From Paucidesulfovibrio gracilis DSM 16080 (GTDB lineage Bacteria > Desulfobacterota > Desulfovibrionia > Desulfovibrionales > Desulfovibrionaceae), in NCBI RefSeq assembly GCF_900167125.1, contig NZ_FUYC01000005.1:1-64000 (forward strand): a DNA stretch of 64,000 nucleotides, given 5' to 3'. Positions 1-64,000 of this stretch are shown piece by piece (position 1 is the stretch's first letter; each line of letters begins with the position of its first letter). The notes beneath the pieces were generated by a model. The model saw nothing but the letters and a program-made list of their open reading frames with translations, did not search any database and had not been told where the DNA came from. A program made the position numbers and the translations under genes.

Positions 1-57
1 CCCGACGGCATCCCCGCCGCGCTCGCCAAAGTCAAGGAACTGGTGGCCCAAGGCTGA
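1..57 (+). CDS. C-terminal fragment of an unidentified protein (5' end outside window)
   Basis: The first 18 codons are open and end in TGA at 55-57. They encode a peptide ending AKVKELVAQG, which looks like a terminal amphipathic helix. A strong hairpin with a short T-tract follows 26 bases after the stop, as expected at a transcript end. The fragment is too short to assign a family. Confidence 0.6.
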   Translation, partial: PDGIPAALAKVKELVAQG

Positions 58-83
58 CCGGATCAGAATAAATACGCTATCTG

Positions 84-119
84 CAACGCCCTGCCCCACG
101 CGGACAGGGCGTTGCTTTT
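84..119 (+). terminator. Rho-independent terminator after the first gene
   Basis: A perfect 10-bp stem, CAACGCCCTG at 84-93 and CAGGGCGTTG at 105-114, is followed by CTTTTG. Its position 26 bases after the stop codon at 57 fits termination of the truncated upstream gene. Confidence 0.8.
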
Positions 120-162
120 GTTGTGGAGCAGGCATGCAGGGAGAAAGGCATGCCTCCGGCGG

Positions 163-334
163 CCAAAGGGTCCGCGACCCTTTGGAATCCCATTTCCCGG
201 TCTCGCGCTGCGCGCGGCCGGGGGCGTGCGGTGGGAAGACGTATGAAGCGTGAACAGGCGGAGCAGCGCGGCGGCGTGTCGTTCTGTTGCCGCGATTTCC
301 GGGATGGCTCCGCCCTCCCGAAACTCGCGGCAAC
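163..334. repeat. Two palindromes in a gene-free stretch
   Basis: The region 120-527 has no convincing gene; short open frames on both strands lack ribosome-binding sites and family features. It holds four palindromes. The first two are CCAAAGGGTC/GACCCTTTGG (163-172 and 176-185, loop CGC) and GTTGCCGCGA/TCGCGGCAAC (286-295 and 325-334). Neither is followed by a T-tract, so they look like repetitive intergenic elements rather than terminators. Confidence 0.55.
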
Positions 335-341
335 GGTGCGC

Positions 342-383
342 CCCCAAGCAAAAGAGCGGCCCAGGCCGCTCTTTTGCTTGGGG
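342..383. terminator. Long perfect hairpin, probably a bidirectional terminator
   Basis: A perfect 20-bp inverted repeat occupies 342-361 and 364-383 with a 2-base loop. The core GAGCGGCC/GGCCGCTC is flanked by AAAA on the left and TTTT on the right, giving terminator geometry in both directions. It lies between the plus-strand gene ending at 57 and the minus-strand operon ending at 528. A poly-G run and A-rich tract follow at about 393-420. Confidence 0.55.
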
Positions 384-476
384 AGGGAAAAAAAGGGGGG
401 GGGGAAACAAAACAAAAAAACGATACCCGCGACAGGCCGCAGGCCTGGAGCAAGGGAAAGTCTTTGGAAAGGGGGT

Positions 477-515
477 CCGGGGGAAGAACCTTTCTTCAGA
501 AAGGTTTGCCCCCGG
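477..515. repeat. Nested hairpin element resembling Desulfovibrio intergenic repeats
   Basis: Outer arms CCGGGGG (477-483) and CCCCCGG (509-515) enclose inner arms AACCTTTC (487-494) and GAAAGGTT (499-506) with loop TTCA. I recognise this general G-rich, nested-hairpin pattern from intergenic spacers of Desulfovibrio genomes. That attribution is from memory and was not checked by search. Confidence 0.5.
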
Positions 516-527
516 AAGGCTCTCCTC

Positions 528-953
528 CTAAGAAACAACAAATCGTGACAACACCACCAGTCCGGTAACAAGCTCCACCGCGGCCAGCGCCATAAGCAGG
601 AAGCCGGCTCCAGCGTGGATCAACGGCATAGCTTTCCGCTTTTTTTTGACTCGATCCATACGCAGGCCCGTAAAAAACGAAATCGGTATCAGAACTCCCA
701 TGAGCAGGCCCACCCAGTAGTGCATGCCTGTCAGTCCGTAGACGGACCATTTCCAATGCGCGGCCCAAATGCCGAGCAACAATCCCAAGGCCCAGAGTCC
801 CAGGGTCAGTTCCCCCCATTGAACATGGTCTTTCCATTGGAACAGGCATTTAATTCCCAAGTGGGCGGAGCAGAATCGTTTCCACCCCAGCCGGAGCACA
901 TACACGGCCATGAGCGTGGCCAGAAGCTGTATGGCGGGATGCACCCAGAGCAT
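528..953 (-). CDS. Four-TM membrane protein at the end of the oxidase operon
   Basis: A 141-residue protein with four predicted membrane helices (about residues 4-24, 46-66, 76-98 and 112-137) and little else. Histidines sit near membrane ends in HPAIQ, GMHYW and PLIHAG, so a heme- or metal-handling role is possible. The start was chosen because AGGAG lies just upstream of ATG 953. It is the last gene of the oxidase operon, 26 bases after the heme O synthase gene. It may belong to the DUF420/DUF4079-like small proteins found with oxidase genes, but I cannot settle the family. A role in oxidase assembly or heme delivery is inferred from position only. Confidence 0.75.
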   Translation of the reverse strand: MLWVHPAIQLLATLMAVYVLRLGWKRFCSAHLGIKCLFQWKDHVQWGELTLGLWALGLLLGIWAAHWKWSVYGLTGMHYWVGLLMGVLIPISFFTGLRMDRVKKKRKAMPLIHAGAGFLLMALAAVELVTGLVVLSRFVVS

Positions 954-979
954 AATCAATTCTCCTGTGGAAATACGGG

Positions 980-1870
980 TCAGCCACTGACAGCGCCAAA
1001 GCTCACAAGCACGAGAAAAGCGGCCATGGCCGCGTCCGCCACGCGAAACCGACGCAGAAAAGCCGTCCCCAAGGGACGGGGCAGGGACTGTACTGCGGCG
1101 GCCAATCCCGAAAGCAAGGCCAGGACCAGCACGGCGTAGCGCAACGGCCCGTCCGGCACCACCCCCAGCGGAACCGAAGCGGCCAATCCCGCGATGAATG
1201 CAGCGGTCCAAAAGGTACGGGCCAAACCGTACCGACGCCCCATGCGCACCGGAGCCACGGCCAGCCCGGCACGGGCGTAATCCGAGCGGCGCTTTTCCGC
1301 CAGGCACCAAAAGTGCGGCACCTGCCAGAGATAGTACACCGCAAACAGCGCTCCAATGCCGTACACGCTCTCCGGCGGAACGAGTGGTCCGGCCAGGAGC
1401 CAACCCAGCAACGGGGGCATGGCCCCGGGAATCCCGCCAACAAGGATGGCATGGGGAGAAACACGCTTCAGAGGCGTATACATGCCGTTATACAGCAGCG
1501 GCACCACCAGGGCAGCCACCAATGCCGGGACGCCCCCCAGCAAAGCGCATCCGGCAAGCGCGGCAATGGTCAGCAACCCGCCCAACACCAGCCCCGTGCC
1601 GGGGCAAAGCGCGCCCGAGGCCAGGGGACGGTTGCGGGTACGCTCCATCAGCGCGTCGATACGCCGTTCCTGCACCTGGTTGAACACGGAACACCCCATG
1701 CAGAGCAGCATGCCAACGACCAAGGCTCCCGCCCCTACGCTGGCGGAGGCTCCGGCCAGCAAAGCCCCCAGGGCCGTGGATAGCCCGGCCATAAGCGCCA
1801 CGCGCCAACGCAGCAACGCGGCCGGAGCAAAGCGATCCAGGGCTTGGGCGATTTCCCGGTGCGGCATCAT
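980..1870 (-). CDS. ctaB: Heme O synthase (protoheme IX farnesyltransferase)
   Basis: This 296-residue UbiA-superfamily membrane prenyltransferase should convert heme B to heme O for the oxidase encoded upstream. The prenyl-diphosphate-binding loop is present near residue 64 as NQVQERRID, followed by ERTRNRPL, which is typical of CtaB/CyoE. The first acidic position of the usual NxxxDxxxD is Glu, a conservative change. A second loop, YTPLKR, lies near residue 131, and about eight or nine membrane helices are visible. ATG 1870 overlaps the stop of the subunit II gene by four bases, implying translational coupling. No heme A synthase (CtaA) is in the window, so the oxidase probably contains heme O rather than heme A. 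Confidence 0.92.
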   Translation of the reverse strand: MMPHREIAQALDRFAPAALLRWRVALMAGLSTALGALLAGASASVGAGALVVGMLLCMGCSVFNQVQERRIDALMERTRNRPLASGALCPGTGLVLGGLLTIAALAGCALLGGVPALVAALVVPLLYNGMYTPLKRVSPHAILVGGIPGAMPPLLGWLLAGPLVPPESVYGIGALFAVYYLWQVPHFWCLAEKRRSDYARAGLAVAPVRMGRRYGLARTFWTAAFIAGLAASVPLGVVPDGPLRYAVLVLALLSGLAAAVQSLPRPLGTAFLRRFRVADAAMAAFLVLVSFGAVSG

Positions 1871-3090
1871 GGAGATGTCCCCAGGCTCTGCATGTACTCC
1901 ACCAGGGACTCCAGATCCCCGGGGGACAAATAATCGTATCCGGGCATCATGGGATCATAGCCCTTGCGCAGGAGTGCTTCGGGCTTGAGGATGGATTCCT
2001 TGAGATAGGAATCGTCTGCCACGATTTCCCGTTCCTTTCCCTGGTCCAAGACCTGAATGCGGCTTCCGGCCAGTCCCTTGAAGCTGGGTCCGGCAATGAT
2101 GGTGCCGTCCGTGGAGTGGCAGGAAAGGCACCCCTCGTTTTCGGCCACTGTTCGTCCCTGCGGCGGCACCGGTGCGGCCGCGCCCTTCATCCAGTGCAGC
2201 ATGGCCTTGAGTTCCTCGTCCGTGACCTGCCCTTCATAGCCGGGCATGATGTCATCGTATCCCTGCACCACCTCCGCGCCCGGATCCAAAATGGCCCGGC
2301 GCAGATACGGTCCATCCGCCTTTATGCTGTTGGTGCGTCCGTCGGGCAACACCGCCACGGTGTCGCGCATCCAGATGTCCTTGAGCGTGGGACCGACCAG
2401 AATGGTCCCGTCCAGGCTGTGGCAGCCGGTGCAGCCCTGGTTTTCGAACACGGCCAGTGGATCCGGTCCCGCACCGCCGGTCATGTCGGTCTCGCCCCGA
2501 TACCACTGGTTGAATTCCTCCGCCTCCACGACCCGGACCACGGAAAGCATGTTCGCATGCTTCAGCCCGCAGTATTCCGCGCAGAGAATGTCGTATTCCC
2601 CCTTTTCCTCAGGCCGGAACCAGGCATAGGTCTGCATGCCGGGCACGGTATCGGTCTTGATGCGGAACGCGGGTACGTAAAAGCTGTGGATCACGTCCGT
2701 GGAGGTCATATCCAGCTTTACGGCCCGGCCCACGGGTACCACCAGTTCCGCGGCGCGTCGGCCGTTGGGATATTCAAACGCCCAGGACCACATCCGGCCC
2801 GTGACCTGCACGGTCATGGCGTCGGCCGGAACAGAACGCAGCGCCTTGTAGCTGGTCCAGCCGAAATAGAACATGCCCAGCACGATGATGGTGGGCAGCA
2901 CGAACCAGAGGATTTCCAGCAGCGTATTGCCGTGGATGTCCGCGGCCTGGGGATGACGTTTGCGCTGGTAGCGCCAGGCGAACCAGAGCATGCAGCCCAC
3001 GATGCCCGCGAGCAGAAGCACGGAAACGCCGAAGATAAGGGCAAAGGCCCGATCCACTTGCTGTGCTGCGCTAAGAGCTTGTGAATACAT
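1867..3090 (-). CDS. coxB: Cytochrome c oxidase subunit II fused to two cytochrome c domains
   Basis: This 407-residue protein has two N-terminal membrane helices (about 15-40 and 58-82) and a periplasmic CuA cupredoxin domain. The CuA ligands are visible: H135, then C170, E172, C174, H178 and M181 in CAEYCGLKHANM. Two class I cytochrome c domains follow, with heme sites CTGCH (220-224) and CLSCH (321-325). Each has a downstream MPGY that probably carries the axial Met. Most oxidases have none or one such domain; two give a cc-type oxidase able to take electrons from soluble cytochromes. ATG 3090 has an AGGTAGGTG site; GTG 3096 is the alternative. It sits between the subunit IV and heme O synthase genes. 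Confidence 0.93.
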   Translation of the reverse strand: MYSQALSAAQQVDRAFALIFGVSVLLLAGIVGCMLWFAWRYQRKRHPQAADIHGNTLLEILWFVLPTIIVLGMFYFGWTSYKALRSVPADAMTVQVTGRMWSWAFEYPNGRRAAELVVPVGRAVKLDMTSTDVIHSFYVPAFRIKTDTVPGMQTYAWFRPEEKGEYDILCAEYCGLKHANMLSVVRVVEAEEFNQWYRGETDMTGGAGPDPLAVFENQGCTGCHSLDGTILVGPTLKDIWMRDTVAVLPDGRTNSIKADGPYLRRAILDPGAEVVQGYDDIMPGYEGQVTDEELKAMLHWMKGAAAPVPPQGRTVAENEGCLSCHSTDGTIIAGPSFKGLAGSRIQVLDQGKEREIVADDSYLKESILKPEALLRKGYDPMMPGYDYLSPGDLESLVEYMQSLGTSP

Positions 3091-3096
3091 GGTCAC

Positions 3097-3381
3097 CTAC
3101 CTGTAGGCCACGTCGAAAAAGGTAAAACCGATGAAAATGGCCAGAAGAATGAACACCGTAAGCACCATGAGCTGCAAGGCCCGCCCTTCGTATTTGAGGT
3201 GCATGAAAAAAAACACCACCAGGGCGGCCTTGGTGCTGGCCACGCTCATGGCCACCAGCACGTTCAAGAACCCGAAATCGAACCCCGCCACCCAGACCGT
3301 GACGCCCGTGAGCACCAGCAAGGCGGCCAGCACCAGAGCCAACGGCCGGAAGCCCAGTACGTGTTCTTCACTCGAATGCAT
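3097..3381 (-). CDS. Cytochrome c oxidase subunit IV (prokaryotic type)
   Basis: A 94-residue protein with three membrane helices, in line with small subunit IV proteins of A-type heme-copper oxidases. VASTKAALVVFFFMHLKYEG in the middle helix is the usual signature of the prokaryotic COX4 family. The start at ATG 3381 follows an AAGGGGGAAGG site. It is 11 bases downstream of the subunit III gene and 6 bases upstream of subunit II. The role is structural or assembly-related; no catalytic residues are expected. Confidence 0.88.
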   Translation of the reverse strand: MHSSEEHVLGFRPLALVLAALLVLTGVTVWVAGFDFGFLNVLVAMSVASTKAALVVFFFMHLKYEGRALQLMVLTVFILLAIFIGFTFFDVAYR

Positions 3382-3392
3382 GCCTTCCCCCT

Positions 3393-3989
3393 TCAGGTCA
3401 CCAGGTAAAACAGCGGGAACAGGTAGATCCAAATCAGGTCCACCAGATGCCAGTACAGCCCGGCATTTTCCAGAGCCACGGGTTCGTCGCGCCGGACCTT
3501 GCCGCCGATCATGGACAGCACCCAGCCCAGCACGGCCATGCCGATGAGCACATGCAGGCCGTGCAGTCCGGTCATGGTGAAGTACATGGCAAAAAAGATT
3601 TGCTCCCCGGCGTCGCGCAGCACCAGCTCATGCCCGCCCGGATACAAGCCGTGGTCGAACTTGGCGGACCATTCAAAAAACTTATTGATCAAAAACACCA
3701 AAGCCAGGGCCAAAGTCAGCCAGATCAGCATCCTGGCCAACGTGCTTCGCCCGGTGCGCAGGGCTGTGATGGAAGCTGCCACCGTAAAACTCGAGGTAAT
3801 CAGCACCACGGTATTGGCCGCGCCGAACGTTCGGGACAATTCTCCGGCAGCGTGGTGAAACTCCGCTGGCCAGCGGTGCAGGTAGGCGGCGTAGAGCACG
3901 AACAGCCCGCCGAACAACAGCAGCTCCGTGAACAAAAACAGCCACATGCCCATGCGTGCGCCCACCTGGTCCTTGAACGGTGCGCTCAT
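3393..3989 (-). CDS. coxC: Cytochrome c oxidase subunit III
   Basis: This 198-residue protein has five membrane helices, the short subunit III form without the first two helices seen in mitochondria. Family motifs include MWLFLFTELLLFGG near the N-terminus, FAMYFTMTGLHGLHVLIGM and WHLVDLIWIYLFPLFYL at the C-terminus. It has no redox cofactors; in the family it stabilises subunit I and helps proton uptake. ATG 3989 overlaps the subunit I stop (ATGA) and has a GGAGGTGAG site, so the two are translationally coupled. Confidence 0.93.
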   Translation of the reverse strand: MSAPFKDQVGARMGMWLFLFTELLLFGGLFVLYAAYLHRWPAEFHHAAGELSRTFGAANTVVLITSSFTVAASITALRTGRSTLARMLIWLTLALALVFLINKFFEWSAKFDHGLYPGGHELVLRDAGEQIFFAMYFTMTGLHGLHVLIGMAVLGWVLSMIGGKVRRDEPVALENAGLYWHLVDLIWIYLFPLFYLVT

Positions 3990-5659
3990 GCCTCACCTCC
4001 TCCGGGCTTTGTCGCCCCGGCGGGAACCCGCATGGACGGCTCTTCCGGTTCGATTCCCGCAAAATCATACGGTCCCCGTTCCACCACGGGTTCTTCCAGG
4101 AAATTGTGCGTGGGTGGCGGCGAGGGAATGGTCCATTCCAGGCTGGCTCCGCCCCAGGGGTTGTTCTTGACGCGGCGGCCCAGGCGCATCCCCGTGACCA
4201 GGTTGGCGGTCATGATCACCAATCCCACGGCCAACAGCCAGGAGCCGACCGTGGAAAGTTCATGCATGTCCGTGTACTGGGGCAGGTAGTCGTAGTAGCG
4301 GCGGGGCATGCCATCCATGCCCAGCAGGAACATGGGGAAGTAGAGCACATGAAAACCCGCGAACATGATCAGGCAGGCGGCCACGGCCCAGAACTTGTTG
4401 TACATTCGGCCATAGACTTTGGGCAGCCAGTAATGCAGGGCCGCGAACATGCCAAAGCCCGTACCGCCGAAGATCACGTAATGAAAATGCCCCACCACGA
4501 AATAGGTATCGTGGACGTGGATGTCTGTTCCTGCGGAGCCGAGCACCAGCCCGGTCAGCCCGCCGATGGAAAAGAGCACGATAAAGGCCATGGCGTACCA
4601 GAGGGGCGGTTCCAGGGCGATGGAGCCTTTATACATGGTGGCCACCCAGTTGAAGACCTTTACTGCGGATGGAATGGCCACAATGAAGGTCAGCAGGGAA
4701 AAGACGAGCACCGCGGTATCGCTCATGCCCGAGGTGAACATGTGGTGCGCCCAGACCAGGGAACCGGCCAGGGCAATGCCGATGCTGGAAATGGCAATGG
4801 CCGTGTACCCAAAGATGTGCTTGCGGCAGAACACGGGCAGAATGTCCGAGATCACGCCCATGGCGGGCAGGATCATGATGTACACGGCCGGGTGGGAATA
4901 GATCCAGAACAGATGCTGATACAAAATGGGATCCCCGCCCCTGGCCGGGTCAAACAGTCCCATGCCCAGCATGCGTTCGGCCATGATCAAGAGAGCCGTG
5001 ATGCCCAGCACGGGCGTGGCCAGAAGTTGAATCCAGGCCGTGGCGTACAGGGACCAGACAAACAGGGGCAGCCGTCCCCAGGTCATGCCCTCGGCCCGCA
5101 GCCGGTGGATGGTGATGATGAAGTTCAACCCCGTGAGGATGGAGGAAAACCCGAGGATGAACACGGCCAGCACCGCCAAATCCACGTTGGTTGTGGTCAC
5201 GTTGGAAAAGGGGACGTAAAAGGTCCAGCCCGTATCCGGCGGACCGTTCCCGGTGAAAAGTGACACCACGGCCAGGGACGCGCCCGCCATGTAAAGCCAC
5301 CAGGAAAACAAATTCAGGCGTGGAAAGGCCACGTCCTCGGCCCCGATCTGAATGGGCAGAAAGATGTTGCCAAAGGCGGCCGGGATGCTCGGAATGACCA
5401 CCATAAAGATCATGACCACCCCGTGCAGGGTGAAGACCGCGTTGTATGTCTGCGCGCCCATGATGGTTTCGCCCGGGGCGATCAGCTCCAGCCGGATCAG
5501 CAACCCGAGGATCACGCCCACCGCGAACATGGCGGCGATGCTGTAAAAATAGAGCAGCCCGATGCGCTTGTGGTCCGTGGAAAAAATCCAGGTGCCTACG
5601 CGCCGCAGCCAACCGGCTCCGGCAGGCGCTTCAAGAAAGGAAGCCACGTGCTGGGTCAT
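3986..5659 (-). CDS. coxA: Heme-copper oxidase subunit I, A2 type
   Basis: This 557-residue catalytic subunit has twelve membrane helices. Low-spin heme ligands are H79 and H393, the high-spin heme ligand is H391 (GHFHY), and CuB ligands are H256, H305 and H306. The motif YSHPAVY (254-260) has Tyr-Ser in place of the D-channel Glu seen as HPEVY in A1 enzymes, which marks the A2 subfamily. Y260 is the residue expected to cross-link to H256. It reduces oxygen to water at the cytoplasmic membrane with electrons from subunit II. With a heme O synthase and no heme A synthase nearby, an o3-type site is likely. ATG 5659 follows CGGAG; the gene is 27 bases downstream of the Sco gene. Confidence 0.95.
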   Translation of the reverse strand: MTQHVASFLEAPAGAGWLRRVGTWIFSTDHKRIGLLYFYSIAAMFAVGVILGLLIRLELIAPGETIMGAQTYNAVFTLHGVVMIFMVVIPSIPAAFGNIFLPIQIGAEDVAFPRLNLFSWWLYMAGASLAVVSLFTGNGPPDTGWTFYVPFSNVTTTNVDLAVLAVFILGFSSILTGLNFIITIHRLRAEGMTWGRLPLFVWSLYATAWIQLLATPVLGITALLIMAERMLGMGLFDPARGGDPILYQHLFWIYSHPAVYIMILPAMGVISDILPVFCRKHIFGYTAIAISSIGIALAGSLVWAHHMFTSGMSDTAVLVFSLLTFIVAIPSAVKVFNWVATMYKGSIALEPPLWYAMAFIVLFSIGGLTGLVLGSAGTDIHVHDTYFVVGHFHYVIFGGTGFGMFAALHYWLPKVYGRMYNKFWAVAACLIMFAGFHVLYFPMFLLGMDGMPRRYYDYLPQYTDMHELSTVGSWLLAVGLVIMTANLVTGMRLGRRVKNNPWGGASLEWTIPSPPPTHNFLEEPVVERGPYDFAGIEPEEPSMRVPAGATKPGGGEA

Positions 5660-5686
5660 GTGTACTCCGCATGGAACGGTTCGGGT

Positions 5687-6730
5687 TCATTTGCGCGAAC
5701 GCCTGCGACGACCGCCAAGAAGCAGGGCCAGAAGCAGAATCCCCAGCCCGATCAACACGGCGGCACCAGCCACGCGCATGATGTTGAAGGTGTACTGCCG
5801 TCCTTCGGGATCATAGGAAAAACAGACCGACAGCAGCCGCTTGACCGAAAGCCCCACCTTGCCCTCGGCCGCTTCCGTGGCGGCCATGGCCAGATCAAAG
5901 GGCATAAAGCCATTGCCGTAGAGGTAGCGGACGATGCGCCCCTTTGGAGAAACCGCCACCAAGATCACGGGATGGGCGAAATCCCGGTCCATCCGCTGGA
6001 ACCCAAACCCGATGGCCTTGGTAAAGGCGTGGATGTTCGGCAAATCCCCCACCAGGAACTTCCAGGCTTCGGGCGGGTAGTCTGTCTGCATGGCTGTAAG
6101 ATATTGGCGCTTTTTCCGGGCCGCGATCTCCAGGGTATCCAGTTCGTCGAAGCTCACGGAAAAAACCTGATAGTCCTCGCCAGGCGTCAATCCGACCTCG
6201 GGCAAGGCCCGGGCCAGAGAGCTTTGCAGCAGATTGCACACCGTAGGACAATTGAAATAAATGGGCGCAATAATCGTGGGCTTGTCGATCAGTTCCAACA
6301 AATCCACTTCGCGGCCCTGGCTGTCCGTAAAGCGCATTCCCTCGGGCAGATGCTCGCCTAAATGTTCGGTCACGCCCACTTCCGGCGAAGTCTGCGTAGG
6401 ATGCACATGCTCGTCGTCCTGGCCGTGTCCGGCATGGTCCATGTCCGGGGCGTCCGAATCCATGGGCATGGTCGGTTCCGGGGCGTGGCCCGCATGGTCC
6501 ATTGCCGGAACAGCCGGGTCCGGGGGCATGGCCGGTTCCCCGCCATGCTCCCCATGATCCATGCCGGACCCCATGCCCGTATCCACGGACGCTGCTCCAG
6601 GCTGCACAGCGTGGTCCATGCCTGCTTCCCCGGGCGGCGGATCGTGGTCCACGGCGTGTGCCGAAACGAACACACCGATCATGACCACGGCCAACGCCAG
6701 GGTCAGCGCGGTTTTCACTACCGGATGCAT
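5687..6730 (-). CDS. Sco/SenC copper chaperone with Met/His-rich N-terminal extension
   Basis: This 347-residue protein begins with a signal sequence (about 1-26). A low-complexity Met/His/Asp/Pro-rich segment (about 27-112) contains four MDH motifs, two of them extended to MDHAGH. The Sco thioredoxin-like domain follows, with copper ligands C161 and C165 (CPTVC) and a downstream His in DFAHPV. A membrane helix and an RRRRSRK tail close the protein, so it is probably anchored at the C-terminus as well. Sco proteins deliver copper to CuA. The Met/His-rich segment resembles periplasmic copper-binding tails and probably stores or scavenges copper. It starts two bases after the cytochrome c stop. 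Confidence 0.9.
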   Translation of the reverse strand: MHPVVKTALTLALAVVMIGVFVSAHAVDHDPPPGEAGMDHAVQPGAASVDTGMGSGMDHGEHGGEPAMPPDPAVPAMDHAGHAPEPTMPMDSDAPDMDHAGHGQDDEHVHPTQTSPEVGVTEHLGEHLPEGMRFTDSQGREVDLLELIDKPTIIAPIYFNCPTVCNLLQSSLARALPEVGLTPGEDYQVFSVSFDELDTLEIAARKKRQYLTAMQTDYPPEAWKFLVGDLPNIHAFTKAIGFGFQRMDRDFAHPVILVAVSPKGRIVRYLYGNGFMPFDLAMAATEAAEGKVGLSVKRLLSVCFSYDPEGRQYTFNIMRVAGAAVLIGLGILLLALLLGGRRRRSRK

Positions 6731-6732
6731 GG

Positions 6733-7044
6733 CTAGAATTCCGCGATGTATGCAGCCAGGGACTTGATCTGCGCCTCGGAAAGACGCGACATCTGTCCCA
6801 TCATGATGGCTTTTTTCTTGCCGCCGTAGGTGCCGTTCTTATAACCGAGCAGCGTCTCTTCCAGCTGCTCCACGCTCATACCCTGAATCACATGGCCGTC
6901 CTGGGGCTTGGAACCGTCGGCTCCATGACATCCCTTGCAGCGGGCGTACAACATCTCCGCATCCGAACCTGCCTGAACGTCGTGCACAACCACGGCGGTT
7001 CCCGCCAACAAGAGCAACGAGAGTACAATCAATAGCTGTTTCAT
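6733..7044 (-). CDS. Small periplasmic cytochrome c (c553-type), probable donor to the oxidase
   Basis: This 103-residue class I cytochrome has a cleavable signal peptide (about 1-25, ending VQA), a heme site CKGCH (36-40) and a probable distal Met in MMGQM. The mature length of about 78 residues matches cytochrome c553 of Desulfovibrio. It is the first gene of the oxidase operon, with a strong TAGGAGG site before ATG 7044. The natural reading is a soluble electron carrier feeding the c-type hemes of subunit II. Confidence 0.9.
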   Translation of the reverse strand: MKQLLIVLSLLLLAGTAVVVHDVQAGSDAEMLYARCKGCHGADGSKPQDGHVIQGMSVEQLEETLLGYKNGTYGGKKKAIMMGQMSRLSEAQIKSLAAYIAEF

Positions 7045-7069
7045 AAAAAAAACCTCCTATTACCGAATC

Positions 7070-7099
7070 ATGTTACCAGAAAACCGACAAAAAAAACAA
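7070..7099 (-). promoter_or_regulatory. Candidate promoter of the oxidase operon
   Basis: On the minus strand TTGTTT (7094-7099) and TAACAT (7070-7075) are separated by 18 bases, with the likely start of transcription 20-25 bases before the ATG at 7044. The rest of 7045-7429 holds no gene: it is a divergent leader region with A/T-rich tracts near the oxidase side and the rplM promoter on the other. Confidence 0.4.
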
Positions 7100-7365
7100 T
7101 CCGCGATTCCATTTTTTTATGGCTCGACATTGTTTTTCCAATTGTTCCGGGGAGGCAGTACCGTTATTTTCCTTCCCACTCCTCTCTCCCGCCGCGGATA
7201 CGCACGGACCATTTTTTACGTGACTTTCTGTTCAGATAATGGCATGAGTCCCAACGCCGCCGAAAACGCCGGTGCCCCTCTTCAAGGCATCGACTCCGGC
7301 AGCCCCGTTACAAAAGGTGCGGCCCGTTCCCCCGATTGCGGTGGGACATTCTCCATGACGCCTGC

Positions 7366-7394
7366 TTGACAGCATGCGCGAAAGTCCGTAAGTA
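7366..7394 (+). promoter_or_regulatory. Candidate promoter of rplM-rpsI
   Basis: A consensus TTGACA (7366-7371) lies 17 bases before TAAGTA (7389-7394), a poor -10. The GAAGGAG ribosome site at 7414-7420 serves ATG 7430. The spacing and the perfect -35 are the support. Confidence 0.4.
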
Positions 7395-7429
7395 TCCCCT
7401 TCCGGTTTTACGAGAAGGAGCTTTAAGTA

Positions 7430-7858
7430 ATGAAGACATACACCCCGAAGCCCGAAGACCTCAGCCACGATTGGATCGTGGTCGACGCCACGGACAAGAT
7501 CCTGGGTCGCCTCGCCACGGAAATTTCCCGTCGTCTGCGCGGCAAGCATAAGCCCGAATTCTCCAACCACATGGATAGTGGAGATTTCGTGGTCGTGGTC
7601 AACGCCGACAAAATCAAGGTCACCGGCAACAAGCTGGAACAAAAGCGCTACTACAAGCACACCGGCCATCCCGGCGGTCTCAAATCCAAGACCCTGGCCG
7701 AGATGATGAGAATAAAGCCTGAAAACGTGTTGATGGCGGCGGTCAAGGGTATGCTCCCCAAAAACCGTCTGGCCCGCAAGCAGCTCAAAAAGCTCAAGAT
7801 CTATGCTGGCCCCAATCATCCGCACGAGGCCCAGCAGCCCCAAACCCTTGATATTTAA
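7430..7858 (+). CDS. rplM: Ribosomal protein L13
   Basis: This 142-residue protein is full length for bacterial L13, an early-assembly protein of the large subunit. Family blocks include [18 protein letters not shown] near the N-terminus, [13 protein letters not shown] in the middle, and [20 protein letters not shown] towards the end. GAAGGAG precedes the ATG. The following gene is rpsI, the standard bacterial pairing. Confidence 0.98.
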
Positions 7859-7873
7859 CGCAGGTGAATGACC

Positions 7874-8266
7874 ATGAGCGATTTCAGCTACGGCACCGGC
7901 AAACGTAAAGTTTCCACCGCCCGGACCCGGATCTACCCCTCCGGCACCGGCCAGATTCTTATCAACAATCGTCCCGTGAACGAATACTTTCCGCGCAAAG
8001 CCCTGCAGATGATCATCGAGCAGCCTCTGAAGCTCGTGCGTCTGCTGGACAAGGTCGACGTGAAGGTCAATTGCTCCGGCGGCGGCATCTCCGGCCAGGC
8101 CCAGGCCGTCCGGCACGGCATTGCCCGCGCCCTGGAAAAAATGGATCCCGAGCTTCGCCCCGCGCTCAAGCGCGCCGGCCTGCTCACCCGTGACTCCCGC
8201 GTCAAAGAACGCAAAAAGTACGGTCAGCCTGGCGCCCGCGCCAAGTACCAGTACTCCAAGCGTTAA
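7874..8266 (+). CDS. rpsI: Ribosomal protein S9
   Basis: This 130-residue protein has the usual length for S9, whose basic C-terminal tail reaches the P-site tRNA. It begins near [17 protein letters not shown] and ends in KYQYSKR with the expected terminal Lys-Arg. ATG 7874 was preferred to ATG 7868 because AGGTGA at 7862-7867 is then correctly spaced. It lies 15 bases after rplM in the same operon, and a terminator follows at 8294. Confidence 0.98.
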
Positions 8267-8293
8267 TCTGCACGGAGCCTGTTACGATCATCC

Positions 8294-8327
8294 AAAGGCC
8301 GACGCAGTGAATTGCGTCGGCCTTTTT
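8294..8327 (+). terminator. Terminator of rplM-rpsI
   Basis: AAAGGCCGACGCA (8294-8306) pairs with TGCGTCGGCCTTT (8313-8325), a 13-bp perfect stem with a six-base loop ending in a T-tract, 27 bases after the rpsI stop. Confidence 0.92.
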
Positions 8328-8358
8328 CCGTACCACCTCCACCAGCCAGACCCCGCTC

Positions 8359-9267
8359 ATGTCCGTACGGTCACCTTTTCCCGTCCCGTCCCCCGAGGCA
8401 TCTCCCGTTGCGTCCAGTCCGCTGCCGGACAGTACGTTTGCCATGCTTCCGCCCCAGCATGTGGAAGCGGCCACCCATCGGGCCTGGCCCGCACTCATCA
8501 ACCGCGAGGCCGGTCCCTGGACCCTGCGCTTTGCCGAAGGGTACAGCAAGCGGTCCAACTCCGCCTGGATCGTGCAGGATCTGCCGCCGGACCGCCTGCC
8601 CCACGCCCTGAACGCTCTGAACGACGTGGAATGCGCCTATGCCGAAGCGGGCCAGCCCGCCATCTTCAAAATTCCGGATTTTCTTCCCCCGGAACTGGAC
8701 ATGGCCCTGGACCAAAAAGGATATGACCGCCAGGACACCACCTTGGTATTGCTTCGCCCGCTGGACGGCTCCTGCGCGGCGCCCATGCCCTCGCGCCCCC
8801 GCGTTTCCCCTTCCAACATCGCCACCAAAGGCATGGACTGCCGGTTCGAACTCCGGGAACCGGACCGCTGGTTTCCCGGCTGGAAAGAATGCGCAGGCAA
8901 CCCCGAGCACACGGAAACACACGCCAAACTGCTGCGGCTCGCCGCTCCCGGCACCCTGTTCGGCAGTGTGACCCGTCGCCAGACCCCTGCCAGCTGCGGC
9001 CTGGGCGTGCCGGACAGCCTCTTTCCCTTGTTCGGCATTTTCGATGTGGTTACCCGTGCGAACCTGCGTCGCCAGGGACATGCCTCCCGGCTCATGCGCG
9101 AGCTGCTGCGCGGAGCCATTCGCCTGAACGCCACCCACGCCTATCTCCAGGTGGTGGCCCACAACACCCCTGCGCGGGAGCTTTACGCCTCCATGGGCTT
9201 TCATGAAGCCTACCGCTATTGGTATCGCGTTGGTCCGGCTCCTGAAATTCGGCAGACCGATTCCTAA
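8359..9267 (+). CDS. GNAT-family N-acetyltransferase
   Basis: This 302-residue protein has a C-terminal GNAT domain. The acetyl-CoA-binding segment RRQGHASRLM near residue 236 has the Q/RxxGxG/A pattern. It is followed by AYLQVVAHNTPARELYASMG, the usual strand, Asn and C-terminal helix. The N-terminal half (about 30-190) is a second, weaker GNAT-like region, as in two-domain members of the family. The substrate is unknown. The start is uncertain: neither ATG 8359 nor ATG 8443 has a good ribosome site. It stands between the rpsI terminator and the radical SAM gene and could be co-transcribed with the latter. Confidence 0.75.
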   Translation: MSVRSPFPVPSPEASPVASSPLPDSTFAMLPPQHVEAATHRAWPALINREAGPWTLRFAEGYSKRSNSAWIVQDLPPDRLPHALNALNDVECAYAEAGQPAIFKIPDFLPPELDMALDQKGYDRQDTTLVLLRPLDGSCAAPMPSRPRVSPSNIATKGMDCRFELREPDRWFPGWKECAGNPEHTETHAKLLRLAAPGTLFGSVTRRQTPASCGLGVPDSLFPLFGIFDVVTRANLRRQGHASRLMRELLRGAIRLNATHAYLQVVAHNTPARELYASMGFHEAYRYWYRVGPAPEIRQTDS

Positions 9268-9383
9268 CCACGCTTCGTTGCAGCGCCCCCGGTATAATAC
9301 GCTTTCCACGGCCTTTGTTTTGCTGGCTGCTCCTCCTGTTTTCCAGGCTTGCCGAGCCGCCGCGCTTCCACTATGGTCCGCGC

Positions 9384-10667
9384 ATGGCAAAACGCGAAAA
9401 ACCCAGGCCGCGCCTGCTCGTGGCCGACCGTGACGGCAATATCTACGATCATCCGGACCTATTGATGCTCTGTCGGCGCGGGGAGGAAATGGCCCTGCCC
9501 CGGCCCGATGAAATCATGCCCCTGCCCCCGGAAAGCGAATTTTTCATGCTTCCGGGCCGCTTTGCCGTGGGCTTTGATCCCGAAGCCGGAGAGATTGAGG
9601 TCATGGAGGATTTAGGCGTGGCTGCATTCGTCTGCCCGGCCCACACGGTCACGGGAGTGGCCGCCTACGCCGAAGACGAAGGCGCTCCGGCCCTGCCCCT
9701 GCTCTCCTATGCGGCCATTGGCTATGCCGAGGGGAAATTCTGGGTCTGCGCCAAAAAAGTGGACGAAGATAAACGCCAGATCTTCCAGAACATCGACCCC
9801 GAACGCGTCCAGTCCGGTGCGCACCGGCTCATGAAACGATTTCCCGACAACCGGTTGATTCGCCACCTCGCGGGCTGCGCCCTGAACTACGGCTGCCCTG
9901 CGGCAAAAAACCTGGCCCTGGGCCGGTTCGAATGCCCCCTGCCCACGGCCCAGACCTGCAATGCCCGCTGCGTGGGGTGCATTTCCCACCAGCCGGAACA
10001 ATCAGGCTTTCCCTCCCCCCAGGAACGCATTGCATTCACGCCCACGGTAGAAGAAATCACCGAGGTGATGCTGCATCACAACTCCCGTGAAAAACGGGCG
10101 GTCTATTCCTTTGGGCAGGGCTGCGAAGGCGAACCCCTGACCAATTGGAAATTGCTGGCCGAGTCCACTCGCGTCTTCCGCGAACAGGGCGGACGCGGCA
10201 CCGTGAACGTGAATACCAACGCCTCCATTCCCGAGGCCATGGCGCCCCTGGCCGAGTCCGGGGTCGATTCCATCCGCGTGAGTCTGAACTCCGTGCGCAA
10301 AGGACCGTACGAGGCCTATTACCGCCCCGTGAGCTACGCCTTTGACGACGTGTTGGAGTCCATCCGCCGGGCCAAGGCCAACGGCATGTTCGTCTCCCTA
10401 AACTATCTCTTCTTCCCGGGGTTGAACGACACCGAAGAGGAATTGCGGGCACTGCATGAACTGGTGGACGAAACACGGCTGGACTTCATCCAGCTGCGCA
10501 ACCTGAACCTGGATCCCCAACTGGCTCTGGAGCTGCTTGGTCCGCAGTTCCCAGGACCGGCCATGGGCTTCGTGAACTTTCGCAAACGGCTGCGCAAGGC
10601 CCACGACTGGCTCCGGTTCGGATATTTCAACCCCTATCTCGGAGACGCCAAGAACGGTGATTCCTGA
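9384..10667 (+). CDS. Radical SAM protein of unknown substrate
   Basis: This 427-residue protein carries the cluster motif CNARCVGC (192-199, CxxxCxxC), which should bind the 4Fe-4S cluster that cleaves S-adenosylmethionine. The SAM-binding barrel follows, with FGQGCEGEPL matching the Gly-Glu region and SIRVSLNSVRKGPYEAYYRP resembling the family's Ser/Asn-containing strand. About 190 residues precede the cluster, an extension unlike minimal radical SAM enzymes. Two Cys, in LAGCALNYGCPA near residue 170, precede the radical SAM motif and could bind a metal. There is no substrate gene next to it. ATG 9384 was chosen for MAKREKP; no good ribosome site is visible, so the start may be further upstream. 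Confidence 0.85.
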   Translation: MAKREKPRPRLLVADRDGNIYDHPDLLMLCRRGEEMALPRPDEIMPLPPESEFFMLPGRFAVGFDPEAGEIEVMEDLGVAAFVCPAHTVTGVAAYAEDEGAPALPLLSYAAIGYAEGKFWVCAKKVDEDKRQIFQNIDPERVQSGAHRLMKRFPDNRLIRHLAGCALNYGCPAAKNLALGRFECPLPTAQTCNARCVGCISHQPEQSGFPSPQERIAFTPTVEEITEVMLHHNSREKRAVYSFGQGCEGEPLTNWKLLAESTRVFREQGGRGTVNVNTNASIPEAMAPLAESGVDSIRVSLNSVRKGPYEAYYRPVSYAFDDVLESIRRAKANGMFVSLNYLFFPGLNDTEEELRALHELVDETRLDFIQLRNLNLDPQLALELLGPQFPGPAMGFVNFRKRLRKAHDWLRFGYFNPYLGDAKNGDS

Positions 10668-10689
10668 TCATCCTCCCGGCTCCGCACAC

Positions 10690-10727
10690 AAAAAACCGGC
10701 GTGAACGTCTGCTCACGCCGGTTTTTT
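10690..10727. terminator. Bidirectional terminator between converging genes
   Basis: AAAAAACCGGCGTGA (10690-10704) and TCACGCCGGTTTTTT (10713-10727) form a 15-bp perfect stem with an eight-base loop. It has A- and T-tracts on both sides, between the converging genes ending at 10667 and 10748. Confidence 0.93.
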
Positions 10728-10747
10728 ATACCATCTGAATCAACCTA

Positions 10748-11440
10748 TTAAAAATAACCCAACGCACGCAGGGCATCAAGATGGGACTCCTTGTCCGCGT
10801 CCCGGCCGGAGCGCTCGCCCACGCTGGATTTCGCAGTGCAGGGAACGCACCCCAGGGAACGGTATCCCCGGCCGTACAGCTCGCAGAACGGCACTTCCCG
10901 GCCCGTGGTATAGGCCCAGATGTCCATCTCGCTCCAGTCCAGCAGCGGATTGCATTGCACATACCCCTTGCCGTCCGCGCAGGAGCGCAGTTCCTGGGCT
11001 TTCCGCCCTGCCCGGCTGGGATGTTCGTCCCGCCGAAGCCCCGTGATCAGCGCCCGCAGTCCCATCTCATGCACGGCCCGTTGCAGGGGGCGCACCTTGA
11101 GATCATGGCAACAGGCCACCTTGTCCACGGCCACGGGATACGCCCGCAGATTCTCCTCCGGCCGGGCCACCACCAAATTAAGATCCCATTGCCTGGCCCA
11201 GCGGTCACGAAAATCCACCACCTCCGGAAATTTCAGCCCCGTATCCACGCTGACCACCCGGGCGCGCAAGCTGGTTCCAGGCCGCACGGAATCGGCCAGC
11301 ACCCGCCGCCACAAATGCAGCGCCACGGTGGAATCCTTCCCCCCGGTCCAGGCCACGGCCACACGTCCCGGACCATGCTCGTCCAACAGCGCGGTCAACA
11401 GTTCAATGCCGGCGGCAATCTTTTCGGCCAGGGGCGCCAT
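10748..11440 (-). CDS. PAPS/APS-reductase-family protein with 4Fe-4S Cys motif but no C-terminal catalytic Cys
   Basis: This 230-residue protein belongs to the PP-loop adenine nucleotide hydrolase family: WTGGKDST (31-38) is the phosphate loop. It also has C110-C111 (ACCHDLKVRPL) and C198/C201 (LGCVPCTA), the pattern that binds the 4Fe-4S cluster of assimilatory APS reductases. The C-terminal ECG[L/I]H peptide carrying the nucleophilic Cys of true reductases is absent; the chain ends DALRALGYF. A sulfonucleotide reductase role is therefore doubtful, and it may activate or bind an adenylylated substrate. ATG 11440 has AAGGAG upstream and lies one base after the stop of the phosphatase fusion gene, so the two are coupled. 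Confidence 0.85.
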   Translation of the reverse strand: MAPLAEKIAAGIELLTALLDEHGPGRVAVAWTGGKDSTVALHLWRRVLADSVRPGTSLRARVVSVDTGLKFPEVVDFRDRWARQWDLNLVVARPEENLRAYPVAVDKVACCHDLKVRPLQRAVHEMGLRALITGLRRDEHPSRAGRKAQELRSCADGKGYVQCNPLLDWSEMDIWAYTTGREVPFCELYGRGYRSLGCVPCTAKSSVGERSGRDADKESHLDALRALGYF

Positions 11441-11441
11441 G

Positions 11442-12536
11442 TCAGACTCCTTCCCCGCCATCGGCGTTTTTCTGCATCATGTAGTGGAAAAAGGTCTGCA
11501 CATACCGGCCGGAAACAACATCCGGCAAAGCAAAGACCATGGTTTCATCCGATGGGAACTCGGATGTGAAGGAAAAGAAGAGGTCGCGGGATCCCTTATC
11601 CAATTCCGGGGCCAGCAGGTCCGCCCACAATTCCTGTTTCACTTCCTCGGAAAGCTCAAAGGATCGACATTGCAGGGGCCGATACGGAAAAATCGTGCAC
11701 AGCCCGTCCACGGAAAGGGGACACAATGCCCCGGCCTCGGCCAGACACACGTCCCGTCCCTGGTGCCGGGCCTGTTCCCGGCGTTCCTTGCGTGCCGCGG
11801 TCACGGCGCGTTCAATGGCCTCGAGCCGCTCCGCGCTGGTGAGCTGGGCATTGATTTTATGGGCCACGTACACGGTCTCCACCAGACTCAACTGCACCGG
11901 GGTCCGGCAACAGGCGGCGTGATCCAGGCCGCATCGTCCCCGGGCCTTGCGCTCCGAAGACTCGGACGCCTCATAGTCGAACAAATCCTCGGCACGACGG
12001 ACCAGGGCTTCATAGTCCCGAAAATATGGCGCCAGATCAACGAGGTGTTTGAATTCCAGGGAGGGTTCACGCAGGGTAAGCCTGCCGCTGTGCCGACCGT
12101 ATTTACGGATGGCCCACCATTGATCGAAATTGGCGGGCTTGGATTTTAGCCCCTTGAGGGCGCGGCCCGCCAACTTGTGCCCCAGGCCGCGACGGAGCAG
12201 GTAGGCGTTCAGCACGGTTCCTGTGCGGCCGATGCCGTGGCGGCAGTGAATGAGTACGCGCTTGCCCAAATAAATGGATTCGTCCAACCATTCCAAGGCC
12301 TTCTCAAGCTCGGCAAGCTCCGGGGCTTCCTCGTCGGGCAGGGGGAGATAATACACCTCGAATCCATGTTCGGTTTCGATGTCGTGCAGGTCGCAAAACT
12401 CTCCGCACAGATTCAAAATGGCGTCCACCCCCTGCGCATGGAGGGCATCCAGCTGCCGCACGGACATGGGAGCCTGGCCCACGGCCAAATGATCCGTGAC
12501 CCAGTCAAGATGGTAGGCGCTTTTTTTCTCACTCAT
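11442..12536 (-). CDS. Dual-specificity phosphatase fused to a YkgJ-type Cys-cluster domain
   Basis: This 364-residue protein has two parts. Residues about 10-155 are a dual-specificity/tyrosine phosphatase domain with signature HCRHGIGRTG, nucleophile C98 and R104. Residues about 200-295 have the spacing of YkgJ-type zinc/iron-chelating domains: C202, C209-C210, then C264, C272, C280 and C290 (FPYRPLQCRSFE). I am not aware of this pairing as a standard architecture. It is co-transcribed with the APS-reductase-like gene, whose start it nearly overlaps. The phosphatase may act on a small phosphorylated molecule rather than a protein. ATG 12536 follows GGAAGCGG. The 288 bases upstream (12537-12824) hold no gene and presumably its promoter. 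Confidence 0.85.
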   Translation of the reverse strand: MSEKKSAYHLDWVTDHLAVGQAPMSVRQLDALHAQGVDAILNLCGEFCDLHDIETEHGFEVYYLPLPDEEAPELAELEKALEWLDESIYLGKRVLIHCRHGIGRTGTVLNAYLLRRGLGHKLAGRALKGLKSKPANFDQWWAIRKYGRHSGRLTLREPSLEFKHLVDLAPYFRDYEALVRRAEDLFDYEASESSERKARGRCGLDHAACCRTPVQLSLVETVYVAHKINAQLTSAERLEAIERAVTAARKERREQARHQGRDVCLAEAGALCPLSVDGLCTIFPYRPLQCRSFELSEEVKQELWADLLAPELDKGSRDLFFSFTSEFPSDETMVFALPDVVSGRYVQTFFHYMMQKNADGGEGV

Positions 12537-12824
12537 GCCGCTTCCATTTCAGAAGGCGGTCCGCCGGGCCGCGTGGCACGCTGTACCCGGTCGTCGCCGT
12601 TTTTGCGGATCCATGCTCAGGGGCAACCCGGTGTGCGCCAGCCTGCTCCATGACGATTCAATCCTTGCCTAGTGTACTACACGCCGGTCTGCTTTTTTCA
12701 CGCCTTGTGTTGCCGCCCGTGACGACACGCGGCAGACCGCCGAACCCAAAAACAGGAGCGTATCCCGCCGCGGTTGGCGGTCCGGCACCATGCTGCGCAA
12801 CACCGCACACCGGCCACCTTCGCT

Positions 12825-15284
12825 CTAATAGTCCTCACTGGCGGGCGGATGCAAAAATTCCTCCACCAGCCGGTCCACCTGCAACTCGTCCTCCAGCCCC
12901 ATATCCATGAGCCGGGTCCGGCCCAGGATGCGGCCCAAAAGGTGCAGCTGCCGTTGCGTCATGGCCTCACTACCGTTTCCCACGCCCGCATCCAGCATAT
13001 CGCCCCGCACCCGCACGCGCCAGCCCTGGCTTTCCAGCACCCGCCGCAAAAACAGAAGCCGCAGCTCCCGCTGACGCATCAGCCCGCCGCCGCCCTTGAA
13101 CCGAAAATTCACATAATTTTTCCGTTCGTCCGGTCCGCACAAGGAATCGACCTGGGAAAAATGATACCCGAACCGCACCATCAGATGGGCGTAATCTTCG
13201 GCCACGACAGCGTAGCTGGCCAGCAACGCGGAGTCGTGCTTGAAGATGCCCGCGCTGACCCGGTCGAACTCCTCCCAATCCATGTGGGTCAGCCCCTCCT
13301 GCCAGACGATGTCCTTGGAGGAAAGCCCCTGCCACAGGGACCACATGGGCGGACTTTTAATATCATCCGGGGTGATGGAACGTTTCTGCGTGGCCTGGTC
13401 GAACAACCCGCCGCCCACGTCCAAAAGATACATGACCAGCGGCAGCCCGGTCTCCAGTTTGCGAGCCGCGCCCAATCCCCGACCGCCGCGTCCGACCAGC
13501 CGGAACATCTCGGCAACGGCCTTTTCGTGACAAAAACGCACGATGTCATGCAGGGAGCGACAATGCTCCGGAGCAAAATCCGCACCTTCCGGATCCACCA
13601 GGGTAAGCCGGGAAATGTGCGGCATGACCTGGCGCAGGCGCTGCAATGCCGGGCTGGGGCGGGATTCCTCTTCATCGTTTTGCAGCAGGCTTTCCACCCG
13701 GCCGTGATACACGGCCCCGGTATCCGCATCCACGGTCACTTCCAGGGCCGGGGAAAACCGCTGAAAGGCGTTTTCCACCCCCACCAGCACGGGCAGACCG
13801 AACTCCCGGGCCACGGACGCAAAATGGCTGGCCCGGCTGCCCGCCTCAGCGATCACACCGCGAATCTTGCCCACGGTCCCGGCCAAAGCCGGATCCAATG
13901 CGCCCACAACCAAAATCGCGTCCCGGGGAATATCCTCCAGGGTATGTTCCGGCGGATCGTAATGAAACACCCGGCCATACGCGGCGCCGCCCGAAGCGCG
14001 GCTCGCATCGGCCAACAGCGGCCGGGCCTCGGGGGAAACACTTCGCTCCGGCGCGGCCTGGGCCTTGTGTCGCCCTCCCAAAGGCCGCGACTGCAAAATA
14101 TGCAACCCGCCCTGCTGATCCAAGGCCCATTCCACATCCTGCGGCTCGCCGAACATTTGTTCCAGCTCCATGGCAGCCTTGGCCACGCTCGCCACCTGCT
14201 CGGGGGAAAGCACGGCATCGGCAGTGGGTTCCTGCACCAGCAGGGGATCAGCCTCGCGGGTCAGGCAATAAATCTGGGGAACGGCGCGACCGCTGACCAA
14301 ATGCTCGCCCACACCAGGCACGGCATAGATCGAAAGCATGCCGCAGACCGCTTGGGAGCGGTCCATATCCAGGGTGTAGACAACGCCGGCGGCGCGGGCC
14401 TCCACCATGGGCATGAACAAAACGGCCATGGGTGTTTCCACATCGCTCAACCCGTTGAGCACGCGATACGTCACGGCCCGGGGCGCGTATTTCCCGGCCA
14501 GGACACGCTTATAGGCATTCAAGGCCTGATCCGGGTCCACGGAAAGCAGGCTCTCATATTGTCCGGCAAAGGAAAGTTCCCCGTCCTCGGCCACGGCGCT
14601 GGAACGCACGGCCAATACGCCCGAATCACCGGCCAGGGTCTTGGAGCGGCTGACGATCTCCTCGGCAATGGGAACCGGGACCGTGCCTTGCAACACCAAC
14701 TCGCGGATTTCGGCGCAGAGGCGCTCCATTTCCGTAGGCCGGGAAAGTTCCATGCGCCCGAGCAGATCATCCACTTCGGCGCGCAGGCCGTTGGCCTCCA
14801 GATAGTAATTGAAGGCCGTGGCCGTGACCACGAACCCCGTAGGAACGTTCAGGTAGGTTTCCGCGGCCATAAGCCCGGCATTGCGGGCTTTTCCTCCGGC
14901 CAGGGCCGGGGCGTCCGCAGCCTCTTCCAGGCTCAGTACGTGCGGCGGGGCAATGGCCGGGTCCGGGGTGTCCATGCCCATGGACACGTAGAACCGGAAC
15001 TTATTGAAATAGTCGGGAAGTCCCACATAGCGGGACGGTCCCATGAGCTTGAGTCGCCGGACCATCTCGCCCACATCGCGGGTAAGCTGGAGCGAAAGCC
15101 GATGCATGCGCGCCCAGTCCGCCTTTTCCCGGCCGTAGGCAATCTCCTCCAGGTCGGCGATGCCCTCAAGACAGCGGTCGTCGAATTCCAGCAATTCCTT
15201 GAACGCGTTGTACTTGCTCCGCAGCAGCGCGCCCGGAGAAAAAACCTGATAGGTCCAATGCTTGAATAATTCGGCGATGAACAC
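12825..15284 (-). CDS. PEP-synthase-like protein: ATP-grasp and phosphohistidine domains with unknown C-terminal domain
   Basis: This 819-residue protein starts at GTG 15284, the only in-frame start after AAGGAG. After about 110 unassigned residues it has the PEP/pyruvate-dikinase ATP-binding domain (about 120-405). Visible there are ALAGGKARNAGLM, VRSSAVAEDGELSFAGQYES and a closing LHILQSRPL. The swivelling phosphohistidine domain follows, with probable catalytic H487 in AGSRASHFASVARE. The PEP/pyruvate TIM barrel of true PEP synthases is missing; residues about 560-819 are a different, unrecognised domain. So ATP probably phosphorylates H487, but the acceptor is unknown, as in rifampicin phosphotransferase, which also swaps the third domain. 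It is the last gene of a binding protein-kinase-receiver operon. Confidence 0.85.
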   Translation of the reverse strand: MFIAELFKHWTYQVFSPGALLRSKYNAFKELLEFDDRCLEGIADLEEIAYGREKADWARMHRLSLQLTRDVGEMVRRLKLMGPSRYVGLPDYFNKFRFYVSMGMDTPDPAIAPPHVLSLEEAADAPALAGGKARNAGLMAAETYLNVPTGFVVTATAFNYYLEANGLRAEVDDLLGRMELSRPTEMERLCAEIRELVLQGTVPVPIAEEIVSRSKTLAGDSGVLAVRSSAVAEDGELSFAGQYESLLSVDPDQALNAYKRVLAGKYAPRAVTYRVLNGLSDVETPMAVLFMPMVEARAAGVVYTLDMDRSQAVCGMLSIYAVPGVGEHLVSGRAVPQIYCLTREADPLLVQEPTADAVLSPEQVASVAKAAMELEQMFGEPQDVEWALDQQGGLHILQSRPLGGRHKAQAAPERSVSPEARPLLADASRASGGAAYGRVFHYDPPEHTLEDIPRDAILVVGALDPALAGTVGKIRGVIAEAGSRASHFASVAREFGLPVLVGVENAFQRFSPALEVTVDADTGAVYHGRVESLLQNDEEESRPSPALQRLRQVMPHISRLTLVDPEGADFAPEHCRSLHDIVRFCHEKAVAEMFRLVGRGGRGLGAARKLETGLPLVMYLLDVGGGLFDQATQKRSITPDDIKSPPMWSLWQGLSSKDIVWQEGLTHMDWEEFDRVSAGIFKHDSALLASYAVVAEDYAHLMVRFGYHFSQVDSLCGPDERKNYVNFRFKGGGGLMRQRELRLLFLRRVLESQGWRVRVRGDMLDAGVGNGSEAMTQRQLHLLGRILGRTRLMDMGLEDELQVDRLVEEFLHPPASEDY

Positions 15285-15306
15285 GCTCGGGCACCCGTCT
15301 CCTTGA

Positions 15307-15666
15307 TCAGCCGCCCAGGACTTCGGCCACTTTGGCCTCCAGCTCGTCCTTGTCGATGGGCTTGACGCAATATTCGCTGGCTCCCAGCCGCAGGGACTCA
15401 CGGGCGGTTTCCAACGTGGGGTAGCCCGTCAGCATGATGGCCTTGATTTCCGGCCGCACTTTTTTAAGTTCCTCCAGCACCTCCACCCCGGTCATCTTCT
15501 TGAGTTTGATGTCCAGGATGGCCAGATCGGCCTGCCGGGTCGCGGCATGGGCAATGGCCTCCTCCTCTTCGGTGAAGGCATGCACGGTATGTCCCTTGCG
15601 TTCAAGAATACGCTTGACCAGCACTCCGGCGTCGGAGATGTCGTCCACCACGATGATTTCAGCCAT
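15307..15666 (-). CDS. Stand-alone response regulator receiver domain
   Basis: This 119-residue CheY-like protein is one receiver domain with no output domain. The acidic pocket is at D8-D9, the phosphoacceptor is D52 (AILDIKLKKMTG), the Thr is in MLTGYP, and the Lys is in CVKPIDKDEL. It lies between the sensor kinase and the PEP-synthase-like gene, 22 bases from the latter. The simplest model is that it is phosphorylated by the kinase and acts on the PEP-synthase-like protein by direct contact; that is inference. AGAAAGG precedes ATG 15666. Confidence 0.93.
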   Translation of the reverse strand: MAEIIVVDDISDAGVLVKRILERKGHTVHAFTEEEEAIAHAATRQADLAILDIKLKKMTGVEVLEELKKVRPEIKAIMLTGYPTLETARESLRLGASEYCVKPIDKDELEAKVAEVLGG

Positions 15667-15722
15667 AAAAGCCTTTCTCCCTGCTCAACGGACGCCACGA
15701 ACGCCCGTCCTGTGAATTCGCA

Positions 15723-17819
15723 TTACCCGCCTTCGGTCGTGGCCGGAGTCGCTTCCATTTCATCCTTGATGGCGGGGCTGCCCGCCTCCACCATGCTTTC
15801 ATGATCCAGGGGCAAGTCCACGATGAACACGGTTCCCGGTCCGGTGCCGGAGGAGTCCGAAATCGCGAATTCCTCAGGCGCCGGACTTTCCACATGGATC
15901 TCACCGCCGTGGTCCTCAATAATGCCGAAGGACACGGAAAGCCCCAGCCCCGTTCCCTTGCCCACCGGTTTGGTGGTGAAAAACGGGTCGAAAATCTGCC
16001 GTATGTCTTCCTTGCCGATGCCGGTTCCCGTATCCGCCAGCCACAATGTAACCTTTTGCGCGGGGGTGTCCAGCACGGTCTTGACCACTATTTTGCCGCC
16101 GGAGGCCATGGCGTCCCGCGCGTTGTTGAGCAGGTTAATCCAGACCTGCTTGAGCTTTTCCGGGTCGCCGTAGATGATGGGCATGCGGTCGTCCAGACGC
16201 TCTTCAATGGTGACCTTGTCCATCTCGAACGTATGGCGCACCAGGCTCACGGCCTCCATGACCGAGTTGTTGAAGCACATTTCGCGCTTTTCGCTCTCGG
16301 CCTGACGGGAAAATCCGAGCAGGTCGGCCACGATCTTACGGCAGACCTTGGCCTGCTTGGCAATGGTGGCCAGATCCTGATGCATTTGGGAGCCTTCTTC
16401 CACGTCCTCCATAAGCAGCTGGGCATACCCCAGCACCACGCCCAGGGGCGTATTGATCTCATGCGCCACCCCCCCGGCCAGCTTGCCCACGGATTCCATC
16501 TTTTGCGATTGGATAAGCTGTTCCTGGTAGCGCTTCAGGTCCGTCAAATCCCGGTCCGTGCGCAGCAGTCCGGTGATGCCGCCCTCCTGGTCGCGCACCG
16601 GGATGCTCACGGTGTGGAACCAGCGCGGTCCCTGGGGGCTGTCGATCCAGTCCTGGCGATCCAGGCGCCGGCCCGTGGCCAGGATGTCCCGGCTTTCCAG
16701 ATGGCGTTGTTCGGCCTGGTGCTCCGGAAAAATATCAAAATCGGTCTTGCCGCGGATATCACGCACATCGCGCTGCACAAACGCGGCAAAGGCGGTGTTC
16801 GCCGCCTGATAGACCATGCGCGTATCCACCAGGGACACCAGATCCGGGGTCACGTTCAGAATGGTGCGCATAAGCCGCTCCTGGTTGGAGAGCACACGCT
16901 CCGCTTCCTTGAGTTCCCCGATGTAGGCCTTAAGACTCAGGGCCATGGCGTCAAAGGTCTCGGCCAGATCCTGAATTTCATCCCCGGCGTTCTCCCGGTA
17001 TACGGGACAATTACGGCAGGAGTCGCGTCCGGCTGACTCCTCCCCGGAACGACACTGCGGACACTGGGTTCCCGCAAGATACCAACATCGCCGGTCCGTA
17101 TCGCCGTAGGCAGGGCAGGCCTTGAGTCCGCAATCCATAATCTCCCAGCAATTGCGCTTGGCCGGCGGTGCGGAATGCAGATCCAAATCGCCTTTGACCA
17201 TGTCCTCGGCGTGTTCCCGCAACCGGCCGATGCGGCTGGTGACCTTATTGGCAAACACCGTGGACAAGGCAATGGCCAGAGCCAATCCGCCTGCGGAAAG
17301 CGTACCCATGGTCAAAATGAGCCGGTTCACCCGCCCTTGAATGGGCTTGCGCGACAATCCAAGGCGCACCTCCCCGAAATCGGCACCGCCGACCCGCACG
17401 GACGCCGCAAAGTCGTCAATGCGCCCCTGATCGCTTTCCAACAGCTGGATGCGCGCTTTCGCGTCCGGACCGGCCCGGTTCGCGGCCAGCAGATCCACGG
17501 GAAACCCGCCCTGGAAGGTTTGGGCCAGCACATAGCCGGTCTGGTCCAGAATAAAGGCGTAGACCACTTCCTCGCCCAGGTCTTCGGCCTCATCCACCAT
17601 ATTTTTCAGCCGCAGCAAATCGCCGGAAAGCAGTGGATCAACAGCGCGGGCCGCAAGGCTTTCCGCCAGGGCCGCGCCCCGTTTTTTGCTCTCGTCCAAC
17701 AGGGCCGTGGCCGTCATGCGCGCCACCAGCGGCGTCAGCCCCAAGGTCGTACAGACCACAATGGCAGTGATGCCCAGGATCAACTTGGACCGGAACCGAA
17801 GCCTGGAGATAACCCGCAT
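15723..17819 (-). CDS. Membrane sensor histidine kinase with two-CW cysteine domain and PAS
   Basis: This 698-residue kinase has membrane helices at about 12-34 and 168-190, a periplasmic sensor of about 130 residues and a HAMP-like linker. A cysteine-rich module (224-271) matches the two-CW pattern: NCWEIMDC, CPAYG, RRCWYLAGTQC, then CRNCPVY. A PAS domain (about 315-430) precedes the HisKA domain, with H453 in VAHEINTPLG, and an ATPase domain with DTGTGIGKEDI. The two-CW module may bind a metal or sense redox state. ATG 17819 overlaps the stop of the PhnD-like lipoprotein gene (ATGA), which suggests that the lipoprotein is the periplasmic input. Confidence 0.92.
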   Translation of the reverse strand: MRVISRLRFRSKLILGITAIVVCTTLGLTPLVARMTATALLDESKKRGAALAESLAARAVDPLLSGDLLRLKNMVDEAEDLGEEVVYAFILDQTGYVLAQTFQGGFPVDLLAANRAGPDAKARIQLLESDQGRIDDFAASVRVGGADFGEVRLGLSRKPIQGRVNRLILTMGTLSAGGLALAIALSTVFANKVTSRIGRLREHAEDMVKGDLDLHSAPPAKRNCWEIMDCGLKACPAYGDTDRRCWYLAGTQCPQCRSGEESAGRDSCRNCPVYRENAGDEIQDLAETFDAMALSLKAYIGELKEAERVLSNQERLMRTILNVTPDLVSLVDTRMVYQAANTAFAAFVQRDVRDIRGKTDFDIFPEHQAEQRHLESRDILATGRRLDRQDWIDSPQGPRWFHTVSIPVRDQEGGITGLLRTDRDLTDLKRYQEQLIQSQKMESVGKLAGGVAHEINTPLGVVLGYAQLLMEDVEEGSQMHQDLATIAKQAKVCRKIVADLLGFSRQAESEKREMCFNNSVMEAVSLVRHTFEMDKVTIEERLDDRMPIIYGDPEKLKQVWINLLNNARDAMASGGKIVVKTVLDTPAQKVTLWLADTGTGIGKEDIRQIFDPFFTTKPVGKGTGLGLSVSFGIIEDHGGEIHVESPAPEEFAISDSSGTGPGTVFIVDLPLDHESMVEAGSPAIKDEMEATPATTEGG

Positions 17820-18772
17820 CAGCGCACCTCCCCGGGGCTGCTGCCGTTATCGTCCAGACGCCGCACCAGCGCACGCACCTCGTCATAGTCGTGGTCCGCA
17901 GCCGGAACAATGCCTCGCATCCCCGCAATGGTCAGGATACGCTCGTCATCGGGACGGGCAGGATCAAGGGCGAACATGGCCTCGCGCACCTTGCGCACCA
18001 CCTCGGGATCAAGCCCCCTGCGCGCCGCGTACACCCAGCCGGGGTAGTCGCGGGTTTCGGCCAGCACGCGAATCTTGGAGAGGTCCACCTTGTCCGCCAG
18101 AATGTCCAGGGTTCCTTTGCGGATGGATCCCAAATCATAGGTGCCGGAATGCACGGAGAGCACGACTTTTTCCTGCTTACCGCCCGGACCGGGTGCAAAG
18201 GCGATTTGCGAAAAATCGTCCACCCGCAGCCCGCGCTCCAGGAACAATCCCAGCGGGAAAAGGTAGCCCCCCGCGGAATTGGGATCCACCGCGATCCAGC
18301 GCTTGCCCCGGCAGTCCTGCAGGGTATGGATGGAACGATTGTCCGAACGGCAGATAATCTGCCCCCGGAAAAACGGCCGGCCGTCCGGCTCCACAATGCG
18401 CGCAAAGGCGCGTGCGCCGTCCCGGGCCAGCTGGATGTAGACAAAGGGGTTGGAAAAGGAAATGTCGATTTCCCCGCGTTTGACCATTTCGATATGTTCA
18501 TCGAACGTGTCCGGGAAAATCTGCCGCAGAGGCAGTCCGGTCTCGCGGCGCAGATATTCCAGAAGCTGCCGGTGGCGCTCATAGGAAACCGCGTGGGAAT
18601 ACTGGGGCAGATACGCGTAGGTCACGGCCTCCCGTGGAGGACGGGCCGCCAGTTCCTCCCGGCGGGAAAGGTCCACCCGGACAAAAGGCTCGTCATCCCC
18701 GCAACCGCTCAAACACCCGAAAACAACGATCAGGAATACTGCGAAACAGGCTACCCGCGCCCTTTGCCCCAT
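17819..18772 (-). CDS. PhnD-like phosphate/phosphonate-type binding lipoprotein
   Basis: This 317-residue protein has a lipoprotein signal with lipobox LSGC at about residues 20-23. The mature part is a type II periplasmic binding protein of the PhnD/PhnX group: YLPQYSHAVSYERHRQLLEY at the start, GEIDISFSNPFVYIQLA, and SHSGTYDLG-like VHSGTYDLGSIRKGTLDIL. There is no permease or ATPase nearby; it is instead coupled to a membrane kinase, as with orphan PhnD proteins that act as kinase inputs. The ligand is unknown. ATG 18772 has GGGAGAG upstream; ATG 18787 is also possible. Confidence 0.88.
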   Translation of the reverse strand: MGQRARVACFAVFLIVVFGCLSGCGDDEPFVRVDLSRREELAARPPREAVTYAYLPQYSHAVSYERHRQLLEYLRRETGLPLRQIFPDTFDEHIEMVKRGEIDISFSNPFVYIQLARDGARAFARIVEPDGRPFFRGQIICRSDNRSIHTLQDCRGKRWIAVDPNSAGGYLFPLGLFLERGLRVDDFSQIAFAPGPGGKQEKVVLSVHSGTYDLGSIRKGTLDILADKVDLSKIRVLAETRDYPGWVYAARRGLDPEVVRKVREAMFALDPARPDDERILTIAGMRGIVPAADHDYDEVRALVRRLDDNGSSPGEVR

Positions 18773-18924
18773 GTTCTCTCCCATCAAAAAGAATCAAGCC
18801 CTGCGCATCAACGCGGCAAAGCCTTTTTCAGGATACCTGAACAAGTCGGCCATTCCAACGCTTTTTTGACCGCGCCCCGGAAACGTATTACATTCGGGCC
18901 ATCATCAGTCTACGGAGGTAAGGC

Positions 18925-19455
18925 ATGCGCGTATTTCGGGTTCCCATGAACCGCTGGGTCATCTTCGGGTTCTTCCTGGCGGTGGCCGTGGTGGCCGCTG
19001 CCACGGCCTGGGCGTTCCGTTCGGGCCTGACCTGGACCGGTATCTGCCTCATCGCCGTGGCCGGTCCCCTGTCCCTGCTCTATTGGTATATGCTGCTGGT
19101 CAATCCGGCCCGGGCCGAGGTGCGACTCGGTGAGGAAGGACTGCACGTCCTGGGACCGCCTTTTCTGGACCTGGCCGTCCCCTGGGAGGCCATCCAGGAA
19201 ATCCGCTCCCTGGAGCTGAACGGCGACCATGACCTGGCCGTGCGGGACTCCAAACGGGGCATGAAATTCGGCGGCTACCGTTGCGGCGTCTTTTCCATCA
19301 AAAACGGCGAGACAGCCCATGTCCTGGGCAATAAGAATCAAGGCGTGCTGGTACGCACCAGCGACACCCGCATTCTGCTCGCGCCCGACGATCCCGACGA
19401 GTTCTTCAATGCCCTGGAAGCAAGGGATTACCAGGAAAACGGGGAACCGGGCTAA
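18925..19455 (+). CDS. Small membrane protein with a PH-like cytoplasmic domain
   Basis: This 176-residue protein has two N-terminal membrane helices (about 12-32 and 37-58) and a soluble domain of about 115 residues. The soluble part has alternating strands and an end helix, like bacterial PH-fold proteins: VPWEAIQEIRSLEL, KFGGYRCGVFSI, GVLVRTSDTRILLAPDDPDE. I do not recognise a specific family. GGAGGT precedes ATG 18925. It stands alone between the divergent lipoprotein operon and a terminator. Confidence 0.75.
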   Translation: MRVFRVPMNRWVIFGFFLAVAVVAAATAWAFRSGLTWTGICLIAVAGPLSLLYWYMLLVNPARAEVRLGEEGLHVLGPPFLDLAVPWEAIQEIRSLELNGDHDLAVRDSKRGMKFGGYRCGVFSIKNGETAHVLGNKNQGVLVRTSDTRILLAPDDPDEFFNALEARDYQENGEPG

Positions 19456-19514
19456 CCAAACGCCACCACAGTCCAAAACACGAAACGCTCACCAGGTCCA
19501 AGCACCACCACAGC

Positions 19515-19549
19515 AAAGCCCCCGATCCTGCAACAGGATCGGGGGCTTT
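19515..19549. terminator. Terminator between converging genes
   Basis: AAAGCCCCCGATCCTG (19515-19530) and CAGGATCGGGGGCTTT (19534-19549) form a perfect 16-bp stem with a 3-base loop, between genes ending at 19455 (plus) and 19573 (minus). The T-tract is short but symmetrical, so it can serve both. Confidence 0.85.
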
Positions 19550-19572
19550 GCCATGGATCTTTGCCTTGCGGC

Positions 19573-20205
19573 TCAGCCGCGGGTGCCGCACGAACCATTG
19601 GATTCCGTCGCCGTTGCCCCCACGGAATCCGCAGCCTCTTCCTTTTTCACGATGTCCATGTAGGTCATCCAGTCCTCGCCCCCCTCGTTTTCCTTGATCT
19701 TGCGACGGATAAAGGAGAACAGCGGCAGCCAGGGCTTGGCCTTGTGAAAAGCGATGCGGACAAGAATGTAAATCGGGACGAACAAAAAGCCCGCACCCAC
19801 GGTCCCCATGAGCGGCAGCACGAACTCCACGCCGTGGAAACGGAAGTCCAGCCAGCCCATGCCGAAAAACGCGGGCCAGACCGAGGAGGCGAACAGGGCG
19901 ATGCCGGAGAAGAAATTCCGGCCAAACTCCTCGTTGGCAATGGAGTTGCAGGCCTTGTAGCTTTCCTTGTCCTTGTAGCCCAGGGCGCGGATGGAAAGAT
20001 TGTTATGCCGGATCATTTCCCGGCGCATCTCACCGAAGTGGCGACGATTGAAAAAATACACCCCGGCCATGCAAAGTTCGCCCAACACCGTGGCCAGAAG
20101 CGCCACCCAGACCAACCCCAGGACCAGGCCCAGATATTCGTTGGCAAAGACGCGGAACGCCGCAATCAGCACCGGGTCGATGAAGGCGTAAAATTCGCTG
20201 ACCAT
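19573..20205 (-). CDS. Unknown membrane protein paired with the TauE exporter
   Basis: This 210-residue protein has four probable membrane helices (about 20-50, 98-115, 125-145 and about 150). A basic cytoplasmic segment after the first helix contains RRHFGEMRREM, and a charged C-terminal tail ends near NGSCGTRG. I do not recognise the family. The gene follows the TauE-type exporter gene on the same strand. A hairpin with a T-rich stretch lies between them, so expression may be uncoupled. GAGGA precedes ATG 20205. A partner role in anion export is inferred from position only. Confidence 0.75.
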   Translation of the reverse strand: MVSEFYAFIDPVLIAAFRVFANEYLGLVLGLVWVALLATVLGELCMAGVYFFNRRHFGEMRREMIRHNNLSIRALGYKDKESYKACNSIANEEFGRNFFSGIALFASSVWPAFFGMGWLDFRFHGVEFVLPLMGTVGAGFLFVPIYILVRIAFHKAKPWLPLFSFIRRKIKENEGGEDWMTYMDIVKKEEAADSVGATATESNGSCGTRG

Positions 20206-20279
20206 CTGCTGTTTCCTCGGTTGTGGTTCGCTGTATTGTACCCAAACCCGCCAGGAAAACCAAGTCGCGGCGTGCGGGG

Positions 20280-20317
20280 CAAAGAAAGCAAGGGCCGCCC
20301 GACAATTCGGGCGGCCC
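20280..20317 (-). terminator. Terminator after the TauE exporter gene
   Basis: GGGCCGCCCGA (20292-20302) pairs with TCGGGCGGCCC (20307-20317) around loop CAAT. Read on the minus strand it is followed by TTGCTTTCTTT, 27 bases after the exporter stop at 20344. Confidence 0.8.
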
Positions 20318-20343
20318 CGCGAAGGTGACGGTTGCCGTGCGGC

Positions 20344-21492
20344 CTAGAAGGGGGGCACCAGGCTGTAGCCCAGGAAGCCCTTGGAGCAGTAGCGCACACC
20401 AACGTACAAGGCCAGGACCACAAAGAGTCGCTTGAGCCAAACGTCGGGGATGTACTTGGAAGTGCGCGGGCCGATCATGGAACCGATGACGATACCCACA
20501 AGTTCGGCGCCGATGAGGGACCACTGCACCGGCGTACCCTTGAGCATCATGTAGGAAGCGATGGAGTTGATCATGCCGATGAACACGGCGGCAGCGGACG
20601 TACCGGCCACCAGGTACATGGGCAGACCGGCCACGGAAGTCAGGAACGGCACCAGCAGGAAGCCGCCGCCGACACCCAGGAAGGAGGCCAGGGCCGCGAT
20701 GATGAAGCCGCCGATCACCGGGATGACCGGATTGAAATTGAATTCCACGCCGAAGAAGGTGAATTCGCAGGCCGTGGGGGTGAACTTCTGAACCTTCACG
20801 CCCATTTCGGACATGTCCACTTCACCGCCGTCACGCTGCTTCTTCACGCTGTCCTGGAAGGCCTTGGCAGCGGCCTTGGCGGCCTTTTTCTTGCCCTGAC
20901 CGGCAGGCGTGGTTTCGTAGAAGAGGTAGCAGCCCAGGAAGAGCACGAACAGACCGAAGTAACCGAGGTAGGCCTTCAGGCTGATCTTACCGGCGGTGAG
21001 CCAGGGAACCAGCCAGGAACCGGCCACGGAACCGATGGCCAGGGCGATGCCCAAAGGAGCCACCAGACGGCCCGCCTTCCAGTAGTTGAAGGAAGACAGC
21101 GCCGCGGAGCAGCCCACCAGCCACTGGTTGGACACGCGGATGGAGTCGGTGAGCACCTTGTTCAGCTTGGCGTCTTTGCCGAAGGTCTTGGCGTAGTCGC
21201 CCAGGCCGTACATGGTGATGTGGCCCACACCGGCCATGATGCCGCCGAAGGCACCAACGGTGGAAAAGATCCAGCCAACCCACACAGCCCAGAGCAGACC
21301 CCACCACCACTGCAGTTGGGGACCGCCGGGAATGCCCAGGTAACCGGGTTCGCCGGTGACCTTGTCCGGCATGTTGGCCTGTGCCTCGGCAATGGCCGTG
21401 GCCAGACGTTCGTTCGCCCACGCGGGCAGGGCGAACAGGCACACGGCCAGAACGGCCAGCGCCAGAAGAAGATACATTTTCTTGGATTTCAT
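20344..21492 (-). CDS. TauE/SafE-family anion exporter with signal peptide
   Basis: This 382-residue protein has a signal peptide (cleavage near PAWA, residue 26), a periplasmic segment and about eight membrane helices in two TauE repeats. Glycine-rich repeat motifs are GAFGGIMAGVGH and GVGGGFLLVPFL. A Lys/Ala-rich loop (about 205-225) separates the halves. The family moves sulfite, sulfoacetate and related anions out of cells. Here the 4Fe-4S protein and molybdopterin enzyme next door suggest a sulfur oxyanion. An AAGGAGGAAGG site precedes ATG 21492. The 4Fe-4S gene ends 70 bases upstream, so an operon with it is likely. Confidence 0.88.
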   Translation of the reverse strand: MKSKKMYLLLALAVLAVCLFALPAWANERLATAIAEAQANMPDKVTGEPGYLGIPGGPQLQWWWGLLWAVWVGWIFSTVGAFGGIMAGVGHITMYGLGDYAKTFGKDAKLNKVLTDSIRVSNQWLVGCSAALSSFNYWKAGRLVAPLGIALAIGSVAGSWLVPWLTAGKISLKAYLGYFGLFVLFLGCYLFYETTPAGQGKKKAAKAAAKAFQDSVKKQRDGGEVDMSEMGVKVQKFTPTACEFTFFGVEFNFNPVIPVIGGFIIAALASFLGVGGGFLLVPFLTSVAGLPMYLVAGTSAAAVFIGMINSIASYMMLKGTPVQWSLIGAELVGIVIGSMIGPRTSKYIPDVWLKRLFVVLALYVGVRYCSKGFLGYSLVPPF

Positions 21493-21562
21493 CCCTTCCT
21501 CCTTAGAATGATCCTATTATACATCGTGCGGACGGAAACCGCCCGCGCATTGCCGATTTGCC

Positions 21563-22009
21563 TTATTGCGGACGCACGAAGGTCAGCGCCTGGGCGGTGC
21601 AGCCCGTGACGCAGGCCGGATCGCGGCCTTCCTCGATGCGGTCCATGCAGTAGTCGCACTTGATGGCCTTGCCGCGTGCCTCGTCCAAAACGGGCACATC
21701 CCAGGGGCAGGCCTCAATACAGTCGCCGCACCCGATGCACAGATCCTCGTCAATGAACACCAGTCCGTCGGAATCCCGCTTCTGCATGGCCCCGGTGGGG
21801 CAGGCCGGAACGCATTCCGGTTTCTTGCACATCAAGCAGGGCTGGTACTTGACCTTGAGCACGGGCTTGCCGTCCTTCTCGCCCAGTCCGGCCATGAGCC
21901 GATTCAGGGACAAGCCCTCAGGCACCTGATTCTTCTGCTTGCAGTGGACCAGGCAGGCCATGCACGCGATGCAGCGCTTCTTGTCCAATTTGATCCTGTA
22001 AACAGCCAT
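21563..22009 (-). CDS. Ferredoxin-like subunit with four 4Fe-4S clusters
   Basis: This 148-residue cytoplasmic protein has 16 Cys in four cluster-binding groups: C13/16/19/23, C58/61/66/70, C91/94/97/101 and C118/121/133/137. That is the DmsB/PhsB/HycB pattern, in which the protein wires a molybdopterin catalytic subunit to another electron carrier. The catalytic partner is probably the divergent enzyme starting at 22342, which has no small subunit of its own. GAGGTG precedes ATG 22009. Confidence 0.93.
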   Translation of the reverse strand: MAVYRIKLDKKRCIACMACLVHCKQKNQVPEGLSLNRLMAGLGEKDGKPVLKVKYQPCLMCKKPECVPACPTGAMQKRDSDGLVFIDEDLCIGCGDCIEACPWDVPVLDEARGKAIKCDYCMDRIEEGRDPACVTGCTAQALTFVRPQ

Positions 22010-22341
22010 TGTTCACCTCGACAGGCTTTTCACCGTGCGTTTCGGGCACACGTCTATGATTCAGTCTAGAATCATAACGCCGTATTGGTGTCAATGTCGA
22101 AACCCGTTCGTTATTTTTTTCTCATTGCTTGACCGCCTAAATTGGTGGGAAATAGGGGTTCCCCCGGTCTGGTCATGTTATTTTTTTCACATACCTTCTC
22201 CCCCTACGCAACTTCCTGTACATCTGACGCAAAATTATACCTCTCACTTGCGGGAAGCCGGGTGAACTTCCTGCGGTTTTGGTGTATACGAGGGAGTACG
22301 CCGTTGGTTTCGGGCACGGACGGCATCTTTTGGAGGAAGCC
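22010..22341. other. Divergent intergenic region between the 4Fe-4S and molybdopterin genes
   Basis: This 332-base spacer is AT-richer than the flanks and holds no gene. It contains two copies of AACTTCCTG (22210-22218 and 22265-22273), 55 bases apart, and one ATGT...ACAT palindrome (22175-22192). Promoters for both directions must lie here; I do not see a clear -35/-10 pair. Confidence 0.5.
22175..22192. promoter_or_regulatory. Candidate operator, ATGT-N10-ACAT
   Basis: ATGTTA at 22175 and TCACAT ending at 22192 form an imperfect palindrome resembling the two ATGT-N8-ACAT sites around the ModE-like gene, but with two extra bases in the spacer. It could be a site for the same regulator. Confidence 0.3.
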
Positions 22342-24432
22342 ATGGCAAAAGAAAAAGTTTACAGCATTTGCGGCATGTGCTCGGTGCGCTGCCCCATCGA
22401 GGCGGAGGTGGAGAACGGCCGCTGCGTGTACATCCAGGGCAACCCCCATGCAGCGGGCATTGCCGGAGCGCTCTGTCCGCGCGGTGCCGCCGGGGTGGCC
22501 CTTACCGAAGACGATGAACGCCCCCAGCATCCCATGATCCGCGAGGGGGAACGCGGCGAAGGCAAATGGCGCAAGGTGAGTTGGGACGAGGCGCTGGATT
22601 ACGTGGCCGCCAAACTCAACAAGGTCCGCGCTGAATACGGAGACCGCGCCGTGCTTTTTTCGGACCGCGGCGGTCCGTTCCGCGACTTCCACCGCGCCTT
22701 TCTCCGGGCCATCGGAACCCCGAACTACAACAACCATGACGCGGCATGCGCCCGCAACGTGCAGAACGCGGCCCTTTCCGTGTTCGGATTCGGGCGCAAG
22801 GGCGTGGCCTACGACCTGAAGAACACCAAGCACCTCGTGGTGCAGACCCGGAACATCTTCGAGGCCGTGAACGTGGCCGAGGTGAACAACACCCTGGACG
22901 CGGTGGCCAACGGCGCCAAGATCAGCTGTATCGACATCCGCGCCAGCGTCACTGCGGCCAAGGCCGACAACTTCTATATGATCCGCCCCGGTACGGACTA
23001 CGCCTTCAACCTGGCCGTCATCCATGAGCTGATCAATGCGAAGCTGTACGATCGCGCCTTTGTGGAGAAGCATTTCAACGACTTCCAGGTTCTGGTGGAC
23101 TTTGTCCAACCCTACACCCCGGAATGGGCCGAAGAGGAAACCGGCATTCCGGCCGAACGCCTGCGCGACTTCTGCCGCCAGCTGGCCGAGGCCGCCCCGG
23201 CCGTGCTCTGGCATCCCGGCTGGATGACCGCCCGCTACTCGGACTCCTTTTACATGTCCCGCACGGCCTACCTGATCAACGCCCTTTTGGGCAGCATCGG
23301 AGCCAAGGGCGGTCTGCCCATCATGAACAAGCCCGGAGACGTGGGACGCAAAGGGCTGAACAGCTTCATGAACCTCTTTCCCAAGCCCGAGGAAAAACGC
23401 GTGGACGGCGTGGGCTGGATGGACGGCCGTACTCACTTCGACGCGGGTCCGGGCCTGGTAAACCTCTCCTACGACGCCATTGAAACCGGCGAGCCGTATC
23501 CCATCAAGGCATACATCGCCCATCGGCATGATCCGCTCATGGCCTTCCCGGACCGCGACGACGTCAAACGCAAGTGGGCCAACCTGGATCTGCTCGTGGC
23601 CGTGACCTTCACCTGGTCGGACACGGCCTGGTTCGCGGACGTGGTCCTGCCCATCTCGCCCTACCTGGAACGCGATTCCATCCTGGCCACCAAGAACGGA
23701 CTGAAGCCCTCGTTCATCCGGCGCGCCCGGGTCATGGAACCCCGCTTCGACACCAAGGCCATCTGGGAAATCTACGCCATGCTGGCCAAAAAGATGGGAA
23801 TTGAAAAGCTGGCCTATGACAAGGTCGAAGATGTTTGGAACTTCCAGCTCGACGGCACGGGCGTGTCCATCGAGGACTTCCAGGCCACGGGATTGGTTTC
23901 CCTGGCGGATGAAGCCCTGTACCGCGACATGGACGGTTTCACATTCAAGACCGAATCCGGCAAGATCGAGGTCCACTCGCCCCGGCTGGAGAAAAGCGGT
24001 CTGCCCTCGCTGCCGCCCTACCAGTCCCCGGAGCGCCCGCCCAAGGGCCGCTACCGCATCACCTTCGGCCGCTGCGCCCTGCACACCCAGGGCCACACCG
24101 TGAACAACCCGCTCCTCTTTGAGCGCATGCCCGAAAATACGCTCTGGATCAATGCCGACGAAGCCCAGAAACTGGGCATTGAGGACGGAGAATACGTGGA
24201 GGTGGGTAATAACGGTCACAAGGGCCGCATCAAAGCCTTTGTCACCCCGTTCATCCACCCGGAATGCGTGTTCATGATCCACGGCTTCGGCCATGACCTG
24301 CCCTGCGAGAGCCGGGCCAAAGGCAAAGGCGCGGCCGACAACCTGCTCATGCCCAAAGGCATTGCCAAGTACGACAAGGCCGGCGGTGCGGTTTCCATGC
24401 AGGAGCACTTCATCGAGGTGCGCAAAGCTTAA
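22342..24432 (+). CDS. Cytoplasmic molybdopterin oxidoreductase, PhsA/PsrA-like
   Basis: This 696-residue catalytic subunit belongs to the DMSO-reductase superfamily. The N-terminal 4Fe-4S cluster is bound by C10, C13, C17 and C45 (CGMCSVRC and LCPRG). The likely molybdenum or tungsten ligand is C136 in HDAACARN, the Cys type used by polysulfide and thiosulfate reductases and some nitrate reductases. The C-terminal dinucleotide-binding domain (about 560-690) contains GRCALHTQGHTVNNP. There is no Tat signal, so it acts in the cytoplasm, unlike most Phs/Psr proteins. Its partner is probably the divergent 4Fe-4S protein, and the nearby TauE exporter hints at a sulfur substrate. GGAGGA precedes ATG 22342. 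Confidence 0.88.
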   Translation: MAKEKVYSICGMCSVRCPIEAEVENGRCVYIQGNPHAAGIAGALCPRGAAGVALTEDDERPQHPMIREGERGEGKWRKVSWDEALDYVAAKLNKVRAEYGDRAVLFSDRGGPFRDFHRAFLRAIGTPNYNNHDAACARNVQNAALSVFGFGRKGVAYDLKNTKHLVVQTRNIFEAVNVAEVNNTLDAVANGAKISCIDIRASVTAAKADNFYMIRPGTDYAFNLAVIHELINAKLYDRAFVEKHFNDFQVLVDFVQPYTPEWAEEETGIPAERLRDFCRQLAEAAPAVLWHPGWMTARYSDSFYMSRTAYLINALLGSIGAKGGLPIMNKPGDVGRKGLNSFMNLFPKPEEKRVDGVGWMDGRTHFDAGPGLVNLSYDAIETGEPYPIKAYIAHRHDPLMAFPDRDDVKRKWANLDLLVAVTFTWSDTAWFADVVLPISPYLERDSILATKNGLKPSFIRRARVMEPRFDTKAIWEIYAMLAKKMGIEKLAYDKVEDVWNFQLDGTGVSIEDFQATGLVSLADEALYRDMDGFTFKTESGKIEVHSPRLEKSGLPSLPPYQSPERPPKGRYRITFGRCALHTQGHTVNNPLLFERMPENTLWINADEAQKLGIEDGEYVEVGNNGHKGRIKAFVTPFIHPECVFMIHGFGHDLPCESRAKGKGAADNLLMPKGIAKYDKAGGAVSMQEHFIEVRKA

Positions 24433-24478
24433 AACGTCTCTCCCCGCGGCTGCCCTGCGACAGCCGACGAACCCCTGC

Positions 24479-24518
24479 AGACCGGTCCGAGAGCGCTTCG
24501 GGCCGGTCTCTTTTTTTT
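24479..24518 (+). terminator. Terminator of the molybdopterin gene
   Basis: AGACCGG (24479-24485) with CCGGTCT (24503-24509), extended inwards by CCGA/TCGG, is followed by nine T bases. It is 47 bases after the stop at 24432. The rest of 24433-24705 holds only the putative operator and promoter of the next gene. Confidence 0.9.
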
Positions 24519-24652
24519 CATTGCGGACCACCATTTCCTCCCCTCGCCCCCGCACCTTGCGGCGTCCGCCCCCCGAACACGGTCTCAGTGTCAAATCGAA
24601 AGCAAGAGTAGACCGATTGCCTTTTCATTGCTCCTGTCTATAGTCTTTTTTT

Positions 24653-24668
24653 ATGTTCAAAAAGACAT
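24653..24668. promoter_or_regulatory. Candidate operator ATGT-N8-ACAT upstream of the ModE-like gene
   Basis: ATGT (24653-24656) and ACAT (24665-24668) frame an 8-base spacer; one base pair of flank extends it to TTATGT/ACATAA. It is 38 bases before ATG 24706, where an autoregulatory site would be expected. A site with the same length and arms lies upstream of fdhA. Confidence 0.4.
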
Positions 24669-24705
24669 AATTTAGAGCCTGGCTACTCAGCCACTGTGGG
24701 GCAGC

Positions 24706-25188
24706 ATGTACCAAACAACATTCCTCTCCGAGTCGGTCGCATCCCAGGGCAACACGGCCCGGCAGCACCCGGACAGACCCCGGGGGGTGTTGCGCCTTAA
24801 CCTCTGGCTGGAAAACGACCAGGGCGTGCTGTTCGGCATGGGCCGCTTGCTGCTGCTGCGCGAAATTCATACCAGCGGCTCCCTTTCGGCCGCAGCCGCC
24901 AGCCTGGGCATGTCTTACCGGGCAGCCTGGGGCAAAATAAAAAAAACAGAACAGGTGCTCGGCATCAACCTTATAGAACGCAATGGGTGCCGCCGGTCCG
25001 GATGTCAACTCACGGAATATGGGCATACCCTGGCCGTAGAGTACGAGCGTTGGTTCGCTTCAGTGGAGCGCTTTGCCTTGGAGCAGGCTCGGCGGGCGGT
25101 TCCTCTTGAGGTGCGGAAATTCAACGACACCGCCACGGAAGAGGCTGAGAACACGCCCCAACATGTTAATAATAACATATTGAAATAA
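24706..25188 (+). CDS. ModE/LysR-type DNA-binding protein without ligand domain
   Basis: This 160-residue protein carries a winged helix-turn-helix of the ModE N-terminal type at about residues 40-105: LLLLREIHTSGSLSAAAASL, MSYRAAWGKI and LTEYG. There is no molybdate-binding (TOBE) domain and no LysR effector domain. Desulfovibrio-type regulators of this kind are linked with molybdate or tungstate control. Its place between a molybdopterin enzyme and the formate dehydrogenase operon fits that. The start is uncertain; residues 1-35 look non-conserved and a start nearer LRLNLWLEND is possible. Its 3' end contains a second ATGT...ACAT palindrome. Confidence 0.85.
   Translation: MYQTTFLSESVASQGNTARQHPDRPRGVLRLNLWLENDQGVLFGMGRLLLLREIHTSGSLSAAAASLGMSYRAAWGKIKKTEQVLGINLIERNGCRRSGCQLTEYGHTLAVEYERWFASVERFALEQARRAVPLEVRKFNDTATEEAENTPQHVNNNILK
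25163..25178. promoter_or_regulatory. Candidate operator ATGT-N8-ACAT upstream of fdhA
   Basis: ATGTTA (25163-25168) and TAACAT (25173-25178) are a perfect 6-bp palindrome with a 4-base centre, 97 bases before the fdhA start. It overlaps the last codons of the regulator gene. It shares length and outer arms with the site at 24653. Confidence 0.45.
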
Positions 25189-25274
25189 AAGATTTTAATG
25201 CTACGATGATCTCCAATTCCCAACGAAAGGCTACTGCTCTGAAATGGCTTTGGAGCAGGCAAAGGAGGTCGTGA

Positions 25275-28200
25275 ATGCAGTGTAATCGAAGAAATTTCCT
25301 CAAGCTGGCCGGAGTGGGGGCCGTAGGGCTTTCCCTGGGTCAGCTCGGCGTGGATCTCACGCCGGTGGAGGCCTATGCCGCGCAGCTCAAGATCGACGGC
25401 GCCAAGGAGATCTTTACGGTCTGCCCGTTCTGCTCTGTGAGCTGCAACGCCATCGGCTACGTCAAGAACGGCAAGCTGGTGAACACCGAGGGTGACCCGG
25501 ACTATCCCGTCAACGAAGGATCCCTTTGCGCCAAGGGCGCGGCCATGTTCACCATGACCACCAGCGAACACCGGGTAAAAAAACCCCTGTACCGCGCGCC
25601 CTACAGCGACAAATGGGAAGAAAAAAGTTGGGAATGGGTCATGGACCGCATTGCCCGGCGCGTTAAGGAAACGCGCGACAAAGATTTCATCCTCAAGGAT
25701 GAACACGGCAACACCGTGAACCGCCTGGAATCCATGTTCCTGCTCGGAACCTCCCACGCGGACAACGAAGAATGCGCCCTGGCCCATCAGGCCATGCGCG
25801 GCCTGGGGGTCGTCCACATGGACCACCAGGCACGTATTTGACACAGCGCCACAGTTGCGGCTCTGGGAGAGTCGTTCGGACGCGGCGCGATGACCAACCA
25901 CTGGATCGACATCAAGAATGCCGATTCCATCCTTATCATGGGCAGCAATGCTGCCGAACACCATCCAATCTCGTTCAAATGGGTGCTGCGGGCCAAGGAC
26001 GCCGGCGCCACCGTCATGCACGTGGATCCGAAATTCTCGCGGACCTCGGCCCGCTCGGATTTCCACGTTCCCCTGCGGTCCGGCACGGACATCGCCTTCC
26101 TCGGCGGCATGATCCATTACATTCTGGAAAGTGAATCCTACTTCAAGGAATACGTGGCCGAATACACCAACGCCGCCCTGGTGGTGGGTAAAAAATTCGG
26201 CTTCAAGGACGGACTCTTTACCGGGTATGACCCGAAGACCAGGCTCTACGACAAGAGCAAATGGGACTTCGAGCTAGACAAAAACGGCGTACCCGTGCGG
26301 GACGTGACCCTGCAACACCCACGCTGCGTCTTCCAGCTGATGCGGAAGCACTACGCGCGCTACAGTCTGGACAAGGTCTCCGCCACCACCGGCGTTTCCA
26401 AGGAAAACCTCCAGCGCGTGTATGAAACCTTCGCGGCCACGGGCAAGCCGGACAAGGCCGGAACCGTCATGTACGCCCTGGGCTGGACCCAGCATACCGT
26501 GGGCGTGCAAAATATCCGCTCCGCCGCCATCATCCAGCTTCTGCTGGGCAATATCGGCGTGGCCGGAGGCGGCATCAACGCCCTGCGGGGCGAACCCAAC
26601 GTACAGGGTTCCACGGACCACACCCTGCTCTACCACATCATCCCCGGCTACATGGCCATGCCCCACAACGGCTGGCAGACCTACGAAGAGTACGTCAAGG
26701 CCAACACCCCGGTGAGCAATGATCCGCTCTCGGCCAACTGGTGGCAACACAAACCCAAGTACTTTGCCAGCCTGCTCAAGGCCTGGTTCGGCCAAAACGC
26801 CACCAAGGACAACGGCTTCTGCTACGAGCTGTTGCCCAAGATCGAAAAGGGCGAGGACTATTCCTATATGTTCCTTTTCGACCGCATGTACCGGAATAAG
26901 ATCCGCGGCGGCATCATCATCGGCCTGAACCCCATGAACTCGGTGCCCAACACCAACAAGGTCCGCAAGGCGTTGGACAACCTGGACTGGCTGGTAACCG
27001 CGGAACTGCACCACTCCGAGACCACGGACAACTGGCGCCGGCCCGGCGTTGATCCCAAAAAGAACAAGACCGAGGTCTTCCTGCTGCCTTCGGCCCACCG
27101 GCTGGAAAAGGAAGGCTCCGTGACCAACTCGGGCCGCTGGCTGCTCTGGCATTACCAGGCCATCAAGCCCGGGTACGAAGCCCGCAACTTCGGCCAGATG
27201 TTCGTGGACATGCTCAACCGTGTCCGCGACCTCTACGCCAAGGACGGCGGCGTGCTGCCCGAGGCGCTGCTCAAGCTGAACTGGCCCCAATCCTATGACG
27301 CCGAGGAAGTCTGCCGACGCATCAACGGCCACTTCACCCGGGATACGGAAGTCAAGGGCAAGCTCTACAAGAAGGGCCAGCAAGTACCCTCCTTCACGGC
27401 CCTGGCCGACGACGGCTCCACCAGCAGTCTGAACTGGCTCTACGCCGGAAGCTACACCGAAGAAGACGGCAACAAGTCCAAGCGGCGCAGTGCGGAACAG
27501 ACCCCCATGCAGGCCAAGATCGGCCTGTACCCCAACTGGTCCTGGTGCTGGCCCGTGAACAGGCGCATCCTCTACAACCGCGCCTCCGTGGATGAGCAGG
27601 GACGCCCCTTCAACCCGGCCAAGGCCGTCATCGCCTGGAAGGGCGGCAAATGGGTGGGGGATGTACCTGACGGCGGCTGGCCCCCCCTGGCCACGGGCAA
27701 GGGACGCAACCCGTTCATCATGTCCCGCCACGGCTACGGCCAGATCTTCGGTCCCGGGCGGCAGGACGGTCCCTTCTCCGAACATTACGAACCCGTGGAA
27801 ACCCCGGTGGACAGCAACCTGTTCTCCGGCCAGCTCAGCAGCCCATGCTACAAGGCCATTGACAGCGACATGGACCAACTGGCTCCCCCGGCGGATCCGC
27901 GCTTCCCCATCGTGCTGACCACCTACAACGTCACCGAACATTGGTGCGGCGGCGGGGAAACCCGCAACGTACCCAACCTGCTGGAAACCGAGCCGCAGCT
28001 CTATGTTGAGATCAGCCCGGAACTGGCCAAGGAAAAAGGCATCAACAACGGCGAAGGCGTGATCATCGAAAGCGTCCGCGGACGCGTCGAGGCCATAGCC
28101 ATGGTCACGGTGCGCATGCGCCCGCTCAAGGTGCACGGCAGAATCGTTCACGAAATCGGCATGCCGTTTTGTTTCGGATGGACCACCCCCGGAACCGGAG

Positions 28201-28316
28201 ACTCCACCAACCGGCTCACGCCGTCGGTGGGCGACCCCAACACCACCATCCCGGAATACAAGGCCTGCTGCGTGAACATCCGCAAGGCCGACAAGCTCAC
28301 CGAGCTTGCCACCTAA
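25275..28316 (+). CDS. fdhA: Selenocysteine formate dehydrogenase, catalytic subunit
   Basis: This single gene is read through an in-frame TGA at 25839-25841, giving 1013 residues with selenocysteine at 189. The sequence right after the TGA reads HSATVAALGESFGRGAMTNH, the conserved context of the catalytic Sec in FdnG-type enzymes. The N-terminus has a Tat signal (RRNFLKL, residues 5-11). Cluster ligands are C50, C53, C57 and C85. The enzyme oxidises formate to carbon dioxide in the periplasm at a molybdenum or tungsten bis-pyranopterin site. AAAGGAGGT precedes ATG 25275. Genes for the beta subunit, FdhE and FdhD follow. With no cytochrome b subunit, electrons probably go to soluble cytochromes c. 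A naive annotation would split it into two frames. Confidence 0.97.
25839..25866 (+). other. UGA selenocysteine codon with candidate SECIS hairpin
   Basis: The TGA at 25839-25841 is followed by CCACAG (25849-25854), loop TTGCGG and CTCTGG (25861-25866). They can pair except for one C-C mismatch. Bacterial SECIS elements are short hairpins just after the UGA, so position fits. The exact fold was judged by eye. selA/selB/selC are not in the window. Confidence 0.5.
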
Positions 28317-28324
28317 CGTGCGAC

Positions 28325-28347
28325 CCGGGCGGCCCAAGGCCGCCCGG
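28325..28347 (+). other. Intercistronic hairpin between fdhA and fdhB
   Basis: CCGGGCGGCC (28325-28334) and GGCCGCCCGG (28338-28347) form a perfect 10-bp stem with loop CAA, eight bases after the fdhA stop. No T-tract follows, so it is more likely an mRNA-stabilising or partial attenuation element than a terminator. Confidence 0.6.
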
Positions 28348-28366
28348 ACCTGCAAAGGAGCAGATC

Positions 28367-29113
28367 ATGCCCAAGACGTTCTTTATCGACACATCGCGAT
28401 GCACCGCGTGTCGGGGCTGCCAGATCGCCTGCAAGGAATGGCACGAACTCCCGGCCAACAAAACCACGCAGTTCGGCTGGGGCAGTCACCAGAATCCCCA
28501 GGATCTGAACCCCAACAACTATAAGCTGGTGCGCTTCAGCGAACACCTGGACGGCGACGTGATCCGTTGGAACTTCTTCCCGGATCAATGCCGCCACTGT
28601 GTTTCCCCGCCGTGTAAGCAAGTGGGGGACATGACCCACGAAAACGCCATCGTACAGGACAAGGCCACGGGCGCGGTGCTCTTCACCGAGGCCACTCGCA
28701 AGTTCAGCGAACTGGACTTCGAGGACATCCGCGACGCTTGTCCCTACAACATCCCTCGGCGGGATCCCGAAACCGGGCAGTTGTCCAAATGCACCATGTG
28801 CATCGACCGCGTGCGCAGCGGTATGCTGCCCGCCTGCGTCAAGGCCTGCCCCACGGGAACCATGAACTTCGGCGAACGCGAAGAGATGCTCAAACTGGCC
28901 GCGCAACGGCTGGAACGGGTGCGCAAGACCTTCCCCGAAGCCATGCTCGCGGATCCCGACGACGTGAACGTGATCTACCTGCTCACGGACGCGCCGGAAA
29001 ACTACCACGACTATGCCGTGGCCTCTCTGGTTCCGGTGCGGCCCATGGACCGCAAGAGCTTCCTTGCCGTGCTGGGCCGACCCCTGCGGCGGATCGCTGA
29101 CGGCCTGGGATAG
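28367..29113 (+). CDS. fdhB: Formate dehydrogenase beta subunit (iron-sulfur)
   Basis: This 248-residue protein carries four ferredoxin-type clusters, starting with C12/15/18/22 (CTACRGCQIAC), then CRHCVSPPC, a Cys in RDACPYN, CTMC and CVKACP. It links the Sec/Mo site of FdhA to external electron carriers. There is no C-terminal membrane helix, unlike FdnH, so the FdhAB dimer is soluble in the periplasm. It has no signal peptide and is presumably co-exported through the Tat signal of FdhA. AAAGGAG precedes ATG 28367; it starts 50 bases after fdhA. Confidence 0.95.
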   Translation: MPKTFFIDTSRCTACRGCQIACKEWHELPANKTTQFGWGSHQNPQDLNPNNYKLVRFSEHLDGDVIRWNFFPDQCRHCVSPPCKQVGDMTHENAIVQDKATGAVLFTEATRKFSELDFEDIRDACPYNIPRRDPETGQLSKCTMCIDRVRSGMLPACVKACPTGTMNFGEREEMLKLAAQRLERVRKTFPEAMLADPDDVNVIYLLTDAPENYHDYAVASLVPVRPMDRKSFLAVLGRPLRRIADGLG

Positions 29114-29139
29114 TTCGGGACGTCACTCCCTCCAAAAAA

Positions 29140-29163
29140 GGGCGCGGTCTTCGGGCCGCGCCC
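29140..29163 (+). other. Intercistronic hairpin between fdhB and fdhE
   Basis: GGGCGCGG (29140-29147) pairs with CCGCGCCC (29156-29163) around an eight-base loop, 26 bases after the fdhB stop and without a T-tract. It may lower expression of the maturation genes relative to fdhAB. Confidence 0.5.
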
Positions 29164-29195
29164 CGAACCACACCCCAACCCGCAAGGAAGGTGCC

Positions 29196-30146
29196 ATGCA
29201 CACCAACACCTCCACCCAGCTCCGCACCGATTCGGTCCGCTCCAGCCTGCAACGCCTTTGCCAGGAACGCCCTGCCTACCGACAACTTACCGAGGTGTTC
29301 GCCCCCCTGCTGGAACATGCCGAAACCCTGCGGGCCGACCTGACCCCCACCTGTCCCGCCCTGCCGCCCCACGGCGAAACATTCAAGGCCCAGGGCATCC
29401 CGCTGCTCACCGGTAACGATCTGACAACCTGGAACCAGCCCCTGGACCAAAGCCTGGCACGCATGGCTCCCGTGTTGGAAACCCTCCTGGAACGCCCCGA
29501 TTTGGAAGCCCTTTTGCGCGACCAGATGGAACGCACCGGCCTGACACCGGCCCACCTGGTGCTCCCCCTGCTCCAGGGGGACGAACCCGCTCTCAACCGC
29601 CTGGCAACAGCACTGGAACAGGGCCGCGACGAACCGGCCATTGACCCTGGCCGCCTCGGTTTTTTTCTGCACCACGTGCTTTCCCCGGTGCTCAGCGCGG
29701 CCGCGGCCACCCTTCCCGAGCCGGAAACCTGGGGGGATTGGAAAGAACCGATCTGTCCTATTTGCGGCTCCCTGCCCGCCTTTGCCACCCTTTCACCCCG
29801 GGAGCCGGTGCATACGGAACAAATCGTCAGCGGCGGCGGACGCAAGCACCTGCATTGCGGACTGTGCGGCCACCACTGGCGGATACGGCGCGACGCCTGT
29901 CCCGGCTGCGGCCAGGCCGACTCCGAGCAACGCGAATTGCTCTTCGCCCGGGACGCGGCCCGGGAGCGCATCGAGATCTGCCATAGCTGCAACGGATATG
30001 CCCTGTGTGTGGACCTGCGGGAATTCGACCCTGTTCCGGCATTGGAGACCGTCCCCCTGGCGCTGCTGCACCTGGACATGGTGGCCCGGGAGCGGGGCTT
30101 GCGGCCCTTATTTCGTACCATTTGGAACGTGCTGCCGCAGGACTGA
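29196..30146 (+). CDS. fdhE: Formate dehydrogenase accessory protein FdhE
   Basis: This 316-residue protein is the rubredoxin-like maturation factor of formate dehydrogenases. Four Cys pairs lie in the C-terminal half: CPICGS, CGLCGHHW, CPGCG and CHSCNGY. These bind iron in FdhE and help interaction with the catalytic subunit before export. The N-terminal half is helical and unremarkable. AAGGAAGGTG precedes ATG 29196. Its place directly after fdhAB and before fdhD matches the typical cluster. Confidence 0.93.
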   Translation: MHTNTSTQLRTDSVRSSLQRLCQERPAYRQLTEVFAPLLEHAETLRADLTPTCPALPPHGETFKAQGIPLLTGNDLTTWNQPLDQSLARMAPVLETLLERPDLEALLRDQMERTGLTPAHLVLPLLQGDEPALNRLATALEQGRDEPAIDPGRLGFFLHHVLSPVLSAAAATLPEPETWGDWKEPICPICGSLPAFATLSPREPVHTEQIVSGGGRKHLHCGLCGHHWRIRRDACPGCGQADSEQRELLFARDAARERIEICHSCNGYALCVDLREFDPVPALETVPLALLHLDMVARERGLRPLFRTIWNVLPQD

Positions 30147-30185
30147 CCCCGGGACCGGAACAATCTTTTGCAAAAAGGACGCGCC

Positions 30186-31076
30186 ATGACCAATTCCGCC
30201 GCCATTTCCGCCCCTGTCCCGGAACGCTCCTGGACGGATCGCTCCCCGGCAGGGCATACGGACAATGCCCGGCTACTGCGCTACGAAGCCGGACGCCTTT
30301 ATACCGCTCCCGACGTGCTCGGCATGGAACGCGACATGGAAATCCGGATACCCGGACGCGAGTCCGTCCACCTCAGCCGAACCCCTGGAAAGGACAGACA
30401 ACTCGTGCTCGGCGCGCTGTTCACCAGGGGCTGGATTCAATCCGCCCGTGATGTTGCCGGAATGGTGGTTTGCGAGTATACTTCCCAAACTCTTGTCCAG
30501 GTCACTTTGGAACCCACGATCCGGCCCGCACAACGTCCGGGTACGGTATGCGCTGATCCGAACGAATCTGGCTACGGAGCGGCCACAAGCGGTGAGCACG
30601 CTCTGCTGGCCCGCGGTGCTAAGCGCCTGCTCACTTTGCGGACCCGTTTCGAGCAACAGCAAAAAATGCACCGCGCCACCGGAGCCATGCACGGAGCCGC
30701 CCTCTTCCACGGTAGCGGAACTCTGCTCGCCTTTGCCGAGGACATTGGACGCCACAACGCCCTGGACAAGGCCATCGGCATGGTTCTGGACCAAGGGCTG
30801 CTTGATCGCGTGGACCTGGCTGTGCTCTCCTCCAGACTGGCCCTTGCGTTGACCCGCAAAGCCATTGCCGCGGGCATCGGCCTTTTGGCCGGTTTTTCCG
30901 TTGCCACGGCCCCGTCCGTGGAATTGGCCCACAGCAAAGGCATGACCCTGATCGGGCGACTCAAACCCAAAGGCATGAACATCTACACCCACCCCTGGCG
31001 GCTGGCCCGACTGGCCCTGCATACCGCCCCAACCCCGGAAACCACAGAACATGAATATCGGACCCCACACTTTTGA
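30186..31076 (+). CDS. fdhD: FdhD-type sulfur carrier for formate dehydrogenase, CxxC loop missing
   Basis: This 296-residue protein has FdhD family blocks: HRATGAMHGAALF, EDIGRHNALDKAIG, SSRLALALTRKA and a C-terminal GMNIYTHPWRL. FdhD moves sulfur from a cysteine desulfurase to the molybdopterin cofactor before insertion into formate dehydrogenase. The usual CGxCG loop (C121/C124 in E. coli) reads SGYGAATSG here. The only nearby Cys is C122, in GTVCADPNESG a few residues before. It may use one Cys or act differently. ATG 30186 has AAAAAGGA upstream; TTG 30168 is a weaker alternative. The end overlaps the next gene by 26 bases. Confidence 0.88.
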   Translation: MTNSAAISAPVPERSWTDRSPAGHTDNARLLRYEAGRLYTAPDVLGMERDMEIRIPGRESVHLSRTPGKDRQLVLGALFTRGWIQSARDVAGMVVCEYTSQTLVQVTLEPTIRPAQRPGTVCADPNESGYGAATSGEHALLARGAKRLLTLRTRFEQQQKMHRATGAMHGAALFHGSGTLLAFAEDIGRHNALDKAIGMVLDQGLLDRVDLAVLSSRLALALTRKAIAAGIGLLAGFSVATAPSVELAHSKGMTLIGRLKPKGMNIYTHPWRLARLALHTAPTPETTEHEYRTPHF

Positions 31077-32703
31077 GGAATTCAAGCAAAAGGCTAAGGA
31101 TTTTCACGGCTACCCCGCGCCGGGTCTGCTCATCGGCGGATACATGGTGGAGGCGGCGCGCAGTCTGCTGCCCAAGGATATTCTTTTCGAGGCCGTGGTG
31201 GAGACCAGCAAATGTCTGCCCGACGCCGTGCAGATTCTGACGCCGCTCTCCACGGGCAACAGCTGGATGAAGGTGATCAACCTGGGCCGCTACGCCCTGT
31301 CCCTGTACGACAAATTCACCGGCGAAGGCCACCGCATCTTCGTGGATACGAACCGTCTGGAAGACTGGCCGGAAATCCGCTCCTGGTTCCTGAAGCTCAA
31401 GCCCAAAAAGGACCAGGACTCCGATCGGTTGTTTGCGGAAATCGAAGAAGCCGGGCACACCATCTGTTCCACCCATCCCGTGACCATCCCGCAACGCATG
31501 CTCCAGCGCCATTCCATGCGGGAAATCCGCATCTGCCCGGCCTGCAACGAAGCCTACCCCGCAAGCGACGGCGGCATCTGCCGTGGTTGCCAGGGCGAAG
31601 CCCCGTACCTGGGCGTTTGGCAGGCACCGGGGACCGATGGCGACGACCGCGCCCTGCCCCCGCTCCGGGCCGTGCCTGTGGAAGAGGCCGTGGGCAAAAC
31701 CGCCCTGCACGACATGACCCGCATTGAACCCGGTGTCTCCAAGGGACCGGAATTCAAGGCGGGCCAGAATTTCGGCGTGGGCGACCTCTGCCGCCTGCAC
31801 CAGATGGGCCGTGCTCACGTATTCGTGGCCGAGGACAACATCCCCGGCGACGAGTGGGTGCATGAAAACGACGCGGTGCTGGCCTTTGCCCGGCGCATGG
31901 CCGGTCCCGGCGTGACCCACACGCAGACGCCGAATGAAGGCAAAATCGAATTCCACGCCGAACGTACCGGACTGCTGCGGCTTGACCGCGACATTCTGCG
32001 TGCCTTCAACATGGTGCCGGACGTCATGTGCGCCACACGGCACCACGCCATCATGGTGGAACAAGGCAAAGGCTTTGCCGGATGCCGGGCCATTCCCCTT
32101 TACCTTCCTCAGGCCGGTTTCCAACGCGCCCTGGCCGTGCTCGGCGCTGCCCCGCTCTTTGAGGTGCTGCCGCTACGCTCGGCGAACATCGGCGTTCTGG
32201 TAACCGGAACCGAAGTATTCAAAGGACTTGTGCAGGACAAATTTGAACCGGTGATCCGTTCCAAGGCCGAAGCCCTCGGCTCCCGGGTCACGGCCTCCTG
32301 TGTTGTGCCGGACGACCGCGCCGCCATTACCCAGGCCGTGGAAGAGCTTCTGGAGCAGGGCTGCGACATGCTCATCACCACGGCAGGGCTGTCCGTGGAT
32401 CCCGGCGATGTGACCCGGCCCGGCCTGCTGGACGCGGGACTCACCGATGCCCTGCACGGCATGCCTGTTCTGCCCGGTGCCATGACCCTGGTGGGACGGC
32501 TGACCAACAACGAAACCGATGTTCCCGTTCTCGGGGTTCCTGCCTGCGCCTTGTTTCACAAGACCACCAGCCTGGATCTGCTTCTGCCCCGATTGCTGGC
32601 CGGCTTGGACATCACCCGCCGCGATCTGGCGGACATGGCCGAAGGCGGCTACTGCCTGGGTTGCAAGTCCTGCACTTTCCCCAAGTGTCCCTTCGGGAAA
32701 TAA
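31051..32703 (+). CDS. FmdE-domain protein fused to a molybdopterin-binding (MoeA/MogA-like) domain
   Basis: This 550-residue protein joins three parts. Residues about 8-160 are an FmdE domain (HGYPAPGLLIGGYMVEAAR). A zinc ribbon follows at CPAC and CRGC (about 168-190). Residues about 380-530 are a molybdopterin-binding domain with VTGTEVFKG and the Ser/Asp loop TTAGLSVDPGD. The C-terminus ends in a Cys cluster, CLGCKSCTFPKCPFGK, a possible Fe-S or metal site. FmdE proteins accompany molybdenum and tungsten enzymes in anaerobes. A role in inserting or editing the cofactor of the formate dehydrogenase is inferred from its place at the end of the operon. Confidence 0.88.
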   Translation: MNIGPHTFEEFKQKAKDFHGYPAPGLLIGGYMVEAARSLLPKDILFEAVVETSKCLPDAVQILTPLSTGNSWMKVINLGRYALSLYDKFTGEGHRIFVDTNRLEDWPEIRSWFLKLKPKKDQDSDRLFAEIEEAGHTICSTHPVTIPQRMLQRHSMREIRICPACNEAYPASDGGICRGCQGEAPYLGVWQAPGTDGDDRALPPLRAVPVEEAVGKTALHDMTRIEPGVSKGPEFKAGQNFGVGDLCRLHQMGRAHVFVAEDNIPGDEWVHENDAVLAFARRMAGPGVTHTQTPNEGKIEFHAERTGLLRLDRDILRAFNMVPDVMCATRHHAIMVEQGKGFAGCRAIPLYLPQAGFQRALAVLGAAPLFEVLPLRSANIGVLVTGTEVFKGLVQDKFEPVIRSKAEALGSRVTASCVVPDDRAAITQAVEELLEQGCDMLITTAGLSVDPGDVTRPGLLDAGLTDALHGMPVLPGAMTLVGRLTNNETDVPVLGVPACALFHKTTSLDLLLPRLLAGLDITRRDLADMAEGGYCLGCKSCTFPKCPFGK

Positions 32704-32721
32704 CCGCCTCCAACATGACAC

Positions 32722-32755
32722 AACGCCCGCGCGGTCAGACCACGCGGGCGTTTTT
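32722..32755. terminator. Terminator between the fdh operon and tpx
   Basis: AACGCCCGCG (32722-32731) and CGCGGGCGTT (32743-32752) form a 10-bp stem followed by TTTTT. It ends the plus-strand operon and, read in reverse, may also serve the converging tpx gene. Confidence 0.9.
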
Positions 32756-32783
32756 CGTTCACGTTCCCAACAGCAAAATCCAG

Positions 32784-33299
32784 CTAAACCACGTCCCTGA
32801 CAGCGGCCAGCACCGCATCGTAGTCCGGTTCGTCCGTCACCTCGGGGACCAGATGCACAAAACGGATCACGGCATCGGCGTCCACCACGAACACGCACCG
32901 GGCCAGCAGCCGCAGCTCCCGAAGCAGCACGCCCCAATTTTCACCAAACGAAGCGTCCTTGTGGTCCGAAAGCGTGACCACATTGTCCACGCCCGCAGCC
33001 CCGCACCAGCGACTTTGCGCAAAGGGCAGGTCCATGCTCACGGTAAGCACGCGCACGCCGTCGCCCAGGGAGGCGGCTTCGCGATTGAACCGACGTGTTT
33101 CCATGTCGCATACCGGTGTATCCAGGGACGGCACACTGGAGATAATCAGGGGACGGCCCCGGTAATCTTCCAATGTTTTAGGGTTCATGTCGGTATCCAG
33201 CAGCGTGAAGCCCGGTGCGGCGTCGCCGGGACGCAGTTCCGGACCCACCAGGGTCAAGGGATTTCCGTCAATGGTCACGAGGCCTTGCCGTTCTTGCAT
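32784..33299 (-). CDS. tpx: Thiol peroxidase (atypical 2-Cys peroxiredoxin)
   Basis: This 171-residue protein is a full-length Tpx. The peroxidatic Cys is in PSLDTPVCD and the resolving Cys in QSRWCGAAG, matching C61/C95 of the E. coli enzyme. It reduces hydroperoxides with thioredoxin as donor and would help an anaerobe under oxygen exposure, alongside the oxidase operon. GGAG precedes ATG 33299. A terminator at 33325-33363 separates it from the upstream zinc-ribbon gene. Confidence 0.95.
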   Translation of the reverse strand: MQERQGLVTIDGNPLTLVGPELRPGDAAPGFTLLDTDMNPKTLEDYRGRPLIISSVPSLDTPVCDMETRRFNREAASLGDGVRVLTVSMDLPFAQSRWCGAAGVDNVVTLSDHKDASFGENWGVLLRELRLLARCVFVVDADAVIRFVHLVPEVTDEPDYDAVLAAVRDVV

Positions 33300-33324
33300 G
33301 ATTTATTCTCCTTCTCATTGTTGC

Positions 33325-33363
33325 AAAAAAGATAATGGGGTCACTGAATCAGTGTACCCCATT
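33325..33363 (-). terminator. Terminator of the zinc-ribbon gene
   Basis: AATGGGGTCACTG (33334-33346) pairs with CAGTG-T-ACCCCATT (33350-33363, one bulged T). Read on the minus strand the stem is followed by ATCTTTTTTGC. It lies 40 bases after the stop at 33403 and upstream of tpx. Confidence 0.85.
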
Positions 33364-33402
33364 TGCCTGCTTTGTACAGCCCGTCGGGCTTGTAGCGAAC
33401 AA

Positions 33403-33624
33403 TCAATCTTCGCAGGATCCGCCGGTCTCCAGCTCCCGCTGTTCCGGGTCGCTGCAACTGTCGGCCTCGGACGGGCGCAGAGTGCGCACCCCGTCGCGCA
33501 GTGGTTCATAGATGAACCGTTCGTTGCAGGATGCGCATCGGGCATACCGGGGCGCATAGCTTCCGTCGTGATCCACGTCCATGGCCTGACCGCAAAACGG
33601 ACATTCCAAATGCAAGGTCGACAT
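33403..33624 (-). CDS. Small zinc-ribbon protein
   Basis: This 73-residue protein has two Cys pairs, CPFC (8-11) and CASC (30-33), spaced as in a zinc ribbon, then an acidic tail ending in SCED. No further domain is present and the function is unknown; such proteins often bind nucleic acids or protein partners. CGGAGGAAAG precedes ATG 33624. It has its own terminator. The bases 33625-33810 hold no gene I can support. Confidence 0.75.
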   Translation of the reverse strand: MSTLHLECPFCGQAMDVDHDGSYAPRYARCASCNERFIYEPLRDGVRTLRPSEADSCSDPEQRELETGGSCED

Positions 33625-33810
33625 GCTTTCCTCCGTTGGGCTTGTGTGACGTAAGCGACTCGAAACCGCAGCGTATCCTTAAAAAAACGCAGGACAGCGC
33701 GGGTAAGAGCACTCAAGGCCAAAACGTATTCAAACTACCCGGCAATTCGTCATTTTCGCAGTGAAACAACCACCCCTTCTCAACGGGCGGCAACGTGCTT
33801 CAGCCCGTTG

Positions 33811-34779
33811 TCATGCAGGGGCCGGTCCGTAGATGTGGGCCGTAAAGCGGACATACCAGGCTGCCGCCTGTACTTGTACCACGTAGGCCAGGGCGATGAC
33901 CAGGGCTGCTCCGGATCCCTGCTCGCCAAACGCATTGATGGCAATGGCCAGGGCAATGGAAAGGTTGCGCATCACGGTGCCGTAAACCAGGGCGATGCCG
34001 TCGCCGCGGGGCAGCAGCGTCTTGGCCAGCAGCGTACTGAGCAGAAAGTTCACGGCATAGAGCAGCACCAACGGCACCAAAATGGCGGGCAGCATTTCCG
34101 GGGCCGCGGCAATGGCCCGGGCCTTGAGCGCCATGGCGATGAACACAATGCCGAGCACGCCCAACGTGGAGAGCACCGGGAACTTGGGGGCGATCTTCTT
34201 GCGAAAGCACTCCCGGCCATAGCGCCGGATCATCCAATGCCGCACAGCCTGCCCCGCCACCAGAGGCAAAAATACAATCAAGCCGATCTGCGTGGCCACG
34301 GCCATCATATTCACTTCCAGAGCGGCTCCCAAAAACGACTTCACGTACAGCGGCGTGAGTAGGGATCCCAGGGTCAGGCCGAGCACGGTCATCTTCACGG
34401 CAGCGGCCACGTTGCCCCGCGCAAGCCCTGTCCAGGAAATGGTCATGCCGCTGGTAGGCACCAGACCGGCCAGAAGCAGCCCCAAGGCCATGGCGGGCGC
34501 ATCATGAAAGAAAAACATCCCCAGGCCGAACGCCAGCAGGGGAATGATCCCGAAGTTCACGGCCTGCGCCAGGGTCTGGGCCTTGATATCGCCGCCCTCA
34601 AACACCCGCCGGGCGTCCAGGGTGACCATCATGGGGAACACCATGAGAAAGGTAAACGGCGCAATGAGTGCCTTGAGCGGGGCCGCATTCACCATCAGCC
34701 CGTACAAAAAACCCAAGATCAACAAGGCCGGAATGGCCAAAGTAAGATTCCGCGTAATAGCGGCAAGAGTTTTCCACAT
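33811..34779 (-). CDS. SBF/ACR3-type carrier (bile acid:sodium symporter fold)
   Basis: This 322-residue protein has about ten membrane helices. Features resemble the ACR3 arsenite exporter and SBF groups: PMMVTLDARRVFE, LVPTSGMTISWTGLARGN (a conserved crossing region) and a late YGTVMRNLSIALAIAIN. The Cys typical of ACR3 helix 4 is not seen, so arsenite may not be the substrate. GGAGGGAC precedes ATG 34779. A divergent FNR-family regulator 94 bases away, with a TTGAC-N4-GTCAA site between, probably controls it. Confidence 0.8.
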   Translation of the reverse strand: MWKTLAAITRNLTLAIPALLILGFLYGLMVNAAPLKALIAPFTFLMVFPMMVTLDARRVFEGGDIKAQTLAQAVNFGIIPLLAFGLGMFFFHDAPAMALGLLLAGLVPTSGMTISWTGLARGNVAAAVKMTVLGLTLGSLLTPLYVKSFLGAALEVNMMAVATQIGLIVFLPLVAGQAVRHWMIRRYGRECFRKKIAPKFPVLSTLGVLGIVFIAMALKARAIAAAPEMLPAILVPLVLLYAVNFLLSTLLAKTLLPRGDGIALVYGTVMRNLSIALAIAINAFGEQGSGAALVIALAYVVQVQAAAWYVRFTAHIYGPAPA

Positions 34780-34839
34780 AATTGTCCCTCCGGGGTTGGG
34801 ATGTTCGGTGTAGAATGCCCGAATCAAGCGCCCGAGGCA

Positions 34840-34853
34840 TTGACATGCGTCAA
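34840..34853. promoter_or_regulatory. FNR-type operator between carrier and regulator genes
   Basis: TTGACATGCGTCAA is a perfect 5-bp palindrome with a 4-base centre, one base per arm away from the FNR consensus TTGAT-N4-ATCAA. It is 20 bases before the regulator ATG and 60 bases before the carrier ATG. Confidence 0.55.
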
Positions 34854-34873
34854 CGCTCGGGAAACAATTCGTC

Positions 34874-35539
34874 ATGCCGCACAACGAACCGCTCACCAGT
34901 TTGGGAATCTTTCAGGGACTGCCCGAAAACCGACGCAGAGAATTGGTTGCCAAGGGCCAGGTCCGACATGTCGCCGCAGGGGAACGCATTGCCGAACGCG
35001 GCCAGGAGGTGGACGCGTTTTTCGCCGTGCTGGAGGGGCAGATCAAGCTCTCCCGCAGCTCCCTGGAAGGGAAAGAACAGACCATCTATGTTTTTGGACC
35101 GGGGGAACCCTTTTGTCTTTGCGGCGTGTTTGACACGGGCGCGTTTCTGGCCGACGCCGTGGCCCTGAGCCAGGGGCGGATTTTGATTCTCCAGCGCAAG
35201 GCCTTTGATGAAGCGGCCGAAGCGCATCCCGTGCTCCTGCGCAACATGGTGCGGTTGCTTTCCGGTCGGCTCCGTGCGGCCCTGGAGTTGGTGGAATCCC
35301 TGGCTCTACGCGAAATTCCCCAACGCGTGGCCGCGTATCTGCGCCACTTGCCCGTGGAAAACGACGAAGTCCGCCTGGGCATGACCCACCGCGAGTTGGC
35401 CAAGATCGTCGGTGCCACGCCGGAAACGCTTTCCCGAGCGCTTCGCCGCTTGGACCGGGAAGGAATGATCCGAGTCACGGAAGGACGCATCCGCATTCTG
35501 GATGCCGAGGCATTGGCTCGCCGCGCAGATCAGGGCTGA
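34874..35539 (+). CDS. Crp/Fnr-family transcriptional regulator
   Basis: This 221-residue protein has a cyclic-nucleotide-type sensor domain (about 10-125), a dimer helix (about 128-150) and a winged helix-turn-helix. The recognition helix contains PETLSRALRRL, an ExxSR pattern used by FNR-type proteins to read TTGAT-like half-sites. The site at 34840-34853 fits that. There is no N-terminal four-Cys set for an oxygen-labile cluster; only C80 and C82 (FCLCG). So the signal is unknown. It probably controls the divergent carrier. Its stop codon lies in a 10-bp tandem repeat. Confidence 0.92.
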   Translation: MPHNEPLTSLGIFQGLPENRRRELVAKGQVRHVAAGERIAERGQEVDAFFAVLEGQIKLSRSSLEGKEQTIYVFGPGEPFCLCGVFDTGAFLADAVALSQGRILILQRKAFDEAAEAHPVLLRNMVRLLSGRLRAALELVESLALREIPQRVAAYLRHLPVENDEVRLGMTHRELAKIVGATPETLSRALRRLDREGMIRVTEGRIRILDAEALARRADQG

Positions 35540-35567
35540 TCAGGGCTGAACAGGGCTGACCAGGGCG
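35528..35567 (+). repeat. Four tandem copies of a 10-bp unit across a stop codon
   Basis: The unit GATCAGGGCT is repeated four times (35528-35537, 35538-35547, 35548-35557, 35558-35567), with small changes in the third and fourth. The regulator's stop codon (35537-35539) lies in it. Because 10 is not a multiple of three, a change in copy number would shift the reading frame only downstream of the stop, or extend the tail if the stop were altered. Confidence 0.8.
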
Positions 35568-35604
35568 AATCCTGACGGCGCGTTCCCCCGGTTCGGACAA
35601 CGCA

Positions 35605-35632
35605 AAAGGCGGAACCCGGAGGCTCCGCCTTT
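35605..35632. terminator. Terminator between regulator and VPLPA-CTERM gene
   Basis: AAAGGCGGA (35605-35613) and TCCGCCTTT (35624-35632) form a 9-bp stem between converging genes ending at 35539 and 35658, with A/T on both outer sides. Confidence 0.75.
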
Positions 35633-35657
35633 CATACTTCCGTACAAACAACAATCC

Positions 35658-36323
35658 TCAGGAACGGCGACGCCACCGGCCCATGCCGAGCAGCCCTGCC
35701 AGCCCCGCGCCAAACATCCACACCGCCGCAGGCAACGGCGTGGGTGTGGTCAGGCTCAAGCGCACGAACATGCTCTCCTGTCCTGTGGGACCGGGATACT
35801 CGTCCAGCCCGATCCAGCGGGCCGAGTCGGAAATCCCCGCAACGCCGCTATTGCCGTTTCCTTTGAACCAGATGCTATTTCCGGATTCGCCGGTGAGCCA
35901 TGCGCCGCTGTTCAGGGCGTATTCCGTGGCCGCCCCCCAGGTGCCGGGTGTGCCGCCATTGTTGTTGGCCACTTCCCAAATCGAGGAGGTTTCAACGGTT
36001 CCCCAGGCATTGGAAATTTCCGCCAGGAACGCCATGGGGTTGTCATCGGCGCCCACGGCCCCGGTATTGTCCACCTGCCAGACGAACTGGTAGGTCGATC
36101 CCACGGCCATATCAAAACTCAGGCTCTGCGGCGTGGTCCAGTCTCCGGAACTCCCTTCATCCACGAAGCCGGGCACGCTTTGCAGCACGCCGCCGTCCAC
36201 GGAGTAGGAAAAATTCCTCAGACTGTTGTCAGCTGTATAGGTAATATTGAACGGCACTGCCAATGTCGTGGTAGTCATCGTCAACAAAAAAGCGATGGTC
36301 AAAAACAGGATGTGGCGTTTCAT
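35658..36323 (-). CDS. VPLPA-CTERM (PEP-CTERM-type) secreted protein
   Basis: This 221-residue protein has an N-terminal signal peptide (about 1-23) and a Ser/Gly/Asn-rich beta-type body. The C-terminal sorting signal has PLPA, a hydrophobic helix with AGLAGLLGMG and the basic end RWRRRS. This is the VPLPA variant of PEP-CTERM, recognised by exosortase and usually linked with exopolysaccharide export. No exosortase is in the window. The body resembles no enzyme I know. ATG 36323 was chosen over an upstream ATG because the signal peptide starts there. Confidence 0.88.
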   Translation of the reverse strand: MKRHILFLTIAFLLTMTTTTLAVPFNITYTADNSLRNFSYSVDGGVLQSVPGFVDEGSSGDWTTPQSLSFDMAVGSTYQFVWQVDNTGAVGADDNPMAFLAEISNAWGTVETSSIWEVANNNGGTPGTWGAATEYALNSGAWLTGESGNSIWFKGNGNSGVAGISDSARWIGLDEYPGPTGQESMFVRLSLTTPTPLPAAVWMFGAGLAGLLGMGRWRRRS

Positions 36324-36453
36324 GCGGATTCCCCCCAATATACCGGATAGTCTTTCAAGAGCGTACAGCATACCGGGAATCAGAGTATGCGCAAGCCTTC
36401 CCGAAAAAAGAGGGGATTCTCCCGGGAAAACCGGGAAACAAAATCACCGCTGA

Positions 36454-37935
36454 TCAATCCTCTTTCAAATCCATAGTGGCGCGCACCAGCCGGTTACGGC
36501 CCTGACGCTTGGCCGCGTAGAGCGCCTTATCCGCCCAGACGAACAATTCCGAAGCATTCTTAATGAGCGGCGAACCGGGCAGGGATTCGGGAACCGTGGC
36601 CGCCCCCAGGCTCACGGTCATGGGGATATTCTGGTCACCATGTTGCACCGGCGCATGGCCCACGGCCTCACGGATGCGCTCCCCCACAGCTGCGGCGCTG
36701 GCGGAATCCGTGCCGGGCAGGAGTACGGCGAATTCCTCGCCGCCGATGCGCGCAAGAACATCCCCCTCCCGCAGGCTTTCCCGACAAAATGTCGCAAATT
36801 GGTGCAGCATGGCGTCGCCCACCTGATGCCCCCAGGTGTCGTTTATGCCCTTGAAATGATCCAGGTCCATCAAGAGAAGGGACAGAGGATCATTCGAGGT
36901 CATGGCCTGATCAAAAAGATCCTGAATCTCCCGCATGAAGGTACGTCGATTGGCCGCGCCGGTGAGGGCGTCCGTCACGGCTTCCCGTTGCAACTTGTGT
37001 TCGGTGCGCTTGCGGTGCCGGATGTCCACGGCAATGCCGGACAACTCCACCGGGCGACCTTCCCCGTCCAGGGTCAGTTCGCCGATAAGCTCCACCCATA
37101 TGAAGCTGCCATCCTTGGCGCGCACGCGCACATCGCGCCGCAACCGCGTGGCCCCGTTCCCCAAACCAAAGCGCAACTCCTGAAGCAACCCGCGGCGATC
37201 CTGCGGATGCACCATGCGCAACGCCCCGAGCATGGAAAAATAACGTCCCTCCTCGGGGATGTCCCATCGGCCCGCCAGATTGCCCGCAAACCACAGCCGT
37301 CCGCGCCGCCAATCCAAGGCCCAGGTGGCGCTGTCCGTCAATCCTTGCAGGATATGAAACTGCCGCACACGCGCACTGAGCCTGTTTCGGGCAATGGCCC
37401 CGGCGATCAGCCCCGCAGCAGTGCGCAAGAGCGCCATTTCCGTTTCGGACCAGGAGTATTCCCGCTCGCAGTCGTCGAACCCCAAAACCCCCCACCACTC
37501 GCCGTCCACCATGATGGGCAGGGTAAGCATGGATAGGATTTTTTGCCGGGCCAAATTGCCGTGCAGCCAGGTTCCCTCGGGGAGCTGATTCACCATTACG
37601 GCCTGAACTTCGCCGCGCAATCGGCTTTGCACCAGGGTTTCGTACTCGGGATTGTCCCGAAAACTGCGGAACATGCTGAACATGGGCATGCCGATCTGCA
37701 CATGGCGCGGTGCCGCTGCCCACTCAAAGACATAATCCTGGAGCACGTATTCGTCGGTAAGTTCGATTTTCTGAAAAATCCACACCCGACTCACCCCCGT
37801 GACCTTCCCCAGGCCGGCAAGCAGGGTGTTCACCCCGTCTGGCCAGCCATCGGCATGGGACAGTTCTTCGGCTCCGCCAGCCACTGCCATGAGCAGGTCT
37901 GCGGAGGAAATGCGTCGGTAGGTTCCGTTCGCCAT
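36454..37935 (-). CDS. Diguanylate cyclase with GAF and PAS domains
   Basis: This 493-residue cytoplasmic protein has a GAF domain (about 15-180), a PAS domain with its C-terminal motif (about 200-315) and a GGDEF domain (about 330-490). The active site is GGEEF in RIGGEEFAVLLPG, so it should make cyclic di-GMP. An inhibitory site is intact: REGD five residues before GGEEF. Substrate residues are in LMDLDHFKGINDTWGH. The GAF domain probably senses a small molecule or redox state. CTGGAAGTGG precedes ATG 37935. It stands alone. Confidence 0.93.
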   Translation of the reverse strand: MANGTYRRISSADLLMAVAGGAEELSHADGWPDGVNTLLAGLGKVTGVSRVWIFQKIELTDEYVLQDYVFEWAAAPRHVQIGMPMFSMFRSFRDNPEYETLVQSRLRGEVQAVMVNQLPEGTWLHGNLARQKILSMLTLPIMVDGEWWGVLGFDDCEREYSWSETEMALLRTAAGLIAGAIARNRLSARVRQFHILQGLTDSATWALDWRRGRLWFAGNLAGRWDIPEEGRYFSMLGALRMVHPQDRRGLLQELRFGLGNGATRLRRDVRVRAKDGSFIWVELIGELTLDGEGRPVELSGIAVDIRHRKRTEHKLQREAVTDALTGAANRRTFMREIQDLFDQAMTSNDPLSLLLMDLDHFKGINDTWGHQVGDAMLHQFATFCRESLREGDVLARIGGEEFAVLLPGTDSASAAAVGERIREAVGHAPVQHGDQNIPMTVSLGAATVPESLPGSPLIKNASELFVWADKALYAAKRQGRNRLVRATMDLKED

Positions 37936-38044
37936 TCCACTTCCAGGTGTATAGCAGGGTATCTATATCTCAAGAATAGCCCGTGAACCGGACAAAGGTC
38001 AATTTGAAATGTCTTTCGTCAAGAAATAAGGGAGGAAAGATTCG

Positions 38045-38989
38045 TCAGAACAACAAATCCTCATACTGCAATATACAGCTGACAACCTGGCCAGGCTCCA
38101 GATAGCGCGGTTGGAATCCAAGGCCCACCAGCCAGGGCAGTTGGTTCGCGTGCGCCGCGCAGTCCAGTGGGAGCCGCACAAAAACATTGGGAAGGTTTGC
38201 ATCCAGACCGGAGCGGACCGCTTCCCGCATCCCGGTCCCCGGCTCCCCGGAGAGGCCCGACAAAACCGTGACCCGGCCTATTTCCTGTTCCGCAATGCAG
38301 CCCCAGCCCACGGCAGAATCCGCCGGGTTCGGCCAATCCCGCAGGTCGTCCGGCTCGGCCGCGTCTTCCCGGGAACCAGGGACAACCATGTTCAGATCGC
38401 ACCGCCACCCGGTCTGCTCCAAAAAATGCTCCATGAAATGTTCCAGCACCGGATGGCACCACGCTTCCGGCAATGGATCAAGGCAAGGCCGCCAATAGCG
38501 GATCGTGCGCTCGGTGCGCCCTTGGTGCGGCGACTGCCAGGGCAACACAGCCAGCCGTTGCAGCAGAGCAAATTCCACTTCGGGACCGGCCGGATGGGTT
38601 CGGGCCAGTCCCACGCCAAGGGAACGCAGTTCGCTCGTAAGCGCCTGAAGCAGCAGCTCCCCGCAATCCTGGACCATGTTGCGATCAAGCCCCGGACACA
38701 AAGGACCACAGCACTCCGCCACGTTGTTGGCATCCACGGTCCACGTCACAACGCCGCACGGCCTGCCCTGCAACATGGCCACAAGCCATTGCGGTTCCGG
38801 CCGTGACCGGTCGCCGGAAGGACGCATCAGCCGCAGCAACGGTGCATGGCCGGACCCGGCGGAACAAACGGACTCCAGCAACGGCAGGCACTCCCGGAAC
38901 GTGGGAAAACGCACCACGTCAATGCCGGACACCCCAATGCCGTCCAATTCTTTTCCAGCGTTTACAGGCGATTCCGGGTGATTGGTCAT
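38045..38989 (-). CDS. Unknown protein at the end of a partner-switching operon (GNAT-like?)
   Basis: This 314-residue protein matches no family I can name with confidence. Its central region (about 60-140) has a strand-helix layout reminiscent of GNAT folds, with WLVAMLQGRPCGVVTWT and a long amphipathic helix around LLLQALTSELRSLG. It is rich in Cys (about ten) and Trp. It follows the anti-sigma-type kinase gene by seven bases and is therefore part of that operon. Related kinases can be paired with GNAT-like domains, which supports the tentative label. ATG 38989 is within the operon spacing. Confidence 0.7.
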   Translation of the reverse strand: MTNHPESPVNAGKELDGIGVSGIDVVRFPTFRECLPLLESVCSAGSGHAPLLRLMRPSGDRSRPEPQWLVAMLQGRPCGVVTWTVDANNVAECCGPLCPGLDRNMVQDCGELLLQALTSELRSLGVGLARTHPAGPEVEFALLQRLAVLPWQSPHQGRTERTIRYWRPCLDPLPEAWCHPVLEHFMEHFLEQTGWRCDLNMVVPGSREDAAEPDDLRDWPNPADSAVGWGCIAEQEIGRVTVLSGLSGEPGTGMREAVRSGLDANLPNVFVRLPLDCAAHANQLPWLVGLGFQPRYLEPGQVVSCILQYEDLLF

Positions 38990-38996
38990 GACGCGC

Positions 38997-39437
38997 CTAG
39001 AGGTCAAAGCAGGCCGTGAGCACATTGGCTCCCTGCTGCCGCGCATACTGGAGATGATCGGCCATTTCCACAGCCAGGAGAATTCCCAGCCCCCCAACGG
39101 GCCGTTCTTCCACTCCCAGAGCCACGTCCGGAGCCTCGCGCTGCAATGGATCAAAAGGAACGCCCCAATCCCGAACGCATACGCAAAACCGTTGTTTTCC
39201 GTCGGTCCCCGGCTCACGCAGACACGTCACTTCCACCAGCCCCTCGTGCGGTGCGCCGGGAGCCTGCGGCACGGCGTAGGCATAATGGCACACGTTCACC
39301 AGCAGTTCTTCAAGCACGAGCCGCAGACGCCCGCCCAATTCGCCGGGGGCGCCCAGCCGTTCGAACTGCCCGGCCGCGAAATCCAGCAGGGGTTCCAGGT
39401 TGTCCAGCTTCGCCTCAAGGCGCAACGCGTCCGCCAT
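38997..39437 (-). CDS. Anti-sigma-type serine kinase (RsbW/SpoIIAB-like ATPase)
   Basis: This 146-residue protein is a small HATPase-type kinase. The N box is LVLEELLVNVCHYAY, with the conserved Glu and Asn. VRDWGVPFDP is the G1 box, and GVEERPVGGLGILLA is the G2 region. In partner-switching systems it binds a target and phosphorylates the STAS antagonist encoded just upstream. There is no sigma factor gene nearby, so the target may be the unknown protein that follows. It starts five bases after the STAS gene. Confidence 0.88.
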   Translation of the reverse strand: MADALRLEAKLDNLEPLLDFAAGQFERLGAPGELGGRLRLVLEELLVNVCHYAYAVPQAPGAPHEGLVEVTCLREPGTDGKQRFCVCVRDWGVPFDPLQREAPDVALGVEERPVGGLGILLAVEMADHLQYARQQGANVLTACFDL

Positions 39438-39442
39438 GCGCG

Positions 39443-39772
39443 TTAGTCCTGCGCCGCTTCCTGGGCGGAATCAAACAGCTTGAACATGGCGGCAAAGCCT
39501 GAAACCGTAAACACGTCGCGCACCATGCCGTTGAGTCCGCAAAAACGAATCTCCCCGTTCACGCCGCGCAACTTCTTGGCCGAGGAAAGAATGCTCCGCA
39601 ACCCGGCCGAGCTGATGTATTCCACGCCGGAAAGGTCGGCCACCACATGGGTCTTGCCCTGGTCCATGATCTCGGTGCAGGCTTTTTCAAAATCCCCGGC
39701 CGTGACCGCGTCCATCCGTCCGCTCACGGCCAGCAACACATATTCTCCAACGGTTCCGGTCGTCCACTCCAT
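39443..39772 (-). CDS. Anti-anti-sigma-type STAS protein
   Basis: This 109-residue protein is a single STAS domain with DLSGVEYISSAGLRS at about 47-60. S55 (second Ser) is the likely phosphorylation site, matching the Ser of SpoIIAA. Phosphorylated by the kinase gene product and dephosphorylated by the SpoIIE-type phosphatase upstream, it would switch partners. AAGGAG precedes ATG 39772. Confidence 0.92.
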   Translation of the reverse strand: MEWTTGTVGEYVLLAVSGRMDAVTAGDFEKACTEIMDQGKTHVVADLSGVEYISSAGLRSILSSAKKLRGVNGEIRFCGLNGMVRDVFTVSGFAAMFKLFDSAQEAAQD

Positions 39773-39904
39773 TTGTTTCGCTCCTTGTTCAACGGAAGGC
39801 CGCGCCATCCGTTGTTGTTGCCTGGGGCATGCTCCCCCCGCCCGAATACGGGAGAAGCGGGTTCACCGGGTACTGTCCTGCCGGGCATGCCCGGACCAGA
39901 CGCA

Positions 39905-41848
39905 TCAGCGCCCGGACCCCTTATACTGCAATGCCAGCATGGTGATGTCGTCGGACTGGCTGGCGCCTCCCGTAAAATGCTTGATGGCCAGGTCCACTTC
40001 AGCCACCACGCGCTGCACACCGGTATCCTCCATGGAAGCGAGCAGTTCGCGAAGCCGCTCCTCACTGAACAGCCCCTGGTCATGGTCCATGGCTTCGGTG
40101 ACTCCGTCGGTGTAGAGGAACAACACATCCCCGGCCCGCAGGGTCATGCTTCGTTCGGTGTAGGTCATGCCGGGCATGGCTCCGGCCATAGGCTCGTTCA
40201 TCGGCGGCACCAGACGCGCCCGCCGATCCCGAAGCAGCATGGGCGGATTGTGGCCTGCATTGGCGTAGCGCACCTCGCCCGTATCAATGTCCAAAATGCC
40301 GAGAAACAGGGTCACGAACATGCAGGAATCGTTTTCCTCGGCCAGATCGTTATTGACCTTTTCCAAAATATCCGCCGGTCCGCCGCTTCGGGGAGCCACC
40401 GCCTTGAGCAGGGTCTTGGTCACGGCCATAAAAAAGGCCGCAGGCACGCCCTTGTCCGAAACATCGCCCACCAAAAAACAAAAATGCCGGTCGTCGATGA
40501 AAAAGAAATCGTACAGGTCGCCGCCCACGGCCTTGGCCGGTTCAATGGAAGCGAATACGTCGAATTCCTCATGTTCGGGAAATGCCGGAAACAGCTTGGG
40601 CAAAATGCCCATCTGGATGTCACGGGCAATGCGCAGCTCAGACTCGATACGTTCTTTTTGCGCCGTGGTTTCCCGCAATTCCCGCATATGCTGGCGCAGG
40701 CTTCCGCGCATGTGGTCAAAGGCCTCGGCCAGTTCGCCCACCTCGTCGCGCCGTGCCGGAGGCGGCACCGCCGCATCCAGATTGCCCCCCGCTATTTCCC
40801 GGGCCGCAGCGGAAAGCCGGCGCAAGGGCCGGGTGACTCCTCCTGCCGCCCAGAGCACGGCCCCTGCCAGCAGCAGAAAGCCCAGTGCCCCCATGAGCAA
40901 AAGATTGCGCGAAAGCGTGGTGGCCTTCTGCAATACCTCATCCCTGGGGAAAAGCATGCCCAGGGACCAGCCGCCCACATGCAGGGGCGTATAAAACAAA
41001 AAACTCTCCACCCCGCCCTTGACGCTGACCCGCTCCAGAAACGCGGTACCGCCTTCGGTCATGTCCCGCCCCACGTTCCACAATTCCGTGTCTCCCCGCT
41101 CCTCAGCCAGGGAAAAAATGGTGTGGTTGAGCATCAAAGCCTTCAGCGGATGGTGGATAAACGTGCCGTTGCGCGAAATGAGAAAGGTGTACCCCGTGTC
41201 ATAGAGCTTGGTTCCCCGGGCCATGCGCTGCATCCAGGACAAGGGGATGTCTGCGGTGACCACCCCGGCAAAACGACGCTGACCGTGATGCAGACGGTAA
41301 AACGGCGCGGCATAGGTGGTCATCATTACGCCGCCGCCCCCGCTGTCAAAGTACGGCTCGGTCCAGACCGGACCGTTCAATTCCCGCGGGAGCTGATACC
41401 AATCCTTGTAAAAATACCGATAATCCGGCCCGCCAAGCTCGGTGACCCGGACCCCGTTGTCGGTGCGGTGGCAATAGGGCGCAAAAAAGAGGCGGTCCTG
41501 ATCCATCCCGAACGGCTCGAACGCAATGGCCATGGCAAAGATGTCATCATTGCTCTGCACCACGCGCTGGGCCAGGGACGTGACCTCTCCGCTGGTGAGG
41601 GAGGCGTCCTCCAGAGCCAGGGCGATGTTGCGCACCACCTGCTCCACTGGCCGCAACTGGGCCGCAATGTGGTTAGCCACCTCGCGCCCGAGGGTCCGGC
41701 TGTTTTCCTCGGCCTGCTCCACGATGATCGCACGCGAAGCCATGTAGTTGTAGGCCAGGGCCGCGCCAAAAAGCAACGCGCAGACTCCCAATACGATCAT
41801 GGCCAGCCGGACGGCCAGACTGTGATGATCCAGACGTTTAGCGGGCAT
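39905..41848 (-). CDS. Membrane SpoIIE-type serine phosphatase with dCache sensor and HAMP
   Basis: This 647-residue protein has a membrane helix (about 14-35), a large periplasmic sensor of dCache type (about 40-315), a second helix (about 320-340) and a HAMP segment. The PP2C/SpoIIE phosphatase domain (about 410-647) carries the metal-binding residues in GGDLYDFFFI, VGDVSDKG and SDDITML. The dCache part contains FEPFGMDQDRLFFAPYC and RFAGVVTADIPLSWM, as in cache domains that bind amino acids or carboxylates. It should dephosphorylate the STAS protein on an external signal. ATG 41848 has AAGGGA; it overlaps the binding protein gene by 11 bases. Confidence 0.93.
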   Translation of the reverse strand: MPAKRLDHHSLAVRLAMIVLGVCALLFGAALAYNYMASRAIIVEQAEENSRTLGREVANHIAAQLRPVEQVVRNIALALEDASLTSGEVTSLAQRVVQSNDDIFAMAIAFEPFGMDQDRLFFAPYCHRTDNGVRVTELGGPDYRYFYKDWYQLPRELNGPVWTEPYFDSGGGGVMMTTYAAPFYRLHHGQRRFAGVVTADIPLSWMQRMARGTKLYDTGYTFLISRNGTFIHHPLKALMLNHTIFSLAEERGDTELWNVGRDMTEGGTAFLERVSVKGGVESFLFYTPLHVGGWSLGMLFPRDEVLQKATTLSRNLLLMGALGFLLLAGAVLWAAGGVTRPLRRLSAAAREIAGGNLDAAVPPPARRDEVGELAEAFDHMRGSLRQHMRELRETTAQKERIESELRIARDIQMGILPKLFPAFPEHEEFDVFASIEPAKAVGGDLYDFFFIDDRHFCFLVGDVSDKGVPAAFFMAVTKTLLKAVAPRSGGPADILEKVNNDLAEENDSCMFVTLFLGILDIDTGEVRYANAGHNPPMLLRDRRARLVPPMNEPMAGAMPGMTYTERSMTLRAGDVLFLYTDGVTEAMDHDQGLFSEERLRELLASMEDTGVQRVVAEVDLAIKHFTGGASQSDDITMLALQYKGSGR

Positions 41849-42857
41849 GGTCCGGTCCCTTGTAAAAATGCTCATACTGCGGCAAACGCCGGATCACCCC
41901 GGCTTCCAGGAGCTGCCCGGCCACCCGGCGGAACGTTGCGGGATTGAGCGACGGGTCCACCCGGGTCTCGCCCTTCGGGAGGATCACATCGCGCATACGC
42001 CGCAGCATCCAGCGCTGATGCACCCGCGTGACAGGCAATCCGGCCTCCCGCATGTGTTCCACGATAACGTCAAGGGTTTCCTCTTCGTGGGCAAAGGCGT
42101 ATTCCCAGCCTTCCCGCGTGGCGTCCACCACGGCGAGCGCCACCTCGGGACGCTGCTCTGCTGTGGAGCGCAGGCAGTAGACGCCATCCTCGGGAAAATC
42201 ATACTCGGTATCCCGGAAAAAGATGGGTTGCAGTTCCTCCTCCCGCAATCCAGCGGAAAGCAGGGTATGGTATTCATTATACCACATGACCGTGGTGGCA
42301 TGGACCGCACCGCGCAAAAACAGGTCCATGGACGACCCCAGCGGCACGATCTCAGGGCGCACGCCCAAGCTGCGAAACAGGGCGCGGGGCTGGATTTGAA
42401 ATTCGTTGGCCCACATGGAAACCTTGCGGCCGTGCAGGTCCGCTGCGGTGCGGATGCCCTGGCCCCGGCGCGCCACCAGCATCAGGGCCGAATGCCGCAC
42501 GAACTGGCCCACGTTGACCAGAGGCATGCCCGAATCCCAGCGTTCCAACGCCGTGGAAAGAAACATGGTACAAAAATCCGTGTCCCGGGAATCCAGCCAG
42601 TCCGAGGCCACCCGGTCCGGCCCGCCGGGAATCAGGCGCATGTCCAGCCCGCGTTGTTCGTACATGCCCTTCTTCTCGGCCATGTAAAAACCGGCGAATT
42701 GGGCCTGCGGCGACCATTGCAGCATCAGGGAAACCCGTTCAAGCCGCTTTTGCCCGGCCCGGGCAGGAACATACGACAGGCAAACAGCCGCCGTCAGAAT
42801 CAGCAGCCAGGCCGGGACCATCCAAACAGACGCGGTGCCGTGCGGTCTGCCTTGCAT
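41838..42857 (-). CDS. NMT1/THI5-like periplasmic binding protein
   Basis: This 339-residue protein has a signal peptide (about 1-34) and a type II binding fold of the NMT1 group: LQWSPQAQFAGFYMAEKKGM near the mature start, DFCTMFLSTALERW, and ADLHGRKVSMW. NMT1-type proteins bind pyrimidine or aromatic/sulfonate-like ligands for ABC transport. Here no permease or ATPase is near and the gene overlaps the membrane phosphatase gene, so it is more likely a sensor input than a transport component. GGAGGTAAGGGA precedes ATG 42857, four bases after the rhodanese stop. Confidence 0.9.
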   Translation of the reverse strand: MQGRPHGTASVWMVPAWLLILTAAVCLSYVPARAGQKRLERVSLMLQWSPQAQFAGFYMAEKKGMYEQRGLDMRLIPGGPDRVASDWLDSRDTDFCTMFLSTALERWDSGMPLVNVGQFVRHSALMLVARRGQGIRTAADLHGRKVSMWANEFQIQPRALFRSLGVRPEIVPLGSSMDLFLRGAVHATTVMWYNEYHTLLSAGLREEELQPIFFRDTEYDFPEDGVYCLRSTAEQRPEVALAVVDATREGWEYAFAHEEETLDVIVEHMREAGLPVTRVHQRWMLRRMRDVILPKGETRVDPSLNPATFRRVAGQLLEAGVIRRLPQYEHFYKGPDHAR

Positions 42858-42861
42858 TCCC

Positions 42862-44022
42862 TTACCTCCCCACGGCCTTTTCAAATTCATGCACCCGCGA
42901 CATCCAGACCTTGCCTTCCATCTCGCCCCGCCAGGCCAGCCGGGGATTCACACGGTAGACCAGGGAACCGTTCACCCGGGTATAGAGCAGCCAGCCGCTT
43001 CGTGCCAGCCGATCCGAGGCCTCGAACAACGCCCCCTCGTCCACACCCAGCCGGATCATGGTCTCGGAACGCACCAGCAGGGCGTAATTGTCGAAACGCA
43101 ACCGCGCCGCCACATACAGCAACAACCGCCGGTCCAACTCCTGAATTTGTCGATCCTTCAACAACCGCAACATATTGTGCTGGCTAAAGGACACGGACGA
43201 CGTCCCCACATCCACAAGGCGGGTCTTGGCGCTGCGGCCCAGGGATTCCACTCCGCCGTCCAGGAAATAATAATCCGTATATCCATTGGCTTGCAGGAAA
43301 TATTGCAGCCAACGGGTCTGGCCGCCGTCCGCATCGAAAATAAGCAGTCGCCGCTCCACCCAGACCCGGTTGGTCACGGCCTGCAGCAACGACTCCATGG
43401 GGATGTTGCGCACGTCGCGCAGGCGCGGTTCCCGCTCCCGGTGGTAGATGTCCCGAATATCCACCACCAGCGCGCCCGGCTCGTAGGAAAGCCGCTCAAA
43501 TTCGTCATAGGCAAGCAAATGGCGACGATACAGGGCCGGAGAAATAACCCGCTCCAGGCTGGCCGGGGAATTGCCCATAAGCGTGGCCTTGTCCGGTGCG
43601 GCCGCGATCCAGGCGAACACGCCCGCGTCATAGACGTAGACGTTTTCCCAGCCTTGGTTCACGGCCTCCTGAGCCACCCGAAAGGCCCGGGAGCAGGCCG
43701 GATCATTGCAATAGAACACCAATGGCGAGGATGCGTCGCGGGCGCGGATGCGTTCCACCACGGCCAGGGGACGGCCATGGGCGATGGGCGCGTTCACGGC
43801 TTTGTTGATGCGCGCCACCTCGTATTCAAACTCGGAACGCACATCCACGATCACGGCGCGGGGATATATTTTCAGCAGGGTTTCGGAATCCACCACGGAC
43901 ACGGCGGGATAAAACGGACGCAGGGGGAAATCGTCCTGACCCTGTGCCACACCCGGCAGCAGCATCAATACGACGCACATCAGTCCCCAGAATCTTCCGG
44001 GCCGTCCCTTTCCTATTGCCAT
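42862..44022 (-). CDS. Periplasmic protein with two rhodanese domains
   Basis: This 386-residue protein has a signal peptide (about 1-29) and two rhodanese-like domains. The first (about 45-140) has VDVRSEFEYEVARI and an active-site Cys in YCNDPACSRA. The second (about 170-270) has VVDIRDIYHRERE but no evident catalytic Cys. A C-terminal part (about 290-386) is unassigned. Rhodaneses transfer sulfane sulfur. It is the first gene of the operon encoding the NMT1-type protein and partner-switching system. ATG 44022 was chosen because the signal peptide starts there. Confidence 0.88.
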   Translation of the reverse strand: MAIGKGRPGRFWGLMCVVLMLLPGVAQGQDDFPLRPFYPAVSVVDSETLLKIYPRAVIVDVRSEFEYEVARINKAVNAPIAHGRPLAVVERIRARDASSPLVFYCNDPACSRAFRVAQEAVNQGWENVYVYDAGVFAWIAAAPDKATLMGNSPASLERVISPALYRRHLLAYDEFERLSYEPGALVVDIRDIYHREREPRLRDVRNIPMESLLQAVTNRVWVERRLLIFDADGGQTRWLQYFLQANGYTDYYFLDGGVESLGRSAKTRLVDVGTSSVSFSQHNMLRLLKDRQIQELDRRLLLYVAARLRFDNYALLVRSETMIRLGVDEGALFEASDRLARSGWLLYTRVNGSLVYRVNPRLAWRGEMEGKVWMSRVHEFEKAVGR

Positions 44023-44220
44023 GTCCGCTCCGTGAGTTCGGGCCGCCGCGAGGATGCGGCCCATACACTTCCTTGATTGCTCTATCAGGTTGCGGACAAA
44101 AGCGAAAGAGCGGACGTCCGCAGCGCCTTCCAAGGAGAAACGGACATGCGCAGAAACGATCCCGGACAACGGCCCGACAAAGACACCCCCTGGGAAAGCA
44201 GGCTCCCGGTCGCGCCTGCG

Positions 44221-45132
44221 CTATCCATTGTCGGACTCGGCAAAGCCGAAGTCGTCCTGGTGGGTGTCCAGGTACCCGTTCAACACGTCCAGGCCGATGA
44301 GCGGCTCGCTGGAGAGGGCCAGGGGATGCACTGTCGTGCGGCGGAAGATGTCGTGCCCTTCGTCCCAGACGCTTTCCGGCGTGACCTTGTTCATGAGCAC
44401 GCCGGCAAGGGGGATCTCCATCTCGTCCAGGCTGGTGCAGATGCGTCCGGCCTCGGCAAAGGAAAGCCGGTCCGGGTTGACCACCAGGTGGATATGGCAA
44501 CGCTCCCCGCTGCGGAACAAATCACGCAGCTCCGTAAAAAACACACGCTGTTTGTCCAGCCGGGAGCTGATCTTGTCACATTCGATCTCACACGCGCCCA
44601 TGTGAATCTTGGTGATGATCTTCTTTTTCTCCATGATCTCCTTGCGCAGAGCCAGGAGCTGTTCCAGCCAGACCAGGGAAAGAGCGGGCAGGTTGAAAAA
44701 TTTCATGGTCAGGGCCGTGGGCGGCATGTCGTAGACGATGATGTCCGGCCCGGGATTTTTATCGCGGTAATGCTTGAAGGCCAGGAGCAAGGCGTATTCT
44801 TCCAGGCCGGGGGAATGCTTGATCACATTCAGGCGGTCGCCAAGGTTGAAGGCCGCGTGATAGGTGTAGGTGCGGCGCACCTGATCCTCAATGCCGCGCA
44901 GGTACTCCCGAATCCAATCGTCAATGTCGGCCTGGGCCACGCGCAGCCGGTCGGCCACGGCAATGGGCTTGGCCCCGAATTCCATATCGAAAATGTCGGA
45001 CTGGTTGTGGGCCGGGTCCAGAGAAACCAGGAGCACCTCGCGTCCGGACCGGGCCAGCTGCATGGCCGTGAGCGACGATGTGGTGGATTTGCCCACCCCT
45101 CCCTTTCCAGCATGAAAATAATAGCGTTGCAT
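44221..45132 (-). CDS. ArsA/Get3-type ATPase
   Basis: This 303-residue protein is a P-loop ATPase of the ArsA/Get3 group: AGKGGVGKSTTS (8-19) is the deviant Walker A and LDPAHNQSD (38-46) the switch I region. A later DMPPTALTMKF marks switch II, and LVVNPDRLSF is the typical downstream element. It has one ATPase domain, as in Get3, and Cys in GACEIEC. No arsenite genes are near. Instead it follows a 4-TM protein and a 96-residue protein in one operon. GGGAGTG precedes ATG 45132. It may drive insertion or release of a membrane protein, or ion export with its partners; the substrate is unknown. Confidence 0.9.
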   Translation of the reverse strand: MQRYYFHAGKGGVGKSTTSSLTAMQLARSGREVLLVSLDPAHNQSDIFDMEFGAKPIAVADRLRVAQADIDDWIREYLRGIEDQVRRTYTYHAAFNLGDRLNVIKHSPGLEEYALLLAFKHYRDKNPGPDIIVYDMPPTALTMKFFNLPALSLVWLEQLLALRKEIMEKKKIITKIHMGACEIECDKISSRLDKQRVFFTELRDLFRSGERCHIHLVVNPDRLSFAEAGRICTSLDEMEIPLAGVLMNKVTPESVWDEGHDIFRRTTVHPLALSSEPLIGLDVLNGYLDTHQDDFGFAESDNG

Positions 45133-45179
45133 AATCGGTTCACTCCCTGATCCACGACATGATCACCGCGGGCCGCCTG

Positions 45180-45470
45180 TCAGAGCACGTCAAACATGGA
45201 AAACAAATCCGCCAGCGGATCCTGGGCCGTACAAGCCCGGTTCGCCATGAGCGTCAATTCTTTTTCCATTTCGGGCAGCAATTCCAAAGAAATATACATG
45301 GGCGGCGCCTGAATGCCCACAAAGGATCCCAGCACCAACAGGCTGAAGATGTTTTCCAGTTCCCGGGTCTCCCACTCCAGCCGATCCGTGGCCTGGTGGC
45401 GATGGACCTCCTCGGCCAGCTTCCAGCCCCGGCGGAGCTTGTCCAGCAGATTTCGCAACAGGTCGTTCAT
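45180..45470 (-). CDS. Small protein between the 4-TM protein and the ArsA-type ATPase
   Basis: This 96-residue protein is mostly helical and has no signal peptide. Its middle is hydrophobic (FSLLVLGSFVGIQAPPMYIS), which may be a membrane or amphipathic helix. I do not recognise the family. ATG 45470 overlaps the stop of the 4-TM gene (ATGA), and the ATPase gene follows 47 bases later. This points to a three-protein assembly. Confidence 0.75.
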   Translation of the reverse strand: MNDLLRNLLDKLRRGWKLAEEVHRHQATDRLEWETRELENIFSLLVLGSFVGIQAPPMYISLELLPEMEKELTLMANRACTAQDPLADLFSMFDVL

Positions 45471-45949
45471 GCGGACTCCCGCCCCACGCGGAACAGGCGC
45501 ATCTCGTGCGTGACGCGCTCCCGCGACGGGAAATAATAGTAGGCCGCATAGAGCGCGGCCAGGGTGGCTCCGGCAAAATGAAACAGGCTCACCCCAAGCA
45601 GGTAGCCCAAGGCCGCGACCCAGGTGGCGGGCAGGGCCGTGTTCAGCAAATTTTTCTCGAACGCCAGAAAATCCGGCGTATCCACGCTGCGGGCTTCGGC
45701 CACGCGCCCCACGAAACGCACACGCATCCACAAGGGAGAAGCCAGCGCCAGGACCACGGCAACGATCAACACCGCAGGGCCGGCCACATCCAAAGGAATC
45801 ATGTCCACGGGCTGGGCCTGAAAGAAACGCAGCACCAACCCCAGCAGGGCCAGGGCCGCGGCAGGAACCAGCAAGACGAAGTAATGGCGGAGCAGATTCC
45901 CCCGCAGCTGTTCCAAAAGCTCCACTCGGGTATCGACAGTCTGGGGCAT
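45467..45949 (-). CDS. Four-TM membrane protein of an ArsA-linked operon
   Basis: This 160-residue protein has four membrane helices (about 22-42, 55-75, 103-121 and 123-140) and a basic end, MRLFRVGRESA. No catalytic motif is seen. It is the first gene of the putative three-gene set with the ATPase. ATG 45949 was preferred to ATG 45967 by spacing from AAAGAGC. A perfect 11-bp hairpin lies just upstream, after the CstA-family gene. Confidence 0.78.
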   Translation of the reverse strand: MPQTVDTRVELLEQLRGNLLRHYFVLLVPAAALALLGLVLRFFQAQPVDMIPLDVAGPAVLIVAVVLALASPLWMRVRFVGRVAEARSVDTPDFLAFEKNLLNTALPATWVAALGYLLGVSLFHFAGATLAALYAAYYYFPSRERVTHEMRLFRVGRESA

Positions 45950-45968
45950 GCTCTTTCCTTCATTCAAG

Positions 45969-45995
45969 CCCCGGCCGGGACAAACCCGGCCGGGG
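45969..45995 (-). other. Intercistronic hairpin after the CstA-family gene
   Basis: CCCCGGCCGGG (45969-45979) and CCCGGCCGGGG (45985-45995) form a perfect 11-bp stem with loop ACAAA, 26 bases after the CstA stop at 46021. No T-tract follows on the minus strand, so it may stabilise the upstream mRNA end or terminate weakly. Confidence 0.6.
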
Positions 45996-46020
45996 ACAGG
46001 ATGTTTCGTTGTACGGACCG

Positions 46021-47760
46021 CTAGCCGGCGTCGCGCATGGCTTCAGAGCCATCGGTCTTGAAGAACCGGACCAATCCCTCAAGGATGACCCAGATGGACA
46101 CGCCGAGCACCAGCATGTTCAAGGTCATCAGCAGCATGTTGTCCTTGGCCGCGTAGATGCCCTGGTTGATGAAGATGGCCCAGATGGTCATGGAGGCCAG
46201 GAACAGGGCCGGAAGACCGGAGATGAGCCAGGCCAGGCCGCCGCGCCGCTTCAGGTACACGGTGACCGTGGTGAGCACCAGGGCCGCGAGAATCTGGTTC
46301 ACGCAACCGAACAGGGGCCACAGCGCCAGAGCGCCCTTGCCGTTGGCACCGGAGCTGAAGGCCAGGCAACCGGCCAGGAACACGGCCACGGCAGTGGAGA
46401 AGAACTTGTTGTTGAACAGGCCGCTGAGCGGTGTGGAGCTGAACAGCTCGGTCAGCGCGTACCGCTCGATGCGGGTGGCCGTATCCATGGTGGTTCCGGC
46501 GAAGGAAGCCACGAACACGCCCATGATGGCCAGGGCCACGTTATGCGGCAGGCCAATGGTTTCGATCATGTTGGCAGCGCCGACCACAAAGGCCGCCACC
46601 TTGGAACCGAGACCAGCGGCCGCGGCCCAGGAGGAGTAGTGCGTGGTCCAGGCGGCCAGACCGGTGAGGGCCGCGCCGTCCTTGGTGGTGTAGCCCAGGC
46701 CGATGCCCGCGGCCACGGCCACGATGACCAGGGTGGAGAGGGTCGCTTCGGTGAGCATGCCGCCGTATCCCACGAACAGGGAGTCCTCTTCACTACGCAC
46801 CTGCTTGGAGGTGGTGCCGGAGGAAACCAGGGAGTGGAAGCCGGAGATGGCGCCGCAGGCGATGGTGATAAACAGGAACGGGATCATGGACGGAGCGCCG
46901 TCCGGATGCGCCTGCACCGCCGGGGCTACCATTTCCAGACCGCCGGAGCTGAACGAAGCCGCAAACACGCCCACGACCATAAGGGCCAGGGCCACCACCA
47001 GCTGGTGGGAGTTGATGAAGTCACGCGGCTGGAGCAGCAGGGTCACGGGCAGGGTCGAGGCGATAAAGGCGTAGGCCAGCAGCACCAGGGTCCAGGTTCC
47101 GGTGGCGGGCATGCCACCGATGGTGGGCAGGTCAATGGGCACGTAGGTGCCGATGACCACCGTGACGTACATGAGAATCAGTGCGCCGATGGACCAGGTC
47201 AGGCTGTTCACGCCCTTCTTGTAGATCATGTAGCCGAGACCCATGGCGATGGGCACTTCCAGCCACACCGGGAGCACGGACGCGGGGTACATGTGGAAGA
47301 TCACGGCAATGACCAGACCGAAGATGGCGGTGATGATCAGCAGATCAAGGAAGACCACCACAAAGAAGAAAATCTTGGTGCGCGGGCTGATGTACTTGGC
47401 CGTGAATTCGGATACGGACTTGCCCTGGTTGCGCATGGACAGGATCAGCGCGCCGAAGTCGTGCACCGCACCCATGATGATGCTGCCGAAGAAGATCCAG
47501 ATCATGGCCGGCAGCCAGCCCCAAATGACCGCGATGGCCGGACCCACGATGGGACCGGTACCCGCGATGGACGTAAAATGGTGACCGAAGATGATTTCTT
47601 TTTTCGTTGGTACGAAGTCGTAGCCGTCCTCAAATTCCACGGACGGGGCTTTGGTGTCGCCGGAAAGGGCGAAAATCTTTTTCCCAATGTACCGACCATA
47701 GAGCCGGTACATGATCAGATAGCCAAAAAATGCGATCAGCATCATGAACAAGGCGTCCAT
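46021..47760 (-). CDS. cstA: CstA-family carbon starvation/pyruvate transporter
   Basis: This 579-residue protein has about sixteen membrane helices and CstA family motifs: GHHFTSIAGTGPIVGPAIAV near residue 60, and MDTATRIERY and NKFFSTAVAV later. E. coli members CstA and BtsT import pyruvate (and peptides for CstA). BtsT is induced by the BtsS/BtsR system, a LytS/LytTR pair like the one encoded a few kilobases upstream. Pyruvate uptake is therefore a reasonable guess. GGAGGGA precedes ATG 47760. The start was set at MDALFMM because it begins the first helix. Confidence 0.95.
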   Translation of the reverse strand: MDALFMMLIAFFGYLIMYRLYGRYIGKKIFALSGDTKAPSVEFEDGYDFVPTKKEIIFGHHFTSIAGTGPIVGPAIAVIWGWLPAMIWIFFGSIIMGAVHDFGALILSMRNQGKSVSEFTAKYISPRTKIFFFVVVFLDLLIITAIFGLVIAVIFHMYPASVLPVWLEVPIAMGLGYMIYKKGVNSLTWSIGALILMYVTVVIGTYVPIDLPTIGGMPATGTWTLVLLAYAFIASTLPVTLLLQPRDFINSHQLVVALALMVVGVFAASFSSGGLEMVAPAVQAHPDGAPSMIPFLFITIACGAISGFHSLVSSGTTSKQVRSEEDSLFVGYGGMLTEATLSTLVIVAVAAGIGLGYTTKDGAALTGLAAWTTHYSSWAAAAGLGSKVAAFVVGAANMIETIGLPHNVALAIMGVFVASFAGTTMDTATRIERYALTELFSSTPLSGLFNNKFFSTAVAVFLAGCLAFSSGANGKGALALWPLFGCVNQILAALVLTTVTVYLKRRGGLAWLISGLPALFLASMTIWAIFINQGIYAAKDNMLLMTLNMLVLGVSIWVILEGLVRFFKTDGSEAMRDAG

Positions 47761-48050
47761 ACACGTCCCTCCACTTTGGTTTTGCATTGCGTCCGGACCC
47801 GCGGCCGCCATGCGGGCTGGCCGCCCCTCCCGGTCCGGATGTTGCCCACGATCTATGCATGATCCCGAGCATCATTCAATATGAAGTGGAGAAATTGCAT
47901 TTTTGCGGAACGAATGGTCGATACGACAGCTTGAAATGCAGCCGTGCAACAGGGTGGAATACTGCTGGGCGCGGCCGCACCGTTATCGCATCTTGCGATC
48001 CCGCATCCCGTAGCATGTGCATCCGTTCGGGAACAACCGCCCGTCGCGGC
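47761..48050 (-). other. Upstream region of the CstA-family gene
   Basis: This 290-base spacer holds no gene. On the minus strand, ACCATTC (plus 47912-47918) resembles one half of a BtsR/LytTR-type site, ACC[AG]TTC. I see no second half at the usual spacing, so the site is only suggestive. Confidence 0.3.
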
Positions 48051-49808
48051 TCACGACGGTGAGGCCTCTTTCCGTTCCTCCTCACGGACCAAAGAGACAG
48101 GCAGACTGAAGCAAAAGCAGGTTCCCTGTCCGACTTCGCTGGTGACGCTGACACCACCGCCCATGGCCTCCACAAGACGCCGCACAATGGACAGCCCCAA
48201 TCCGGCCCCACGCCCCACGGCCGCGTCACCTGGACGGCTCTGCACAAAAGGATTGAAAAGGGTGTCCAGGGCTGATTCCTCAATGCCGCGCCCCGTGTCC
48301 GCAACGCAAAAGAGCATGCGGATCTTGTCGCTGGAAGGCCCGGGAAGCCGTCCGACATCCACTTCCACGCTCCCGGCGTCCGTAAACTTCACGGCATTGC
48401 TGAGCAGATTATTGCAAATTTGCTGCAAGCGCAGGGCATCGCCGCGTAAAAATTGCGGAAGCGCCCTGTCCGCTCGCAGCACCAGGGCCACGCCCTTTTC
48501 GCGGCAGGCCGGAGCAAAAAGGTGCTCCACCTGCTGCAACACCTCGCGGGGCTGGAAAACCTGGTCCGCCAGCTCCAGCCGTCCCGCCTCCACACGGGAC
48601 AAATCAAGGATATCGTTCAAAAGCGTCATCAGCCGCTTGGCGGCCCGTTGCGCATGGTCCACATATTCGGCCTGCTCCGGATTCAAATCCGTGGTTTGGA
48701 GCAACTGCTGCATGCCCATGACCCCGTTGAGCGGCGTACGGATTTCATGGCTCATGCGGGCAAGAAATTCCGACTTGGTCTGATTTGCCTGTTCCGCTGC
48801 GGTCTTGGCCCGCTCCAAGGCATGCTCCACCTTGCGGCGTCTGGAATTCTCCGCGTGCAGACGCTCCACGGTGCGGCCCAGTTCCTCGGTCCGCCGCCCC
48901 ACATCGCGTTGCAGCGTGCTCTGCCGATAGGCCAGCAGGTACGCCACAACCCCGCTGAGGAACAACACGAGCACGGCAAGTGTCCGAAAAGCACGAATGG
49001 AGAGTGAAATCAGTGAACGCCAGCCGTCCTTCGGAACCATGGCCAGGTGCCAGACTCCTTCGGGAAGCAGCACGTCCACGGTTTCCGGGTCCGACTCCAG
49101 CACCTCGGGCCGCCCGTAAAAGACGTTGCCCCCCACATCCACAAGGGCCAGATGCATCTGATCCATGTCCGAGGCAATGCCTGCTTCCCGAAACACGGGC
49201 GGCACATCCACCACCATGGTGGCCAGCCCCCAGAATGTCGCACCATCAAACACGGCAATACGGGCCACAAGCCCCAGTCCGCCCTGACGCAGTTCATACG
49301 GACCGCTCAACGCCACATGCCCGGTTTCCATGGCCCGCCGCACATCCTTTCGCACCTGGGGGCGCTTGTCCTCAAGGAGGTTGTGGCCCACGGCCTTGCG
49401 GTTGCGCTCCAGCGGGTAGACAAACGTGTTCACCCCACCGGGCGCCACAATGAAATTCCGGACTCCCGAGGCAGAGGAGTGCAGCCCCGAGGCAAAAAGA
49501 TTAAAGGATTCTTCAAGGATCCGCATGGCCTCACCCCGCTGTACCGCGGTTTCAGTGAAGACCTTAAGCCCCTGCAACAGGGAAAGACGGCGGTTCACGG
49601 CATTGGCCAGGGCAATGCTGTAACGGTCGAGCTGCTCCCGGACCTCGGCGCGATTCTGTTCCAAAAGATATCCGCGATAACGCTGCTCCAAACCATGCAG
49701 CAACGTCCCCACCAGGGCCGCCACCACCAGGGCCGCCACAGCAGCCTTCCGCCGCGGCGAACGCAACAGCCCCGTCTTTCGCCTGCTTCCTATGGCCCCT
49801 GACTCCAT
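48051..49808 (-). CDS. CHASE-domain membrane histidine kinase
   Basis: This 585-residue protein has two membrane helices (about 24-43 and 274-296) and between them an extracytoplasmic CHASE-type sensor (about 60-260), with YPLERNRKAVGHNLLED. A coiled-coil linker (about 300-345) leads to HisKA, with H354 in SHEIRTPLNGVMG, and an ATPase domain with NAVKFTDAG and ADTGRGIEES. There is no receiver domain and no cognate regulator next to it except the LytTR pair upstream. It lies between CstA-family and LytS genes on the same strand. AAGGGCGGAG precedes ATG 49808. Confidence 0.93.
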   Translation of the reverse strand: MESGAIGSRRKTGLLRSPRRKAAVAALVVAALVGTLLHGLEQRYRGYLLEQNRAEVREQLDRYSIALANAVNRRLSLLQGLKVFTETAVQRGEAMRILEESFNLFASGLHSSASGVRNFIVAPGGVNTFVYPLERNRKAVGHNLLEDKRPQVRKDVRRAMETGHVALSGPYELRQGGLGLVARIAVFDGATFWGLATMVVDVPPVFREAGIASDMDQMHLALVDVGGNVFYGRPEVLESDPETVDVLLPEGVWHLAMVPKDGWRSLISLSIRAFRTLAVLVLFLSGVVAYLLAYRQSTLQRDVGRRTEELGRTVERLHAENSRRRKVEHALERAKTAAEQANQTKSEFLARMSHEIRTPLNGVMGMQQLLQTTDLNPEQAEYVDHAQRAAKRLMTLLNDILDLSRVEAGRLELADQVFQPREVLQQVEHLFAPACREKGVALVLRADRALPQFLRGDALRLQQICNNLLSNAVKFTDAGSVEVDVGRLPGPSSDKIRMLFCVADTGRGIEESALDTLFNPFVQSRPGDAAVGRGAGLGLSIVRRLVEAMGGGVSVTSEVGQGTCFCFSLPVSLVREEERKEASPS

Positions 49809-49949
49809 GCTCCGCCCTTCGCTTCAAAAGAGTATGTGTTTCAAATATACTAACCCATATTTCTGTGGAATTGTCCAGCCCGGGCACGGACCGGATAGAT
49901 CTGAATCGGAGAACACGCCGGTGCTGGCGAACAAGCCGGGAGGCCGCAC

Positions 49950-51662
49950 TCAGTTTACGGACCGGCGCGGCACCGTAAAGCTTACCGTGGTTCCCCGGCC
50001 GGGCAGACTGTCGATGCGCAGGGAATGCTCCGGCCCGAACATCTGCTCCAGACGGTTCTTGCAGTTGCGCACACCGATATGGTCGTCCCCGGCGTATTCG
50101 CCCTCGCCTTCCAGCAGGGAACGCACATGCGCCCCGGTCATGCCCACGCCGTCGTCCTCCACCTGCACGCGCACCAACCCGTTCTCTCCAGTGATGTCCA
50201 AACGCACCACACCGCCCTGCTCCCGGCCCAGAATACCGTGCTTGACCCCGTTTTCCACCAGGGGCTGAATGATCAGCGCAGGAATGATGCAGTCCTCCAG
50301 CCCGGGCTGCACGCGCACTTCGCTTTGAATACGCTCGCCGAATCGGGCCTTTTCGATCTCCAGATAGGAGCGCACCTGTTCCAGCTCGGATTCAAGTGGG
50401 GCAAAGCTGCCGTCCGAGGCCAGGTTGCGGCGCATAAACAATGCCAGCTCCGACAGCAGCGAACGGGCGCGCTCCGGCTTGGTGCGGCAAAATGAGCCAA
50501 TGGTGTTCAGGGCGTTGAACAAAAAATGGGGGTTGATCTGGGCCTGAAGCCGCCGAATCTCGGCCCGGGCCAATAGCTGATTCTTGATCTGAATATCCTC
50601 CAGCTCCAGCTGGGTGGAAAACAGATCGGCCAGCCCCTTGGCCAATTCGAAATGCACCTCGTCCAGGCGCACGTCCTCGGTGCCGTAAAGTTTGAGCGCG
50701 CCCACAATGCGCCCGCCCTTGCGCATGGGTACGATCACTGCGGAACTGAGTGGACAATGGGGTACGTCGCAGCCGATGGCCTCCCGGTTGCGCAGGAACA
50801 TGGGAACCCCGGTACGCAAGACCTTGCGTGTGGCCTGGGTTCGCAATCCCTTGCCGATTTCATGATGATCGTCGCCCGCCCCGATATGGGCCAGCACCTT
50901 GGTGGTGTCCGCGATGTCCACGGCGGCCACGGGTACCCGTTCCCAGATAATGGATGCCGTGGCCCGGGCCGAATCCCGGTTCAGGCCGGAGCGCAGATGC
51001 CCCACGGTCTTGTTGGCGATGTCCAGAATCTGATGAATGCGGCTGGAATCCCGGCGGCTGCGGTACTCGAAAAGCATGTGCAGAGATTGCACGAAAAGCA
51101 CGGCCCCGAAGGTATTCACCGTGATCATGGGAATGGTGATGACCTTGACCAGTTCCAACGCCTGTTCAAAAGGTTTGGCCATGGTCAGGACCATGAGCTG
51201 GTGCACGGTCTCCCCCACCAGTCCGACCCAAAGAGCCACGCGCCAGTTCAGGCTGTTGCCGCGCAAGCGGCGGTGTACCCAACCGGCAAAACAGCCCTCC
51301 AAAAACGTGGCCAATCCGCAGGGAAGAGAGCTGAATCCGCCCGGATCGATAAGGTAACGGTGTCCCCCGGCAATCAGCCCGGCCCCGAAGCCCACGCTGG
51401 GTCCGCCCAGCAGTCCGGCCGTGATCACCGAGACCCCGCGCAGGTTGGCGTAGGACTCGAACACCACGTCCCCGCCATACGTGCCAAGGATGCCGAAACA
51501 GCCGAAGATCAGGGCCAGCAGCAATCGGTACCGCGGCTCGGGCTTGCGAATGACCCCCAGCCTGCCCACGGGCGTAAGCGACAGCACGAACAGGCCCATG
51601 GCCAGCATGGCGCCGAATCGCTCGATCAGGGTCAGCAGCAGATTGAGGATGTGATAGGTCAC
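49950..51662 (-). CDS. LytS-type sensor kinase with 5TM and GAF domains
   Basis: This 570-residue protein has a 5TMR-LYT membrane domain (about 5-200, with GGHRYLIDPGGFSSLPCG), a GAF domain (about 205-350) and a kinase of the LytS type. H379 lies in QINPHFLFNALNTIGSF, and an ATPase with LVENGVKHGI and VEDDGVGM follows. It is the same layout as BtsS and YpdA, which sense pyruvate, and a CstA-family gene lies downstream. GTG 51662 is the start, with GGAG upstream. The LytTR gene is 24 bases upstream. Confidence 0.94.
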   Translation of the reverse strand: MTYHILNLLLTLIERFGAMLAMGLFVLSLTPVGRLGVIRKPEPRYRLLLALIFGCFGILGTYGGDVVFESYANLRGVSVITAGLLGGPSVGFGAGLIAGGHRYLIDPGGFSSLPCGLATFLEGCFAGWVHRRLRGNSLNWRVALWVGLVGETVHQLMVLTMAKPFEQALELVKVITIPMITVNTFGAVLFVQSLHMLFEYRSRRDSSRIHQILDIANKTVGHLRSGLNRDSARATASIIWERVPVAAVDIADTTKVLAHIGAGDDHHEIGKGLRTQATRKVLRTGVPMFLRNREAIGCDVPHCPLSSAVIVPMRKGGRIVGALKLYGTEDVRLDEVHFELAKGLADLFSTQLELEDIQIKNQLLARAEIRRLQAQINPHFLFNALNTIGSFCRTKPERARSLLSELALFMRRNLASDGSFAPLESELEQVRSYLEIEKARFGERIQSEVRVQPGLEDCIIPALIIQPLVENGVKHGILGREQGGVVRLDITGENGLVRVQVEDDGVGMTGAHVRSLLEGEGEYAGDDHIGVRNCKNRLEQMFGPEHSLRIDSLPGRGTTVSFTVPRRSVN

Positions 51663-51686
51663 GTTGCCACGACTCCGGCCAAAGAA

Positions 51687-52475
51687 TCAGAGAATGCCCA
51701 GACGTTGCTTGAAGTCCCGGACACGTCCCCGACTGAGGGTCACCTCGGTCCCGGCATCGTCGTCCAGCACCAGACAATATTTGCCCGCGGTCCAGGGGGA
51801 AAATTCGCGCACCCGCTCAAGGTTGACCACGGTGCCTCGATTGGCACGGAAAAAGGACAGGCCGTGCAGCCGATCCTCCAGCTCATCCAAGGTGGTGGGA
51901 CCGTGGCAGGGATAGCTGTCCCGGCCGGTATGCACCAGAATACGCTTGTCATGCCGTTCGCAATGGGTCACCTCGGACGCGTCCACCAGCTGGATCCGCC
52001 CGCCGGTCTCCACGGTGAGCCGCACCAGTCCGCCCGGAATCGTGGTCCGGGCCAGCCCCGCCACACCGGGCTGCTGTGGAGGAGCCGCATCCGCCCGCCC
52101 GCGCAACAGGCCACGCACCCGCTCCACGCTTTTGTGCAGCCGGTCCAGGGTCACGGGCTTGAGCAGATAGTCCACCGCGTTTTCCTCAAACGCCCGTACC
52201 GCGTACGCATTGTAGGCAGTGACGAACACGAATAGCGGCGGTCGAGGCATACGCAACGATTCCCGGAGCACGTAGAACCCGTCCCGTCCGGGCATTTGAA
52301 TATCCAGGAAAACCAAATCCGGCGCGTCCTCACGGATGGCCCGCAACGCACCAGAGGCATTGGGCGCCTCGGAAAGTTCCAAATCCGGAAAGCTGGCAAG
52401 CAGATATGCCAGTTCGTCCCGGGCTGGAGGTTCATCATCCACAAGCAAGGTGCGGATGGTCATGTTCTCGTTCAT
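51687..52475 (-). CDS. LytTR-family response regulator
   Basis: This 262-residue protein has a receiver domain (about 7-125, phosphoacceptor D58 in LVFLDIQMPG, Lys in LLKPVTLDRL) and a C-terminal LytTR DNA-binding domain (about 155-262, with HCERHDKRILVHT and FFRANRGTVVNLERV). It is the partner of the LytS-type kinase that follows. BtsR-like action on the CstA-family gene is inferred. Two Met codons are possible; ATG 52475 was chosen, with GAGGG further upstream. Confidence 0.93.
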   Translation of the reverse strand: MNENMTIRTLLVDDEPPARDELAYLLASFPDLELSEAPNASGALRAIREDAPDLVFLDIQMPGRDGFYVLRESLRMPRPPLFVFVTAYNAYAVRAFEENAVDYLLKPVTLDRLHKSVERVRGLLRGRADAAPPQQPGVAGLARTTIPGGLVRLTVETGGRIQLVDASEVTHCERHDKRILVHTGRDSYPCHGPTTLDELEDRLHGLSFFRANRGTVVNLERVREFSPWTAGKYCLVLDDDAGTEVTLSRGRVRDFKQRLGIL

Positions 52476-52574
52476 GGCGTATGCGCCCTCGCGAGGTTGT
52501 GAACAGGAAAGACGCGCACCTCCCGGCGCGAAGTTCCTTTCCGCATCCCCCAAGCGGCCTGGGGGATTCGTCCG

Positions 52575-53156
52575 TCATTTTTTGGAGGGACGGTCCGCGC
52601 CCCCCATGCGGCGGTACTGCGCACGCGTGAAAAACACATAGTCGCGCATGGGTGTGGAGCAGCTCCATTCCCGGTCCGTGCCGAGTCCCCCCTGGATCAC
52701 GCCCCGATTTTCGCGTTCATACTCGGCCTTGCCACGCATGCGCTTACGGGCGCGGGCCGCGGCAACTTCATCCCGCAGCAGGTCCGCCGGATACACGGCG
52801 CGGCGGCCCCATATCCAGGCCGGGAACAGCAGCAGGGCCATGGTGCCGAAAAAAGCCAGCCGAAGCGGTCCGTGCGGGGGAATCCACTGCGGAAACGCCA
52901 GTGCAAACCCGCCCATGGCAAGCACGGGAACAATCCACGCGGCATGCCGCAACCGGCGCAATGCAACGCACCGGGGGCACACCGGATCGCTTCCGCGTCC
53001 TACGATTTCATAAGCGGTGGTGGTCTGTTTTGTGCGGCAACAGGAACCTTCCATGCGTTCCTGCACGGAAAGCTGTTTGCCGTAATAATACACGCCCAGG
53101 CCGAGGTTCTCGCGGGAGCCGCATCCCACACAACGTTCAAGTTCCGCGTCAGTCAT
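52575..53156 (-). CDS. Membrane protein with N-terminal zinc-ribbon-like Cys pairs
   Basis: This 193-residue protein has Cys pairs in ERCVGCGS and GSCC near the N-terminus and VCPRC at about 58-62. They could form a zinc ribbon or bind a metal. Two membrane helices (about 75-95 and 98-117) and a basic cytoplasmic tail follow, which has RKRMRG. The family is not recognised. The gene lies between the LytTR gene and a methyltransferase gene, and its start is uncertain (MTDAEL versus two upstream Met codons). Confidence 0.7.
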   Translation of the reverse strand: MTDAELERCVGCGSRENLGLGVYYYGKQLSVQERMEGSCCRTKQTTTAYEIVGRGSDPVCPRCVALRRLRHAAWIVPVLAMGGFALAFPQWIPPHGPLRLAFFGTMALLLFPAWIWGRRAVYPADLLRDEVAAARARKRMRGKAEYERENRGVIQGGLGTDREWSCSTPMRDYVFFTRAQYRRMGGADRPSKK

Positions 53157-53225
53157 GCTTCCGTGCATACGCACAACACGGCCTTTTTGTCCATGGGGCG
53201 TCCTCCCGAAGCCGCGCCCAACCTG

Positions 53226-53834
53226 TCAGGCGCGGGACGCGGAAAGCAGGTACAGCCCCGGCAGATCCTCCAATACGGCGATGGAGAACCCCACGGTCTC
53301 GAACATGGCGTGCATGCCCTCGGCGTCGGGCAAGAGGTCGTTTTCAACGGCAGTCCCGGCCTTGCGGTGGACATCGTTGACCTCGTCGCGGCCGATGAAG
53401 TGGGAAACGATGACCCGTCCGCGCGGCTTGAGCAGTTTGCTGATGCGCTCCAGCGCCCGGGCCGGATCATTGAAATGCGGAAAAACCTGATGGCAGACAA
53501 CGGCATCGTAGGCCCGCTTCGGCAACACGCAACGCTCCAGGTCCGCGACCAGCACCTCCGCGTTGTCCATCCCCGTCAGCCGGGTTCGGGCCGATTCCAC
53601 CATACGCGGGCTGATGTCCAGCGCCGTGACCGACCCCTTTGGTCCAACGGTTTGGGCCAGCCGTTCGGTCAGCCGCCCGGTGCCGCATCCCGGCTCCAGG
53701 AGGTCATGCCCCCGGCCCGGCGGCAACAACGCAAGCAGCCGCTCCAGCTTGCCTTCCTCGTCCTCCCCGTAGGGAGCGTCCGCCCACGGCGCCCTGGCCT
53801 GAGCATCAAAAAACTTGATCTTGCTTTCGTACAC
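53226..53834 (-). CDS. Class I SAM-dependent methyltransferase
   Basis: This 202-residue protein is a Rossmann-fold methyltransferase. The SAM-binding loop is LEPGCGTGRLTERLA (about 45-59), followed by the acidic ribose position in TALDISPRM and the catalytic-region motif VVCHQVFPHFND. The substrate is unknown. GTG 53834 follows GAGGAA and lies seven bases after the permease stop, so it is part of the metal-uptake operon. That placement suggests it works on a chelator or on a component of the uptake system. Confidence 0.88.
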   Translation of the reverse strand: MYESKIKFFDAQARAPWADAPYGEDEEGKLERLLALLPPGRGHDLLEPGCGTGRLTERLAQTVGPKGSVTALDISPRMVESARTRLTGMDNAEVLVADLERCVLPKRAYDAVVCHQVFPHFNDPARALERISKLLKPRGRVIVSHFIGRDEVNDVHRKAGTAVENDLLPDAEGMHAMFETVGFSIAVLEDLPGLYLLSASRA

Positions 53835-53841
53835 GGGTTCC

Positions 53842-54717
53842 TCACTTCTCTTGCGCGGGCGCGCCGATCCGCCCGGAATATCCGATTTCCAGTCGTTCCC
53901 GGCGGGACAACGAACGTTTTTTCGGAGAAAACAGCGTGGCCAGAATGAACAGCACCGTGGAGACCAGCACGATGACCGCGCCGGACGGCACGTCCAGCCA
54001 ATAGGAACAGGTCAGCCCGATCCAGCAGGAGGCCACCCCGAACAGCGCGGCCAGCACAAAGATGCGTTTAAGATCGTAGGAGAGCTGATAGGCGGCCGCC
54101 GCCGGATTGATGACCAGACTGTAGATCAACAGCCCGCCGATGCTGCGGAGCGAAGCGGTCACGGTCAGGCCCGTGCAGATCAGCATGACGTAATAGACCG
54201 CTGTGGCGGGAATGCCCACGGCCAACGCCGCGCTCCGATGGCAGAGCACAGCCCGGACCTCCTTGAAAAACAGCACCAGCCCTGTCAGCAGCAGGCCACA
54301 GACCACGCCCATGAGCGCCAGATCCATCCGTTCCACCGTAAGGATGCTGCCCCAAAAAAGGTTCAGGGCGCTGGTGCGCGCCCCGGTCATCAGCCCGAGG
54401 AACAAAAAAGCCAGCCCGAGCATGGCGGAAAACACGATGCCCACCACGGTTTCCGGGGCAAAATCCGCACGGTCGGACAATGGACCGATCAGTCCGGCCG
54501 CGGCAATGCTGAAGCCAAAGGCCAGGGGCAGCCAGTCCACGCCGAGCAGAATGCCCAGCAAGGCGCCGGCAAACGCGGCGTGGGCCATGCATGTACCGAT
54601 GGCCGTAATACGCATGGTGACCACCAGCACTCCGGTGACCGCGCAGGAAGCGCCGCCCAGCAGCCCGGCCAGATATGCCTTCTGCATAAATCCGTAACTC
54701 AAAAATCCCCAGTCCAT
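53842..54717 (-). CDS. ABC-3 family metal permease
   Basis: This 291-residue protein is an integral membrane permease of the ZnuB/MntB group, with about eight helices and family blocks such as VTMRITAIGTCMAHAAFAGA and GGLLIYSLVINPAA. It moves a divalent metal or metal complex across the inner membrane with the ATPase encoded upstream. It lies 25 bases from the ATPase gene. Confidence 0.92.
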   Translation of the reverse strand: MDWGFLSYGFMQKAYLAGLLGGASCAVTGVLVVTMRITAIGTCMAHAAFAGALLGILLGVDWLPLAFGFSIAAAGLIGPLSDRADFAPETVVGIVFSAMLGLAFLFLGLMTGARTSALNLFWGSILTVERMDLALMGVVCGLLLTGLVLFFKEVRAVLCHRSAALAVGIPATAVYYVMLICTGLTVTASLRSIGGLLIYSLVINPAAAAYQLSYDLKRIFVLAALFGVASCWIGLTCSYWLDVPSGAVIVLVSTVLFILATLFSPKKRSLSRRERLEIGYSGRIGAPAQEK

Positions 54718-54742
54718 GCCCGTCCTCCCTGTTTGATCCGGC

Positions 54743-55609
54743 TCAGTACACCAGGTGCGTGCGGCCGCCGTCCTCGATCACGCGGATACGTGTTCCGTAC
54801 AGCTCACTGAGCATTTCCGGGTCCGCCATGGCCCGGGGCGTATCCACACGCACGAGCCGCCCGTCCTTCATGCTGGCGATGCGCGTGCACACGTCGGGCA
54901 GGGTGTTCAGATCATGGGTGACGATCAGGCTGGTGAGACCGAACCGCTCGTGCACGGTACGGATCAATTCGAGAATGCCCCGCTGGGCCTGCCAGTCCAG
55001 GGAGGCCGTGGGTTCGTCGAGCAGCAGGATCTCCGGCCGCTGGAGCAGGGCGCGGGCAATGGCGGCCCGTTGCCGTTCCCCGCCCGAAAGATGGCCGAGG
55101 GGACGATGCTCCAAACCCGAAAGCCCCACCAACTGCATAAATTCCTCGGCCTTGCGCCGCTCCGAAGCCGGTACACGCCGCAGCAGCCCAAGCCGTCCGT
55201 AGCATCCCGTGAGCACGCTCTCGGTCACGGTCATGGGCAGAAGCGGGTCAAATTCCTGCAACTGGGCCACGTACCCGATGCGGCGGCGCAAATGGCGGGC
55301 CGTGCGCCCGGTCACGGGAATTCCGAGCACCTCGACCCGCCCGGCCACAATGCGGCCAAGTCCGTTCAGCACGGTCAGAAGGGTGGTCTTACCCGCGCCG
55401 TTCGGACCAATCACACCGAGAAATTCACCACGCCGCAGACGGAGGCTCACCCCACGCATGGCCACATGTCGCCCGTAGGCGGCAGCCACGTCCTCCAAAA
55501 TCAAAACCGGGGAATCCTCCCCTACTTCGGCAACGCTTCCGCCGCCTGGCTGCACATGCCGCATGGCCACTCCCGTGTGTGGTGTCCGGCCCGCTTGACG
55601 GACCAGCAT
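54743..55609 (-). CDS. ABC transporter ATPase of the ZnuC/MntA group
   Basis: This 288-residue protein has Walker A GPNGAGKTT, signature LSGGERQR, Walker B LLLDEPTAS and the switch His in LIVTHDLN. Its first 35 residues precede the usual start and may not be translated; ATG 55564 has a GGGAG site, while ATG 55609 lies just after the binding protein gene. It pairs with the downstream permease. Substrate is set by the binding protein, which is unusual. Confidence 0.92.
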   Translation of the reverse strand: MLVRQAGRTPHTGVAMRHVQPGGGSVAEVGEDSPVLILEDVAAAYGRHVAMRGVSLRLRRGEFLGVIGPNGAGKTTLLTVLNGLGRIVAGRVEVLGIPVTGRTARHLRRRIGYVAQLQEFDPLLPMTVTESVLTGCYGRLGLLRRVPASERRKAEEFMQLVGLSGLEHRPLGHLSGGERQRAAIARALLQRPEILLLDEPTASLDWQAQRGILELIRTVHERFGLTSLIVTHDLNTLPDVCTRIASMKDGRLVRVDTPRAMADPEMLSELYGTRIRVIEDGGRTHLVY

Positions 55610-55613
55610 GATT

Positions 55614-56489
55614 CTATTCGCCGTTGTGTTGCAATGCCCGGATCATCCGGTCGATATTGCCCGTGAACACGGCTTCCCATTGATCCTCGCCAGGAACGCC
55701 GCCCGGAAATGAACTCAGGTCGGCCCGGCCCGCGCCCAGGGATTCGGCCAGCCCCCGCCCGGCTCCAGGACCGCTTTGAATGTTGTCCAACACGGCCCGG
55801 ACCCGGTGTTCCCGGCCCAGATTCAACAGGCGTTCAAAACATTCCGGGGTCAAATCCTCGGGTCGGCCATAGGTTCCGACCACACGCAATCCAGCCCAGT
55901 CCGCCAGCGGCTCCTGCAGGGCGGAACAGAGCACGGCCGGAGCATCGGCAGCGGCTTTTCCTGGATGCAGGCCCAGCGCGGCCAGGCGACGCTGCTCCCG
56001 ATCACCCACAGCCCGAATCCGTTCAATGCGCCGGTCGGCAGCGCCGCGAATCGCGGTTGCCTCCCCTGGCCAACGCGAAGCGAGCCGATCCGCCAAAAAC
56101 AGGGTGAGCCGTTCCTGAGCCTTGGGCAACAGGGCGCAGGTCTCTTCCGGCAGGTTCAGCAACTCCAGCTCGGGATTTGCCGCAGCCCGAACCAAATTAC
56201 GCATGTTGGGCATATCTTTTTGAAAATATTCCAGAACCAACAGGTCGGCCTGACCCAAAAACCGCAGATCCCCGGGCCGCAGGTCGTAATGCCCCGGACA
56301 GGAACCGCCCGGAATGAGCAGGCGCACCTGGAGCCGGTCGCCGCCCAGGTCCGTAAGGATGTCGGCCACGGTACTGGTTCCGGCCAGGGCGCAGGGCCGT
56401 TCCCCGGCCATGGCCTGGGAGGGTGTCCAGGCTGAAAGGAGCAGGACGCCGAGCGTCAACGTGAGAAAACGGAAGATACTACGACTCAT
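55614..56489 (-). CDS. Metal-type (cluster A-I) binding protein lacking the usual His ligands
   Basis: This 291-residue protein has a signal peptide (about 1-28) and a fold like ZnuA, with STVADILTDLGGDRLQVRLL near the start and a long helix in the middle. Zinc and manganese members use three His and an Asp/Glu. Here GSCPGHYDLRPGDL keeps one His but the second and third His are missing, and Cys occurs at several places. The ligand may be a metal chelate rather than a bare ion. ATG 56489 overlaps the stop of the methyltransferase gene upstream (ATGA). Confidence 0.85.
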   Translation of the reverse strand: MSRSIFRFLTLTLGVLLLSAWTPSQAMAGERPCALAGTSTVADILTDLGGDRLQVRLLIPGGSCPGHYDLRPGDLRFLGQADLLVLEYFQKDMPNMRNLVRAAANPELELLNLPEETCALLPKAQERLTLFLADRLASRWPGEATAIRGAADRRIERIRAVGDREQRRLAALGLHPGKAAADAPAVLCSALQEPLADWAGLRVVGTYGRPEDLTPECFERLLNLGREHRVRAVLDNIQSGPGAGRGLAESLGAGRADLSSFPGGVPGEDQWEAVFTGNIDRMIRALQHNGE

Positions 56490-57589
56490 GCCTGTTGCTC
56501 CAAAGGTTTGCGGCAGACCACCAGCCGGGAATCGAGGCGATCCCCGAATTTGCCCAGATCGGGCGAGGCAAAGTCCTCGGGTCCGTACTCGGCCAGAATT
56601 TCAAAACGCTGCCCCAGCAGATCAAAATAGTCCTCCTGGCAGAGATCCCCGGCAAAACTGTACACATGCGGTCCCTTGCGCACGCCAGGAAACGCGGTCA
56701 TGTTCCATTCCACGTCCGAAAGCGCGTCCTTGGATCCCTCGTCCCGGGCATAGAACGCGTGTTTGCTCACGAACAGTCCCCCAGGGCGCAGACAGGCGTA
56801 AATGCGTTCCAGCAGTTCGGGATTTTTCCCGCCCGGATTATAGAACAGCAGAACCGCGTCCCGGTCCTGGCCCAGGGAATCGGCAAAAATATTCGCCGGG
56901 GTGAACCGTACCCCGGAACCGTCGGCACAGGCCGGACCCAGCCGGTCAATCCAGGATTCCGCATGTTCGCGGGCGCTCTCCAGGTCCATGACCTCGGCGT
57001 GCAGCCCCGGACAACGGGCGCACAGGGCCAGGGAGTACAGGGCATGGCCCCCGCCAAGGTCCACCATATTGCGAACCTGGTCGAACCCGGGAATTGCGGC
57101 CACCAGCTTTGCGCTGCGCTGGGCCTCGCCCACCAGGGATTCCGCGGCCAGGGCCGGGAGGAACCACCCCCCGAACAACCCTTCCCGCCAGGGATCGAGC
57201 GGTTCCTGACCCAACGCTTTGGGCAACCGGCTCCACAGGGCGCAAGTTTCGGCCACGTTTTCCAGCACGGGCCGCTGGCACAGGGGATCCTCGCCGTGCA
57301 GCAGGGACGCGGTCCATGGCGCGGGCGCATACTTGTCGCCGTCCCGGTCCAAAATGCCGTTTTCCGCCAACAGTTCGCACACCGGAGCGAGCAGTTCCGT
57401 TCGGCTTCCAAGAAGCTCGGCCCACTGCCCCACGGTGCGAGGTTCCCGGGACTGATCGAAAAGTCCGGCTTCGGCCACGGCAAGCAGCGCCATAAAGACT
57501 TTGTATCCTCGGGCAGCGCCGTGCAGCAATTCATACAGTCGGTGCGCCCCGGGTTCGGGCGGTGTGAGCAACAGTTCGCGATCCGGCAT
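56486..57589 (-). CDS. SAM-dependent methyltransferase of the O-methyltransferase type
   Basis: This 367-residue protein has an N-terminal helical, dimerisation-type part (about 15-110) and a methyltransferase domain. The SAM loop is NMVDLGGGHALYSLALC (near residue 175) and the acidic residue follows in AEVMDLESA. The layout resembles O-methyltransferases of secondary metabolism. It sits between the TonB receptor gene and the binding protein gene, so it may modify a metallophore or a bound chelate. ATG 57589 is used; TTG 57601 is the other possibility. Confidence 0.88.
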   Translation of the reverse strand: MPDRELLLTPPEPGAHRLYELLHGAARGYKVFMALLAVAEAGLFDQSREPRTVGQWAELLGSRTELLAPVCELLAENGILDRDGDKYAPAPWTASLLHGEDPLCQRPVLENVAETCALWSRLPKALGQEPLDPWREGLFGGWFLPALAAESLVGEAQRSAKLVAAIPGFDQVRNMVDLGGGHALYSLALCARCPGLHAEVMDLESAREHAESWIDRLGPACADGSGVRFTPANIFADSLGQDRDAVLLFYNPGGKNPELLERIYACLRPGGLFVSKHAFYARDEGSKDALSDVEWNMTAFPGVRKGPHVYSFAGDLCQEDYFDLLGQRFEILAEYGPEDFASPDLGKFGDRLDSRLVVCRKPLEQQA

Positions 57590-57603
57590 GGTGTGTTCCA
57601 ATG

Positions 57604-57626
57604 GAGGCGGCGCATTGCGCCGCCTC
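57604..57626 (-). other. Intercistronic hairpin between TonB receptor and methyltransferase genes
   Basis: GAGGCGGCGC (57604-57613) and GCGCCGCCTC (57617-57626) form a perfect 10-bp stem with loop ATT, 24 bases after the receptor stop. No T-tract follows in the minus direction, so it could stabilise the receptor mRNA or reduce read-through. Confidence 0.6.
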
Positions 57627-57649
57627 TGTTTCGATTCGGTTCAGGACGA

Positions 57650-59611
57650 TCAGAAGTTCAGCTTCAGACCAATGGTGCCGTTGATGCCCGGCATGGGATA
57701 GTTGGGCTTGTAGGCATATTCTTCGTCCAGCAGGTTTTCCACGGCCAGATACAATTCGCCGCCGCCCAGGATCTCGGACTCGAAGTCCCAGCCCACGCGG
57801 GCGTTGGTCACGAAGTGGGAGTCCACTTCCTGCAGGTTGGCCGCATTGTTCACCCGGGCCTGGCTCATGGCGTACATTTCGTCCACGTACTCGCAGTCCA
57901 TGTTCAGGGTGAAGTCTTCCAGGAAACGCCAGGTGAATCCGCCGCTCAGCGTGGTTGCCGGAGCGTAGGGCAGGTCGTCGGGCGTGGTTTCCTGCGTGGT
58001 CAGCCCCGCGAACACGGAGAAGTTGTCCGTGGGCGTGAGCGTCAGCGTGAATTCCCAGCCGTGGATGTCGTATTTTTCCACGTTGGACCAGGCACCGGCG
58101 TTCACGACGTACCGGTTGCGACCGTCGTCATGGAAGTAGGTCACGTCGGCCGTGGCCATATCCCCGAAGCGCTGGGAAACGCCCGCTTCAAAGTGGTCCG
58201 TGGTTTCGGCTTCAAGCGTTTCCGCGCCGCCGAAGGGCACCCAGATGGCCGCGATCACGTCGTGGCCGGGGTAGACCACGCCGCGAGAAACAGACACATG
58301 CGCCTCGGTGTCGGCGTAGCCGAACACCAATCCGGCAAACGGGGCGGTTTCGCTGTCGTATTCGTTGTGCTCATAATAGCGCATGCCCAGGGAGGGCTGG
58401 GCGAACCAGCCTTCACGGTCGCCAATGAGCTGGCTTGCCGAAACATACGGCATGGTCAGGTAATAATCGTCAGGGTTCACGTAGCGGTCCGCTCTGTTGT
58501 CGTAGGTGAAGTGGATCGTGCTCTGCCACGCGTCCACGTCCAGTCCCACGGTAAGGTCCGCGCCCTGCCAGGGGTGGGCGGTCTCCTTCAAACGAACCCC
58601 GTAAAAGGTAAAGTCGTTCAGGCAATCGTCATCCGTACCGGCCTGGTCCTTCCAGTTGCCCTCGCCCGTGTTCACGAAGAACTTGAATTCCCCGTCAAAC
58701 AGGCCGTGGTCATGGGAAAGCGTGGCCGAAAGCAACTGGGCGTTGGTGCCGTAGGTGCCGTCGGACACGCCGCCGGCAGTGTCCGGCCCGGGGTCGGAAC
58801 TGCGGTTGGTGGTTCCCAGCGCCAGCACGCTCAGATCCCAATTGTCGGAAAGGCCGAACCCCAGGTTGGCGTAGTATCCGAGCTTGTTGCCCCAGGAGTC
58901 CTTACGATGCCCGTCGGACCGGACATAGCCCTGCCCCAGGTAGTAGTTGAAATCTTCGTCGCCGCCCTCGTGCTCGATGGATTCACCCATGGTGCCGTAG
59001 CTGCCCGCATACATGCGCAGGGAAGTGGCGGAACCGTCGCCGCGATGCCGTTTGACCCGCATGTTCACTGCGGAAAGGGAGTTGCCGTACTTCTGGGGTT
59101 GCGGTCCCTTGGCCACTTCCAGGGACTCGGCCGCGTCCACGGGCAACAAATCCATGAGCGGATGGTTCCACGGTCCCATGTACATGGGTACGCCGTCGAT
59201 GTAGGTTTTGATCTCCGAACCGGGACGGCTGGAACCCATGCCCCGGATGAACACGGCCCCGCCTTCACCGCCGCCCCAGGAGCCGACATGGTTGTGGCGG
59301 CTAATGGTCACGCCCGGCACACGGCGCAGCGCCTCGGGCAGATCCACGGCGTTCAGCGCCTCGATCTGTTCCCGGCTGACCACGGTGGTGGTGGAGCCGA
59401 AACCGTCCACCACGTTGCCTTCAATGACGGACTTGGCTACAACGTCCACTGCGGGCAGTTGCAGCTCGTCGCCCTCCTCCTCGGCCAGAGCCGCAGGAGC
59501 CGCGATCAGCAGCAGCATCAGGCAGCAGAGCGCCGCCAGCCCGTTTCTTCCGCAGCGCCCTTTCCATCGGCGGGGCGCTCCCTCTCCCGTCCAGTACTTC
59601 CTCTTTTTCAT
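57650..59611 (-). CDS. TonB-dependent outer-membrane receptor
   Basis: This 653-residue protein has a signal peptide (about 18-44), a plug domain with VVAKSVIEGNV near a TonB box position, and RVPGVTISRHNHVG. A beta-barrel follows, ending in ...GTIGLKLNF with terminal Phe. It imports a ligand through the outer membrane with energy from TonB. The ligand is not fixed by the sequence. Cys is rare (one in DDDCLND). The downstream genes for a methyltransferase and a cluster A-I ABC transporter point to a metal chelate. ATG 59611 follows AGAAGTGG. Confidence 0.95.
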   Translation of the reverse strand: MKKRKYWTGEGAPRRWKGRCGRNGLAALCCLMLLLIAAPAALAEEEGDELQLPAVDVVAKSVIEGNVVDGFGSTTTVVSREQIEALNAVDLPEALRRVPGVTISRHNHVGSWGGGEGGAVFIRGMGSSRPGSEIKTYIDGVPMYMGPWNHPLMDLLPVDAAESLEVAKGPQPQKYGNSLSAVNMRVKRHRGDGSATSLRMYAGSYGTMGESIEHEGGDEDFNYYLGQGYVRSDGHRKDSWGNKLGYYANLGFGLSDNWDLSVLALGTTNRSSDPGPDTAGGVSDGTYGTNAQLLSATLSHDHGLFDGEFKFFVNTGEGNWKDQAGTDDDCLNDFTFYGVRLKETAHPWQGADLTVGLDVDAWQSTIHFTYDNRADRYVNPDDYYLTMPYVSASQLIGDREGWFAQPSLGMRYYEHNEYDSETAPFAGLVFGYADTEAHVSVSRGVVYPGHDVIAAIWVPFGGAETLEAETTDHFEAGVSQRFGDMATADVTYFHDDGRNRYVVNAGAWSNVEKYDIHGWEFTLTLTPTDNFSVFAGLTTQETTPDDLPYAPATTLSGGFTWRFLEDFTLNMDCEYVDEMYAMSQARVNNAANLQEVDSHFVTNARVGWDFESEILGGGELYLAVENLLDEEYAYKPNYPMPGINGTIGLKLNF

Positions 59612-59981
59612 CGCAACCACTTCTGCCGCAATTCCCGACGCGGGCTTTTCTTTAAGGTGCAAGGGATGTCATTGTTCAGCGTGATTGATGCAGCAAGTAG
59701 CACGACTTTTTTATAGTTGCAACAGCATTCCATGCGTGGACGCTGCACCATTTTTTCATAAATCCCCGTGATAAAGTAGAAAAAGAGGTGCGCACATGAC
59801 ACCTCTACTGCCCAGAGAACCCGTTCGCAAGTTCAGGTTCAAAAATTCCAACGAGTTTGAGATATCCTAGCAGCAGCAAAAATCGCACGGTGTGTTACGG
59901 AATACGGAATAGTGCTTGTATTTCCCGGCAAGCTGTGGAACCCTCCGGCTCGACGTTACGACCAACAACCAGGAACCGAAC
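59612..59981. other. Divergent regulatory region between TonB receptor and TonB2-like operon
   Basis: This 370-base, AT-richer region holds no gene. It contains the palindrome GTTGCAAC (59716-59723) and an inverted repeat AGAGGTG/CACCTCT (59784-59790 and 59800-59806). Neither is a perfect Fur or Zur site by eye. Both operons must be started from here, so a shared metal regulator is likely. Confidence 0.45.
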
Positions 59982-60815
59982 ATGCCACGTCGAAGCTCTT
60001 TGCCCTTCCCACGGCTCAGGCGTCTGCTCCTTGTCCTGCCGCCCCTTTTGCTCCTTGCCGTTTTTCCAAGCACCAGCCCGGCTCACGACGCGACCCTGCC
60101 CGAGGCCGCAGAAAACCTCGCAGCCGCCCTGGAACAGGCCAGCCTGGATCAACAACAGGCCCGCTCCTGGACCGAAGAGCAACGGGCGCTCCTGGAAGAA
60201 CGACGGGAAAAGACCCAATATCTGCTCTGGCTGGAGCACCGAAACCGCAAGTTCGAGACGTACATCCGTGAGCGGGAGCGCTCCCTTCGCCTGCTGGAAG
60301 AGCGGCAAAAGGAAGCGGAAACCATCCGGCTGTACCTGGAACCCTACCTCGAAGAACTGGTCCAGCGGCTGACCCGGGCCGTTCAATCGGACCTGCCCTT
60401 TCTGCCCGTGGAGCGGAAACAACGCCTTGAAACACTGCGCGCCACCCTGGACACCCCCGAAACCGGCCTGGGAGAAAAATTGCGCCGCACGCTGGAAGCG
60501 TTGCTCGTGGAGGCACGGTACGGCAAGGACGTCGCGTCCGGGTCCGCCGTGGTCTCCACGGAACAAGGCGAATTGCAGGGCCGTTTTCTGCGCGTGGGCC
60601 GACTCGCCCAATACTTTCTGCGCCGGGACGGACAAGCCGCGCTGGCCCTTGGCCCGGACGGCTGGCATGCCCTGCCCGAGGAAACCATCCCCGCACTGAC
60701 CCGCGCCCTGGACATGGCCGAACGGTCCACGGTTTCCTCGCCCCTGGCCCTTCCCGCTTCTCCCGCCGCAGAAGCGGGCGTGGAACCTGTCCGGGAAAAC
60801 GGAGGCGCCTCATGA
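59982..60815 (+). CDS. DUF3450 periplasmic protein of a TonB2-like system
   Basis: This 277-residue protein has a signal peptide (about 1-35) and a long coiled-coil region (about 38-125, many Glu, Arg and Gln), then a small alpha/beta part (about 180-245). That is the layout of DUF3450 proteins, which precede ExbB/ExbD/TonB genes in TonB2-type systems. It may bridge the complex across the periplasm. AGGA precedes ATG 59982. Its stop overlaps the next start (ATGA). Confidence 0.88.
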   Translation: MPRRSSLPFPRLRRLLLVLPPLLLLAVFPSTSPAHDATLPEAAENLAAALEQASLDQQQARSWTEEQRALLEERREKTQYLLWLEHRNRKFETYIRERERSLRLLEERQKEAETIRLYLEPYLEELVQRLTRAVQSDLPFLPVERKQRLETLRATLDTPETGLGEKLRRTLEALLVEARYGKDVASGSAVVSTEQGELQGRFLRVGRLAQYFLRRDGQAALALGPDGWHALPEETIPALTRALDMAERSTVSSPLALPASPAAEAGVEPVRENGGAS

Positions 60816-62275
60816 GCCGCCACACGATTTTCCCCCTCCCCTTTCGCACCGCGGCAATCCTCTTTTGCCTGGGTCTGCTCTGCCTGCAACCGGTAGCACG
60901 GGCCGCCGCCCAACCCGATCTTTCCTCCGAAGCCCGGGAACTCGATGCCCTGGCCCGGGAAATCCGCAACGACACGGACTCGGCCGAACAACAGCTTGCG
61001 GCCCGGCGGACCGCTCTGCGGGGCGAACTGGAGGCGTTGCGGCAAAAGGTGCGCCGTCAGGAACAGCAACTGCAGGAACGTCGGGAACGCTTTGCGGCCC
61101 TGGGGGAACAGGAGCGGACGGCGCGGCAGGCGCTGGCCGAACAAGAGCGGGATCTCGCGCAGATTGAGACCTCGGTTCTGAACGCGGCCCGTGATGCGGA
61201 AGCGCTGTTTCTCACCTCTCTGACCGCGGCCCTTGTCCCGGAGCGGCTCGGCACCTGTCGCAGTCTGCTGGACGGCGAAGGGTTTCCCCCGTTCACCGAC
61301 ATCCGCCGCCTTTGTGAATCATTGTTCGACCAAATCCGGGACACAGGCGCTGTGCAGGCTGAGACGGTTCCCGTACTGACCTCGGACGGAACGCGTCGAT
61401 CGACCCTGGTGGTACGCATGGGCGAGACCTCGGCCTTTTGCCGCGACCAGGGCGAGCTTCGGGGAATATCGCTGCTCCCGGGCGGGGAATTGTCTGTCTC
61501 ACGAGCCGCGCTTCCCGGCGATGCACAACAGGCGGCTGCCCAGGCTCTGGATCTTGCAGAGCAGCCTTCCGCGGACCATACCGCCCTGTTGGTCGACACG
61601 GTGGTGCCTGACCTTTCCGAGGGAGTCTGGTTCGCCGCCGAATCCGACGATCAAGGCTTCAGCGCCCGGCTGACATCGGGCGGTTTCCTGGTCTGGCCCA
61701 TTTTGTTCGCCGGCGCCGCCGGACTGCTTATCGGGCTGGAACGCCTCTGGTTGCTGCTTCGGGTGCGGCGGACCTCCTCCCAGACGCTTGCCCGGCTTGA
61801 GGAACTGCTGCTTTCGGGCAAGGCCGAGGAGTGCCGCGCCCTGTGCCGTGAATCGCGGGACTCTCCCGCCTGTCGCGTCATGGAAGCGGGGCTGGACCAT
61901 GCCGGTGCGCCCAAGGACGTGCTGGAAAACGTCTTTCATGACGCCATACTCAAGGAAGTTCCCCGGTTGGAGCGCTTTCTGCCCACCCTGTCCGTGCTCG
62001 GCGCCGTGGCGCCGCTTCTGGGGCTGCTCGGCACGGTCACGGGCATGATCAACACCTTCGGCATGATGACCCTGTTCGGCAACAGCGATCCCAAACTCAT
62101 GTCCGGCGGCATTTCCGAAGCGCTGATCACCACGCAGCTCGGCCTTGGCGTGGCCATTCCCATTCTGCTGCTGCATCATTTTCTGGAACGCCGGGTGGAC
62201 CGCATCGTGGGAGACATGGAGGAAAAGAGCGTGGCCTTCAGCGTCACGCTCCTGCACCGGGAGCCTCGACCGTGA
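60812..62275 (+). CDS. Long ExbB-type protein with periplasmic coiled coil (TtpC-like)
   Basis: This 487-residue protein has a signal sequence (about 1-35), a long coiled coil (about 38-130, with ELEALRQKVRRQEQQLQERR), a periplasmic domain and then a MotA/TolQ/ExbB domain (about 295-485) with three membrane helices. LSVLGAVAPLLGLLGTVTGM and SGGISEALITTQLGLGVAIP are ExbB blocks. The same long form, TtpC, belongs to TonB2 systems of Vibrio. ATG 60812 overlaps the DUF3450 stop. It would form a motor with ExbB and ExbD. Confidence 0.92.
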   Translation: MSRHTIFPLPFRTAAILFCLGLLCLQPVARAAAQPDLSSEARELDALAREIRNDTDSAEQQLAARRTALRGELEALRQKVRRQEQQLQERRERFAALGEQERTARQALAEQERDLAQIETSVLNAARDAEALFLTSLTAALVPERLGTCRSLLDGEGFPPFTDIRRLCESLFDQIRDTGAVQAETVPVLTSDGTRRSTLVVRMGETSAFCRDQGELRGISLLPGGELSVSRAALPGDAQQAAAQALDLAEQPSADHTALLVDTVVPDLSEGVWFAAESDDQGFSARLTSGGFLVWPILFAGAAGLLIGLERLWLLLRVRRTSSQTLARLEELLLSGKAEECRALCRESRDSPACRVMEAGLDHAGAPKDVLENVFHDAILKEVPRLERFLPTLSVLGAVAPLLGLLGTVTGMINTFGMMTLFGNSDPKLMSGGISEALITTQLGLGVAIPILLLHHFLERRVDRIVGDMEEKSVAFSVTLLHREPRP

Positions 62276-62952
62276 ACGGCCTTGCCGAGCACGCCATGGA
62301 ACAGGCCATGCGCCTGGCCGCCTACGTGGAATCCGGCGGAGCCATGATCTGGCCCTTGCTGGCCCTTTCGGTCTGGGCCTGGACCCTGGTCCTGTGCAAG
62401 GCGCGCCAACTGGCCCGCTGGCGGCGGAGCGAACGGCCCGGCGAGGACGTCATCGCCGCACTGCTGCGCCAGCACTCCAAATCCGACTGCCCCACTTCGG
62501 ACTCCCGGACCGCCTCCCCGGAAGAACGCTGGCAGGAGACGTTGACCCGGCAATACCTGGCACGACGCACCGGCGACACCGGACTGGATGAACGTCTGCT
62601 GCACAGGTTGGCCCACGGATTTCAGGACGAGGCGCGACGCGGCACCGGAACGATCCTGACCTTTGCGGCCGTGGCCCCGCTCCTGGGCCTGCTCGGTACG
62701 GTCACGGGCATGATCGAGGCCTTCGACGCCCTGGCCGCCTGGGGTTCGGCCAATCCACGCGCTCTGTCCGGCGGCATTTCCGAAGCCCTGATCAGCACCC
62801 AGACCGGACTATTGGTGGCCATCCCCGTGCTCTTTGCCGGACAATTTCTGCGACGCCGCGCCCAAACCTTTGCCAACAGGGTGGACCGCTTTTGCGCGGC
62901 CCTGGCCGGTGCCATGGCCCGGCCAACGACATCAACGGAGAACCTGCCATGA
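62272..62952 (+). CDS. exbB: ExbB-family proton channel protein
   Basis: This 226-residue protein has three membrane helices and the ExbB motifs AVAPLLGLLGTVTGMIEAFD and SGGISEALISTQTGLLVAIP. It is shorter than the upstream long form and corresponds to ExbB2 of TonB2 systems. GTG 62272 is the start, overlapping the previous stop. It provides the ring in which ExbD uses the proton gradient to power TonB. Confidence 0.93.
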   Translation: MNGLAEHAMEQAMRLAAYVESGGAMIWPLLALSVWAWTLVLCKARQLARWRRSERPGEDVIAALLRQHSKSDCPTSDSRTASPEERWQETLTRQYLARRTGDTGLDERLLHRLAHGFQDEARRGTGTILTFAAVAPLLGLLGTVTGMIEAFDALAAWGSANPRALSGGISEALISTQTGLLVAIPVLFAGQFLRRRAQTFANRVDRFCAALAGAMARPTTSTENLP

Positions 62953-63362
62953 GCTGTTACCGATACGTCCGTTCGTCACGCGGCCGGGGCGTGGATATCA
63001 ATATGGCCCCGCTCATTGACATGATCTTCATTCTCCTGATCTTTTTCATCGTCACATCCTCCTTTGTGCGGGACGCGGGCGTGGAAGTGGAACGGCCCGG
63101 CGCCGACACCGCCCAGACCGCGGACCGGCCCACCATCCAGGTGGGCATCACGGAAAACGGCTCCATCCACATGGACGGCGAACCCGTGGACATCCGCTCG
63201 GTGCGGCCCCGCGTGGCCGCATTTCTGGCCGGCTCGCCCGAGGGAGGCGTACTCGTGGTGGCGGACCGCAGCAGCCGGACTGATGCCGTGATCCGCGTCA
63301 TCGACCAATGCCGTCTGGCCGGTGCGGAAAACGTGGGCATCGCGGCCCGCAATCCGTACTGA
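62949..63362 (+). CDS. exbD: ExbD-family protein
   Basis: This 137-residue protein has one N-terminal membrane helix (about 22-42) with the conserved Asp in NMAPLIDMIFILLIFFIVTS (Asp of LIDM), and a periplasmic domain ending in GIAARNPY. It couples proton flow to TonB. ATG 62949 overlaps the ExbB stop (ATGA). Confidence 0.95.
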   Translation: MSCYRYVRSSRGRGVDINMAPLIDMIFILLIFFIVTSSFVRDAGVEVERPGADTAQTADRPTIQVGITENGSIHMDGEPVDIRSVRPRVAAFLAGSPEGGVLVVADRSSRTDAVIRVIDQCRLAGAENVGIAARNPY

Positions 63363-63373
63363 CGAGGCTTGCC

Positions 63374-64000
63374 ATGGCCGCCGCACTCCACGCTTTTACC
63401 GCTGCTACCCGCACCCTGGCCCGTACAACCCTCGGCCGCGCCCCGGCCTGGATTGGCGGCGCCGCCATCACCTTTGCCCTGCTTCTGGCCCTGCCCCTGC
63501 CCGCCATGCAGACGCCGCGCCCCACAGCCGAACCCCTGCGCGCCGCCCCCCTGACCTTTGACCAGCAAACCCCGTGGAACCGCACCCCGGAATCCATCCA
63601 CGCGGAAGCCGAAACCTACGATCTGCCCAGCCTGCAACCTCCGTCGCCACAAAGCACGGACACCACGTCCGCCGCGGCCATGCCGAACGTACCAACCTTT
63701 GCCCAAGCCCTGCCCGGCCCTCGCCTGGACACCTCCCTGAGCGTTCCCGCCGCTCCCGGACCAGCGGCCCCGCCCACGGGAAGCCCGGCTTTTGCCCTTG
63801 GTCAGGTGGACACGGCCCCCCGCGTCCTGCACCGCACCAAACCGGAATACCCTGCGGAGGCGCGTCGCAAGGGACGCACCGGAACCGTGCTGTTGGGATT
63901 CGTGGTGGAAGCCGATGGTAGCGTGAGCCGGGTGCGCGTGCTGGAGGCGAACCCCCCGGGCGTATTCGACCAACACGCCATACGCGCCGTGCGGCAATGG
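63374..64000 (+). CDS. tonB: TonB energy transducer (truncated by the window end)
   Basis: The open frame from ATG 63374 has no stop before the window edge, giving 209 residues so far. It has an N-terminal membrane helix (about 25-45), a Pro-rich periplasmic spacer and a C-terminal TonB domain that starts at KPEYPAEARRKGRTGTVLL with DGSVSRVRVLEAN after it. The last bases encode AVRQW, with only a short C-terminal remnant missing. It completes the DUF3450-TtpC-ExbB-ExbD-TonB operon and should energise the divergent receptor. Confidence 0.9.
   Translation, partial: MAAALHAFTAATRTLARTTLGRAPAWIGGAAITFALLLALPLPAMQTPRPTAEPLRAAPLTFDQQTPWNRTPESIHAEAETYDLPSLQPPSPQSTDTTSAAAMPNVPTFAQALPGPRLDTSLSVPAAPGPAAPPTGSPAFALGQVDTAPRVLHRTKPEYPAEARRKGRTGTVLLGFVVEADGSVSRVRVLEANPPGVFDQHAIRAVRQW

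Follow-up and report, generated by a model that had tools for sequence, protein, structure and literature searches.

Six closely packed genes on the minus strand of the window (the whole stretch of 64,000 nucleotides from Paucidesulfovibrio gracilis DSM 16080 that was analysed) raise the question of what a partner switch acts on when no sigma factor is encoded with it. A preliminary description had proposed a signalling unit for a sulfur or pyrimidine-like ligand with a non-transcriptional output, possibly the last of the six proteins. We reproduced the coordinates and domain content of all six genes, which are given here with the gene that follows them.

42862..44022, minus strand: rhodanese, probably exported, with two domains and about 110 further amino acids at the C terminus (PF00581, two stretches, E = 3.6e-21)
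41838..42890, minus strand: NMT1/THI5-type periplasmic binding protein (PF09084, E = 2.2e-29)
39905..41848, minus strand: dCache-HAMP-SpoIIE (PPM) phosphatase, a membrane sensor (SpoIIE PF07228, 1.7e-48; MCP-like PDC, 3e-27; HAMP, 1.1e-17)
39443..39772, minus strand: STAS protein of the RsbV type, candidate phospho-Ser54/55 (PF01740, E = 9.7e-20; TIGR00377 (ant_ant_sig) above cut-off)
38997..39437, minus strand: RsbW-type HATPase_c_2 kinase (PF13581, E = 9.6e-19)
38045..38989, minus strand: sixth protein, 314 amino acids, probable remnant (homology to the GNAT-like part of a pseudokinase–GNAT fusion)
36454..37935, minus strand: GAF-PAS-GGDEF diguanylate cyclase, the next gene and a possible alternative output (domain search; kept in the sister species)

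Read from the sequence, the distances from the rhodanese to the sixth gene are −29, −11, +132, +5 and +7 nt, so that every junction is tight except that between phosphatase and STAS genes; the overlap of 29 nt depends on which NMT1 start is taken. A further 109 nt separate the sixth gene from the diguanylate cyclase gene.

A binding protein paired with a phosphatase

The exact order of the six genes is not kept in relatives. What recurs in many of them is the NMT1 and SpoIIE pair, and to that extent the proposed signalling unit is real. The window NMT1 protein scores 103.4 bits against PF09084 (cut-off, 20.5), and its PDB relatives are 4nmy, 3ix1 and THI5. In 78 of 80 named loci, the gene immediately after the NMT1 gene encodes a SpoIIE phosphatase, and the remaining two loci break off at a contig end; the 80 are the best-scoring of at least 566 confirmed relatives and all are near the query, so the count does not describe the NMT1 family as a whole. 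The two reading frames overlap in 67 of the 78. Some of these loci come from the same genomes as our sample of the taxonomic order, and the organism names of loci from MAGs may be wrong. Genes of relatives were called with our own hexamer caller, and starts and short genes are approximate as a result; the NMT1 gene of one locus (L066) was missed by the caller and seen by tblastn. Metallo-beta-lactamase proteins occur in 10 of the 80 loci.

Near the pair, a STAS gene is found in 49, a kinase gene in 40 and both in 37 of the 80 loci; 28 have neither, some of these being cut by contig ends. Within the same taxonomic order (20 regions sampled, most picked for their rhodanese match), STAS and kinase genes stand behind the phosphatase gene in only 10 of 19 loci. 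Because of these two counts, we consider the switch to be optional or encoded elsewhere. Gene neighbourhoods identify the genes for the NMT1-type binding protein and the dCache-HAMP-SpoIIE phosphatase as the coupled core of the unit, often accompanied by those for a STAS protein and RsbW-type kinase.

The preliminary description had also remarked on a binding protein without a transporter, and no permease or ATPase genes lie alongside the NMT1 gene in the cluster of the window. The NMT1 family mostly serves importers, and permease-like genes were seen by eye two genes off in two loci (L205 and L220), as would be expected if the binding protein were an orphan ABC component that adjoins the phosphatase only through a shared transported substrate. 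This is highly improbable given the tight, mostly overlapping pairing in all 78 readable loci and the rarity of ABC-ATPase-like genes, which a motif search placed within three genes in just 2 of the 80. Among genomes of the taxonomic order, five long frames were examined, and in all of them NMT1 domains are fused to histidine-kinase-type (four) or GGDEF (one) proteins.

Rhodanese and ligand

The two-domain rhodanese was borne out: PF00581 matches two stretches, with a CNDPAC loop in the first domain and no cysteine at the corresponding FDADGGQ of the second (read from the alignment), and the N terminus is signal-like as read from the sequence. Full-length relatives adjoin the NMT1 gene in all 15 genomes of the order that have one. 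Rhodanese relatives occur in 17 of 199 genomes of the order and at 5 of the 80 named NMT1 loci, one of these being a partial copy in a Desulfobulbaceae MAG. This distribution suggests a periplasmic addition that is largely lineage-specific, which rules out sulfur sensing as a general theme. The rhodanese model is of low confidence (pLDDT 61.5), and the fold matches listed (50 rows) are all rhodanese-type. In its C-terminal region, the order of helices and strands is suggestive of a RepL-like winged helix, a candidate for which Pfam gave matches below cut-off only (PaaX, 0.09; Sigma54_CBD, 0.01).

In the dCache domain, alignment and mapping by spacing suggest that the aromatic and Asp positions of amino-acid-type dCache domains are kept and the charged position is not. 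Position 148, placed by its spacing from a Trp that we take to be PctA W128, would correspond to the positively charged PctA R126; it is K in the window and most often W, M, L or Q among the 74 aligned sequences. Of the two ligands first proposed, sulfur loses its footing with the largely lineage-specific rhodanese, and an N-heterocycle is weakly favoured by the xanthine-dehydrogenase-type neighbours found in relatives.

A probable partner switch without its own sigma factor

The window has the features of RsbU/V/W: a SpoIIE/PPM phosphatase, a STAS protein with a conserved serine and a GHKL kinase with N and G boxes. Ser55 of the STAS protein is present in 52 of 52 aligned sequences and Ser54 in 51 of 52. 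Residues N48, D90, G92, G116 and G118 of the kinase are found in all 40 aligned sequences, the window kinase included, leaving the ATP site intact.

No sigma factor is encoded with the switch in the region, as had first been observed, and the three Sigma70_r2 genes found in the genome (threshold E = 0.001) are RpoD-, RpoH- and FliA-like and lie on other contigs (C3, C17 and C9; the window is on C5). By eye, none is of the SigB/SigF type. The STAS protein and kinase bear the motifs expected if a classical RsbW-type anti-sigma system controlled one of these factors, but the types and locations of the three make such a system very doubtful, even if a very divergent sigma factor could escape the search. 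The sequences point to a likely partner switch that is gated by a ligand and has no dedicated sigma factor.

A pseudokinase–GNAT fusion in relatives

Relatives encode a protein of about 435 amino acids in which an RsbW-fold domain is followed by a GNAT-fold region. HATPase_c_2 matched the three fusions tested at E = 4e-6, 1e-4 and 3e-3. Because a search of PDB sequences with the fusion profile reached RsbW only at E = 0.65, a fold search was needed: in a model of pLDDT 85.6, residues 10–141 match RsbW/SpoIIAB (Z = 14.5–16) and residues 156–305 match GNATs (Z of about 12–13.6). The N-box Asn and G1 Asp, which all 40 kinases have, are missing from 47 of 47 fusions. On the other side, only two fusions in the 80 named loci also score with the kinase profile (E = 7e-5 and 1e-4). 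The motif [RQ]xxGx[GA], presumably the acetyl-CoA loop of GNATs, occurs somewhere in the C-terminal part of 14 of 50 fusions and in 13 of 30 members of a second GNAT family (GN340), irrespective of its place in the sequence.

In 39 of 40 fusion loci, hand-picked from 56 and 33 genomes, the fusion gene is immediately followed on its strand by a HisC-like gene. The whole cluster (fusion, NMT1 protein, phosphatase, STAS protein, kinase, xanthine-dehydrogenase-type enzyme and second GNAT) is present in three loci (L190, L233 and L251) and, with breaks or strand changes, in five more (L183, L195, L179, L182 and L218). The fusion and the binding protein are often not together: the latter is present in 31 of the 55 genomes of the order with a fusion, at a presence cut-off of our own choice (E = 1e-70). 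The fusion, its HisC, GN340 and the Mo subunit (77% to that of L074) all occur in the sister species; the window genome has no orthologue of any of the four. Comparative evidence suggests a genuine evolutionary tie between the GNAT-type last gene and the switch.

The sixth protein of the window

In its C-terminal, GNAT-like part, the fusion of the sister species is a homologue of the sixth protein (E = 4.9e-8); this is an independent test, as the profile score of the sixth protein is inflated by its being a row of the query alignment. It keeps 26 of 71 conserved positions, compared with at least 45 in each of 50 fusions, which score high by construction because the positions were defined on them. 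The possible GNAT fold first suggested for it therefore holds by way of its homologues, and the protein itself matches no Pfam or NCBIfam family, GNAT included, at E = 1.

Because it lacks the RsbW-like domain of the fusion family, has few conserved positions and is without its usual partner genes in this genome, the sixth protein is unlikely to be a working output, and we set aside the earlier suggestion that it is the output here. It is probably a decaying relic of a pseudokinase–GNAT fusion. That it has instead been neofunctionalised into a stand-alone, GNAT-like effector of the kinase we judge unlikely. Its unbroken frame of 314 codons begins 7 nt after the kinase gene, so the protein may still be made; it retains some family positions (W.HP, GF.P, G); and the gene is coding-like (0.227 per codon, compared with at most −0.346 in other frames). 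Against this stand the losses described above and a coding score that is the lowest of the eight genes compared.

The diguanylate cyclase as an alternative output

With the sixth gene read as a probable relic, the next candidate is its neighbour. Unphosphorylated STAS protein might bind and activate the diguanylate cyclase, as in HsbA–HsbD or SiaC–SiaD of Pseudomonas; STAS- or SiaC-to-cyclase outputs have been described (PMC7647112). A GAF-PAS-GGDEF gene comes after the unit in the window species and in its sister (66% identity), and a GGDEF-type gene (34%) lies 776 nt behind HisC in another locus (L235). However, genes for a Na/Pi transporter, the fusion and HisC intervene before the cyclase gene in the sister species, a GGDEF gene near the NMT1 and SpoIIE pair is uncommon among the loci listed, and a promoter-like site precedes the cyclase gene (38002–37973), although the promoter scan had no excess over shuffles. 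Terminators numbered 14 compared with 10.3 expected from shuffles (s.d. 3.3). Taken together, we regard this output as unlikely.

Proposed mechanism

We hypothesize that the dCache domain responds to the binding protein in its ligand-bound form, or directly to the ligand, and that this alters the activity of the SpoIIE phosphatase, which would set the level of STAS protein unphosphorylated at Ser54/55. The STAS protein would then alternate between two partners, the kinase and an effector, and the fusion is the likely effector in relatives: its RsbW-fold domain, having lost ATP-site residues, could be the STAS dock, followed by the GNAT-fold region, and the fusion would control a pathway of a HisC-like aminotransferase, a xanthine-dehydrogenase-type enzyme and a second GNAT. 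Because the pathway is missing from the window genome, where the sixth gene is probably a remnant, the switch there may be retargeted (to the diguanylate cyclase or a target elsewhere) or losing its output.

We infer all protein interactions in the switch from sequence and comparative genomics. On balance, we find it probable that this is a ligand-gated NMT1–SpoIIE–STAS–kinase partner switch, with the fusion as effector in relatives, a decaying sixth gene in the window and a rhodanese that is largely lineage-specific. More tentatively, and with rather less than even confidence, it may represent a new circuit that occurs in families of Desulfobacterota and in some other lineages. In such a circuit the binding protein would gate the SpoIIE phosphatase, and unphosphorylated STAS protein would dock on the ATP-dead RsbW domain that the fusion carries beside its GNAT-fold module (possibly tandem), controlling a molybdenum-hydroxylase/aminotransferase pathway post-translationally; a pseudokinase would replace the sigma factor as third partner.

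Comparison with known systems

The cluster resembles the RsbU–RsbV–RsbW and SpoIIE–SpoIIAA–SpoIIAB switches of Bacillus in its PPM phosphatase, its STAS protein with a conserved serine and its kinase with a full ATP site. It differs in the lack of a sigma factor and in having as phosphatase a transmembrane dCache-HAMP sensor that comes with a binding protein; its relatives add the dead-kinase/GNAT-like protein. SiaABCD of Pseudomonas aeruginosa (PMC7647112) likewise combines a PP2C phosphatase, a kinase, an antagonist-like protein and a nearby diguanylate cyclase. However, the window scores 87.6 bits for the SiaA equivalog (cut-off, 700) and 153.2 for SiaD (cut-off, 290), its antagonist's place is taken by a STAS protein (ant_ant_sig above cut-off) and not a SiaC type, and the words ‘solute-binding’ and ‘periplasmic’ are absent from the main text of PMC7647112.

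Partner switches whose output is something other than a cognate sigma factor, or is unknown, include BtrUVW, RbaVW and HmpUVW (PMC8256260) and SypA/SypE; in the parts of the sources consulted, a binding protein, rhodanese or GNAT partner is not mentioned for them. Binding-protein genes beside transmembrane receptor genes are familiar from sensor kinases, chemoreceptors, cyclases/phosphodiesterases and Ser/Thr kinases (PMC11113362 and PMC9602780), but a SpoIIE phosphatase, the receptor type of the window, is not named among the activated receptors in the consulted part of PMC9602780. If our reading is true, phosphatases become one more type of receptor that binding proteins can drive, and partner switching gains, by way of a dead kinase, a plain metabolic output. 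The sixth gene of the window is a warning case, a probable remnant that should not be taken as the output; in distant genomes, the cluster of fusion, aminotransferase, molybdenum enzyme and GNAT makes both ligand and output testable.

Organization of the gene cluster

The 3.18-Mb genome of Paucidesulfovibrio gracilis carries, at 44022-38045 of the window on contig C5, a compact unit of six genes, listed in transcription order:

Gene 1, minus strand: two-domain rhodanese (Pfam, unambiguous)
Gene 2, minus strand: NMT1/THI5-like binding protein (Pfam, unambiguous)
Gene 3, minus strand: dCache-HAMP-SpoIIE phosphatase (Pfam, unambiguous)
Gene 4, minus strand: STAS protein (Pfam, unambiguous)
Gene 5, minus strand: RsbW-type kinase (Pfam, unambiguous)
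Gene 6, minus strand: 314-amino-acid unknown protein, without a Pfam or NCBIfam family match

Adjacent genes overlap or lie 5–7 nt apart, with the exception of a 132-nt gap between the phosphatase and STAS genes, and a GAF-PAS-GGDEF gene comes next after the unit. The gap (39773-39904) is GC-rich, has a folding z of −1.9 and contains a palindrome that does not recur beyond chance elsewhere in the window; its sister-species counterpart spans roughly 19 nt.

Other minus-strand genes of the window include an ArsA/Get3-type ATPase, two small proteins and a CstA-like carrier (44221-47811), in the same order in the sister species (77–90% identity for the three genes compared). Three genes at 53842-56489, about 10 kb from the unit, resemble by eye a metal ABC importer (permease, ATPase and binding protein). 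The product of 35658-36371 ends in PLPAAVWMFGAGLAGLLGMGRWRRRS, which we take to be a PEP-CTERM-like tail; a sister-species gene (L057:18203-18871) has a similar start.

A conserved binding protein–phosphatase core

The conserved core of the unit is the binding protein and the phosphatase. Using an alignment of twelve NMT1 proteins as query against genome contigs, we confirmed at least 566 relatives and retained the best 80. Among these 80 loci, a dCache-SpoIIE phosphatase is the next same-strand gene after NMT1 in 78, and the remaining two (L217 and L241) end at a contig end; the two reading frames overlap in 67 of the 78, most commonly by 14 or 4 nt. By record title, these best 80 of at least 566 represent Desulfobacterota groups, as well as Omnitrophota, Planctomycetota, Acidobacteria, Verrucomicrobia, Lentisphaerae, Kiritimatiellaeota and others, and many records are metagenome-assembled genomes (MAGs). 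This pairing supports a sensory role for the binding protein, as do the rarity of ABC-ATPase-like genes, judged by motif, within three genes of NMT1 (2 of 80 loci) and the five long frames examined within the same taxonomic order, in which the NMT1 domain is fused to a histidine-kinase-type protein (four frames) or to GGDEF (one). Metallo-beta-lactamase-fold proteins surround the pair in 10 of the 80 loci (for example, L192, L199, L202, L206, L224 and L252), several of them in records titled Syntrophorhabdus or Syntrophorhabdaceae.

Full-length rhodanese relatives adjoin the NMT1 gene in all 15 order genomes that have one (the window's genome counted), two from the window's genus and 13 from one other genus; two further matches are shorter and lie away from NMT1. 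Five of the 80 named loci have a rhodanese; four of these are titled Pseudodesulfovibrio, and the fifth, from a Desulfobulbaceae MAG, has a partial copy. Of the 80 loci, some of them incomplete, 49 have STAS no more than a few genes from the core and 40 have the kinase there; 37 have both and 28 have neither. STAS and kinase genes stand as a pair immediately before NMT1 in 15 loci and immediately after the phosphatase in 14. Both follow the core in 10 of 19 order loci fetched, and in one of the 19 a kinase domain is fused to the phosphatase. Given these counts, the six-gene order as such, for which the preliminary description proposed a conservation check, is not conserved; a five-gene order is conserved in both rhodanese-bearing genera, that of the window included.

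A probably inactive kinase fold joined to a GNAT fold

As a lone query against 150 order genomes, the sixth protein retrieved two weak relatives besides itself. The stronger match (E = 4.9e-8) is to the C-terminal part of a 443-amino-acid protein from the sister species, in which the genes run rhodanese, NMT1, phosphatase, STAS, kinase, Na/Pi cotransporter, this fusion protein, HisC-like aminotransferase and diguanylate cyclase. Alignment searches recovered such fusions in 56 of 199 order genomes (the window's own putative remnant counted) and 33 of 297 phylum genomes (that remnant and a few fragments counted).

The fusion is very likely an ATP-dead RsbW-fold domain joined to a GNAT-fold region, because residues 1–140 score as HATPase_c_2 (E = 4e-6, 1e-4 and 3e-3 in three tested), because in a structure model of the Desulfogranum marinum fusion (pLDDT 85.6) a fold search likens residues 10–141 to RsbW and SpoIIAB (Z 14.5–16) and residues 156–305 to GNATs (Z about 12–13.6), and because, in a joint alignment, all 40 kinases but none of the 47 fusions carry the N-box Asn and G1 Asp. 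Paired Glu residues are retained in 46 of these 47, and our kinase profile matches two fusions. The element order of the last third is GNAT-like, by eye only.

Genes that accompany the fusion

In 40 fusion loci chosen by hand (20 order, 20 phylum), a HisC-like gene directly follows the fusion on the same strand in 39 (the exception is L161), and a xanthine-dehydrogenase-type large subunit and GN340, a second GNAT-like protein of about 340 amino acids, each occur in 21. The sister-species HisC-like protein barely exceeds the hisC cut-off (278 versus 276.6); the large subunit of locus L074 is closest to pucD, at a score under its cut-off. On sequence grounds GN340 is related to the fusion, as its profile matches the L136 fusion protein with E = 5e-8 over the whole protein and 4e-7 for the best stretch; none of the other fusions matches at E 1e-5. 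One of three GN340 proteins tested has a Pfam GNAT match above cut-off.

Across their full fetched flanks, 11 of the 80 NMT1 loci contain the fusion, 12 the large subunit and 9 GN340. Loci L190 and L233 (its fusion clipped by the locus start) run in one direction through fusion, HisC, large subunit, FeS, FAD, one or two more genes, GN340, STAS, kinase, NMT1 and phosphatase; in L251, STAS, kinase, NMT1 and phosphatase come first, followed by fusion, HisC, GN340, large subunit, FeS and FAD. Most cluster genes are present, with breaks or strand changes, in L183, L195, L179, L182 and L218. With NMT1 presence set by us at E 1e-70, the fusion occurs in 31 of 54 order genomes with NMT1 versus 24 of 145 without, uncorrected for relatedness.

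In L179, L182, L218 and L075, GN340 and the molybdenum enzyme have an acyl-carrier protein and an AMP-forming ligase for neighbours; the L075 ligase belongs to the benzoate-CoA-ligase family. A 1163-amino-acid frame (L146:8510-11998) contains a GN340 domain behind an N-terminal part that looks AMP-forming-ligase-like by eye.

Probable decay in the window species

The fusion and its HisC are present in the sister genome, as are two GN340 relatives and a large subunit sharing 77% identity with the L074 one. The window genome, 99.85% complete, has no close HisC or large subunit (best matches 35% and 32% identical) and no GN340 at E 1e-4. The sixth protein has no RsbW-like domain and, of the 71 positions conserved in the GNAT-like part, matches 26, versus at least 45 (median 63) in the fusions, the positions having been defined on the same 50 fusions; its gene has the lowest coding score of eight compared (0.227 versus 0.54–1.15 per codon). 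The simplest reading is that the sixth gene is a remnant after pathway loss. Since its frame is uninterrupted and begins shortly after the kinase gene, it may have kept a function.

Output, ligand and comparison with known systems

What the analysis shows is the gene pairing, the motifs, the fold and the cluster. In the mechanism we propose, a ligand would act through the binding protein, which would contact the dCache domain of the phosphatase, STAS would pass through a phosphorylation cycle, and STAS may then dock on the dead kinase domain of the fusion. A sigma factor is an unlikely output, because the Sigma70_r2 genes found in the window genome encode, by eye, RpoD-, RpoH- and FliA-like proteins only. 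In the window's genus the switch could possibly act on a cyclase; a GGDEF-type gene lies behind the cluster in locus L235 too. For the ligand, initially described as sulfur or pyrimidine-like, the xanthine-dehydrogenase-type neighbour enzyme and the solved relatives of the binding protein, which include a pyrimidine-binding protein and THI5, tentatively favour an N-heterocycle and make sulfur less likely.

Judged from titles and abstracts, we recognised no description of the NMT1–phosphatase pairing in the open-licence literature. Phosphatases are not among the activated receptors named in the excerpted text of PMC9602780, in which binding proteins activate chemoreceptors, sensor kinases, cyclases/phosphodiesterases and Ser/Thr kinases.
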